Shown here one piece after another: positions 1 through 43,425 of a stretch of 43,425 nucleotides of DNA. Below the pieces are notes generated by a model that worked only from the letters and a program-made list of their open reading frames with translations, ran no database searches and was not told the origin of the DNA. How positions within the stretch are numbered: position 1 is the first letter of the stretch; the number at the start of each line of letters is the position of its first letter. Location: contig JASHOK010000076.1 of the NCBI GenBank assembly GCA_030041175.1, forward strand, positions 1 to 43,425. The letters are read 5' to 3'. The position numbers and the translations under genes were made by a program. The DNA comes from Thermoplasmata archaeon. Its GTDB lineage: Archaea > Thermoplasmatota > Thermoplasmata > Lutacidiplasmatales > UBA184.

Positions 1-1112
1 TCTGCGGTCCATGGAGAAGGGTCGGGGGCTGGTCCCTCGCGCCACGTACGTGGCGCCGGGCGACGGAATATGCGCTCGAACTCCGTTCGCCATCTCTCAG
101 GAAGCGGGCTGGTCCACGCATCCACCCTCGGTAGCGTTCGGAGCTGAAGGGCCGCACCTGCGAGACTTCGCGCTACGTTTTCAGCCGTATAGCCGCCTCC
201 ACCCGTCACGAGCAGACGTCCTCCGGCCACTTCGTGGGACATCCGGTGGACCAACTCGACCGCCCTTCCGTAGGAACGAGCAGTGTACTGCAGCTCGCCC
301 AGCCCGTCCCCTACGTGGGCGTCGGTTCCGCACTGGAGGACGATGAGCTCGGGACGGTAGCTCCGCAGCAGGGTGGGAACTACCTGCTCAAAGAGTGGGA
401 TGAAGGCCTCGTCTCCCGCCCCCGGCGGGAGCGGGAGGTTCACCTTGAGACCGGCCCCGTCGCCGTGTCCGGTCTCCGACGGGAAGCCGGTCCCGGGAAA
501 GATCGTGCGACCATCCTGGTGAAAGTCGATATCCAGCACGGTTCCGTCTTCGTAGAATCCATACATCACTCCGTCCCCGTGGTGAACGTCAATGTCGACG
601 TACGCCACTCGACGCGGAGTGCCCGTGCCTTGTTGGAATCGCCGGATTGCCACGGCGAGGTCATTGAAAATGCAGAATCCGCTGGCCCGACCCGGATGGG
701 CGTGGTGAAGGCCTCCCGCCGGGTTGAACGCGTGGGTGAGTGCGTCCCACTCGACGTAGCGAAGCCCTGTCAGGGTACCGCCTACGACCGCCGACGCGGC
801 CGCGAAGCAGCCCAAGAAGGCTGGAGTGTCACCGGCATCCAGGGACGGCGCGTGGCGGTCCCGCCCGGCTCGTTCGACCAGGCCCAAGTAATCTTCCCGG
901 TGAAACCGGAGAAGGTCGTCCCGTCCGGCGGTTTCCACCCTCTTCACGAGCTCGGGCTCCGAGGGAAGGCCGGGCCCAAAGTATCCCGACTCCTCGAGGA
1001 GTTGGACGGCCAGCTGGCGGCTCTTCTCCGTGAAGGGGTGCCCCGGACCGAAGTCGTACGCCTCGAAGGCAGGGTCCCACAGGACCTTGACCGGACATCC
1101 GGAGGTTGTCAT
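1..1112 (-). CDS. Class I histone deacetylase / AcuC-like deacetylase (C-terminus truncated by window edge)
   Basis: Minus-strand reading MTTSGCPVKVLWDPAFEAYDFGPGHPFTEKS...FNPAGGLHHAHPGRASGFCIFNDLAVA...VAYVDIDVHHGDGVMYGFYEDGTVLDIDFHQDGRTIFPGTGF...GTDAHVGDGLGEL...TGGGGY. Canonical HDAC motifs; absent from ORF track because no stop lies inside the window. Confidence 0.9.
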   Translation of the reverse strand, partial: MTTSGCPVKVLWDPAFEAYDFGPGHPFTEKSRQLAVQLLEESGYFGPGLPSEPELVKRVETAGRDDLLRFHREDYLGLVERAGRDRHAPSLDAGDTPAFLGCFAAASAVVGGTLTGLRYVEWDALTHAFNPAGGLHHAHPGRASGFCIFNDLAVAIRRFQQGTGTPRRVAYVDIDVHHGDGVMYGFYEDGTVLDIDFHQDGRTIFPGTGFPSETGHGDGAGLKVNLPLPPGAGDEAFIPLFEQVVPTLLRSYRPELIVLQCGTDAHVGDGLGELQYTARSYGRAVELVHRMSHEVAGGRLLVTGGGGYTAENVARSLAGAALQLRTLPRVDAWTSPLPERWRTEFERIFRRPAPRTWREGPAPDPSPWTA

Positions 1113-3219
1113 GGCCGTGTGTCGGCCAAAGAACCGTGCCGGGGATTATATCGTCCCACTCGATGGGTCGCCCGGGGGTCGACGGACGGAGGACTTCTCC
1201 GCGGCCGAGCGTTCCACGCTCCGGAACGTCTGCGACACTCTTGTCCCGGCAGTCGACGACAGTTCGGCTTTCGCCGAGTTCTATGCCCGGCCGGCGTCGG
1301 CCCTCGGAGTCGACACCCAGATCCTCGACCTCATCCGGAGCGAGTTCCCCCCGCGGCAGGTCGCGGAGATCCATCAGCTGCTGCGGACCGTAGAGAGCCC
1401 GGTCCTGAATCTCTTCCTCGGGAACGGCTTCGTGCGTTTCTCGGCACTTTCGGGCGAGCGGCGTACCCGGTACCTGCAGGTCTGGCGCGACAGCCGGGCG
1501 GCCCGGAAGCGGACCGGCTTTCAAGCCCTCAAACGTCTCACGTGTTTTCTCTTCTACGCGATACCGGACGCCTCCGGTCATAGTCCGAACTGGCCCGCCG
1601 TTGGGTATCCGGGAGTCTTCCCCTCGACCCCGCGTCCGAGTCCGGATGACCATCTCCTGCGACCGATCGTACCGGAACAGGATCTCGAGCTCAGCTGCGA
1701 TGTCTGCGTCGTGGGTTCGGGAGCCGGCGGCAGCGTCGCGGCTCGGGATCTGCAAGCCGCGGGACTTTCCGTGATCGTCCTCGAGGCAGGCCCGTACCTC
1801 ACCGGAAGTGATCTCCGGCCGAGCGAACTCGACGGAACGGCGAGGTCGTTCGACCGGTCGGGCACGCTGGCCACAGATGACCTTGCCTTCCAGCTCCTCG
1901 CCGGCCGTGGCGCGGGAGGCGGGACCTTTGTCAACTGGATGACCTGTCTCCGGCCGCCTCCGTTCGTGCTGAGAGAGTGGGAGTCTCGGTACGGTATCGA
2001 CGGCCTCAGCGGGCCCGAGTTCGGGCGCGTCGTGGACTCCATCTGGCAGTCCCTGGAGGTGAACGACCGCGAGAGCCAGCGGAATCCCAACAACGACGCC
2101 CTCTGGCGGGGCTGCCAGGCTCTGGGCTTTAGGTCGGGGCAGGATTTTCAGACGATCTCTCGGAACGCGGTGGGCTGCGCACTCCGATGCGACTACTGCG
2201 GCTTCGGCTGCGCCTACTTGTGCAAGCGTTCGACGATCCTGAACCTCCTGCCCGAGGCCCAGAACGCCGGCGCACGGTTCCTCTTCCGTACCCAGGCGGA
2301 AGCCCTCGAGGTCAACGGCGGAAGAGTTGACGCCGTTCGAGCGCGGTACTCCGCGGGTCCAGATCGGTCTTACCGCGTTCGAGTTCGTGCTCGAGCCGTT
2401 GTTCTCGCCGGCGGGGCGATTCACACGCCGCTGCTCCTTCTCCGGTCTGGCGTTCGGTCCCGGGGCATTGGCCGCGGTCTCCGCCTGCATCCCACGACGG
2501 CGGTCGCGGGGGACCTGGGCCGGAGCGTTCAGGCGTGGGCGGGCCCGCCTCAGACGGTCGCAGTGACCAAGTTCCTCGACTGGGAGCACACGGGCGAGGG
2601 ATTCTGGATGGAGGCGGCGCCGGCTCATCCCGGTCTCTTCGCGCTCGCCGCGCCCTGGGTCGATGGAGCGGCTCACAAGCGCTGGATGCAGCAGCGGTAC
2701 GCGCGGGCGACCGCCACCATCGTTCTGCTCCGGGATGGTTCGCGAGGAACGGTCACCGTCGACGCGCGGGGAGAGCCCTCGATCCGATACGCGCTCAGCG
2801 GGGCGGACCGCGCTCGGCTCACTCGCGGCCTCCAGGAAACCGGGCGGATTCTGGCGGCGGCGGGCGCGAAGGGCCTCATCACTCTTCACAGCACGCCCGT
2901 AGAGGTGGAGGCGTCCGGAGAGCGTCTGACCGAATCCGAGGTAGACACGTTCCTCGCCGGCGTGGCAGAGCGCAGCCTCGCGCCGAATCGGTGCCTGATG
3001 TTCAGTGCCCACCTGATGGGCTCGTGCCCGATGGGGCGAGATTCGGCCCAGGCCGCGGTGTCTCCGCGAGGAGCGGTCTGGGGCTTGGAGAATGCCTATG
3101 TCGCCGACGGCTCGGTCTTCCCGACGGCTCCCGGGGTGAATCCGATGATCACTGTCATGGCCATGGCCCGCCGGACGAGCCAGTCGGTGGTCGAGGACCT
3201 TCGCCGCGAGAAGCGATGA
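1111..3219 (+). CDS. GMC-type FAD-dependent oxidoreductase with N-terminal extension
   Basis: CDVCVVGSGAGGSVAARDLQAAGLSVIVLEAGPYL; GRGAGGGTFVNWM; C-terminal HLMGSCPMG...VADGSVFPTAPGVNPMITVMAMARR. Start chosen at ATG 1111; exact start uncertain. Confidence 0.88.
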   Translation: MAVCRPKNRAGDYIVPLDGSPGGRRTEDFSAAERSTLRNVCDTLVPAVDDSSAFAEFYARPASALGVDTQILDLIRSEFPPRQVAEIHQLLRTVESPVLNLFLGNGFVRFSALSGERRTRYLQVWRDSRAARKRTGFQALKRLTCFLFYAIPDASGHSPNWPAVGYPGVFPSTPRPSPDDHLLRPIVPEQDLELSCDVCVVGSGAGGSVAARDLQAAGLSVIVLEAGPYLTGSDLRPSELDGTARSFDRSGTLATDDLAFQLLAGRGAGGGTFVNWMTCLRPPPFVLREWESRYGIDGLSGPEFGRVVDSIWQSLEVNDRESQRNPNNDALWRGCQALGFRSGQDFQTISRNAVGCALRCDYCGFGCAYLCKRSTILNLLPEAQNAGARFLFRTQAEALEVNGGRVDAVRARYSAGPDRSYRVRVRARAVVLAGGAIHTPLLLLRSGVRSRGIGRGLRLHPTTAVAGDLGRSVQAWAGPPQTVAVTKFLDWEHTGEGFWMEAAPAHPGLFALAAPWVDGAAHKRWMQQRYARATATIVLLRDGSRGTVTVDARGEPSIRYALSGADRARLTRGLQETGRILAAAGAKGLITLHSTPVEVEASGERLTESEVDTFLAGVAERSLAPNRCLMFSAHLMGSCPMGRDSAQAAVSPRGAVWGLENAYVADGSVFPTAPGVNPMITVMAMARRTSQSVVEDLRREKR

Positions 3220-3228
3220 CGCATCTCT

Positions 3229-3387
3229 TCAGGTCTTGACCCCGCGCCACACGGCCTTCGGCCGGGCGTCGAGGCACCATTGCTGGCACTTCACACAGAA
3301 CGGAACGCTCGGAGGGGGCCGCTGCACGTGGTCCGAGTCGGGGTGGCTACACTTCGGGCACGGCATCGGTTTCCCTGCTGCACTCAC
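3229..3387 (-). CDS. Small zinc-ribbon protein (52 aa)
   Basis: GTG-initiated reading MSAAGKPMPCPKCSHPDSDHVQRPPPSVPFCVKCQQWCLDARPKAVWRGVKT*; CPKC and CVKC pairs; not in ORF track. Confidence 0.6.
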   Translation of the reverse strand: MSAAGKPMPCPKCSHPDSDHVQRPPPSVPFCVKCQQWCLDARPKAVWRGVKT

Positions 3388-3569
3388 GTCCGCCGGGCCG
3401 TCTTCGATTCGGGACCGCGGCGTCGGACGTGACGGTACCGCGCCCGATACTTCCGCTTTCGCCTCTGACGTCGCTCGAGTTCCGAGGCCGTCCGCTCCGC
3501 CGCGTCCAGGCCCATCCTCGTGCTACCCTCGCCCGGGAGTCCGGGATGGGACGCGGGGGGGCTCGGCGG

Positions 3570-4184
3570 CTAGACGTACTGCTGGTCGGTGTAGCAGTAG
3601 TACCGGTTGTACTGCGGGATGAACGTCGCGGGGCGACCACACTTGGGGCAGATCACCGGTGCCGGGGCGGCCGGTGCCGCCGGGGGCGGCGCGGCCACCG
3701 GCGCAGGCTGCATGCCGGGCGCGGGCTGAGGCTGCATTGGCGCGGCCGGCGGTACCCCGTACGGGGACGCGGGAGCCATCATTGGCGCCCCGCCCGGGAA
3801 GCCGGGCGGCGGCATCTGCTGCTCTCGGACGGCGTCTCCGAGTTTGATGTAGCCAATCAGGTAGAGGATGCCCGGTAGGATGCCCCAGACCGTGATGATG
3901 GAGAGAATCGCAACGATCAGCGTCCAGGTGCGGGCCGCCTGGTAGCGACCCTCGCGGACCGGCTTGTAGGAAAACAACCAAACCAGGATGAGCCAAACGA
4001 CTCCAATGAACGCGAGAACGAGATAGACAATCCCAACGAAGGGGAACGCGATGGCGATCAGGCCGCCGTAGACAAGCCCCACCAGTACGAAGACTGCCTG
4101 GAGGATCAGGCCCACCAGAATGAGGGTCTTCGCCGTCGAGCCTGAGGGCGGCACGTAACTTTGCGCTCCCGGTTGGCCGTACAC
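3570..4184 (-). CDS. Multi-pass membrane protein with Pro/Ala linker and C-terminal zinc-ribbon
   Basis: Several hydrophobic helices, then PAPVICPKCGRPATFIPQYNRYYCYTDQQYV. GTG start at 4184 has a TATA-like box about 26 nt upstream (ORF open to 4256). Confidence 0.65.
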   Translation of the reverse strand: MYGQPGAQSYVPPSGSTAKTLILVGLILQAVFVLVGLVYGGLIAIAFPFVGIVYLVLAFIGVVWLILVWLFSYKPVREGRYQAARTWTLIVAILSIITVWGILPGILYLIGYIKLGDAVREQQMPPPGFPGGAPMMAPASPYGVPPAAPMQPQPAPGMQPAPVAAPPPAAPAAPAPVICPKCGRPATFIPQYNRYYCYTDQQYV

Positions 4185-4206
4185 GCCGACGCCACGAAGC
4201 GGGAGG

Positions 4207-4214
4207 TATTTTGA
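4207..4214 (-). promoter_or_regulatory. TATA-like box upstream of GTG 4184
   Basis: Plus-strand TATTTTGA; centre about 26 nt from start. Confidence 0.4.
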
Positions 4215-4325
4215 CCCTTCGGTTGACGAAAATCGCGGAGCGCTGCGCAGAGCCACTCCGCTGCAGGTTCGGGGACGGTTGACGGCCCCCGAAGGAGTAA
4301 TCCCCCTCTCCGGATTTCTCGCGGT

Positions 4326-4883
4326 GTGCCGGCAGGCTCGGGGGTCGCACAGCGCAAGCGACGACGCGCCCGGCCTCCCACCGTCGCGGGCACAGAGGCT
4401 TCTCGTCGCGGTCTCGGGTTCTACGGGTACGTGGTCCGGGACGTGATGTCCCGGCCCGTGATCAGCGTCCGGCCCGAAGCCTCACTCGAGGTGGCGGCGT
4501 CCCTCATGAGTACGCACGGGGTGTCGGGATTGCCGGTTCTGGACCGACGGCCACGCCTCGTCGGGGTCCTGAGTCAGAAGGACGTAGTGCGGGTACTCCA
4601 CGAGCGCGCGGGCCTTTCGCTGCCGGGCGGGATCTTTGACCTGATCCTGGATTCTACGAAGGCGCGGCGCAGCGACCTCCCCCGGGAGTGTCGAACCATC
4701 CTCGAGAACACTCGGGTCCGTGCGGCCATGTCGAACCGACCGATCACCGTCGGGCCGAACGCGTCGCTCGACGATGCGATCCGCCTCTTGATCGAGCACA
4801 AGATCAACCGTCTGCCCGTCATGGAAGGCGGCTCGCTGATCGGGATCGTATCCCGGCACGACCTGCTGAGCGGCTTCCTCTGA
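4326..4883 (+). CDS. Tandem CBS-domain protein
   Basis: VRDVMSRPVISVRPEASLEVAASLMSTHGVSGLPVLD...LVGVLSQKDVVRVL and a second repeat AMSNRPITVGPNASLDDAIRLLIEHKINRLPVMEGGSLIGIVSRHDLL; start may be downstream of 4326. Confidence 0.88.
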   Translation: MPAGSGVAQRKRRRARPPTVAGTEASRRGLGFYGYVVRDVMSRPVISVRPEASLEVAASLMSTHGVSGLPVLDRRPRLVGVLSQKDVVRVLHERAGLSLPGGIFDLILDSTKARRSDLPRECRTILENTRVRAAMSNRPITVGPNASLDDAIRLLIEHKINRLPVMEGGSLIGIVSRHDLLSGFL

Positions 4884-4892
4884 CCGCCGGCC

Positions 4893-7322
4893 CTACGGGT
4901 GCGGCGGCCGTCGCGTAGCCCTCAGCCGGGCTACGGATGAGGCGTACTCCAGCCCCTTCTGAATCCCGCGTTCCGCACCACGGACCGGATGCTGTGCGAA
5001 GTATTCCTTCAGCTCGGGGTAATTGGTACCGCCCAGGTTGGAGATCAGCGTCTCGTAGATGATGTGCAGGGTCGAGGTACCGCCGAACGCGCCCAAGACC
5101 TTCTCGCCTTGCGCCAAGTACCAGCGCCAGACCACCGGCCGAGACTGAGGGTGGTTCAGGGCTTCGAAGAGCATCCACGGGAACTGGGAGAACGGGAGCT
5201 CCCCGGTGCTGGCCCGGTCCAGCGCTGCCGCAGTGAGCGCCGGGTCTTCAAACGAGGCCAAGGCCCGGGCCATCTGGACCTGGCCGGCGTCGTTGGCTCC
5301 TTGGAGACGCTGCCAGAATCCGTCGACCGCCGGCGCCCCAGTCGCCTCGGCGTACGCCACTGCGACCGCCTGTCGGAGGTCGGGGTCGATGGTATCGAAC
5401 CGGGCATACATCGGCGCGAGCTCGCGCGCAAACGCCGGGTCGAAGACCAGCCGGCCCCGGAGGGCCACCTCGCGGAGTCGACGCTCCATATCGCTCTCGC
5501 CCGGCTTGGCGGTGAGCCCGAAGCGATCGGTTTGCGCTCGATGGACTCGGCGGTACAGCTCGAGAAATTCGGGATCGTCGTAGAGCGCCAGCGCAACGGT
5601 GCTGAGCTGATGAAGGACCTCGTGGCCGACCAGTGGATCCTTGTCCTTCACCGCCCGTTCGATCAGGGACTTCCACCGGTCGAATGCGATGTCCCCGGAA
5701 AACAGGAACGCGAGGAGGTCCTCCGTGAGCAGCCACCGCTCGGACGACGAGAGTCGGTCGAACCGCTCCACCAATCGGTCGTACGTCGAGTCGTCGTAGA
5801 GCACGCGATAGAAGCCCAGGGCCTGCTCGTTGACGAAGACGTCCGTCGCTGCCGGAACGTTGAGCGTGATCTCGGGGCCGGACATCAGCACCCTGAGGGG
5901 CGCTCCGTCCGTTCGTGCCACCAGCGGGATCGGCCAGTACTGCCGGGGATGCTCCCCAGTGATCGAGAATCGACGCTGCTCGAGATGGAGGCCATCCGCC
6001 CCTCGGTGGACGATCAGCACCGGATGGCCCGGACGCTCCACCCAGCGCCGCATCAGGTCCGAGATCGGTTGACGGGCGGCGTTCTCGAGCGCAGCCCAGA
6101 GGTCCTCGCTTCGGGCGTTCGCGTACTGGAACTTGGAGAGGTAGTCATGGACGCCCTGCCGGAACGCCTCGGGGCCGACGAAGCCCTCGAGCATGCGAAG
6201 GACGCTCGCGCCCTTGCCGTAACTGATCTCGTCGAAGATCTCCTCGATCTCCTCGGCCGAAGCGACCGCCTGGCGGATCGGGTGGGTGGAGGAGAGCGAG
6301 TCTCCGGCGAGGGCCGGGGACATCTCGGAGAGAAAGAAGTCGTCCCAGATGCTGGCGTCGCCAAGGCGGTCGAGGACTTTGAACGCCATGAGCGCGGCAA
6401 AGCTCTCGTTGAGCCAGATCTCGTCCCACCAGTGCATGGTCACGAGGTCGCCAAACCACTGGTGTGCGATCTCGTGGGCCGTCACGGTCGCGATCTGACG
6501 TCGGAGACCCGCTGTCGTCGCCTCGTCGGCCAGCAGGAGGCGTTCCCGACTGGTGATGATCCCCCAGTTCTCCATCGCGCCGGCCGCGAACTCCCGAAGC
6601 GAGACGAGGTCCAGCTTTGGCAGAGGATACGGGACGCCGTAGTAACTCTCGAACTCCTTGAGGACTCTCTGGGCGATCCCCAGCGCGAATTGACCCTTGG
6701 AGGCATCCCCGGGGGGCGTCCATATCGCCACCCGGGAGCCTGGTCCCGTGCCCCGGAGCACGTCGAACTTTCCGATGCCGAGGAAGACCAGATAGGTCGA
6801 CATCCGCGGTGTGCGGACGAAGCGTACCCGCTGTCGGCCGTTTACGGTCGCCACCTCGTTCGAGGGGGTGTTGAAGAGGACGGTCAGGCCCGGGTCGGTG
6901 GTGACCTCCACGTCGAAGGTCGCCTTCTGATCGGGGCGGTCCACGCACGGGAACACATGTCGGGCGCCGGTCGACTCAAATTGCGTCGCCAGCACGTAGT
7001 CGGGCGGCTGCCGGGACCGGTAGAGGCCTTGAAGACTCTGGTCCGGCGCCTTTCCCGAAAAGGCTACCTCCAGCTCACGGGCCCCGGACGGGATACCGGA
7101 GACCTCGAGCTCCTGGCTGGCCTCCAGAAGGCGGGTGGACAGGGGGTGTGCCCCCGAGGCGGCGTGGTCGATCTCGAGGCCCACCGAATTGAGCCGGACC
7201 GACGGAGCGTCGAGCTCGCCGGTGAGCCGGACCCGGCCGCGGAAAGTGCGGTTGGAGAAGTCGACATCCAACCACAACTGGTACGATTCGGTCTTCACGC
7301 GATGCGGACCCGGCCCCCGCAT
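4893..7322 (-). CDS. M1 family zinc aminopeptidase (tricorn interacting factor F2/F3-like)
   Basis: GAMENWGIITSRE, HEIAHQWFGDLVTMHWWDEIWLNESFA (HExxH-x18-E). Confidence 0.93.
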   Translation of the reverse strand: MRGPGPHRVKTESYQLWLDVDFSNRTFRGRVRLTGELDAPSVRLNSVGLEIDHAASGAHPLSTRLLEASQELEVSGIPSGARELEVAFSGKAPDQSLQGLYRSRQPPDYVLATQFESTGARHVFPCVDRPDQKATFDVEVTTDPGLTVLFNTPSNEVATVNGRQRVRFVRTPRMSTYLVFLGIGKFDVLRGTGPGSRVAIWTPPGDASKGQFALGIAQRVLKEFESYYGVPYPLPKLDLVSLREFAAGAMENWGIITSRERLLLADEATTAGLRRQIATVTAHEIAHQWFGDLVTMHWWDEIWLNESFAALMAFKVLDRLGDASIWDDFFLSEMSPALAGDSLSSTHPIRQAVASAEEIEEIFDEISYGKGASVLRMLEGFVGPEAFRQGVHDYLSKFQYANARSEDLWAALENAARQPISDLMRRWVERPGHPVLIVHRGADGLHLEQRRFSITGEHPRQYWPIPLVARTDGAPLRVLMSGPEITLNVPAATDVFVNEQALGFYRVLYDDSTYDRLVERFDRLSSSERWLLTEDLLAFLFSGDIAFDRWKSLIERAVKDKDPLVGHEVLHQLSTVALALYDDPEFLELYRRVHRAQTDRFGLTAKPGESDMERRLREVALRGRLVFDPAFARELAPMYARFDTIDPDLRQAVAVAYAEATGAPAVDGFWQRLQGANDAGQVQMARALASFEDPALTAAALDRASTGELPFSQFPWMLFEALNHPQSRPVVWRWYLAQGEKVLGAFGGTSTLHIIYETLISNLGGTNYPELKEYFAQHPVRGAERGIQKGLEYASSVARLRATRRPPHP

Positions 7323-7458
7323 GCCGGCCGCCCCATGTAAAGGCCGCGGAGGCGGCTCCGAGCGGGTGCCGGCGGCCCGCCCAGCTCCTTCTCACTGCCG
7401 TAGAATTGGGAGAAATGACTTGCCTGCCGGGACGACGGACCGCCGGGCCGGCGGCGCC

Positions 7459-7905
7459 CTAGGCGGTCTTCTGCTTGAGCCGAGCGAGGACCTCGGTCCA
7501 AGCTCCGGTGTGCCATTCCAAAGCGGCCGCCCCGATTCCGTCGTCGGGCCAGCCCTCGTGCTCGAGGCGGAGGCGGGTACGGTTCGGGCCCAGTGGCTGA
7601 AAGAGCACCGTGAGGTTCGTGACCGGCAAGTCCCCAGACTGGCCGGGGACGGTGCACGCCGGAACCTTCCAGGCCACCTTCAGAACGTACTCCTCTTCCA
7701 GGCCAACGATCGCCCCGCCGACGGGGCCAGGAATCGGACGGGCCGCGAGACGTCCAGTCAGTAGGTAGGTCCCCCCGATGCGAAGGTCGATCGTCGATCC
7801 CTCGGCCAGCCAGCTGGCCACCTGATCGGGTTCGGTCCAAAGGGCCCAGAGATCCTCTACCGGAATCTGCAGCTCCTCGATGAGAACCAGGGGTCCAGCC
7901 GCCAT
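7459..7905 (-). CDS. SRPBCC / AHSA1-like domain protein
   Basis: IEELQIPVEDLWALWTEPDQVASWLAEGSTIDLRIGGTYLLTGRL...; START/AHSA1-like pattern. Confidence 0.75.
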   Translation of the reverse strand: MAAGPLVLIEELQIPVEDLWALWTEPDQVASWLAEGSTIDLRIGGTYLLTGRLAARPIPGPVGGAIVGLEEEYVLKVAWKVPACTVPGQSGDLPVTNLTVLFQPLGPNRTRLRLEHEGWPDDGIGAAALEWHTGAWTEVLARLKQKTA

Positions 7906-7962
7906 CGGTACGGGGGCCGCAGCGGCCTCGGCCTATTAGAGTTCCCTCGGAGGGCGCCTGGA

Positions 7963-8205
7963 CTAGTCGTCCTCCGAGGTCAGGATTCTGGCACAGGAGA
8001 TACAGGGGATGGGACGCGGCTGGAAGTCGTAGGAACGGTGGCTCACCCGGCTGACCGGGGTCGGGTCCCCTGGGCCCACCGCTATGCGGAACTTGCTCGC
8101 CAGTACGGTTCGGACGATGTCTCCGTCCGCGCCGCAGCGGGCACAGAGGTCGAACTCGACGGCGTCCGTCGCGCTTCCTCCCGCCGATGTGCGCAGTCGC
8201 GGCAT
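7963..8205 (-). CDS. Small Cys-rich (zinc-binding) protein
   Basis: FDLCARCGADGD...PIPCISCARIL; two CxxC pairs. Confidence 0.55.
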   Translation of the reverse strand: MPRLRTSAGGSATDAVEFDLCARCGADGDIVRTVLASKFRIAVGPGDPTPVSRVSHRSYDFQPRPIPCISCARILTSEDD

Positions 8206-8355
8206 GGGTTGGCGCCTCCATGGCTGCGGGGTACATGAACGGTCCCGACAACGTCTCCCCGACGACCGAGGCCGGCGCCGGGCGTGGTGGGCAACTCCCA
8301 GTGGCGTTCGACCCCCGTTTGGCTTTCATAGCCCAGTGGTCTCGCAGTGCCCGCT

Positions 8356-8811
8356 ATGATCGGTCCCGGAACCGCCGCCCCGGACTTTGATGCCCCCACG
8401 TCGAAAGGTGCCAATCTCAAGCTGTCTTCTCTTCGCGGGAAGTCCGTGATTCTGTACTTCTATCCGAAGGCCTTCACGTCGGGCTGCGCGATGGAGACCC
8501 GAACCTTTGGAAAGATGTATTCCGAACTATCGGCCCAGGGCGTGGAAGTCGTGGGCGTCAGCGTCGATGACGCGGAGAAGCAGACCGCCTTCGCCGCCGA
8601 TTGCCACGCGGAGTTTCCGCTCGTCGCCGACACGAGCAAGACGATCGCTAAGAGCTATGGTGTGCTGGGAACGTTCCAGGTTGCGAAGCGAGTGACCTTC
8701 TACATCGACCCTCAGGGAACGGTCTCGGAGGTCGTAGAGTCGATGCTCCCGGGTCCGCACACCGAAAAGGCCGTCAAGAAGTACCTTGAGTCGACCCGCA
8801 AGCCGACGTAG
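8356..8811 (+). CDS. bcp: Peroxiredoxin, Bcp/AhpC-TSA type
   Basis: MIGPGTAAPDFDAPTSKGANLKLSSLRGKSVILYFYPKAFTSGCAMETRTF...GVEVVGVSVDD...; alternative GTG start at 8347. Confidence 0.9.
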   Translation: MIGPGTAAPDFDAPTSKGANLKLSSLRGKSVILYFYPKAFTSGCAMETRTFGKMYSELSAQGVEVVGVSVDDAEKQTAFAADCHAEFPLVADTSKTIAKSYGVLGTFQVAKRVTFYIDPQGTVSEVVESMLPGPHTEKAVKKYLESTRKPT

Positions 8812-9301
8812 GGCCCGCGTTCGGGAGCCGGCCGGTCCCTGGACTCTCCGTCGGGCCGGCATCCCCGACCTGAACACCCTCGTTGCTCACCGACGGGAGA
8901 TGTTCGCGGCCATCGGAGGGCGTTCGCCCCGCCAGCTCCACGCCCACGACGCCGTCTACCGGCGATGGTTGCTCCCGCGACTGCGGTCTGGGGAAACGGT
9001 TCTCCTCATCCTCGAGACACCGCAGCATGCGGTCGCCGCCAGCGGAGGGGTCTGGTTCCGTCCGGAGCAGCCGAGGCCGGAAGCTCCACGCTCTACGGTG
9101 CCCTACATCTTCTCGATGTTTACCGAACCCGCTCAGCGGAAACACGGGCTCGCTGCCCAGCTCCTCCAAGAAATGCTGCGGGTCGCCCGGCAGCGGGGGT
9201 ACCGCAGGGTCGTCTTGCATGCCGCACCCGCGGCCCGCAGGATCTACCGACGGGCCGGATTTTCGCGCACTTGGGAAATGCGCGCAGAGCTGACCGGCTG
9301 A
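8786..9301 (+). CDS. GNAT-family N-acetyltransferase
   Basis: TVPYIFSMFTEPAQRKHGLAAQLLQEMLRVARQRGYRRVVLHAAPAARRIYRRAGFSRTWEM; TTG start overlapping bcp is tentative. Confidence 0.8.
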   Translation: MSRPASRRRARVREPAGPWTLRRAGIPDLNTLVAHRREMFAAIGGRSPRQLHAHDAVYRRWLLPRLRSGETVLLILETPQHAVAASGGVWFRPEQPRPEAPRSTVPYIFSMFTEPAQRKHGLAAQLLQEMLRVARQRGYRRVVLHAAPAARRIYRRAGFSRTWEMRAELTG

Positions 9302-9327
9302 CCGGGCGCGCGGGCCAGACGTCCGAG

Positions 9328-10116
9328 TTATCGCGGCGGAGGCGGCCAGCCAGGGTACGACGGGGCGACGGCGAACGGCGGGTGCCGCTCGACCTTGGTC
9401 TTCGCGCGGGACGTGGCCACCAGAATGAGGACCTGCCCTACGAAGCTGATGTAGGGAATGATGAGCAGCACAGCCCCGACCTTGTACAGCGGGTCATCGT
9501 ACCGATCCCCCAACCGCCAGATGGCGACCAGGGTCCCGATGTAGCCGATGAGGAGGACAATCGCGGCCACGAGGAGGAGGCCAGCAGCTCCGAGGAGGGG
9601 ACCCAGGTCGAGGCAGGACGTCGGAATCGAGGTCGTGGAACCCCCCGTGCAGCTCAGCAGCTGGAGGACCGCTTCCAGCAGCGTGACTAGGCCCACAATG
9701 AAGAGTACCAGTCCGACGAGGACCAGGAGGGCCCACGTCGGCGATGAGGAGAACTTCGCATCGACGCTGCGTACCGCGAGGAATCCCTCCCGATACATCC
9801 AGAACGACACCATGGAGATCACCAGGCCCACGGAGGCGACACCGAGGACCACGGCCAGCGAGGTTTGGTCCACGTGGAAGGCGGACCCCGCGGTCGGAAT
9901 GTCGAAGGTAAAGTATCCCGTGTTCGACAGAACGAGGGGTACGGCGATTCCAAGGACGGATCCGATGACCGCGAGCAGGGCGGCGCGCCAAAACTGGGCG
10001 AGCGCGGCGAGGTCCACCTTCCGGGTGTCGAGAGCTGGAGGAGACACCGGCATCCCCCACGCGGAGGGCGGCACGACCCAGCCGGGCGGGCCTCCCGCGG
10101 CCGTCGGAATTGTCAC
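9328..10116 (-). CDS. Multi-pass membrane protein of unknown function
   Basis: 262 aa with several long hydrophobic segments; Pro-rich C-terminus PSYPGWPPPPR. Confidence 0.65.
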   Translation of the reverse strand: MTIPTAAGGPPGWVVPPSAWGMPVSPPALDTRKVDLAALAQFWRAALLAVIGSVLGIAVPLVLSNTGYFTFDIPTAGSAFHVDQTSLAVVLGVASVGLVISMVSFWMYREGFLAVRSVDAKFSSSPTWALLVLVGLVLFIVGLVTLLEAVLQLLSCTGGSTTSIPTSCLDLGPLLGAAGLLLVAAIVLLIGYIGTLVAIWRLGDRYDDPLYKVGAVLLIIPYISFVGQVLILVATSRAKTKVERHPPFAVAPSYPGWPPPPR

Positions 10117-10351
10117 TAGCGTCGGAACGCATCGGACAGATTTAGAGGTCGCCGGTCCGGAACGGCCTAGCGGGTGGCCGGGTGGGTCCCGGCCGAGGCT
10201 CCCTCGGCAGAGTCTTGGTCAGGCCGATATGCGCATAAACACGTACTAGCGGTGTCGCCAGAAAGAGCGTTGATATAGGTCGTGCGACCATACGTACCGC
10301 TGAGGGGCGCGGCGAGCCCCATTCTGCTCGCGCATACCCTCGGGGGGGTCG

Positions 10352-10735
10352 TTGACGAGCCTCGCCGTCTCGGCGGCATTGGGGATTCCGATTGACGAGC
10401 TGAAAACGTCGGTGGAAGCCGTCGCAGTGGCGATCGTTTCCGATGACGGCCGCATGCTCCACAGCGTGCTTCCGTCGGGGGTCTCCGGCGAGTCCTTCGC
10501 CATGATGTCGGCGACGATCGTCGGCGCAGCCGCCACCGTGAGCAGCGACCTCAAACAGACGCCCCCGGACCACATCGTGATCCGGGGCGTGGACTTCACG
10601 ACGATTCTGGCCCGCTTCGACCAGACCTCGCTGCTCGTGACCGTCGTCGGCGCCAGCGCTGACCCCGACCTGCTGCTCCATCGGATCGACGAGTTCATCC
10701 TGCGCCAGCGGGCACTCGCCTCGGCACCGCGGTAA
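10352..10735 (+). CDS. Roadblock/LC7-like domain protein
   Basis: VEAVAVAIVSDDGRMLHSVLPSGVSGESFAMMSATIVGAAATVSSDL...IVIRGVDFTTILARFDQTSLLVTVV; TTG start. Confidence 0.65.
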   Translation: MTSLAVSAALGIPIDELKTSVEAVAVAIVSDDGRMLHSVLPSGVSGESFAMMSATIVGAAATVSSDLKQTPPDHIVIRGVDFTTILARFDQTSLLVTVVGASADPDLLLHRIDEFILRQRALASAPR

Positions 10736-10763
10736 CCGTCATCTTCCCCGCCGACTGCGTGGG

Positions 10764-12131
10764 GTGTTGTCCGAACTTTCCACCGACGCGCTGATCTTGG
10801 GTGCGGGGTCGGCCGGCCTGGCATGCGCCGAGGCGCTGCACAAAGCGGGAATCCCGTTTCGGGTCCTTGAAGGGCGGGACCGAATCGGTGGACGGGCGTT
10901 CACGGACTATGGCCTCGCCCCCGAGCTGCCCCTGGAGCTCGGGGCCCAGATGGTGCATGGCCGGCACGTCGTTACGCACCAGTGGATTCGGGAAGTTGGG
11001 CTGAGTGTTCGACCGTGGCCGGTATCCCAACGGGCGCTTTTCTCGGTCGACGGACGACTGTGTCGTCTTCCGTGGCTCGCGTTCCCCGGCTATCCCGGGT
11101 TTGGCTTTCGGTCATTCTGGGCCGGCGCCCGCACGTTGCCCCGTCGCTTGCAGTCGGCGACGGCGCCGGACGTGAGCCTCGCCGACTTCCTCGAGCGGGA
11201 GGCGCCCCCCCTGGGGGCCCGTCGGCTGGTGGAGCTGCTCCACGCGCATGTCTACGCGGCCGATGCGGATGAGATCGGAGTCCTAGGCCCCGGGGAGGAG
11301 GAGCGGCGGGCCGCCGAGGAGTTCGGGTATCGAAACTTCCGCCTTGAGGGTGGTTACACGGAGCTCTTCCGGCGCCGGGCTCAGGCATTCCAGGACCGGA
11401 TCCACCTCGGCACCACGGTCCGAGCCATTCGATACGACGAGGCGGGTGTCACGGTGGAGGCGGGCCCGGCAGATGCCGCCGACCCCGATGTCTTTCGCGC
11501 TCGGGCGGCGGTGGTGACCTTCCCCCTGGGAGTGCTGAAGGCGGGGACGGTGGAGTTCGACCCTCCGCTCCCGGAGTCCAAGCTCGCAGCGATCCGGCGG
11601 ATCGCCTTCGGGCAAGGATATGCCCTGCAGTTACGGTTCGCGGGCAGCGAACTCAAGGATCGGCTGGGTGACTTCTCCATGGTCTGGGGCGGGGGCGCCA
11701 CGACCTTCCACCGGCCCGGGGTTCTCCATCGGAACGTTCCCGAGGTCATTTCGGCGTTCACGGTCGGGCGAGAGGCGGCGTCGCGGTCGTTGCTTAGTGC
11801 GTCGGACCGGCTCCAGGCCACGGTCGCGGAGCTGTCGGCGGCACTGCCGTCCGGGTTCCCCGTAGGGACTGTGGCCTCGACATCGGTCCACTTGTGGCCC
11901 CAAGATCCGTTCGCCCGCGGCGCATACTCGTTCCTGCCCGTCGGCGTCGGTCCGGAGGAACGGCAGGCTCTTGCCGAACCGGTCGGACGCACGCTCTATT
12001 TCGCAGGCGAGGCGACCGAGTGGCACGGGGATTCCGCCACGATTCACGGTGCGATCGCCACCGGTCTCCGGGCGGCCGCGGAAGTCCAGCGCGAGCTCCA
12101 ACTTCAGGCGGGTCGGGCCCCTCTAGGTTGA
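10764..12131 (+). CDS. Flavin-containing amine oxidase
   Basis: DALILGAGSAGLACAEALHKAGIPFRVLEGRDRIGGRAF; C-terminal LYFAGEATEWHGDSATIHGAIATGLRAAAEV. Confidence 0.88.
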   Translation: MLSELSTDALILGAGSAGLACAEALHKAGIPFRVLEGRDRIGGRAFTDYGLAPELPLELGAQMVHGRHVVTHQWIREVGLSVRPWPVSQRALFSVDGRLCRLPWLAFPGYPGFGFRSFWAGARTLPRRLQSATAPDVSLADFLEREAPPLGARRLVELLHAHVYAADADEIGVLGPGEEERRAAEEFGYRNFRLEGGYTELFRRRAQAFQDRIHLGTTVRAIRYDEAGVTVEAGPADAADPDVFRARAAVVTFPLGVLKAGTVEFDPPLPESKLAAIRRIAFGQGYALQLRFAGSELKDRLGDFSMVWGGGATTFHRPGVLHRNVPEVISAFTVGREAASRSLLSASDRLQATVAELSAALPSGFPVGTVASTSVHLWPQDPFARGAYSFLPVGVGPEERQALAEPVGRTLYFAGEATEWHGDSATIHGAIATGLRAAAEVQRELQLQAGRAPLG

Positions 12132-12229
12132 ATTGGGACGGGTAGGACCCCTCGTTTCGGATAGAGCCAAGTACGGGTGCCCGCTCGCTTTCCCGCGCTC
12201 CCCGCAGCGAGGGGAAACGGGTCGAAACT

Positions 12230-13171
12230 GTGAACGCGGCCATCGAAGTGGAAAAGCTCGAAAAACGGTACGGCCACGTGCGGGCCGTGGACGGTATCGA
12301 CTTCGAGGTCCGGTCGGGAGAGGTCTTCGCCTTCCTGGGCCCCAACGGCGCCGGCAAGACGACGACCGTCGAGATCTTGGAGGGTATCCGGCCGAGCTCC
12401 GGCGGGAGTGTCCGCGTACTCGGCAAGGACCCCTGGATTCACGGACGCGAGCTGCAACGCCTGATCGGAGTCATCCCCCAGGACTTCCACTTCTTCCCGA
12501 AGCTGTCGCCGCGAGAGGCGGTCGACCTGTACGCCGCACTCTTCGGCGCGTCGGTCTCCGCCCACGACCTGCTTCGGCGCGTCGAGCTCGACGACAAGGC
12601 CGATGACCTGTTCGACACCCTCTCGGGCGGCCAGAAGCAGAAGCTTGGCTTGGCCCTGGCTCTGGTGAACGACCCAAAGGTCTGCTTCCTGGACGAGCCG
12701 ACGACCGGCTTGGATCCTCGGGCTCGCCGAGCGATCTGGGCGGTGATCCGAAGCCTGAAGGCGGAGGGTCGGACCGTCTTCCTGACGACCCACTACCTCG
12801 AGGAAGCGCAACTGCTCGCCGATCGGATCGCGATCATCAATCTGGGGAAGATCATCGCCACAGGAAGCCCCGCCGATATCATCCGAACCTACGGCCGCCC
12901 GGAGCGCCTCCGCATCGAGGGTGATCCCGCGATGGTCGATCGGCTGCGCCGGGAGGTTGGAGTACCGGCAGAAGTGGAGGACGGGGCCGTGGCCGTCGAG
13001 ATCCACGACAAGGGAGACGCCCTCAAGGTCCTGAGCTGGCTCGGGAGCTCGGGATACTCCTACTCGAGTTTCCGTACGTCGCAGGACACGCTCGAGGACG
13101 TCTTCATTCGTCTCGTGGGCTCGTCCGAAGCGTCGACGATGGAACTCAGTCCGGGAGCGGACGTCGCATGA
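12230..13171 (+). CDS. ABC transporter ATP-binding protein (ABC-2 exporter)
   Basis: Walker A GPNGAGKTT, signature LSGGQKQKL, Walker B VCFLDEPTTGLD. Confidence 0.93.
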   Translation: MNAAIEVEKLEKRYGHVRAVDGIDFEVRSGEVFAFLGPNGAGKTTTVEILEGIRPSSGGSVRVLGKDPWIHGRELQRLIGVIPQDFHFFPKLSPREAVDLYAALFGASVSAHDLLRRVELDDKADDLFDTLSGGQKQKLGLALALVNDPKVCFLDEPTTGLDPRARRAIWAVIRSLKAEGRTVFLTTHYLEEAQLLADRIAIINLGKIIATGSPADIIRTYGRPERLRIEGDPAMVDRLRREVGVPAEVEDGAVAVEIHDKGDALKVLSWLGSSGYSYSSFRTSQDTLEDVFIRLVGSSEASTMELSPGADVA

Positions 13172-14271
13172 ACCCGAGCCGCATCCGGGCGTACTTCGTG
13201 GCCTTCGCGAAAGGGTACCTCCGGAACCCCATCGGGCTATTCTTCACACTCGTCTTCCCGATCATCCTCATCCTGATCTTCGGCGCCGTGTTCGCCAACT
13301 CGGGCTCGTCGGCGGTGCCTCTCTACGTCGAGAACCTCGACCACAATTCGCCGGCGAGCGTCGCGTTTCTGGCGGCCCTGAACGACACAGGAGCCGTGAG
13401 CGTAACCGTAGTCAGTCCGCCAGCGGGTACGAACTTTTCGAGCTACCTCGGAACCCAGGGCTACTCCGCCGGTCTGATCATCCCGGCCGGCTTCCAGGCG
13501 GCGCTGACGAACAAAACCCCGATCGTTATCCCCATCTACACCAACCCCTCAGCCGCATCTCAGGCCGGCATCGCTTTGGGTGCCGTGGCAGGGGTCGAAA
13601 GCGCGTTCAATCTCCATCTGGCCGGGGGCTCGATGATCCTGACCTCCACGGAGTACAACGTCGGGAGTCAGATCTTCACGTACATCGACTACCTGATTCC
13701 AGGACTCATCGGGTTCTCGATCCTGACGAGTCCCATGTTCTCCATGGTGAACATCAGCTCCACCTGGAAACGCGACAAGCTGTTCCGGCAACTCTCGCTG
13801 ACCCCGCTGACCCGGGCCGAGTGGCTCACGGCGGCGATGGTCTGGTACGTGCTGCTGGCGATCGTGGCTGCGTTCGTCATGATCTTCGTGGGCCGATCGG
13901 TGTTTGGCGCGCACGTCTCGGTCGTGCCGTGGATGTTCCCGTTCCTGATCGCCGGACCCGTACTGTTCGTGTCCCTCGGACTGGTCGCCGGCTCCGTATC
14001 GCGGACGCCGGAGACGGCGGCCGTCATCGGGAACGTGATCCTGTTTCCGATGATGTTCCTCTCCGGGACGTTCTTCCCGGTCTCGAGCTTTCCGCCCTAC
14101 CTTCAAACGGTGGCGCACGTGCTCCCGCTCTACTACGTGATCGACGGATTGAATGCGGGGATTCTCTTCGCAAACTCCGCCGGAGCCACACGCGACCTCA
14201 TCATCGTCATCGGCGTGGCCGTGGTCTTGTTCGTTGTCGCCGTTCGGGTGTTCAGCTGGCGCGAGAGCTGA
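13168..14271 (+). CDS. ABC-2 type permease
   Basis: Hydrophobic N-terminal helix, large external loop, C-terminal TM cluster with FLSGTFFPVSSFPPYLQTVAHVLPLYYVIDGL; ATGA overlap with ATPase gene. Confidence 0.9.
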   Translation: MNPSRIRAYFVAFAKGYLRNPIGLFFTLVFPIILILIFGAVFANSGSSAVPLYVENLDHNSPASVAFLAALNDTGAVSVTVVSPPAGTNFSSYLGTQGYSAGLIIPAGFQAALTNKTPIVIPIYTNPSAASQAGIALGAVAGVESAFNLHLAGGSMILTSTEYNVGSQIFTYIDYLIPGLIGFSILTSPMFSMVNISSTWKRDKLFRQLSLTPLTRAEWLTAAMVWYVLLAIVAAFVMIFVGRSVFGAHVSVVPWMFPFLIAGPVLFVSLGLVAGSVSRTPETAAVIGNVILFPMMFLSGTFFPVSSFPPYLQTVAHVLPLYYVIDGLNAGILFANSAGATRDLIIVIGVAVVLFVVAVRVFSWRES

Positions 14272-14335
14272 GCGCTCGCCGTCCACGACGGCGAACTCTT
14301 ATCCGCCGCCCTCGTGTGGATGGCGGAGGCCATCG

Positions 14336-14788
14336 ATGACCGTGGATTTTGGATTCAAACGTGCGCCGGCGTACCGAATCGCTACGCTCGGTCGGACCGG
14401 GGCCTGGAACGAGAGGAAGCTCCGCGGACAGTTCGCCGACCTGGTCGCCTGGGCGAAGCGGAACCATCTCCGAGTCGGGCACTGGTTCTTCTTCGAACCG
14501 GACGAGAGAACCTTTGTGGCCGGGATCGAGATTCGGGGGAAGGCGGTGGGCTCGGGCCGGATCCGGCTCCGGACCCTTCCGGCGGCGACGGTCGCGAGCG
14601 TGACCTTCAACACCGATCAGGTGTCGCCACGAGTCATCTATCACGGCCTCTACGACTGGCTCCGCTGGCAGAAGAAAGGCAAGGAGATTCGGAAGGTACT
14701 GGCCTACCGCGAGGTCTACTCGGGCGACCCCTGGTCGAGCGCCAAGGTCTGGTCGAAGACCGAGATTCAGGTTGTCGTCAAGAAGTAG
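14336..14788 (+). CDS. GyrI-like effector-binding domain protein
   Basis: MTVDFGFKRAPAYRIATLGRTGAWNERKLRGQFADLVAWAKRN...GIEIRGKAVGSGRIRLRTLPAATVASVTF...; GyrI/BmrR-C-terminal-like pattern. Confidence 0.65.
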   Translation: MTVDFGFKRAPAYRIATLGRTGAWNERKLRGQFADLVAWAKRNHLRVGHWFFFEPDERTFVAGIEIRGKAVGSGRIRLRTLPAATVASVTFNTDQVSPRVIYHGLYDWLRWQKKGKEIRKVLAYREVYSGDPWSSAKVWSKTEIQVVVKK

Positions 14789-14809
14789 CCCTCTGCCGGG
14801 GCCGTGACG

Positions 14810-14977
14810 ATGCGGGCGCGTCTGACGTGCAAGAAGTGCCACCAGGAGTTCGACTATGACTTTGTTCCGGGCGCGGCCGTGACTGCGATCCGTCTCGGTG
14901 GGAATCGTTACATGGCGTGTCCGCTCTGTCACCGGTGGTCCGTGTTTGACATACGGTCCAACCTAGTTCCAGTCTGA
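14810..14977 (+). CDS. Small zinc-ribbon protein (55 aa)
   Basis: MRARLTCKKCHQEFDYDFVPGAAVTAIRLGGNRYMACPLCHRWSVFDIRSNLVPV*; CKKC...CPLC; not in ORF track. Confidence 0.65.
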   Translation: MRARLTCKKCHQEFDYDFVPGAAVTAIRLGGNRYMACPLCHRWSVFDIRSNLVPV

Positions 14978-14991
14978 CCGGGGCGGCGACC

Positions 14992-15726
14992 ATGTCGGAC
15001 ACGGCTTCACCCTCTGAAGGCGCCGGCCTTGGGGCACTCGTCCGGATCAACGTCCGTCGGGCGGTCACAGTCGGACGGATCTACCTCGGCATGGCTACGG
15101 CCCTCTCGCTGCTCGTGACGGGACTCGTGGTGGTGGAAACCTCCCGGACGGGAGCCGCGGGGACGGTCATCGGCTCCGTGCTCCCGTCGGAGCTTCCGAT
15201 CTTTGGCGTGGTCGGCTCGCTGGGAGCCCTGATGGTCTTCGTCAGCGACAAATCGAAGGGGGTCTACGAGTACCTGATTTCCTACGGCGTCGACACCTCG
15301 GTGATCTCCGCGTCGATCGTGCTGGCCTCCCTCGTGCTGGTGAGCATTGTGCTGGGGGTGGCCGGGGGAGCCAGTGCGATCCTGGTCTACGTTCGCACCG
15401 GTGCGGTCCCGGCCTACTACCTGCGCGAGTTCTTTGTGAATGCCGTTCCGCTCGCCTTCTCTGCAACGGCCTTCATGACGCTCGCGTGCATGGTGTGGGC
15501 GGCGATCGCATCCCCCCGCGCCGGAATGAATGGGCCGGTCGGCTTCGCGCCGACGATTGGCATCGGTCCGCTCTTGGTCGTCCTGGTGACCTCGGGCCTG
15601 GCCCCGCCGGATCTCCGGATGTGGATCGCCCCGGGCGTCGCACTAGCCCTCGTCGGCATCGTGCTCCTTCTGATCGCCCTCCTGTCTCGCGGCTCTGTCC
15701 GGGAGCGCTTTCTCTCCACCCTATGA
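14992..15726 (+). CDS. ABC transporter permease
   Basis: About six hydrophobic segments; ATGA overlap with following ABC ATPase. Confidence 0.75.
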   Translation: MSDTASPSEGAGLGALVRINVRRAVTVGRIYLGMATALSLLVTGLVVVETSRTGAAGTVIGSVLPSELPIFGVVGSLGALMVFVSDKSKGVYEYLISYGVDTSVISASIVLASLVLVSIVLGVAGGASAILVYVRTGAVPAYYLREFFVNAVPLAFSATAFMTLACMVWAAIASPRAGMNGPVGFAPTIGIGPLLVVLVTSGLAPPDLRMWIAPGVALALVGIVLLLIALLSRGSVRERFLSTL

Positions 15727-16604
15727 CGGCGGCCTCCATGCTGAGCGCGAGCCCGAGCCACACCGCCATCGAGCTCGCCGGCGTTTCGTCCGGCTACTTC
15801 CGCAAGGCGGTGCTCCAGGACATCTCGTTCCAGATCTCGGAGCCGACCGTGTACGTCGTCCTCGGGCCGAACGGCGCCGGCAAGACGACACTGTTCCGCA
15901 CGATCGCCGGCATCCTGTCGCCCCTCCAGGGAGGGATCCGGATCTTCGGCGAGTCGAACGAGACCCGGACGGCGCGGGAGAAACTGCACTACCTCTCTCA
16001 CGTCGACGGAATCCCGGAGGGCATGCGGGTGCGAGAGGCCCTCCGGTTCTACGCCACCATCGAAGGCGTCGGCGAGGAGGCCGTGGGGCGCGCCCTGCAG
16101 CTCCTGGATCTCGAGGCGCTCCAGGACCGGTACTTTGGCCAGCTGAGCCAGGGCCAGAAGAAGCGCGTATCGGTCGCCCGGGTTTTCTTGCGGGAGAAGC
16201 AGATCTACCTGCTGGACGAGCCCACGAGCAATCTCGACCCGAAGGTGGCGGGCGAGATCCGGGACCTCATCCTGCGTCTTAGCCACGACAAGGTGGTCCT
16301 CTACTCGTCCCACAACCTCTACGAGGCGAGGGAGATCGGTTCGCGCGTCATCGCGATCGTCGGGGGCCACCTCAGCCGATTCGGTCGGATCGACGATATC
16401 CGGACCGACCGATACGTGGTCGGCATCCGTTCGATGAGCCCACATCCCGCGCTGTCGGCGTACCCGAAGGAAGGCGACTACTACATCGTCGAAGTGCCCG
16501 GTCCGGAGAGCGTCCCCGGCCTCGTCGCGGACCTCTCGGCGAAGGGCGTCCAGATCCGGGAAGTTCGTGAGATGGAGAACCCGCTCGAATCGCTGTTTCG
16601 CTGA
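15723..16604 (+). CDS. ABC transporter ATP-binding protein
   Basis: GPNGAGKTTLFRTIAGI, LSQGQKKRVSVARVFLREKQIYLLDEPTSNLD. Confidence 0.92.
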   Translation: MTAASMLSASPSHTAIELAGVSSGYFRKAVLQDISFQISEPTVYVVLGPNGAGKTTLFRTIAGILSPLQGGIRIFGESNETRTAREKLHYLSHVDGIPEGMRVREALRFYATIEGVGEEAVGRALQLLDLEALQDRYFGQLSQGQKKRVSVARVFLREKQIYLLDEPTSNLDPKVAGEIRDLILRLSHDKVVLYSSHNLYEAREIGSRVIAIVGGHLSRFGRIDDIRTDRYVVGIRSMSPHPALSAYPKEGDYYIVEVPGPESVPGLVADLSAKGVQIREVREMENPLESLFR

Positions 16605-16632
16605 GCCCCAGAAACTTCAATCTTGCTTGCGT

Positions 16633-17172
16633 ATGTCCCGTCGCAGGGTCATGACGGAAAGACCGGCAGCCGGGAAACGCTCCCGGGCCCGGGGTCGGGT
16701 GCGGTCCCTGCATCGCAAGCCCGAGACCGGTCAAGAGCACGGACTTCCGAAGCCGACCGTCCCGGAGCTCCGGATCGCGACGGGCGGTGTGGAGGGCGAT
16801 TTCAACCGGTACCGGCACGAACAGCAGCAGGACGAGCCGAAACAAGCCGTCCTCCTCATGCCGGTCGAGATGCTACACACCCTCAATCTGGAGGGCTGGC
16901 CCGTCCGGGAGGGGGACATCGGGGAGAACGTCACCACCCAGGGAATCCCGTATGAGGCCTTCCACGTGGGCGACCGGTTCCGGCTCGGGGAGGCGGAGGT
17001 CGAGATCTCGAAGCCGTGCACGCCGTGCACCAACCTGGAGCTGCTGCCCTATGTGGGCCCGGAAAAGGGGCCGCAGTTCCTGAAGACGATGTTACATCGT
17101 CGGGGCTGGTACGCCCGCGTGACGCGAGAGGGTCGGGTCCGTACCGGTGACGTGATCGAGCGCGTCGAGTAG
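16633..17172 (+). CDS. MOSC domain protein
   Basis: VEGDFNRYRH...LNLEGWPVREGDIGENVTTQGIPYEAFHVGDRFRLGEAEVEISKPCTPC. Confidence 0.85.
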   Translation: MSRRRVMTERPAAGKRSRARGRVRSLHRKPETGQEHGLPKPTVPELRIATGGVEGDFNRYRHEQQQDEPKQAVLLMPVEMLHTLNLEGWPVREGDIGENVTTQGIPYEAFHVGDRFRLGEAEVEISKPCTPCTNLELLPYVGPEKGPQFLKTMLHRRGWYARVTREGRVRTGDVIERVE

Positions 17173-17227
17173 GGCAGCGCGGCCCGCCCCTCTAACGGCG
17201 GGTTTTTGAGCCGAGGCGCCGCTAGTC

Positions 17228-17938
17228 GTGGGGCCAATGCCTCCGAACCTCCGCCTCGCCCTTACGATCTTCACGGTCGGGTTCGCGATCGAGGCCGGGG
17301 AGGACGCGTACGATCTGCTCGTGGGAACGGCCAAGGGCGCCACCGGCGAGACGGTCTTCCTCATCGGCGCCGCGGCCACGTTGCTCGGGATCCTCTTCCT
17401 GACCCTGGGCCGGCACGAGTGGAACGAGCTGCACCATGCTCGGGTTCGGCATGCCCACGTCACCCTCCTCGTCGTCATTCTGCTCGCGCTCGCCGCGGCA
17501 GGTCCGGTCGCCTACTACGGCTACAACATCTCGGTGGCCATCCCGTCGTGGGTGGCCTACGAAGTAGGAGCGGCGGTCGCGGCCTCCCTCTTCTTCTCCT
17601 TCGTGCTGTATGCCGTCATCGTCTACCATCTCCTGGGCTCGGCCGGCCGAGGCATCCTGGTGGCCGCGCTGGTCGCCGCGATCCCGGTCGTGGGACTCGT
17701 GGGGTACCTGATCGCCGGCGATATCCCCACCTACCTCGCAACGGTGCGCTCCAGCCCGACCAAGCTGGCGAGCCTGGTCGAGCCCATCGGCTCCTATCTC
17801 TCGTACATGTTCCTGGCCTACGCCTTGTTCGCCGTCGCATTCATCAACGCTCATGCACGGGTTGCGCGGGGTCTCGAGGCGCTGGAGGCCGAGGCCGCAC
17901 CCGCCTCTGCGAAGGCCCCGCCGGCCCGGCCCACCTGA
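17228..17938 (+). CDS. Multi-pass membrane protein (about 7 TM), unknown function
   Basis: 236 aa alternating hydrophobic segments; start GTG 17228 or ATG 17237. Confidence 0.7.
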   Translation: MGPMPPNLRLALTIFTVGFAIEAGEDAYDLLVGTAKGATGETVFLIGAAATLLGILFLTLGRHEWNELHHARVRHAHVTLLVVILLALAAAGPVAYYGYNISVAIPSWVAYEVGAAVAASLFFSFVLYAVIVYHLLGSAGRGILVAALVAAIPVVGLVGYLIAGDIPTYLATVRSSPTKLASLVEPIGSYLSYMFLAYALFAVAFINAHARVARGLEALEAEAAPASAKAPPARPT

Positions 17939-17992
17939 GTCGGTCCCTGGGGGGGGTAAGCCCCTAGTACTGTAGCCGCACTGCGCCGCCCC

Positions 17993-19153
17993 GTGCGGGT
18001 GGACGACCTTCCGGAGTCTCCCATCCTCTCCCTGCTCGACCGCGTGTTCGAGATGCGTCGACAGGGAGAGACGGTCCTCGGGCTGCACGTCGGAGAACCG
18101 GACTTCGATACCCCGGCGGGAATCCGTGCGGCCGCGGCCCGGGCGATGGACGAAGGGCTGACACACTACGCACCGGCGCAGGGTCTGCCGGACCTTCGGG
18201 AGGCCATCGCGGAGCGGCTTCACCGACTCCACCGGATCCCGGCGACGGGGTCGGACGTCGTGGTGCTTCCGGGGAAGCTCGCAATCTACGCCAGCCTGCT
18301 CTCGGCCACCGATCCGGGCGATGAGGTCTTGCTCCCCGACCCCACGTATCTCTTCGAGCAACCCGTCCAGCTCGCCGGTGCCCAGCCCGTGTACTTTCCG
18401 CTCCGGTCCGACTATTCGTTCGACCCCGCCGCCCTCGAGCGGGCAATCACCCCACGGAGCCGCGTGCTGATCCTCACGTCGCCCTCCAACCCCACGGGGC
18501 GGCTGCTATCCCGTTCGGAGCTGGAGGCAGCCCTGGACATCGCCCGAAGGAACGACCTGATCGTGCTGAGCGACGAGACCTACGAATCGCTGGTCTACGA
18601 GGGCCCTCACGTCGCTCCCGCGAGCTTGGCCGATGGCGCGGGCCGCGTGGTCACGATCGGGAGCTTTTCCAAGATGTTCGCGATGACGGGCTGGCGCGCC
18701 GGGTACGCTGTCGCCCCGCCCGAGCTGCGGGTGCGACTCATCAAGGTCGTCGAGCACACTCTGACCTGCATCCCGCCCTTCATTCAAGCGGCGTGCCTCT
18801 GGGGGCTCCAGAATTCGACCGCCGACATTGAGCGATTCCGTCTCGAATTCTTGCGTCGGCGGGACCGGCTGTTCGCCCTGCTCTCCGCGATTCCCGGCCT
18901 CCACTTGGAGCGACCGGCCGGGGCGTTCTACATGTTCCCGCAGTATGAGGTTCCCGTCTCCTCGGTCGAGTTTTGCCGACGCGTGCTCGAGAACGAGAAG
19001 CTCGCCGTCGTTCCCGGCGTCTCTTTCGGGCCCGCTGGCGAGCATCACTTCCGGGTCTCGTTCACCGCTCCGATGACGGCGCTGGAGGACGGGGCGTCCC
19101 GGCTCCGGCACTTCCTCGAGACCACGGCGGTTCCGGCTCGTCACGCCTTATAG
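17993..19153 (+). CDS. PLP-dependent class I/II aminotransferase
   Basis: LTSPSNPTGRLLSRSEL, LSDETYESLVY, TIGSFSKMFAMTGWRAGY (Schiff-base Lys). Confidence 0.92.
   Translation: MRVDDLPESPILSLLDRVFEMRRQGETVLGLHVGEPDFDTPAGIRAAAARAMDEGLTHYAPAQGLPDLREAIAERLHRLHRIPATGSDVVVLPGKLAIYASLLSATDPGDEVLLPDPTYLFEQPVQLAGAQPVYFPLRSDYSFDPAALERAITPRSRVLILTSPSNPTGRLLSRSELEAALDIARRNDLIVLSDETYESLVYEGPHVAPASLADGAGRVVTIGSFSKMFAMTGWRAGYAVAPPELRVRLIKVVEHTLTCIPPFIQAACLWGLQNSTADIERFRLEFLRRRDRLFALLSAIPGLHLERPAGAFYMFPQYEVPVSSVEFCRRVLENEKLAVVPGVSFGPAGEHHFRVSFTAPMTALEDGASRLRHFLETTAVPARHAL
19147..19153 (+). promoter_or_regulatory. TATA-like box upstream of the cyclase gene
   Basis: CTTATAG overlapping the aminotransferase stop codon, about 27 nt before ATG 19177. 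Confidence 0.45.
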
Positions 19154-19176
19154 AGGGGACAGAGTTCGGGGGTGGG

Positions 19177-19836
19177 ATGCCCGCGGCGTCGAAAGTCCAC
19201 GACCTGACCGCCCTCTTCCGTACGCACATGCCGGTCTGGCCCACCGCACCTCTGCCGGTGGTGGAGCCGGTCGGCTTCGTTCCGAGAGACGGCTACCTGG
19301 TCGAGCGGATCACCGCCTTCACCCATAGCGGAACGCATCTCGACGCACCGGCCCATTTCCTCGAATCCGGCCGAACCGTGGACCAGATCCCCCCGGCAGA
19401 TCTCACGGGCACGGGCGCGGTGCTGGACCTCCGCACGGAGCTGAAAGGCTCGACGATCCCGCTCGCCGCGGTGCAGAAGCACTGGCCCAAGAACTTCTCG
19501 CCCGAGATCGTCCTCCTGGAAACCGGCTGGAGCCACGACCGGGCCCCGACGAAGCACTACCTGTACGACTTCCCCGGTATCGAGCCGGGGACGGCCGAGT
19601 GGCTGGTCCAGAAGCAGGTGAAGGGGGTGGGGACGGATACCCTCGGCATCGACCCCTTCAGCAACTCCAAGTTCGAGGCACACAAGGTGCTGCTGGGCAA
19701 GGGCATCTGGATCCTGGAGGCGCTGGACCACCTCGACTCGCTCCAGGAAGGGACCGCGTACACGATCGTCGCTGCCCCGCTCAAGCTCGAGGGCGCGAGC
19801 GGTGCGATGAGCCGGGTGTTCGCCCTCGAGTCGTAG
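19177..19836 (+). CDS. Metal-dependent cyclase family / kynurenine formamidase-like hydrolase
   Basis: HSGTHLDAPAHFLESGRTVDQIP; GVGTDTLGID; LGKGIWILEALDHLDSL. Confidence 0.85.
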   Translation: MPAASKVHDLTALFRTHMPVWPTAPLPVVEPVGFVPRDGYLVERITAFTHSGTHLDAPAHFLESGRTVDQIPPADLTGTGAVLDLRTELKGSTIPLAAVQKHWPKNFSPEIVLLETGWSHDRAPTKHYLYDFPGIEPGTAEWLVQKQVKGVGTDTLGIDPFSNSKFEAHKVLLGKGIWILEALDHLDSLQEGTAYTIVAAPLKLEGASGAMSRVFALES

Positions 19837-19848
19837 CCGGCGGATGCG

Positions 19849-20643
19849 ATGCCCCTCCAATCCGGACTCGCCGGTCAACGGGTGCTCGTCACCGCCGCGA
19901 GTCAAGGCATCGGCTTCGCCGCCGCCCGGGCCTTTCTCGAAGAAGGGGCCCGCGTGGTCATCAATGGGTCGAATTCGCAGCGGCTCGAGAAGGCGATCGC
20001 TCAGCTTCGCCCGCTGGGGAGCGTGTCCGGCATCGTGGCCGATCTGTCGAAAAAGCCGGACCTGGACCGACTCGTCCAGGAAGCCGAGCAGGCTCTCGGC
20101 GGAGTCGAAACGCTCGTCTACGTTACCGGGTCGCCGGCTCCGGGCACGTTCATGGAGCAGAGCTTCGAGAGCTGGCAGGCGGCTGCCGCTCTGCTGACGG
20201 TCAGCCCCGCCTACCTGGCCCAGCGCGTGGCGCAGGGCATGGTGGCGGCGCAGGTACCGGGTCGGTTGGTGTTCTCGGCGTCCTTTGCCATTCGGGAACC
20301 GATCCCGAACATCGCGACGTCGAACGTGTGCCGGATCGCCCTCGCCGGCCTCGTCCGCACGCTGGCGAGAGAGCTCGGGCCGAAGGGCATCCGGGTCAAC
20401 GGGGTGCTGCCGGGCTACATCGCGACCGACCGGGTACGGCACGTGTTCGAGGATGCCGGCCGGCGCCGGGGCGTCTCTCCGGAGGCTGCGCAGGCGACGC
20501 TGGTGCAGGAGATCCCCCTGGGCCGCATCGGAACCCCGGAGGAGCTGGCCCGAGTGTTCGTCTTCCTGGGGAGCGAGATGTCGTCCTACGTCACCGGAGC
20601 CCTGCTACCGGTGGACGGCGGGATCCTCCGGTCGGTCGGCTAA
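19849..20643 (+). CDS. SDR-family oxidoreductase
   Basis: VTAASQGIGFAAARAFLEEGARVVINGSN; LARELGPKGIRVNGVLPG; C-terminal FLGSEMSSYVTGALLPVDGG. Confidence 0.9.
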   Translation: MPLQSGLAGQRVLVTAASQGIGFAAARAFLEEGARVVINGSNSQRLEKAIAQLRPLGSVSGIVADLSKKPDLDRLVQEAEQALGGVETLVYVTGSPAPGTFMEQSFESWQAAAALLTVSPAYLAQRVAQGMVAAQVPGRLVFSASFAIREPIPNIATSNVCRIALAGLVRTLARELGPKGIRVNGVLPGYIATDRVRHVFEDAGRRRGVSPEAAQATLVQEIPLGRIGTPEELARVFVFLGSEMSSYVTGALLPVDGGILRSVG

Positions 20644-20651
20644 ACGCTCGC

Positions 20652-21008
20652 TCAGCCCTCGTCGGGCGGCACGGTCTCCGGCAGGAAGTCGTCTCGCTGA
20701 GGGGCAAAGACATCGAGGATGACCGTCGGATGGTCGGGATCAGTCCGGAGCTCGTGCGGCACTTCGGGCGGCACGTAGTACCCGTCTCCCGGCCCGATCG
20801 ACCACGTCTGGTCACCGACCCGGAAGCGCCCGCCGCCCTCCAGGACGGTACCAAACTGGGCATGGGGGTGCGTATGCAAGGGGAACAGCCGGCCCGGCTC
20901 GATCCGGTAGAGGACCATCATCGAGGACGGCGCATGGGCCAGGATCCGCCGTCGAACTCCCGGGAGTATCTCGTGCCAGGCGCCGGACTTGTCGTGCCAC
21001 AGCGGCAT
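20652..21008 (-). CDS. Cupin-domain protein
   Basis: PLHTHPHAQFGTVLEGGGRFRVGDQTWSIGPGDGYYVPPEVPHEL. Confidence 0.88.
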   Translation of the reverse strand: MPLWHDKSGAWHEILPGVRRRILAHAPSSMMVLYRIEPGRLFPLHTHPHAQFGTVLEGGGRFRVGDQTWSIGPGDGYYVPPEVPHELRTDPDHPTVILDVFAPQRDDFLPETVPPDEG

Positions 21009-21053
21009 GGCAGGTGGGACGGCCCGGAGCTATTTCGCCCTATGGAGACACAG

Positions 21054-22193
21054 CTAGGCGAGGGCCTGCCGAAGGTCCCCGATCAGGTCCTCGGCGTCTT
21101 CGATGCCGATCGAGAGTCGCAGCAGGCCGCCCGAGATCCCCTTCGCCTTCTGCTCCGCCAGCGGCATGGCTCGATGCGTCATCAGCGCCGGATGGTTCAC
21201 CAGGGACTCCACGCCGCCCAGGCTCTCGGCCAGGGTGAACAGCTTGAGCCGCTTGGCGACCCCGATGGCGGCCCGCTGGCCGCCCGCAACCTCCGCGGAG
21301 ACCATCCCTCCGAATCCGTCCATCTGGCGGCGGGCGATCTCGTGGCCCGGGTGGCCCGGAAGCCCCGGATAGAGCGTGCGCACGATCCTCGGATGGTGAC
21401 TGAGGTACTCGGCGACCTGCTGGGCATTCGCCACGTGCTGGCGTACCCGGACGCCCAGGGTGCGGAGGCCCCGGATCAGGAGATAACAGTCGAACGGGCT
21501 CGGAACCCCGCCGGCCGAGTTCTGGAACCAGTAGAGTCTGTCGAGCAGCTCCTGAGTGCGTAGGACCAGTGCGCCGCCGAGCACGTCGCTGTGGCCCCCG
21601 ATGTACTTGGTCATGGAGTGGACCACGATGTCGGCGCCGAGCTCGATCGGACGCTGGAGGACCGGGGAGGCGAAGGTGTTGTCGACCGCCACGGTCGCCC
21701 GTCCCCGGCGGGCGATCGCGGCGGCGGCCTTCAGGTCGGTAATCTTCAGAAGAGGGTTGGTCGGCGACTCCAGGTAGAGCAGGCTTACGGGAGGCCCGGA
21801 CGCGAATGCCTTTCGAACGTTCGCGAGATTCGTAGTATCCACAAAGTCCACCCGGACCCCGTGCGTGCGGGAGAGCTCGAGGAGCCGAGTGGCACCGTGG
21901 TAGAGGTCGTCGCCGGCCACGATGCGGCTCCCCTTGGGATAGCTCATCACCAGGGCGGAGATGGCCGCCAGCCCCGAGCCGAAGGCCAGCGCTCCGGCCC
22001 CCCCTTCGATCCGGGCAAGGGCCCGCTCCAGGGCGGCTCGGGTCGGGTTTCCCGTACGCGAGTACACGTACCCGGTCCCGACTCCCGGGGAGGATTGCCG
22101 GAAGGTCGTGGAAAGGTAGATGGGAACGTTCACGGCGCCGGTGAGCGGATCCGGCTCCTGACCGTCGTGGATGAGCCGAGTATCCCACTCCAT
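21054..22193 (-). CDS. Cystathionine gamma-synthase/lyase family PLP enzyme
   Basis: [62 protein letters not shown]. Confidence 0.92.
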
Positions 22194-22322
22194 GGCGCAC
22201 GAGCGAAGTCCCGACGTCTTTTGAACCGTTCGCCAGGGGCCCGGGTCGCCGGACGGGGACTGTATCGCCGGTAGGGTAGTAGAGGCTCGTTACGAACGTT
22301 TTTAGACCTCCTCTTCGTCCGC

Positions 22323-24026
22323 GTGCTAGTCCGCGTCGTGCCCCGGGGGACGAAAGGGGCCGCGGGAACGAGACACGCAATGACCGCTGCGATGGAGGCC
22401 GAAACGCCAAGCTTCTCGGTGAAAGCGCCTACGGTGACCGCCCCCGCGCCGGGGCTGTACGTGCGGCAGACCTCCGGTCTCGTACGGAGCGTCGGACCGC
22501 GAACGGCTCTCTTCGCAAACCTGGTCGGAATGGGCATTATCGTGAACTACTTCTGGGTCGTGTTCGCCTCTGCCGGGTATCCGAACGCCGACCTCGTCAC
22601 GACCGTCGCGATCGGGGTACTGATCAACGTCGGAGTCGGTTTTGTCTACTGGATGCTCGCGAGCTCGATGCCCCGTTCGGGCGGCGACTATGTCTTTCTA
22701 GGTCGGATCTTCCATCCCAGTATCGGCCTCGGGACCAATCTCCTGTTCACCGTGGTCTTCGTGACCTGGGCCGGCTACTTCGCCTACTATACCGCCATCT
22801 TCGGCCTCCCGACCATGTTCGCGGCGTACAGCGTGGCCGGTGGGGGCGCCACGGCCCTCTCCTGGGCGGCGACCCTCGCGAGCTCGTTGACCGACCAGCT
22901 GCTGGTCGCCGTGTTCGTCTTGCTGCTCGTGGTGCTCGTGAGCCTGCTTCCCACGAAGTGGATCTTCCGTACGGTCGTCGGCATCTTCGTACTCTCGGCG
23001 ATCATTTACGTGATCATGCTCGGGGTGCTGCTCTCGACCTCGCAGTCCGCCTTCGCGACGGACTGGAACGCGGTCAACACCGGGGTCTACAGCTACTCGG
23101 CCCTTTCCGCCAGCGTCGCCGGCACGACGAACATCACCCTGGCGGGCACCTTCCTGGGGATCGTCTACACGATGCTGAGCTTCATCGGCTACGCGAACAG
23201 CTCCTACTACGGTGGCGAGATCCGGGGCAACCCGACACGGACCCAGGGGCTCGCGATCTTCGGCGCTCCGCTGATCTTCGCGGTCCTGATCGGCGCCCTC
23301 TACGCCGCCACCTATGCCACCTTTGGCCGCAACTTCCTCATCGGTGTCAGTGATTCCTACCTGACCGGCGGCTTCTCCACGGCGGTCCCCTCGCCGCTCT
23401 TCCTGGCGGCCTATATCCTCCACGGCGACCCGATCCTCGCCGGGTTCCTCTCCTTCGGGCTGATACTGACCTTCTTCGGCTTCGCCCTGGTCTACTTCAT
23501 CGTCCCCACCCGGAATCTGTTCTCCTGGTCGTTCGACCGGATCCTGCCCGTGGCCTTTGCCAAGGTGAACCGCCACGGAGTCCCCTGGGTGGCCGTGATC
23601 GTGCTCGCCGTCGCATCCCTGATCGTGATTTACGTCGGCGTCTACACCACGCTGCTCGACTACCTGTCCTATTCGAACTTCGGCTTCTGGCTGGCCGTCG
23701 GACTCGTTTGCCTGGGCGGCGCCCTCTTCCCCTTCATCCGGCCGAAGCTGTTCCAGAGCAGCCCCCAGATCGTCCAGGCCCGGATCGGCCGGGTCCCGAT
23801 CATCACCATCGTCGGAGTCGCCAGCTGGATCTCTGCCTGGTTCGTCAGCTACGCTGCGTCGACGGCCCAGTATGTCGAGCCCTCGGGCGCGTACAGCTAC
23901 GGCTACCTGATCTTCCTCCCGATCGTCTTCGTCATCGGGGTCGTGGGCTACTGGATCTCGCGGGCCATCCAGATGTCCCGGGGACTTCCGATGGACCTCA
24001 TCAACCGGGAACTGCCCCCCGAATGA
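22323..24026 (+). CDS. APC-superfamily amino acid/polyamine permease
   Basis: About 12 TM segments; SSMPRSGGDYVFLGRI motif; GTG 22323 (TATA-like box about 22 nt upstream) or ATG 22381. Confidence 0.87.
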   Translation: MLVRVVPRGTKGAAGTRHAMTAAMEAETPSFSVKAPTVTAPAPGLYVRQTSGLVRSVGPRTALFANLVGMGIIVNYFWVVFASAGYPNADLVTTVAIGVLINVGVGFVYWMLASSMPRSGGDYVFLGRIFHPSIGLGTNLLFTVVFVTWAGYFAYYTAIFGLPTMFAAYSVAGGGATALSWAATLASSLTDQLLVAVFVLLLVVLVSLLPTKWIFRTVVGIFVLSAIIYVIMLGVLLSTSQSAFATDWNAVNTGVYSYSALSASVAGTTNITLAGTFLGIVYTMLSFIGYANSSYYGGEIRGNPTRTQGLAIFGAPLIFAVLIGALYAATYATFGRNFLIGVSDSYLTGGFSTAVPSPLFLAAYILHGDPILAGFLSFGLILTFFGFALVYFIVPTRNLFSWSFDRILPVAFAKVNRHGVPWVAVIVLAVASLIVIYVGVYTTLLDYLSYSNFGFWLAVGLVCLGGALFPFIRPKLFQSSPQIVQARIGRVPIITIVGVASWISAWFVSYAASTAQYVEPSGAYSYGYLIFLPIVFVIGVVGYWISRAIQMSRGLPMDLINRELPPE

Positions 24027-24044
24027 GCGTCGTCTGAGGGCGAG

Positions 24045-24052
24045 CTTTTGAG
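24045..24052 (+). promoter_or_regulatory. TATA-like box upstream of NTase-like copy A
   Basis: CTTTTGAG about 29 nt before GTG 24077. Confidence 0.4.
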
Positions 24053-24076
24053 CTCGGGGCTTGTCCCCGGGCTCCC

Positions 24077-25108
24077 GTGGGCGATACCGTAGACGTCGTC
24101 GTCGACCCGTTCACCCAGGAGAAGCTGCCCCTCCGGCTCCCGCTCGAGTTCCAGACCGCTCCCGAGGAGTCTCGAAAGGCGCTCGGACTGGGAGACTACG
24201 TCGACCTCTCTGACCCGGTCATGGCCCGGGCCGTGGGGGTCCTCCACGGGCTGACCCAAGACCTGCCCGGGCACGACTTCGCGCTCCTCGGCGGCGTCGC
24301 TTTCCGGTTCCGCGCCCCGTCCAGCAATGCCCCTGCGACCGGGCTGCGGCGTCCGCTACACGACATCGATCTCTCCTGCCATCATGCGGACGCCAAGAAG
24401 GTCCACACCGCCCTCCTCGCGCTCGGCGGCCGTCACGGCAGTGCGCTCTCGGTCGTGGAGACCCACGCCGACCGAATGTTCAACGCCCTCATGGGCGGCC
24501 GTCGGATGCGACTCCACAACGTCACGGACGTGGCCGATGGTCGCGCCGTGCTCGGCACCATCGACCTGCTCGCCGACGAGTTCCGCTTCTGCCACAACAT
24601 GGACCTCAAGGCCGACATCAGCCAGGCACCGAAGGACGGCCACACCCTGGCGCTCTCCACCCTGATGCTGTCCAAGCTGCAGTTCATCCAGAGCATCCCA
24701 GCCGATCACAAGGACCAGGTCGCCGGTCGCGTTCTGGGGCCGTTCGGGAAACGCGAGCTTGTCATCGGGCCGGAGGACAAGGACACGAAGGACCTGCTGG
24801 CCCTACTCCTGGACCACCCCGTCGGAGAGGCGCCCGGACAGATCTCGGCGCAGCGGCTGGTGCAGCCGCTCACTTCGGACTGGGGCTTCTGGACCACGGT
24901 CCGCATGAATCTGGACCACCTGCCCAAGTCCCCGTTGTTCTCCGCCCTGCCGCCGGCCGCGCAGGCCATCGTGGGGCCGCGCATCGAGACCCTCCACGCG
25001 GCGACCGACCGGGTCCAGCCGAAGCGACGCCTCGCCTTCCTCCAGCGGGAATGGTGGGAACCCGTGGAGTCCCTCGGAACGACTCCCCCGCCGGCATCGA
25101 CCGGCTGA
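24077..25108 (+). CDS. Putative nucleotidyltransferase-like protein, divergent AbiEii/MNT-like (copy A)
   Basis: FALLGGVAFRFR...HDIDLSC (GG...DxD), GTIDLLADEF, LMLSKLQFIQ, DTKDLLALLLD; shares DWGFWxxxxxNL and N-terminal MGDxV...PF with 36212-37000. Confidence 0.55.
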   Translation: MGDTVDVVVDPFTQEKLPLRLPLEFQTAPEESRKALGLGDYVDLSDPVMARAVGVLHGLTQDLPGHDFALLGGVAFRFRAPSSNAPATGLRRPLHDIDLSCHHADAKKVHTALLALGGRHGSALSVVETHADRMFNALMGGRRMRLHNVTDVADGRAVLGTIDLLADEFRFCHNMDLKADISQAPKDGHTLALSTLMLSKLQFIQSIPADHKDQVAGRVLGPFGKRELVIGPEDKDTKDLLALLLDHPVGEAPGQISAQRLVQPLTSDWGFWTTVRMNLDHLPKSPLFSALPPAAQAIVGPRIETLHAATDRVQPKRRLAFLQREWWEPVESLGTTPPPASTG

Positions 25109-25114
25109 CCGGGC

Positions 25115-26080
25115 TCAGCCCGTCGTCAGAACGTGCGACCGGACCCGGTCGGGCTCGAGCTCGACGATCAGCCCCTGGAGGATCCCCTCGCTGTAGACGC
25201 TTCCCGGGTTGACGCACAGCGTCCGGCCGACCGAGGAGAAGCCTTTCGATTCGTGGATGTGCCCGTGCAGACCGAGCAGCGGCTGCCGTTGCTCGATGGC
25301 CTCCCGGACCGCCGAGCTCCCGACATGGACCATTTCGGGCTCGCCACCCGGTCCCATCACTTTCGTGAGGTCCGGGGTGAGTTTGGGCGCCAGGTCGAGA
25401 TGGGTGCCGAGCGGGGGAACGTGGATGTTGTAGACGACCCGGTCCGGACGCTCCACTCGCGCCGCGGCGGCCTGGATCCGCTCTCCGAGCTGGGGCTCGG
25501 TAAGCTCCCGGTTCGTGTGCCACGGGGTGATGTTGCTGTACGGAATCGTGAGCAGCTCGTGGGTATCATCGAGTCGGAGGATCCGGCCATCCGTCAGTTC
25601 GACGTAGTCGCTGCCGGCCAGCACTCCCTCCATCTCGTCGAGGTCGTCGTTGCCGAGTCCGATGAGGATCCGGATGCCCGTGCCCCGGAGACGGCTTTCG
25701 GCGAGGCCGACCCACCGCCGAAGCACGTCGAGCGCGAGCCCCCGGAACAATGCATCCGCCTTCGCTCGGTCGTCGGAGAATTCTTTCCATTCCTGCGGAG
25801 TCGTCCGGTACGGCAGACTGCCAATCGCCCGCAGGTCGTCCTCGAAGCGCTGCAGATCGGTCTCGGTCTGAACCCACCGCGGGCGGCCCAGATACAAGCC
25901 GGTCCAGCCGCCGTTGTCGGGCCAGAGCGGGGTGATCGTCTTTCCGGCGATGTCCCCTCCGATGAGAAGGACCTGCGCCTGGTAGATCTTCCCCGCATTG
26001 ACGAACTTGCGGAAACAGCGCTCCGAGCCATGCAGGTCGGAGACGTAGAAGACGCGGGTTGCTTTCGGGATGGGCGACAC
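25115..26080 (-). CDS. Calcineurin-like metallophosphoesterase (copy A)
   Basis: YVSDLHGSERCFRKF, LIGGDIAGKT, GLGNDDLDE, YNIHVPPLGTHLDLAP, LHGHIHESKG. Confidence 0.88.
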   Translation of the reverse strand: MSPIPKATRVFYVSDLHGSERCFRKFVNAGKIYQAQVLLIGGDIAGKTITPLWPDNGGWTGLYLGRPRWVQTETDLQRFEDDLRAIGSLPYRTTPQEWKEFSDDRAKADALFRGLALDVLRRWVGLAESRLRGTGIRILIGLGNDDLDEMEGVLAGSDYVELTDGRILRLDDTHELLTIPYSNITPWHTNRELTEPQLGERIQAAAARVERPDRVVYNIHVPPLGTHLDLAPKLTPDLTKVMGPGGEPEMVHVGSSAVREAIEQRQPLLGLHGHIHESKGFSSVGRTLCVNPGSVYSEGILQGLIVELEPDRVRSHVLTTG

Positions 26081-26104
26081 CGCCGCTGTCGGAAAGCGGG
26101 CCGG

Positions 26105-26112
26105 CTAAAAGG
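26105..26112 (-). promoter_or_regulatory. TATA-like box upstream of metallophosphoesterase copy A
   Basis: Minus-strand CCTTTTAG about 28 nt before GTG 26080. Confidence 0.45.
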
Positions 26113-26223
26113 ATTCGGGGGCCATCACCCGGTGTGCTCAACGGGCAGGCCCACGGACGGAGGGACCTACGCGCGCTCGGGGCCGGCGGCCTCGGACCCG
26201 GACGAAGCACGGGCACGCAAACC

Positions 26224-26229
26224 CTTTAG
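26224..26229 (+). promoter_or_regulatory. TATA-like box upstream of SRPBCC gene
   Basis: CTTTAG about 28 nt before ATG 26254. Confidence 0.4.
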
Positions 26230-26253
26230 CGCGGGTCCGGAACTGCGCCGCCG

Positions 26254-26709
26254 ATGGAGGAAGAGCTCTACCCCATCATCATCCAGGTGACGGTGCCGCT
26301 GCCCACCCACATGATCTTCCGGGCTCTCACCGAGCCGAACGGCCTTGCCGGGTGGCTCTGCGAAGCGGCGGAGGTAGATCCGAAGGTCGGCGGCCAGTAC
26401 CGGCTCCGGTTCGGGGGCGAGACCCCCTTCGAGAGCTTCGGCGCGATCACGCACTTCACGCCCGACGTGGACTTTGGCTTCGAGTGGCGGGCTCCGTCCT
26501 CCTTTGGCGCGCTCATGAACGAGCCCAGCCCGCGGACCCGGGTCTACTTCCGGCTGGCCGATTCGCCGGAAGGCATCGACATCACGCTGGAACACATCGG
26601 ATGGGGGTCCGGCGAGGATTGGGAGTCGGCCCGGTCCTGGCACTTTCACCTGTGGGACGAGCGGCTGCAGCAGCTCAAGGCGTATCTGATCAAGACCGCC
26701 TACGGCTAG
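26254..26709 (+). CDS. SRPBCC / AHSA1-like domain protein
   Basis: IIQVTVPLPTHMIFRALTEPNGLAGWLCEAAEVDPKVGGQYRLRFGG. Confidence 0.8.
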   Translation: MEEELYPIIIQVTVPLPTHMIFRALTEPNGLAGWLCEAAEVDPKVGGQYRLRFGGETPFESFGAITHFTPDVDFGFEWRAPSSFGALMNEPSPRTRVYFRLADSPEGIDITLEHIGWGSGEDWESARSWHFHLWDERLQQLKAYLIKTAYG

Positions 26710-26730
26710 CCGCGAGCCCGGACCGCACGC

Positions 26731-26910
26731 CTAGGCCGCCGGCACGTACTTCGCGCACCCCGTGGGCCCGCACTTGCTGCACGGCCCCGTCGGCGCGAGA
26801 TGGTAGCCGCCCGGCTTGCCCGGAAGGTCCGGCACGACCGTCATGTGCTGGGTGGGGAAGTGCCCGCAGGTACATCGCGCGTGACCCGCGGGAGCGGACA
26901 GTTGTCCCAC
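26731..26910 (-). CDS. Small Cys-rich (zinc-binding) protein (59 aa)
   Basis: GTG-initiated MGQLSAPAGHARCTCGHFPTQHMTVVPDLPGKPGGYHLAPTGPCSKCGPTGCAKYVPAA*; not in ORF track. Confidence 0.55.
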   Translation of the reverse strand: MGQLSAPAGHARCTCGHFPTQHMTVVPDLPGKPGGYHLAPTGPCSKCGPTGCAKYVPAA

Positions 26911-27011
26911 GGTTCTCGGTCCCCAACGCCGAGAGGGCGGACCGGGGCAAAAAACCTCGTCGATGCCACCCCGCGTCCTGCCGACGCCGGTGTCGGCGAA
27001 TCGCTAAGAGC

Positions 27012-27746
27012 TTGGTCGACAGCCCGGAACTGATGGAGGTCCTCGGCTGCCCCATCCCCGACGACTGCTGGGTGGACCTCGAGAACGGGACCTGGACCCG
27101 GGCCGGCCCGGATGGCTGGTCCGTCGGAGTCCTCGCGGTGCAGGCCGCGTTCGCCGGGCGGTATACTTCCGTACGGTTCCGCGAGGTCACTGGTCCCGTG
27201 GAGCGGGGCCGGAGTCTGGCCACGCTCGAGAGCCCCCGGTCCACGGCGCCGTTCCGCATTCCCGTCACCGCGACCGTGCTCGCCCGTAACGCCGCCGTCC
27301 CCGCACGGCCCAAGCTTCTCAACGATTCCCCGTACGACGAGGGATGGCTGGTCCGTATCCTTCCGGCCACGTCGGCCGACATCGGGCGCTACCTGCGCCG
27401 GCCGGTCGAACTCCGAGCGGAACTCGAGGCGCTGATCCGGGAACGCCGGATCCAGTGCTATCCCGCCGCTCCGGACCTCGAGATGTACGAGATCGGCTCC
27501 GAGTGTTCCGCCACGCTCGCCAAGCTGGACGAAGAGCTGGTGCACCACGCGGCGGGCGACGTCGTGCTTCTCGTCACGGATGACTCGACCAGCCCCATCG
27601 AGCTGGTCCGATGGTCGGACCGCACGGGCCATACGGTGCTTCACCACCGGGTGGAGGGAAACCTCCACCACTTCCTCCTCCGGAAGGAGGGGGCTCCGGC
27701 GCCGAAGCACCGGAGCGAGGCGACCGGAAAGCTCGAGCGCTCTTAG
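27012..27746 (+). CDS. Glycine cleavage H-protein-like (lipoyl-like) domain fused to TusA-like domain
   Basis: GPVERGRSLATLESPRSTAPFRIPVTATVLARNAA...LLNDSPYDEGWLVRILPA (GcvH pattern) then MYEIGSECSATLAKLDEELVHHAAGDVVLLVTDDSTSPIELVRWSDRTGHTVLHHRVEGNLHHFLLRK (TusA pattern). TTG 27012 or ATG 27033 start. Confidence 0.65.
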   Translation: MVDSPELMEVLGCPIPDDCWVDLENGTWTRAGPDGWSVGVLAVQAAFAGRYTSVRFREVTGPVERGRSLATLESPRSTAPFRIPVTATVLARNAAVPARPKLLNDSPYDEGWLVRILPATSADIGRYLRRPVELRAELEALIRERRIQCYPAAPDLEMYEIGSECSATLAKLDEELVHHAAGDVVLLVTDDSTSPIELVRWSDRTGHTVLHHRVEGNLHHFLLRKEGAPAPKHRSEATGKLERS

Positions 27747-28609
27747 GCCGTCTTCTCGACGGGTACGCGGACCCGGTTCCCCCACTCGGACCAGGAGCCG
27801 TCGTAATTGCGGACGTCCGGATAGCCGAGCAGATACTTCAGCACGAACCAGGAGTGGCTCGACCGCTCCCCGATCCGGCAGTAGGTGATGACCGGTTTGT
27901 CGGCGGTGACGCCCTTCGGCGTGTACAGGGCTTCGAGCTCCTCTCGGGGCTTGAACGTCCCGTCGTCCTTGACGGCCTGGGCCCAAGGGATGTTCGCCGC
28001 GCCGGGAATATGTCCGCCGCGCTGCGCGGCCTCGTTCGGATATTCGGGCGGCGCCGTGATCTCGCCCGAGAACTCCTTCGGTCCGCGGACGTCGACGAGG
28101 GCGAGCTTGCCCTTGCCGACCTCGGGCAGCTGCTGGAGCACATCGTCGAAGAAGACGCGCAGCTTCGCGTCCGGCGGCGACTTGGCGGAGTAGTTGCTGG
28201 TCTTGTGCGACGGCGCGTCTTTGGTGAGCGGGTGGTCCTCTTCGATCCACTTCTTCCGGCCGCCGTTCAGGATGCGGACATCGTTGACGTGATGGTACTT
28301 GAACACCCAGAACGCGTAGGCTGCGAACCAGTTGTTGAAGTCCCCGTAGAGCACCAGCGTCGAGTCGGGAGAGACGCCGCGGTCGCGGAACAACGACTGC
28401 AGTTGGGCGGAGTCGATGATGTCCCGCTTGACCGGGTCGTTGATGTCCTTCTTCCAGTCAAACAGGATCGCGCCAGGGATGTGTCCCGTGTGGTAGTTGG
28501 CCGCCGGGTCGTAATCGACCTCGGCCACGACCACCTTCGGGTCCTTCGCGTGTTCGGTCAGCCAGGCCGCATCGACCAGGACTTCGGGATGTGCGTACGA
28601 CTTCGCCAT
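27743..28609 (-). CDS. Two-domain rhodanese / thiosulfate sulfurtransferase
   Basis: VLVDAAWLTEHAKDPKVVVAEVDYDP...HIPGAILFDWKKDI; active site VITYCRIGERSSHSWFVLKYLLG. Confidence 0.92.
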   Translation of the reverse strand: MAKSYAHPEVLVDAAWLTEHAKDPKVVVAEVDYDPAANYHTGHIPGAILFDWKKDINDPVKRDIIDSAQLQSLFRDRGVSPDSTLVLYGDFNNWFAAYAFWVFKYHHVNDVRILNGGRKKWIEEDHPLTKDAPSHKTSNYSAKSPPDAKLRVFFDDVLQQLPEVGKGKLALVDVRGPKEFSGEITAPPEYPNEAAQRGGHIPGAANIPWAQAVKDDGTFKPREELEALYTPKGVTADKPVITYCRIGERSSHSWFVLKYLLGYPDVRNYDGSWSEWGNRVRVPVEKTA

Positions 28610-28715
28610 GGTGGGTTCTCTCTCCGGGGCTTGCCCGGCAGCCTCCTCGGCGGGCGCGGAGTAAAAGGGCCTTGGTTACCTCGCCGTAACCCGACGGCCG
28701 AAGGTCAGCGCCGGT

Positions 28716-29033
28716 TCAGTCCCGACGCCCCCGTCGGGGAAGCTCGTCGGTGGAGACCTCGATGGTCTCCGGGTCGAAGCCGAGCCGTTCGAGCTCCGCC
28801 CGGATGCGGCCCCGGTGGTCCCCCTGCAGGTAGACCTCGCCCTCCACGACCGAGCCGCCGGTGGCGAGCCGGTTCTTGAGCGTCCGCGTCGTTTCCGCGA
28901 GGTCGGTTCCCGTCGGAAACCCCGAGATCACCGTGGCCGGCTTGTTGTAGCGTCGCGGCTCCACCCGGACGCGGATCCGCGCGGTTTCTCGGTCGAGCGC
29001 CGATAGGATCTCATCGAACTCGTTGCTGCCCAT
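28716..29033 (-). CDS. SUI1-family translation initiation factor aIF1
   Basis: VRVEPRRYNKPATVISGFPTGTDLAETTRTLKNRLATGGSVVEGEVYLQGDHRGRIRAELERLGF. Confidence 0.9.
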   Translation of the reverse strand: MGSNEFDEILSALDRETARIRVRVEPRRYNKPATVISGFPTGTDLAETTRTLKNRLATGGSVVEGEVYLQGDHRGRIRAELERLGFDPETIEVSTDELPRRGRRD

Positions 29034-29224
29034 GAACGACCTAGAACTCCGGAACCGGGCACGCTCTCGACCCGCGGTCGGACAGGCCCTGCCGTCCCTG
29101 GAGGGACCCAGCGAGGACCGGAGATGGTGAGGGGGTTTGGACTCGGAGCCGCACCGGTTTCGGGAGGTCGATGCGGCGGGGGATTATATGGGCTCGCCCC
29201 GGACCGAAAGGCGGGAACTTCACC

Positions 29225-30004
29225 CTACCGCTCGCCCCACCGATAGAGACGGAGCGCGATCGCCGTTCCGGCGAGGGCCGAGACCGCCAGAACCCCGGCA
29301 TCGATCCAGGTGGAGCCAAAGCCGACGTGGACCCCCGCGGGCAGGAGCCCCACGTTCGTCTGGACGATGACCGCGGCGTAGGTCCCGGGGAGGAAGTATG
29401 CCACCGCTCGCCAGATCGGCGGAAGTAGCCAGATCGGCAGGTAGAGCGGACTCAGCATCCCGAGGGACGTGAAGAGCAGATTGCCGACCGGCCAGATCTC
29501 CCGCTGGCTCCGGAGACGGCTCGAGATCGCGATCCCGATCGCCGCAAAGAGGATCCAGAGCAGGACGATCGAGCCGGTCAGCGCGAGCCAGGCAAACCAG
29601 GGCACGTGGACCACGGACGCCAGCAGGATGCCCAGCACGACGTACGCCGGCAGCGCGCTGATCATGTTGGCCACGGCGATGCCGAAGAGATAGCCGACCT
29701 TGGTGAGCGGGGAGGCGATGAAGAGGTCCTGCAAGGACGACTCGAGTCGCCAGTAGGCCGAGTCGCCCAGCACCCAGTTCCCGATGTTCTGAGTCGTGAA
29801 CAGCATGGCGCCCACGATCTCGAGCGGGAACAGCCCCGGCGGCGAGATCAGCTTCAGGAAGAAGAGGAAGATGAACGGCAGGAGGACCGGGGCGATCGTT
29901 GCCGCCGGGTTCCGGCTGATCCAGCGCCAGCCGATCAGGGCGAAGGCCGGGAACACCCGGCCCCGGTGGGGCAGGTCGAAGGCCGGAGCCGACGCCGTCG
30001 CCAT
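29225..30004 (-). CDS. ABC-2 type permease
   Basis: About six TM segments; tandem with 30007-30777 and ABC ATPase. Confidence 0.8.
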   Translation of the reverse strand: MATASAPAFDLPHRGRVFPAFALIGWRWISRNPAATIAPVLLPFIFLFFLKLISPPGLFPLEIVGAMLFTTQNIGNWVLGDSAYWRLESSLQDLFIASPLTKVGYLFGIAVANMISALPAYVVLGILLASVVHVPWFAWLALTGSIVLLWILFAAIGIAISSRLRSQREIWPVGNLLFTSLGMLSPLYLPIWLLPPIWRAVAYFLPGTYAAVIVQTNVGLLPAGVHVGFGSTWIDAGVLAVSALAGTAIALRLYRWGER

Positions 30005-30006
30005 GC

Positions 30007-30777
30007 TCAGCGCTCCCGGGAGATGCGCCGGGCCCAGTAGACGGCCCCCACGAAAGCGAGGAGCGCGCCCCCGACGAGGCTGACGGCGGCGATCAGGATC
30101 CAGTCCAGGGGAAGCGCCAGCAGCCCCGAGGCATGCTCGACCAGCGCCGTCCCGCCGGCCGTGGGGAGGATCAGGATGATCGGCTGCAGGGCCGAGGGAA
30201 AGAGCCAGAGCGGGTAGAAGACCGGCGGCAGCACGCCGAAGAAATTGAAGAACAACGTCGAGTAGGGCCAGATGCTCCGCATGTTCCGGAACCAGGTCGA
30301 AATCATGTAGCCGACGGACGCCGTGAACACGAACTCACAGGCGAGCACGCCGAGGAAGATCAGCGCAGCCGTTCCGGAGAATCGGACGAAGTACTCTGCC
30401 GCGCCCGAGAGGACCAGGATCGGCGCGCAGTAGGCGAGCAGGATGCCGATGGACATCCCGAGAAAGTAGGCCTCGGGGGTCATCGGCGAGGCGTGGTAGA
30501 GCTCGTGCAGCTTGTGGTCGATCCGGATCCAGGCCGACTCGTTCTGGACCCGCTGACCGATCTGGAACGTTGAGAAGACCACCGCTCCGATGATCGTGTA
30601 GGGCAGGTACTGACGGGCCAGCACCGACACGAAGACCAGGAAGACCGCCTGAACGATGACCGAGACGCCGATCGACAGTACCTCGTGCAGCTGGACCCTC
30701 AGCTCGGTGCCGATGAACGCACCGAGGCCGGACCAGCGCGACCGCCGTTGGAGCGGAAATGCCGGCTCAAGATTCAT
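30007..30777 (-). CDS. ABC-2 type permease
   Basis: MNLEPAFPLQRRSRWSGLGAFIGTELRVQLHEVLS...; hydrophobic; ORF open to 30939 but start set at ATG 30777 next to the ATPase stop. Confidence 0.8.
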   Translation of the reverse strand: MNLEPAFPLQRRSRWSGLGAFIGTELRVQLHEVLSIGVSVIVQAVFLVFVSVLARQYLPYTIIGAVVFSTFQIGQRVQNESAWIRIDHKLHELYHASPMTPEAYFLGMSIGILLAYCAPILVLSGAAEYFVRFSGTAALIFLGVLACEFVFTASVGYMISTWFRNMRSIWPYSTLFFNFFGVLPPVFYPLWLFPSALQPIILILPTAGGTALVEHASGLLALPLDWILIAAVSLVGGALLAFVGAVYWARRISRER

Positions 30778-31696
30778 CGTTGATCGACCGTCCCACCACC
30801 CGCAGGAAGGCCTCCTCCAGGGTGACCGGCCCCACCGTGGCCGTGAGCTTGGAGTGCGCGGCCAGCTCCAGAATCTCCTGGATCCGCTGGGGTCCGGTGA
30901 TGACGTGCACGGTGTCGCCGTCGCGCACGAGCGGCCCAAAGGTGGCGAGCTGCGCGGTAATGCCGTCCCCCGAGACGACCGAGACGCGAAGGGTTCCGCC
31001 GACGCTCCGCTTCAGGTCGTCCGCCGTACCCTCGGCGAGTAGACGCCCCTCGTCAATGATGTAGAGCCGCTGCGACAGCGCCTCGGCCTCATCGAGATAG
31101 TGCGTGGTCAGCAGAATCGTCGAGCCTTTGCGCGTCAGCTCCCGGAAGGAGTCCCAAACTCCTCGCCGGGCAAAGGGGTCCATCCCGATGGTCGGCTCGT
31201 CGAGGAAGAGGAGCGGCGCCTCGGTGGAGATGACGGTCGCAACCATCGTCCGCTGACGCTGGCCGCCGGACAACGTGATCGACAATCGGTCCGCGACCTC
31301 AGTGAGACCCATCTGCTCCAGCGCGTGCTCGGCGCGCGCCTTGGCGGTCTCCGCAGAGAATCCCCGGGCCCGAAGGTAGGTGTAGGCCTGCTCCCGGGGC
31401 GTGAGATGCATGAACGGCTTCCCTTCCTGCGGCACGACCGCGAGGTAGGGTCGCACCGCCTCCGGATCGGCGATCGCGTCGCGTCCGAAGATCGAAACCG
31501 ACCCCGACGTAGGGGCCAGCAGGGTCGACGAGATCCGGAGGAAAGTTGTCTTTCCGGCACCATTCCGCCCGAGGAGAGCGATCCGCTCGCCTTTTGAAAT
31601 GCGCAGCGAGACCCCCGACAGGGCTTCGATGTCGGGGCTGTTCCGGCCCCGGTACACCTTGCGGACCGACTCGGCCCTCAGCGCATCGGTCTGCAT
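30767..31696 (-). CDS. ABC transporter ATP-binding protein (DrrA-like)
   Basis: LLGRNGAGKTTFLRI, LSGGQRQRTMVATV, LLFLDEPTIGMD. Confidence 0.93.
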   Translation of the reverse strand: MQTDALRAESVRKVYRGRNSPDIEALSGVSLRISKGERIALLGRNGAGKTTFLRISSTLLAPTSGSVSIFGRDAIADPEAVRPYLAVVPQEGKPFMHLTPREQAYTYLRARGFSAETAKARAEHALEQMGLTEVADRLSITLSGGQRQRTMVATVISTEAPLLFLDEPTIGMDPFARRGVWDSFRELTRKGSTILLTTHYLDEAEALSQRLYIIDEGRLLAEGTADDLKRSVGGTLRVSVVSGDGITAQLATFGPLVRDGDTVHVITGPQRIQEILELAAHSKLTATVGPVTLEEAFLRVVGRSINDES

Positions 31697-31719
31697 GGGG
31701 ACGTCTCTACTCGGGGGTT

Positions 31720-31728
31720 CTATTTCAC
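31720..31728 (-). promoter_or_regulatory. TATA-like box upstream of ABC ATPase 31696
   Basis: Plus-strand CTATTTCAC (minus GTGAAATAG) about 28 nt from ATG. Confidence 0.4.
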
Positions 31729-31878
31729 TCTGGACCGCGATCGAGCTCTCCGGGCGCCGACCCCGTGCGCTGGGAACGCGCCGGGCGCCGGCACTCTCGG
31801 GAGCCGGTGTCGCGGAACCGTGCGACCTCGAGTACGCTCCTCAGGAACGGTCAGAGGACGGAGGATGAGCGAAGGAGC

Positions 31879-32274
31879 TCAGCCGCCGCAACCGCAGCCG
31901 CCGCCGTTAGCCGAATTGCTTCCGCACGAGCCACAGCCCCCGGTGAGACCGGCTTCGTCCGGCTCCGGGAGTGTCGGGTTGGTGATCTTGAATCCCGATT
32001 CCTGCAGGGTTTCGACATAGTCGACGACCGCGCCGTCGACGAACTTTTGACTGCTGGGATCGACCAGCAGGGAGAAACCGTCGACCTTGACCACCGTGTC
32101 ATCCGCGCGCGCCTTGGAAAAGGCCATACCGAACGCCACCGCGGAGCCGCCTCCGCAGCCGCACCCGCCTCCACCCGGCTGGGCGTAGATTCGAACGCCG
32201 ACCTCTCCCTTCTGACCCTGGATCAGGCGGCGGATCTGCTCTTGGGCAGTGGTCTTGAACTCGACGGAAATCAT
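31879..32274 (-). CDS. HesB/IscA-like A-type Fe-S carrier variant with extra Cys clusters
   Basis: MISVEFKTTAQEQIRRLIQGQKGEVGVRIYAQPGGGGCGCGGGSAVAFGMAF...VDGFSLLVDPSSQKFVDGAVVDYVETLQESGFKITNP...GGCGSCGSNSANGGGCGCGG*. Confidence 0.8.
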   Translation of the reverse strand: MISVEFKTTAQEQIRRLIQGQKGEVGVRIYAQPGGGGCGCGGGSAVAFGMAFSKARADDTVVKVDGFSLLVDPSSQKFVDGAVVDYVETLQESGFKITNPTLPEPDEAGLTGGCGSCGSNSANGGGCGCGG

Positions 32275-32418
32275 GGACGACCTCGTGGTACCGTTGAGAA
32301 CGTACCCTCGGATAAGCATTCGCCCCGCCGTGAACAGGTGCTTACCTGTCGCTCATCCGGCGACGAAACCGCACCGGCGAAGATTCCGCGCAGCTGGGCC
32401 GGGCGGAAGCGAGGCACG

Positions 32419-34134
32419 CTACGTGCCAGGCCCGGCTCCACCGGCGGGCTTCGAATCGATGTCCGGGTCGGACGTCTCACGCCAGCAGATCCGGGCGAGC
32501 GCGTTCGACCACCGCGGAGGCAGCCCGATCGAGCTTGCAAAGATTCGGATGTCCTGACGGGATAGCTCCCCCACCAGAATGAGCACCGCTAGATAGACCG
32601 CGAGGGCGAGTACCCCGATCTCCAGCAGCTGGTACCAGCGGTCCACGGCGAAGAAGCTGTTGACATTCGCAAGCGCGTCCAGACGAGAAACCACCAGGAA
32701 CTCCGCGACCGCGGCCAGCGGGATCGTCCAGACGGGTCTCCAACGGAAAGGGAGGCCCATGTAACTGTACAGGAAGTAGGCGTTGAGCGCGAGGGCTGCG
32801 ATCGAGGACAACAGCGCGGCGAGCGCGATCGAACCGAGGCCCCCCAGACCCAGCACGCCCGCATGATCAGGTGCCAGAAATCCGAAGATGCACGCGAAGA
32901 GGACGATGACCTGGAGCGACGTCAGGTAGAACTCGAGACGCTGCAGTCCGATCGAATTCAGGGCGGTCCCGATGATCTGGCTCAACGTGAGCGGGATGGC
33001 GGAGATGGCGAGCAGTGCGAGGGGCGTGGCACCGCCGCCGGCATCGGGGAGCGGCCCTAGGTACGATTTCTGGAATAGGATCAGCAGCAGATTCACCCGG
33101 TAAACGACAAACAGCACCGCCCCCGGTACGACCATCATCCCGGTGTAGCGAAGCGCGCGCCAAATCCGATCCCGGAGCAGACCATGCTCCTTGCGTTCGT
33201 GCAGCCCGGCGAGATGCGGGAAGAGCGGAACTACCACTGCCGAAGGCAGCGCCAGCAGCAGAACTCGGAAGCCGTTCGCCGCGTTGAAGATCGCTACGGC
33301 GGCCGTGTCATAGAAGAATCGGGCGACCAACGGCATTCCGTTCGTAACGAGGTAGAGCAACCCCAGGCTCCCGAGCAACGGCCACGAGTAGGACAGAAGG
33401 TGGCGGAACTCAGTCCACCGGGGCGCGACGAAGTGCTTCCAGACCGTGGGCACCGCGACTGCGGACGACGCCGAGGCCCCCAGCACGTAACCGGCGGTAA
33501 GTCCCCAGATCGCGTGCGAGTTTACGGCGCCGCCGACGGTCGGGAACGTCAGCGCGACGACGACGAGCACGCTCGTCCGGACCACGGACTCCACGAGCGT
33601 AGGTACCTGGCCCCGGATCGAGTTCCCCAACCCCACGTAGAGCTGGTTGTACACCACCCCGGGGGTCCAGAGCAGAGGGAGAAGCATGAACACGGCGAGG
33701 CACAGGTAGAGGCTGGACGCGGGGACCGTGAGGCCTCCCGACATCGAAACGATACCGATGAAGGGAGCCATCGCCAGCAGGGCGATGCCGAAGAAAACCA
33801 CGAAACCGACGCGGGAAGCGAAGTAGGTCCCGGTGAACCGCTTAGCCGTCGGATCCCGGGCGAGGAAGTACACAAAGGCCGTTCCTAGCCGTAACTCGCC
33901 GAGAGTGTTGATCGACGAAGCGAGGACAAGGTTGAACTGGACGAAGCCGACCAGCGCCAGGCCGGCCCCCGGAGCTGCGATGTGCCGCGCGATGAAGAAC
34001 GAGCTGATGTAACTAACAAGCTGGGCGACAAAGCTCACGATATAGACGAAGCTCGAGCTGAGCCCCAGGGGCCTTTCGTTGGCGGGACGTTCCGGCCGGA
34101 CTGTCGCCACTGTCGCCGAAGGAGGACCGGCCAC
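32419..34134 (-). CDS. Polysaccharide/lipid flippase-like membrane protein (MOP superfamily)
   Basis: 571 aa, about 12-14 TM segments; FVYIVSFVAQLVSYISSFFIARHIAAPGAGLALVGFVQFNL. Confidence 0.75.
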   Translation of the reverse strand: MAGPPSATVATVRPERPANERPLGLSSSFVYIVSFVAQLVSYISSFFIARHIAAPGAGLALVGFVQFNLVLASSINTLGELRLGTAFVYFLARDPTAKRFTGTYFASRVGFVVFFGIALLAMAPFIGIVSMSGGLTVPASSLYLCLAVFMLLPLLWTPGVVYNQLYVGLGNSIRGQVPTLVESVVRTSVLVVVALTFPTVGGAVNSHAIWGLTAGYVLGASASSAVAVPTVWKHFVAPRWTEFRHLLSYSWPLLGSLGLLYLVTNGMPLVARFFYDTAAVAIFNAANGFRVLLLALPSAVVVPLFPHLAGLHERKEHGLLRDRIWRALRYTGMMVVPGAVLFVVYRVNLLLILFQKSYLGPLPDAGGGATPLALLAISAIPLTLSQIIGTALNSIGLQRLEFYLTSLQVIVLFACIFGFLAPDHAGVLGLGGLGSIALAALLSSIAALALNAYFLYSYMGLPFRWRPVWTIPLAAVAEFLVVSRLDALANVNSFFAVDRWYQLLEIGVLALAVYLAVLILVGELSRQDIRIFASSIGLPPRWSNALARICWRETSDPDIDSKPAGGAGPGT

Positions 34135-34163
34135 CGAAACTCACATCGCCGAGCGTGCCCCGT

Positions 34164-34173
34164 CTTATTATAC
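34164..34173. promoter_or_regulatory. TATA-like box between divergent NUDIX and flippase genes
   Basis: CTTATTATAC; about 24 nt before ATG 34192 (+) and about 35 nt before the minus-strand start 34134. Confidence 0.5.
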
Positions 34174-34191
34174 TCCCAGTCCGACCGGTCC

Positions 34192-34719
34192 ATGCCGGAC
34201 GGTGACGCTGTGAGCAGCCAGCCTCTGCCGCCGTTGCCACCGCCCCACACCCGCGTCGGAGTCGGCGGTGTCCTGATCCGGGACGGCCACGTTCTCGTCA
34301 ACCGGGCCGTGTACCGGAGCCGGTTCACCATTCCGAGCGGGTACGTCGAAAGCGGCGAGGGGCTCGAGCCGGCGCTGTCCCGCGAGGTCGAAGAGGAGAC
34401 CGGCGTGCGCGTCGGAGTCGGTCCGCTCCTGATTGCACGTCACAAGGTCGTGACGGCCCAGGAAAGCGACCTGTACCTCGCCTTCCTTCTCGAGGATCGC
34501 GGCGGAACCCCCGAAGCGCGACCGCCGGAGATCGCCGAAGTCCGACTTCCGACACTTGCGGAGGCCGACTCGGCACCCTGGATCTCGGAGCTCTCCCGGC
34601 TCGCGATCCGTCTCGCAGCCCGGCGGGTCGGCAGCTGGCCGCGGAGCCCCTGGCCCGGTGGAGAAGTACCCGGCGTGTTGTCCGAGGCCTACCACCCGGA
34701 GGGGTCCGTTCCGCCGTGA
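34192..34719 (+). CDS. NUDIX hydrolase
   Basis: GYVESGEGLEPALSREVEEETGV matches the Nudix box GX5EX7REUXEEXGU. Confidence 0.92.
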   Translation: MPDGDAVSSQPLPPLPPPHTRVGVGGVLIRDGHVLVNRAVYRSRFTIPSGYVESGEGLEPALSREVEEETGVRVGVGPLLIARHKVVTAQESDLYLAFLLEDRGGTPEARPPEIAEVRLPTLAEADSAPWISELSRLAIRLAARRVGSWPRSPWPGGEVPGVLSEAYHPEGSVPP

Positions 34720-34732
34720 CCGGGGCAGGCCC

Positions 34733-35185
34733 CTACTCACCGCCTCGCGAGGCTGGGGGCTCCTCCGGGGAGGCCCGTTCCCACAGCTCGATCCAGATGC
34801 CGTCTGGGTCGGACAGAAAGACGAGGCGTTCGTTGCCCTCCTGAAACGGAGGAATCCGAACCTTGGCGCCGAGCGACTTCAGTTTGGCGAGCGTGGCGTC
34901 GACGCTGTCCACGAGGAACCCGAGATGATCGAGTTCGTCGCCCTCGCGGAACGGCGGCGCTCCCGGGTAGTAGTTGAGCTCGAGCTGGGCCCCGCTCTCC
35001 GGGTCTTGGAGGGTCTCCCACTGTCCCCCCGCGGCCATCCGGCCGGAGCTATGAATGCGGAGACCCAGCCCCTCGCAATAGAATCGCCGGGACCGCTCCA
35101 GGTCGCGGACACGGATCCCCGTGTACTCCAGCACGGCCGCGGCGAAGAGACCCTCCACTAAAGGACTTTCCACGACAGCAGGCAT
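34733..35185 (-). CDS. Glyoxalase / VOC-family protein
   Basis: MPAVVESPLVEGLFAAAVLEYTGIRVRDLERSRRFYCEGLGLRI...DHLGFLVDSVDATLAKLKSLGAKVRIPPF...FLSDPDGIWIELWER. Confidence 0.87.
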   Translation of the reverse strand: MPAVVESPLVEGLFAAAVLEYTGIRVRDLERSRRFYCEGLGLRIHSSGRMAAGGQWETLQDPESGAQLELNYYPGAPPFREGDELDHLGFLVDSVDATLAKLKSLGAKVRIPPFQEGNERLVFLSDPDGIWIELWERASPEEPPASRGGE

Positions 35186-35221
35186 GGCGAAGCCACTGCG
35201 GTCACGGCCGCCAAGCTCCGA

Positions 35222-35229
35222 CTTATAAG
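35222..35229 (+). promoter_or_regulatory. TATA-like box upstream of metallophosphoesterase copy B
   Basis: CTTATAAG about 27 nt before GTG 35252. Confidence 0.5.
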
Positions 35230-35251
35230 CCGTCGCCGAATCTGCATCCAA

Positions 35252-36208
35252 GTGGCTCGGTTCCGCGTCTATTTTGTGAGCGACCTGCACGGGTCCGAGG
35301 TCTGTTTCCGCAAGTTCCTCAACTCGGCACCGGTCTACGCCCCGGATGTCATGATCTATGGCGGAGACATCCTGGGCAAGACACTCGTCCCGATTTTCCC
35401 GGACGACGGAGGCGGCTACCGGTGGTACCCGACCGGTCACGCCGCCCAGCACTTTCCCGCCGAGGAACTCGCCGCGGTCGAACGCCGGATCGCCGACTCG
35501 GGTCGGTACTCGCTCGTCACCCCGCCGGAGGAGTGGGCCCGGCTCCAGAAGTCCCCGGATGAGATGGAGGGGGTGTTCCAACGCCTCGCCTTGGAGCGCC
35601 TGCGTCACTGGATCGCGCTGGTTCGCGAGCGGCTCACGCCGAAGAAGATCCCGGTCGTGATGAACGTCGGCAACGACGACACCAACGAGGCTCTCGACCT
35701 GATCCGGGCCGAGGGACCGGAGAACTTCCTCGTGCCGGAGGGGCGGGTGATCCGCGTGGGGCCCTACGAGATCTTCGGGTGCGGCTACGCGAACATGACC
35801 CCGTGGCATTGTCCCCGGGACCTGGACGAGGCCGACCTCCAGAAGGAGCTCGACCGAACCCGGAGCCAGATCGGAAACCCGAAGCGTACCCTGCTGGACA
35901 TCCACGCACCACCCTTCGGCACGGCGCTGGATATGGCGCCCGAGCTGGACGCCGACTTCAAGCCCCAGGTCGTGGCCGGGAACCTGCTCATGCATCACGT
36001 CGGCTCCACCTCGGTCCGGGAACTCCTGGAGTCGGTGCATCCGGTCGCCGGCCTGTTCGGGCACATCCATGAGTCCAAGGCCGCCGACGAGGTCGCCGGC
36101 GTCCCGGTGTTCAATCCCGGCAGCGCCTACTTCAGTGGGCAGCTGCAGGGGCTGCTCGTGGACCTCGAAGAGGACCACGTCGCTTCGCATCTGTTCGTGT
36201 TGGGGTAG
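35252..36208 (+). CDS. Calcineurin-like metallophosphoesterase (copy B)
   Basis: YFVSDLHGSEVCFRKFLN, IYGGDILGKT, MNVGNDDTNE, LDIHAPPFGTALDMAP, LFGHIHESKA. Confidence 0.9.
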   Translation: MARFRVYFVSDLHGSEVCFRKFLNSAPVYAPDVMIYGGDILGKTLVPIFPDDGGGYRWYPTGHAAQHFPAEELAAVERRIADSGRYSLVTPPEEWARLQKSPDEMEGVFQRLALERLRHWIALVRERLTPKKIPVVMNVGNDDTNEALDLIRAEGPENFLVPEGRVIRVGPYEIFGCGYANMTPWHCPRDLDEADLQKELDRTRSQIGNPKRTLLDIHAPPFGTALDMAPELDADFKPQVVAGNLLMHHVGSTSVRELLESVHPVAGLFGHIHESKAADEVAGVPVFNPGSAYFSGQLQGLLVDLEEDHVASHLFVLG

Positions 36209-36211
36209 CCG

Positions 36212-37000
36212 GTGGGCGACCAGGTCCTGCTGGACGAGGCTCCCTTCATCGGCGAGGTCGAGCGCATCGTCCGACTGGCGACAGAACGGGGCATCGTGCT
36301 CCGAGCGTGTGGCTCGGTCGGCCTCTACTACCGGTTGCGACAGGATCCCGGCGCCCGGGCGGTCTACCTCCTGCGCGACGGCACCGCACGCCAGACGCCG
36401 TTGTTCAAGGACCTGGACCTTGCGAGCCAGGAGAAATTCGGCAGCAAGGTGTTCCGACTGATGGTCAGAGAGCTCGGATACACCGAGGACACGGAGACGA
36501 ACGCTCTCTTCGGCATGTACCGGAACGTCTACTTCCATCCCTCCTTCTCGATCGATGTCTTCTACGACGTGCTCCGGTTCAGCCACGAAATCCCGCTCAA
36601 GGACCGCTTCCCCGTGGGCGTGACCCTGGCCCCGGAGGACCTGATGCTGGGAAAGCTGCAGATCCACAAGACCACCCCGCGGGACCTCATGGACCTCGCC
36701 GCGGGAGCGATGGCCTTCCACGTCGCCTCCCTCGACCGGACCTACATGGCGGGCCTGCTGGGCAATGACTGGGGCTTCTGGTACGATGCCGAGCAGAACC
36801 TGCGGAAGAGCCAGGCGCTCATCGCACAGCTGCCGACGCACGGGGATCCCGCGGTGACCGAGGTTGCCTCTCGTGCGCAGCGGCATCTGCAAGAGTACCT
36901 GGACTTCCTGGCCGCGCTGCCCAAGACCCATCGCTGGGAAAAGCGGCAGGCCAAGGGCACTCGGGAACCCTGGTACGAAGAGGTCGACGAACTGCACTAG
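36212..37000 (+). CDS. Putative nucleotidyltransferase-like protein, divergent AbiEii/MNT-like (copy B)
   Basis: LRACGSVGLYYRLR...LFKDLDLAS, SIDVFYDVLRFSHEIPLKDRF, LAPEDLMLGKLQIHKTTPRDLMDLAAGA, NDWGFWYDAEQNL. Confidence 0.6.
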   Translation: MGDQVLLDEAPFIGEVERIVRLATERGIVLRACGSVGLYYRLRQDPGARAVYLLRDGTARQTPLFKDLDLASQEKFGSKVFRLMVRELGYTEDTETNALFGMYRNVYFHPSFSIDVFYDVLRFSHEIPLKDRFPVGVTLAPEDLMLGKLQIHKTTPRDLMDLAAGAMAFHVASLDRTYMAGLLGNDWGFWYDAEQNLRKSQALIAQLPTHGDPAVTEVASRAQRHLQEYLDFLAALPKTHRWEKRQAKGTREPWYEEVDELH

Positions 37001-37953
37001 GCCGGCCGAGCGGTCCGGTGCTTTGCGACGGCCGACATCACTTCGAAGAGGGCATTCGCGGCCGCGAGAGCGGTGACCTGGCCCATGTGGTCGTACTGGG
37101 GCGCCACCTCGACGACGTCGAAGCCGATGACGTTCAGCCGATGGAGCTCCCGGAGCAGGTGCTGGAGCTCCCGGGTCGTGAGTCCGCCGGGCTCGGGCGT
37201 CCCGGTGCCGGGCGCGAACGCGGGGTCGAGCACGTCGATGTCGAGAGAGACGTACACGGGACGACCGCCGACCTCGGACACGATCCGCTCCATGATCGGT
37301 CGATAGCCTTGGGCGTCCACGTCCTCGGTGGTGTACGTCCGGTGCACGATCGCGGCGTTGTTCGGGATATCCGCCGCATCGTAGAGGGGACTCCGGATCC
37401 CGACCTGGAAGACGTTGCCCGGCGTGATGAGGCCCTCCTCATACGCCCGCTTCACCCAGGTTCCGTGGGTGTAGCGCTTGGTGCCCCAGTACGCCTCCCA
37501 TGTATCGTAGTGGGCATCGAAGTGGAGCAGGCTCACCGGCTGGCCGGTCGCGGCCTTCTGGGACCGGAGGATCGGCAACGTGATCGAATGGTCGCCGCCG
37601 GCCGTGAAGGGTACGACGCCGGCCCGGAAGACCGGAGTGTAGGCTTCCTGGATGCGGGCGAAGGTGTCGTCGAGATACCCCGGGATCGGATCGACATCCC
37701 CGTAGTCGACGATATCGAGCACGCGGAACGGGTAGACCTGCGCGAACATGTTGTAGGACCGGACGAGGCGGGAGTTGTTCCGGATCGCCGACGGCCCTTC
37801 CCGACAGCCGCTTCGGAAACTCGTGGCATCATCCCACGGCACGCCGACGAATACCCCCTTGGCCGACGACAGCTCCTGCGACTGCGGCAGGCGGGCGAAG
37901 GAGGCGATCTGTGCGAAGCGGGGCGACCGGCCCAGGCCTTGAGGGTCGGTCAT
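36997..37953 (-). CDS. Ureohydrolase (agmatinase/arginase family)
   Basis: VGVPWDDATSFRSGCREGPSAIR, GGDHSITLPILRS, LHFDAHYDTWEAYWG, VSLDIDVLDPAFAPGTGTPEPGGLTTRE. Confidence 0.92.
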   Translation of the reverse strand: MTDPQGLGRSPRFAQIASFARLPQSQELSSAKGVFVGVPWDDATSFRSGCREGPSAIRNNSRLVRSYNMFAQVYPFRVLDIVDYGDVDPIPGYLDDTFARIQEAYTPVFRAGVVPFTAGGDHSITLPILRSQKAATGQPVSLLHFDAHYDTWEAYWGTKRYTHGTWVKRAYEEGLITPGNVFQVGIRSPLYDAADIPNNAAIVHRTYTTEDVDAQGYRPIMERIVSEVGGRPVYVSLDIDVLDPAFAPGTGTPEPGGLTTRELQHLLRELHRLNVIGFDVVEVAPQYDHMGQVTALAAANALFEVMSAVAKHRTARPA

Positions 37954-37972
37954 GGTGCGCCGACCGTAGGGT

Positions 37973-39649
37973 TCAGTCCGGGGGTAGCTCCTTGAAGGCG
38001 AGTCCCACGTCGATGCCCCGCGTGCGCTGGTTGTACCAGCGAGACGCCAGGTAGAGGATCCCCGCGCCGATGAACACGCCCGCGATCACGACAGCCCCGG
38101 TCTCTTTGTTGGACGGGGTGAATCCGGCGGCGCCTCCGAGCAAGGGCAGCGTCGAGACCAGGTACGCCGCCACGAGCGTCACCACGAACGACGCGAGGCC
38201 AGCGATCACGTTGAGCGGCTTGTGGTTGCGCAGGCCCAGGCGCGCCAGGGAGAGCGAGGTCAGCATCACCGTGATCATCGGCAGGAAGAACAGCAGGAAG
38301 ACGAGCGGCGTGTACAGCGCGTCGTAGTTGTAGGCCAGAATCGGAAGGAGGATGATCCCGGCCGCCCCGATGACGAGGATGCCGACCCACGGCTGGTGGG
38401 TGGACCGGGTGACGTTCCCCAGGAACTTCGGGACCATCCGGTCCAGCGACATCGAGAGCATGAAGCGGGAAAAGATGTAGAATCCGAGGATCAGCCAGAG
38501 CAGGTACCACGCAGCGGAGGAGAGCATGATGAGACCCAGCGCGATGGAACTCCCGTGCGCTGCGAAGGCCGGCGCCGAGGTCAGCCCCATCGCGAACGGC
38601 AGATAGGGCACGGTAGTCGGCGGCGCGACGATCGGCGGATAGTAGTCGGTGAACGCGACCGACCCGTTGAGGAAGTTCATTCCCACGACGGACTCAAAGG
38701 TCCAGACGATCAGGACCGCGAACAGTACCGATAACAGGAACGAGATCCCCATCCCGAGCGTGATGCTCCGGGACGAGCGTTTGAACTCGCCGGCGATGTA
38801 GCTCGGCGCGGTTCCGAACATGTAGTAGAAGGCGAATAGTAACGGCACGAACAGGATCGTATTCGTCAGGCTGGAGCCGTAGGCGCCGAAGTTCGCAGCT
38901 CCGAAGGCCGACACCGCCTGATAGTAGGTGGGGTCGCCGGTGTACGAGTTTACGGCGTTCACGAAGCCGGTGTGGCCCAGGGCCAGGAGGAGGCCGACCG
39001 ACACGAAGATGCCGAGCAGCTCCAGGATGAGCAGTCCCGAAAAGATCTGGAAGGCGATCTTCGGCTTCAGGACGATCCAGAGAGCCATCGCGACCAGCGT
39101 GACGAGAATGCCGATGATCGTGATGTAGAGCGGATTCCCGATCCCGAGGCTGATGCTGTTCCCGTCGTTGAGCAGGGTGGAGTTGTTGGTGAAGGCGCCC
39201 CAGACGGCCACGCCCGGGCCCACGCTCAGCGTCGAGAACCAATACGGGAGCACCGCGGCGTAACAGATCACGTTCAACAGGCGACCGAAGGCGGACAGGA
39301 TCCCGAAGTAGGGGTGCAGCTGCCGGGACGCGTAGACGTACTCCCCGCCCGACCTCGGCATCTCGATCCCGATGAGAGTGTAGGTCACGATGACCGGGAT
39401 TCCGATCAGGGCCGCCAGCAGGACGGCCTGCATGAGATTCGCACCCGTCACGAACAGCAGGATGATCAGGAACAGGCCGAAGGCCGGGCCCGGTCCGAGC
39501 GAGATCAGGTTGATCGAGAAGGACTCGAAGGCGCCGAGGTCCTTGACGAGCCCACTGGTCTTTCGCGCGAAGACGGTCTTTTCGGTCTCCATAGCCGTCG
39601 CTGAAGCGGATGCGCCTTCCATCTGGATGCCCCCTGGTCCGGGTATCAC
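37973..39649 (-). CDS. APC-superfamily amino acid/polyamine permease
   Basis: About 12-14 TM; IGIEMPRSGGEYVYASRQLHPYFG. Confidence 0.9.
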   Translation of the reverse strand: MIPGPGGIQMEGASASATAMETEKTVFARKTSGLVKDLGAFESFSINLISLGPGPAFGLFLIILLFVTGANLMQAVLLAALIGIPVIVTYTLIGIEMPRSGGEYVYASRQLHPYFGILSAFGRLLNVICYAAVLPYWFSTLSVGPGVAVWGAFTNNSTLLNDGNSISLGIGNPLYITIIGILVTLVAMALWIVLKPKIAFQIFSGLLILELLGIFVSVGLLLALGHTGFVNAVNSYTGDPTYYQAVSAFGAANFGAYGSSLTNTILFVPLLFAFYYMFGTAPSYIAGEFKRSSRSITLGMGISFLLSVLFAVLIVWTFESVVGMNFLNGSVAFTDYYPPIVAPPTTVPYLPFAMGLTSAPAFAAHGSSIALGLIMLSSAAWYLLWLILGFYIFSRFMLSMSLDRMVPKFLGNVTRSTHQPWVGILVIGAAGIILLPILAYNYDALYTPLVFLLFFLPMITVMLTSLSLARLGLRNHKPLNVIAGLASFVVTLVAAYLVSTLPLLGGAAGFTPSNKETGAVVIAGVFIGAGILYLASRWYNQRTRGIDVGLAFKELPPD

Positions 39650-39841
39650 GGCTCGACCCGGTAGCGGAGAACCCGGGCCGCGAATTCCGTCCCGGGTCCC
39701 GAAAGCCGTACCGGCCGTTCGAGCACGGCCCGGAGAACGAGTCTTGCTATTTAATTCGCACGATTTTGCCCGTCACGGATTTCGCGAAGCGCATGGTCCG
39801 ACGGTCGCCAACGCCTTTGCTCTCCGCGTCTTTCGCGTGAG

Positions 39842-40648
39842 ATGATGCGAGTCGCGGTTGCGCAGTTTACGCCGGAGTTTCCGGGCCACGATGACAATTG
39901 GGACCGGATCCGTCAGCTCGCGGAGACGACGGACGCCGACATCGTCGTGGTGCCGGAGTTGATCTCTTGCGGGTACATGTACCGGTCCCGGAAAGAGATC
40001 CTTCCGTATGCGGATTCTCGGCGCGTGCTCCGGGACCTCGAGCCGGTCGCCCGACGCCATCACCGGCTGCTCGTCGGCGGATTCGCCGAGCGCTCGGACG
40101 GATCGCTGTACAACAGCGCCTACGTGGTCGGCCCCGAGCGCAGCTGGGTCTTCCGGAAGATCCATCTCTGGAACTACGAGCGAGAGATCTTCCAGCCGGG
40201 AGGCCGGCCGCTCGTGGTCTCATATCAGGGCCATCAAGTCGGCGTCGAAGTGTGCTACGACCTCCAGTTCCCGGAGCTGGGCACGTACTATGCCCGGCTG
40301 GGTACGGAGCTCCTGTTGATTCCCATGGCCTGGGCCGAGGAAAGGGTGTCAAATGAGTCGCCGTTGCAGCCGTACAACCATCTCGCCATCGCAACGGCGA
40401 GCTCCCACGGGATGTTCGTGGCCGTCGCGAATCGGACCGGGACCGAGCGCGGAGCCGTCTTCCCGGGGCAATCGAGCATTACGGATCCGTTTGGACGGAG
40501 CCGCCACCTGGCCTCGAAACCGGGCACACTCTCGGCCGAGCTCGATTTCTCGTTCGTCGGCAAGGCCAAGCGGCCCAACCGCCGCAACGACCTCGACGCG
40601 GACCGGCGGCTGCAGGTATCGCTGCCGCGGGTCGGTCGGAGCGCCTAG
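39842..40648 (+). CDS. Carbon-nitrogen hydrolase (nitrilase superfamily)
   Basis: Glu-Lys-Cys triad contexts VVPELISCGY, FRKIHLWNYE, VGVEVCYDLQFPELG. Confidence 0.9.
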   Translation: MMRVAVAQFTPEFPGHDDNWDRIRQLAETTDADIVVVPELISCGYMYRSRKEILPYADSRRVLRDLEPVARRHHRLLVGGFAERSDGSLYNSAYVVGPERSWVFRKIHLWNYEREIFQPGGRPLVVSYQGHQVGVEVCYDLQFPELGTYYARLGTELLLIPMAWAEERVSNESPLQPYNHLAIATASSHGMFVAVANRTGTERGAVFPGQSSITDPFGRSRHLASKPGTLSAELDFSFVGKAKRPNRRNDLDADRRLQVSLPRVGRSA

Positions 40649-41112
40649 CTAGACTTCGCCGGCGGGACGGCTGCGGCGGCAGCCGGGGCGGCCGGTGGAG
40701 TCTCCGGCAGCTGGGACGTGCAGTGGCCACAGCGGGTCGCCGCGAGCGGAATGGTCTCGTGGCAGTACGGACACTCCTTGGTGGTCGCAGCGGCCGCCGG
40801 CGCTTTCGCGGCCTTATGCCGCTCGTATCGTAACAACGGGTATACGATCAGGAAGAAGAGGACCGCGGCTACGATCAGGAAATTGATGATGTCGTTCAGG
40901 AAGGCGCCCCACAGGAAGGTCGCGTGGCCGACCGTCGTGTTGCGGTCGGCGAGATTCCCCGTCCCACCCGCTTCACCGACCAGCGGAGAAACGATGCCGG
41001 TGGTGAAGCCGGTCACGACCGCCGAAAACGCCACGCCCATGACGAAGGCCACGGCCAGCTGGATCACGTTCCCCTTGGTGATGAACGTGGAGAAATCCTG
41101 CCGAAGGCCCAT
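40645..41112 (-). CDS. mscL: Large-conductance mechanosensitive channel MscL with C-terminal zinc-ribbon
   Basis: MGLRQDFSTFITKGNVIQLAVAFVMGVAFSAVV...FLNDIINFLIVAAVLFFLIV; tail ECPYCHETIPLAATRCGHCTSQL. Confidence 0.9.
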   Translation of the reverse strand: MGLRQDFSTFITKGNVIQLAVAFVMGVAFSAVVTGFTTGIVSPLVGEAGGTGNLADRNTTVGHATFLWGAFLNDIINFLIVAAVLFFLIVYPLLRYERHKAAKAPAAAATTKECPYCHETIPLAATRCGHCTSQLPETPPAAPAAAAAVPPAKSS

Positions 41113-41273
41113 GGTTCCCTCTCTCCGGTACCCGACGCGACCGTCCCGCGGACGGGCGCCTAGGAGAAAAGCCTGCCGAGGACCGGCTCGGCGAATTGGG
41201 CCAGAGACGATACGAGCCCGGGGCGGGCGCCGGATGCGGCTGCCGCCCCGGTCGGAAAGGATTGCCGGCTAGC

Positions 41274-42353
41274 TTACGCCCAGTGCGGCTGTCCCCACGA
41301 CTGGTTACTGGAGGCCGTGAAGGTCACATCGACCGTCACGTTCGTCCCGTCCACCGTTACGTTTCCGTAGGCCGGGGACGCGATGTAGCCGGTGCCCGAG
41401 CTCCATGCGGGCCCGACGCCGAAGTAGTACGTTCCGTCCGGGACGGTGAAGTTGATCGAACTTCCCGTCGAGCCGTTCCAGCCGGACTCTCCCCAGCCGC
41501 CCAGCAGCTGGACGGACCAGAAAGTGCCCGACGGAAGGCCGGATTCCACGAACGTGACGTTGTACAGCTGGATCTGGGTGAACGTTACGTCCACGGACAC
41601 CGCTCCACCGGCGACGGTGAAGTTACCCGAGGACGGCGACGCTTCGTACAGGCTCCCGTTCGACCCTGCCGGCGGGACGCCGAAGTCGTAGGTCCCGTTG
41701 GGCAGAGAGAAGGTCACCGTGTCCGAGTTGGAGCCGTTCCAGCCGAAGCCGCTGGGACCCTGGTGGCCCCAGCCGCAGAAGGATTCCAGCCCGTAGCCGC
41801 CCCACTGAGTCGTGTGCAGGAAGACCGACCAGAAGGTGTCGGACGGCAGACCCGACTCGCTGAAGGTGACCGTGTAGAGCGGGATGGGAGCGAAGCTCAC
41901 TGACACGGACACGTCGGTCCCGTTGACCGTCAGGTTCCCGTAGCTGGGGGTCGCTGCGTACTGGACGCTTGCATTGCCCCATGCGGAGACGCTGAAGTCG
42001 TAGGTCCCGTTCCCGACCGAGAAGCCGATCGAACTTGTGTTCGAGGCGTTCACGCTGGAGGGGTGCCACCCGTACCAGCCGGGCCAGGCCGGAGCGACGT
42101 TGGCCTGCCAGGAACTCCAAACCTCGTGGAGATGGACCACCCAGACGGTCCCGGTGGGGAGCCCCGTTTCGGTAAAAGTGACATTGTACGGGCCAGTGGA
42201 CGGGTTCCACTGTGCCTCGTGGTGGCTCGTTGCGTTCGACGCGTGGCTCGGCGAAATCGCCGAGGCCACCAGACCCGAGGCGGAGAGGGCCACCGCAGCG
42301 ATGACGATCAGGGTGGCCAGCCCCGCTACCCACATTGCTCGTGCCGCGGTCAT
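41274..42353 (-). CDS. Secreted/extracellular protein with three tandem beta-rich repeats
   Basis: N-terminal hydrophobic segment MTAARAMWVAGLATLIVIAAVALSASGLVASA, then repeats starting YNVTFTETGLPTGTVW, YTVTFSESGLPSDTFW, YNVTFVESGLPSGTFW. Confidence 0.85.
   Translation of the reverse strand: MTAARAMWVAGLATLIVIAAVALSASGLVASAISPSHASNATSHHEAQWNPSTGPYNVTFTETGLPTGTVWVVHLHEVWSSWQANVAPAWPGWYGWHPSSVNASNTSSIGFSVGNGTYDFSVSAWGNASVQYAATPSYGNLTVNGTDVSVSVSFAPIPLYTVTFSESGLPSDTFWSVFLHTTQWGGYGLESFCGWGHQGPSGFGWNGSNSDTVTFSLPNGTYDFGVPPAGSNGSLYEASPSSGNFTVAGGAVSVDVTFTQIQLYNVTFVESGLPSGTFWSVQLLGGWGESGWNGSTGSSINFTVPDGTYYFGVGPAWSSGTGYIASPAYGNVTVDGTNVTVDVTFTASSNQSWGQPHWA
41275..42180 (-). repeat. Three tandem about 90-105-aa protein repeats inside the secreted CDS
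   Basis: Each unit: Y(N/T)VTF.E(S/T)GLP..T.W.V ... F.V..GTY.F.V ... (S/T)P.(Y/S)GN.TV.G..V.V.V.F. Confidence 0.75.
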
Positions 42354-42547
42354 GGGGGGGTTATACGTCAGCCGGCGACCGTTATAACGTACCCAACTGG
42401 CTCGCCGCGCGGACCGGGCGGCTCTATAGAACGTCAGGAACGCTTGGGCTTGTGGGGCCCTCCGAGGTGGTGTCGGGCGGCCCACGTCCGGCCGCCCCAC
42501 AAAGGTTACGGACCAGCCGTCCTCGGCTCGGCTCGAGGACCTCAAGG

Positions 42548-43425
42548 GTGCAGTCCTACGACGTAATCGTAGTGGGCCTCGGAGGGGCTGGTTCCTCCTC
42601 GGTCTTTCATCTGGCCCGGTCCGGCGCCTCGGTTCTCGGCCTAGAACAGTTCGGGCCGGTGCACGCGCATGGCTCGTCGCACGGCCGGTCGAGGATCTAC
42701 CGGACGGCGTACTTCGAGGGGTCGGCCTATGTACCTATGGTACAGCGCGCCCAGCAGCTCTGGCGCGACCTGGAGCGTGCCTCGGGGGAACGGATCATCC
42801 GGCAAACGGGGGGATTGGTGATCGGTCGACCGGACTCTCCTACGGTGTCGGGTGCCCAGAGGACAGCGACCGATTGTCGTCTTTCCCACTCTGTCCTGTC
42901 CCCGGACGAGACTCGGGCACGTTTCCCGCAGTTCACGCTCCGGGACGAGGAGGTGGCCCTGTGGGATCCGGACGCCGGGGTGCTCTTTCCGGAGACCTGC
43001 ATTCGTGCCCATGCGGCAATGGCCGTGGACGCCGGTGCCGAGCTACACTACGGCGAGGGAGTCGCCGGCTGGACCAGTGAGAGTGGGTCCGTCGTCGTGC
43101 GCAGCCGCCGAGCCGAGTATCGAGCCCGGCATCTCGTGCTTGCGTCCGGAGCCTGGACGGCCCAGGTGGCCCAGGATCTCGAACTGCCGCTCGAAATCGA
43201 GCGCCAGTTCATGCTCTGGTTCCCCCCGGCAGACCCGGAAGCGGTCCGACCGGACCGGATGCCCGTGTTTGTGTGGGACCGGGGCCCTGAGGCCGAGACG
43301 TACGGTATCCCGGACTTTGGGGATGGTGTAAAGATCGGCTCTTGGCACGGACGGGTCGCGGCGACCCCCGAGTCGGCCGACCGCGTCCTCCGAGATTCCG
43401 AGGCTGACCCGGTTCGCCAGTTCGT
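42548..43425 (+). CDS. FAD-dependent oxidoreductase, sarcosine oxidase/MTOX-like (C-terminus truncated by window edge)
   Basis: GTG start, YDVIVVGLGGAGSSSVFHLARSGASVLGLEQFGPVHAHGSSHGRSRIYRTAYFEG...; ORF runs off the window. Confidence 0.85.
   Translation, partial: MQSYDVIVVGLGGAGSSSVFHLARSGASVLGLEQFGPVHAHGSSHGRSRIYRTAYFEGSAYVPMVQRAQQLWRDLERASGERIIRQTGGLVIGRPDSPTVSGAQRTATDCRLSHSVLSPDETRARFPQFTLRDEEVALWDPDAGVLFPETCIRAHAAMAVDAGAELHYGEGVAGWTSESGSVVVRSRRAEYRARHLVLASGAWTAQVAQDLELPLEIERQFMLWFPPADPEAVRPDRMPVFVWDRGPEAETYGIPDFGDGVKIGSWHGRVAATPESADRVLRDSEADPVRQF

Follow-up and report, generated by a model that had tools for sequence, protein, structure and literature searches.

A predicted nucleotidyltransferase and a GNDD-type metallophosphoesterase encoded with an APC-type permease at two loci of a Thermoplasmata archaeon

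Introduction

The GlnD-GlnK-AmtB system, the PII control of an ammonium transporter, combines a transporter with a linked Pol-beta-type nucleotidyltransferase. The genes form an operon with glnD in Actinomycetes, and in mycobacteria, where glnD lies with glnK and amtB, its role in GlnK adenylylation has been studied (PMC3612183). MntA/HepT (MNT/HEPN) is a second case of a Pol-beta nucleotidyltransferase encoded beside its partner. MntA, a small enzyme of under 150 residues, transfers AMP to HepT, the product of the neighboring gene (PMC7641770). The AbiEii/MenT (DUF1814) toxins have the motif order G[S/G], DxD, D, K...D and AbiEi/MenA-type partners. Among phosphoesterases, the calcineurin-like enzymes (Rv0805/Icc, aq_1956, TT1561, Mre11/SbcD, and MPPED2) have the metal ligands D-x-H, GD, GN, H, and GHxH and usually a catalytic His in the sequence GNH(D/E). 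Here, we analyzed a window of 43,425 nucleotides (the whole stretch of DNA, from an uncultured archaeon) in which two pairs of nucleotidyltransferase (NTase) and metallophosphoesterase (MPE) genes had been noted. In the literature searched, including the gene combination and the two Pfam NTase families nearest to ours, no description of the three-gene module reported below was found.

Results

Two loci, each with three partners

All four open reading frames of the two pairs are open at the coordinates given in the preliminary description, and the intergenic gaps were as reported. At locus 1, NTase1 (24077-25108, + strand, 343 aa), a divergent member of the NTase family, converges on MPE1 (25115-26080, - strand, 321 aa), a calcineurin-like phosphoesterase with a GNDD motif, across 6 nt (25109-25114). 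At locus 2, the calcineurin-like MPE2 (35252-36208, + strand, 318 aa) is followed in tandem, after 3 nt (36209-36211), by the Pol-beta-type NTase2 (36212-37000, + strand, 262 aa). The pairing thus stands, but not the proposed size of two genes, as an APC-type permease is the third member at both loci. Permease 1 (22434-24026, + strand, 530 aa), placed by PF13520 and family adjacency, ends 50 nt before NTase1, and permease 2 (37973-39592, - strand, 539 aa) was placed by the module-permease alignment and a profile match; neither had been named before. Two further MPE loci of the same genome (C14 and C40) each have a permease, and no NTase was found near either. The MPE and permease are the core of the module and the NTase is an added layer, not found near two of this genome's four MPE loci.

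The remaining genes of locus 2 are lineage-specific neighbors. An agmatinase/ureohydrolase-family enzyme (36997-37953, - strand; TIGR01230 agmatinase, 212.6 bits versus a cut-off of 174.3) lies between NTase2 and permease 2, outside the core, and an agmatinase-type gene also adjoins the module at the G047 and G058 loci. Beyond permease 2 is a carbon-nitrogen hydrolase of the nitrilase family (39842-40648, + strand), for which the NCBIfam nitrilase/AguB-type matches are weak and all under cut-off; its homologue at locus L112 is PF00795.

The phosphoesterases form a His-less GNDD subfamily

The likeness claimed for the two phosphoesterases was borne out (39% of residues identical in a 323-column alignment; E = 5e-78). 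MPE1 has intact metal-ligand motifs. MPE2 scores barely above the Pfam Metallophos cut-off (22.6 bits), and the folds closest to its structure model (pLDDT 95.4) are aq_1956, TT1561, Mre11/SbcD, and MPPED2. The family shares the fold and metal ligands of the calcineurin-like enzymes: D11, H13, D39, H271, and H273 are found in 76 of 77 alignment rows (the remaining row is a gap) and N141 and H218 in all 77. In contrast, the catalytic His following GN is absent, since N141, D142, and D143 are present in 77/77 rows and G140 in 76/77, giving GNDD. By sequence, the solved structure closest to the MPE is that of the cyclic-nucleotide phosphodiesterase Rv0805 (E = 1.1e-5, only about 100 residues covered), which has GNHDD at this site. 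Compared with these enzymes, the MPEs are a separate subfamily with TPW and HxPP motifs, and no nuclease partner was seen. No MPE relatives were found in phages.

The NTases have a predicted Pol-beta fold

NTase1 and NTase2 are remote homologues (25% identity over 183 aa, E = 4e-07) that the family profile matches at 5.5e-56 and 2.8e-75, respectively. NTase1 carries about 36 additional N-terminal residues and keeps the triad residues in the family alignment. The GS-DxD-D-K-D motif order noted earlier held up, the residues of G[S/G]...DxD...D...K...D being essentially invariant: G34 in 94 of 95 sequences, D67 and D69 of the DxD in 95/95, and D115 in 90/95 with Glu in the other five. The shared N-terminus MGD.V...PF, however, looks coincidental, as same-genus orthologues begin VADTV, VDEVV, VVDQV, or VPDTV. 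The AlphaFold2 model of NTase2 (pLDDT 93.5, pTM 0.91) has the Pol-beta NTase fold for which structure prediction had been proposed as a check. Its closest solved folds are MenT1 of M. tuberculosis (top, E = 1.6e-3), ANT(2'')-Ia (second), and TM1012; these matches have probabilities of 0.97-1.00, but their E values do not fall below 1.6e-3 and their TM-scores are low (about 0.3-0.56). By predicted fold, by the G[S/G] helix, and by their three carboxylates (the DxD and a further D), the NTases belong to the Pol-beta nucleotidyltransferase superfamily. NTase sequence profiles gave no credible match in the PDB, and viral predicted structures gave none at E ≤ 0.001.

The window NTases pass no Pfam cut-off, and of 70 family members, 25 weakly match NTP_transf_5 (PF14907; best 4e-05) and two DUF6036 (PF19502; best 5.2e-06), both uncharacterized families. 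The suggested membership in AbiEii was not supported: PF08843 is silent on the window NTases and matches only four of the 70 weakly (best E = 0.0079). Nor did an MNT assignment survive, given that 20-32 residues separate the G-[S/G] pair from the DxD in the 70 members rather than the spacing of GSx10DxD. The module NTases share the predicted fold and motif order of AbiEii/MenT, but differ in this longer spacing, in having no AbiEi/MenA-type partner, and in being accompanied by a phosphoesterase and a permease. From MntA they differ in spacing, size (262-343 aa), and the lack of a HEPN protein. Among the profiled flanking genes no AbiEi/MenA-type or other antitoxin family and no HEPN/HepT family was found, the recurrent neighbors being the MPE and the APC permease, and the four proteins gave no convincing match in the PADLOC defense library, the NTases having no match there.

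The permeases share terminal motifs

Permease 1 matches AA_permease_2 (PF13520; E = 1.8e-20, 73.7 bits versus a cut-off of 27), whereas permease 2 was recognized by the module-permease profile (4.5e-143) and aligns with other module permeases. Although the bodies of module permeases are only about 20-26% identical, the terminal motifs are retained: YVRQTSGLVR and a C-terminal tail ending RELPPE in permease 1, and FARKTSGLVK and FKELPPD in permease 2. The N-terminal RxxSGLVR motif is conserved among module permeases, as is E(I/L)PP(E) at the C-terminus (57 of 59 distinct tails). In module-bearing genomes an MPE lies within 5 kb of 10/18 tailed but 1/15 tailless PF13520 permeases, and the sole tailless exception (L266/L128) is a chimera spanning a scaffold gap. 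We rejected the tail as a module marker because it marks the permease subfamily and not the module alone.

The three genes are inherited together

Searches of 61 genomes found the permease subfamily in 11; the MPE and the NTase occur in exactly those 11, and the other 50 have none of the three. Were the genomes independent, the probability of this coincidence would be 1 in C(61,11) = 4.2e11, but most are related to that of the window and the counts are non-independent. Permease and MPE copy numbers agree genome by genome, with up to five permease-MPE pairs in one genome. For a wide scan of genome contigs a narrower subset of the NTase alignment was the query, as the first alignment was too diverse. 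It retained 80 NTase loci, spread over many phyla of archaea and over Actinomycetota, Chloroflexota, Caldisericota, and Spirochaetota. In the 35 of these with at least 6 kb of flank on both sides, an MPE lies within 6 kb in 35/35, a pairing far beyond chance, and a permease in 32/35 (the exceptions, with no permease nearby, are L124, L143, and L162). Of the two outcomes that the preliminary description had named as refuting it, a predicted structure without a Pol-beta fold and homologues with no more than chance adjacency, neither was seen. All four arrangements occur: MPE-NTase (43), NTase-MPE (13), divergent (13), and convergent (9). In a random phylum sample the NTase was detected only in the genome of the window; the MPE was detected there and, outside it, in a single weak and partial match. 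The distribution of the module is patchy; the cultured Halobellus limi carries it, and Thermomicrobium roseum has the permease-phosphoesterase pair.

The three genes also co-segregate within a genome. In within-genome label permutations r was 0.95 for NTase-MPE, 0.92 for NTase-APC, and 0.95 for MPE-APC (expected about 0.14), values reached by 2, 2, and 0 of 1999 permutations, respectively. In the MPE tree the two window loci fall in separate well-supported clades, with representatives of other families and phyla interposed. The module had been called duplicated; deep paralogy agrees with this, whereas the tree rules out a recent tandem duplication. We read the two loci from this tree as ancient paralogous modules.

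Discussion

Comparison of loci and genomes shows that the three genes are inherited together, lie close to one another in any order, and have kept their catalytic residues. Their products probably work as one system, and the permease-linked nucleotidyl-transfer/hydrolysis pair is probably regulatory, perhaps controlling whether uptake is on or off. Our favored reading, tentative and held at somewhat less than even confidence, is that each locus is a functional module in which NTase and MPE reversibly modify a protein of the unit and thereby switch an APC-type amino-acid (or amine) permease. The NTase would move NMP from an NTP onto the cytosolic ends of the permease or onto the phosphoesterase itself, the phosphoesterase would take off the NMP or a related phosphodiester, and the pair would toggle the permease by nutritional state. 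The logic, with modification and demodification setting transport, would be that of GlnD-GlnK-AmtB with unrelated parts: there is no PII protein and no bifunctional HD-domain GlnD, the transporter is of another family, and the phosphoesterase is a separate calcineurin-like protein. The adenylylation of HepT by MntA (PMC7641770) and the mycobacterial operon of glnD with glnK and amtB (PMC3612183) are precedents. The more doubtful form of the proposal is a dedicated covalent switch of amino-acid permeases in archaea and bacteria that dispenses with PII, with an uncharacterized Pol-beta NTase family and a His-less phosphoesterase (GNDD) placing a reversible nucleotidyl mark on an APC permease or on one another. 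Note that MPEs also occur without an NTase and would then need a substrate of their own, and that the closest NTase folds include small-molecule (ANT) and tRNA (MenT) transferases.

The permease might instead import an amino acid or amine that the NTase then traps or detoxifies by nucleotidylation, the reaction that ANT(2'')-Ia carries out on aminoglycosides, with the phosphoesterase hydrolyzing the adduct. ANT(2'')-Ia is the second-ranked NTase fold match, genes for agmatinase, nitrilase, aminotransferase, and racemase enzymes occur around various loci, and the MPE-only locus of T. roseum has the order permease-MPE-nitrilase. However, NTase2 is only about 12% identical to ANT(2'')-Ia with a low TM-score (TMt about 0.5), nothing in the analysis marks it as a resistance gene, and MPEs are found without NTases. 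Moreover, the catabolic genes differ by locus (agmatinase, CN hydrolase, S-Me-THD, Asp/Glu racemase, and class-III aminotransferase) whereas MPE and NTase remain constant, a sign that the pair acts on a common target and not on the substrate. We consider such processing unlikely. Messenger synthases also belong to the NTase superfamily, and the Rv0805 match is to a cyclic-nucleotide phosphodiesterase, so that a nucleotide signal made by the NTase could gate the permease and be destroyed by the phosphoesterase. Given that the match covers so few residues and the MPEs lack the His of its GNHDD, that MPE-only loci would have no synthase, and that the permease was the only recurrent effector found, a synthase-phosphodiesterase pair seems decidedly improbable.

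The preliminary description had suggested, as an example, a toxin-antitoxin-like or RNA-end-processing unit. In such a unit the NTase would add nucleotides to tRNA or other RNA and the phosphoesterase would counteract it. MenT1 is the top fold match and a few NTases weakly match AbiEii or DUF6036, but co-inheritance with a permease subfamily, genomes with as many as five permease-MPE pairs, the unmet GSx10DxD spacing, and the lack of a recurring antitoxin-like partner or convincing PADLOC match, with an amino-acid permease and variable amino-acid/amine catabolism genes in their place, make this very improbable. Passive inheritance of neighboring genes without a functional link is hardly credible. 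The relatedness of most of the survey genomes would favor it, but adjacency extends across archaeal and bacterial phyla in all four orientations, the three genes co-segregate within genomes, and every NTase homologue tested lies near an MPE.

With the module, APC-type permeases would have a partner pair of their own for regulation or processing. It links a transporter with two enzyme families whose function is unknown, and makes a widespread "hypothetical" NTase family directly testable as to what it does.

The permease ends were considered as sites of modification. The C-terminal tail has no invariant acceptor side chain. In the N-terminal motif, Ser is found in 63/71 permeases with an NTase and Thr in 15/15 without one. 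Despite this strong raw association, we rejected the residue as the nucleotidylation site and regard it as no more than a weak lead: there were not enough tree-controlled pairs to reach significance, and T. roseum breaks the rule by having Ser although no NTase is annotated nearby.

Two old paralogous loci

Four ORFs, which the preliminary description had read as a duplicated pair of AbiEii/MNT-like nucleotidyltransferase (NTase) and metallophosphoesterase (MPE) genes, are present at 24077-25108 (NTase1, + strand), 25115-26080 (MPE1, - strand), 35252-36208 (MPE2, + strand) and 36212-37000 (NTase2, + strand). As had been claimed, the phosphoesterases are alike throughout, with 39% identity over their full length, and the kinship of NTase1 and NTase2 was borne out as remote homology (BLASTP E 4e-07), both being recovered by the family profile. 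The 'MGD.V...PF' start said to be common to the NTases had to be dropped, as it is not kept in same-genus orthologues. In the MPE tree, some forks of which are poorly supported, the two loci belong to different clades, both well supported: the closest neighbour of locus 1 is a Nitrososphaerales row, and locus 2 groups nearest to other Thermoplasmata rows. This separation rules out local duplication and indicates that the loci are old paralogous modules.

NTase2 together with 70 homologues gave a confident structure model, the nearest solved folds being MenT1, ANT(2'')-Ia and TM1012, with marginal E-values and low TM-scores. The NTase active site is conserved: neither Asp of the DxD pair varies across 95 rows, D115 is kept in 90 of these (Glu in the other five), and K148, D158, D161 and H125 are invariant. 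MPE2 gave a confident calcineurin-like model (nearest folds aq_1956, TT1561, Mre11/SbcD and MPPED2), and the metal ligands of its family are invariant except in one gapped row, with GNDD in place of the usual GNH(D/E). Judged from sequence and models, both enzymes look catalytically competent. No Pfam family captured the NTases at cut-off, and PADLOC gave no convincing match to the four window proteins, the MPEs having only partial PDC-S10 matches. The module is built of known folds and includes an uncharacterised NTase family.

A permease is the third partner

When genes were called in the surroundings of the two loci, an APC-type permease was found beside each. Permease 1 (22434-24026, + strand) ends 50 nt upstream of NTase1, and an agmatinase-family gene lies between NTase2 and permease 2 (37973-39592, - strand). 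Two further MPEs of the same genome (C14 and C40) each adjoin a permease of this subfamily, and no NTase was found beside either. The module permeases are only ~20-26% identical to permease 2; they have in common an N-terminal motif, (F/Y)xRxx(S/T)GLVR, and a C-terminal end, G(I/V)(D/x)...E(I/L)PP(E). A PF13520 search of the genome found one other permease (C7), which is without this tail. In the module-bearing genomes as a whole, the only PF13520 permeases with an MPE nearby are tail-bearing, a scaffold-gap chimera being set aside. That chimera, which looks like a permease-methyltransferase fusion (L266 4348-5928; L128 7270-8850), spans a run of N.

The motif residue is Ser in 63 of 71 NTase-linked permeases and Thr in all 15 others, a weak lead that this position may track the NTase; the independent pairs left after control for the tree were too few for significance. 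Thermomicrobium roseum, outside this sample, has Ser with no NTase annotated nearby.

Adjacency, co-occurrence and co-inheritance

An NTase profile scan of genome contigs retained 80 loci, from archaea (Thermoplasmata, Nitrososphaerota, Bathyarchaeota, Thorarchaeota, Njordarchaeota/Asgard, Theionarchaea and Desulfurococcales) and bacteria (Actinomycetota, Chloroflexota, Caldisericota and Spirochaetota). In 35 of these the sequence extends 6 kb or more to each side; all 35 have an MPE within 6 kb (within 250 bp in 26), and 32 have a permease within 6 kb. All four NTase/MPE orientations occur (43, 13, 13 and 9), and the adjacency can therefore not be put down to gene-order inertia. Clustering of flanking genes gave the three module families as the commonest by far. 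In Halobellus limi the three genes, annotated as metallophosphoesterase, hypothetical (the NTase) and APC permease, are on a plasmid. T. roseum has a nitrilase gene together with those for an APC permease and a metallophosphoesterase, and next to them no NTase relative is annotated. Close to that locus, on the T. roseum plasmid, lies a gene pair annotated as nucleotidyltransferase-domain and HEPN (L301 10332-11067). In Njordarchaeum and an Asgard-group contig, two NTase ORFs adjoin a single MPE (L120 7557-8294 and 9106-9831; L166 6-479 and 1890-2618). At three Thaumarchaeota loci (L143, L152 and L162) NTase and MPE are paired but have no permease close by; their neighbourhood is conserved and contains housekeeping-looking genes.

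Across 61 genomes (own plus relatives), counting strong MPE matches and permeases of the subfamily at E <= 1e-40, the three families occur in the identical 11 (G000-G005, G031, G033, G047, G054 and G058), in each of which permeases equal full MPEs in number (4, 5, 4, 2, 5, 3, 1, 2, 1, 2 and 1). The partners are also co-inherited. When partner labels were permuted within multi-module genomes (17 loci, eight genomes), which controls for the species tree, the distance correlation was lost (observed r 0.95, 0.92 and 0.95; permuted mean ~0.14), the observed r being reached in 2, 2 and 0 of 1999 permutations. Distribution is patchy, which suggests horizontal transfer: in a 145-genome draw of the phylum, the NTase was found in the own genome only and the MPE there and, as a weak, partial match, in one other. 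The same genus has a third module lineage (L081-L084), its NTase ~35% identical to NTase2; no copy of it turned up in the window's genome.

Proposed working of the module

The catabolic genes around the loci differ (agmatinase, CN hydrolase, S-Me-THD, Asp/Glu racemase and class-III aminotransferase) while MPE and NTase stay, which favours a target common to all loci, either the permease itself or the partner enzyme. Comparison establishes the module, its joint inheritance and its conserved active sites; in the scheme proposed on that footing, the NTase would transfer a nucleotidyl group to that target, altering transport, and the MPE would take it off again. Among working systems, GlnD-GlnK-AmtB (PMC3612183) is the closest analogue; for an NTase acting on a neighbour-encoded protein it is MntA/HepT, in which a small Pol-beta NTase modifies such a protein (PMC7641770). 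Set against this protein-modification scheme are processing of a substrate by the module enzymes, a nucleotide messenger and a MenT-like activity on RNA. A search of one limited literature collection gave no paper combining the family names, and the permease-MPE-NTase combination is, as far as we could find, undescribed.

Other genes in the window

A NUDIX hydrolase gene (34210-34719, + strand), in the same position in some genus members, is separated from the MPE2 locus by a glyoxalase-family gene. The ORF at 41274-42335 (- strand) has several FTESGLP-type repeat copies and no Pfam match; its product is probably a surface protein. A single ORF at 27033-27746 (+ strand) joins a glycine-cleavage H-protein-like domain to a TusA sulfur-carrier domain and converges with a two-domain rhodanese gene (27743-28609, - strand), the two looking like a lipoyl/sulfur-transfer pair.
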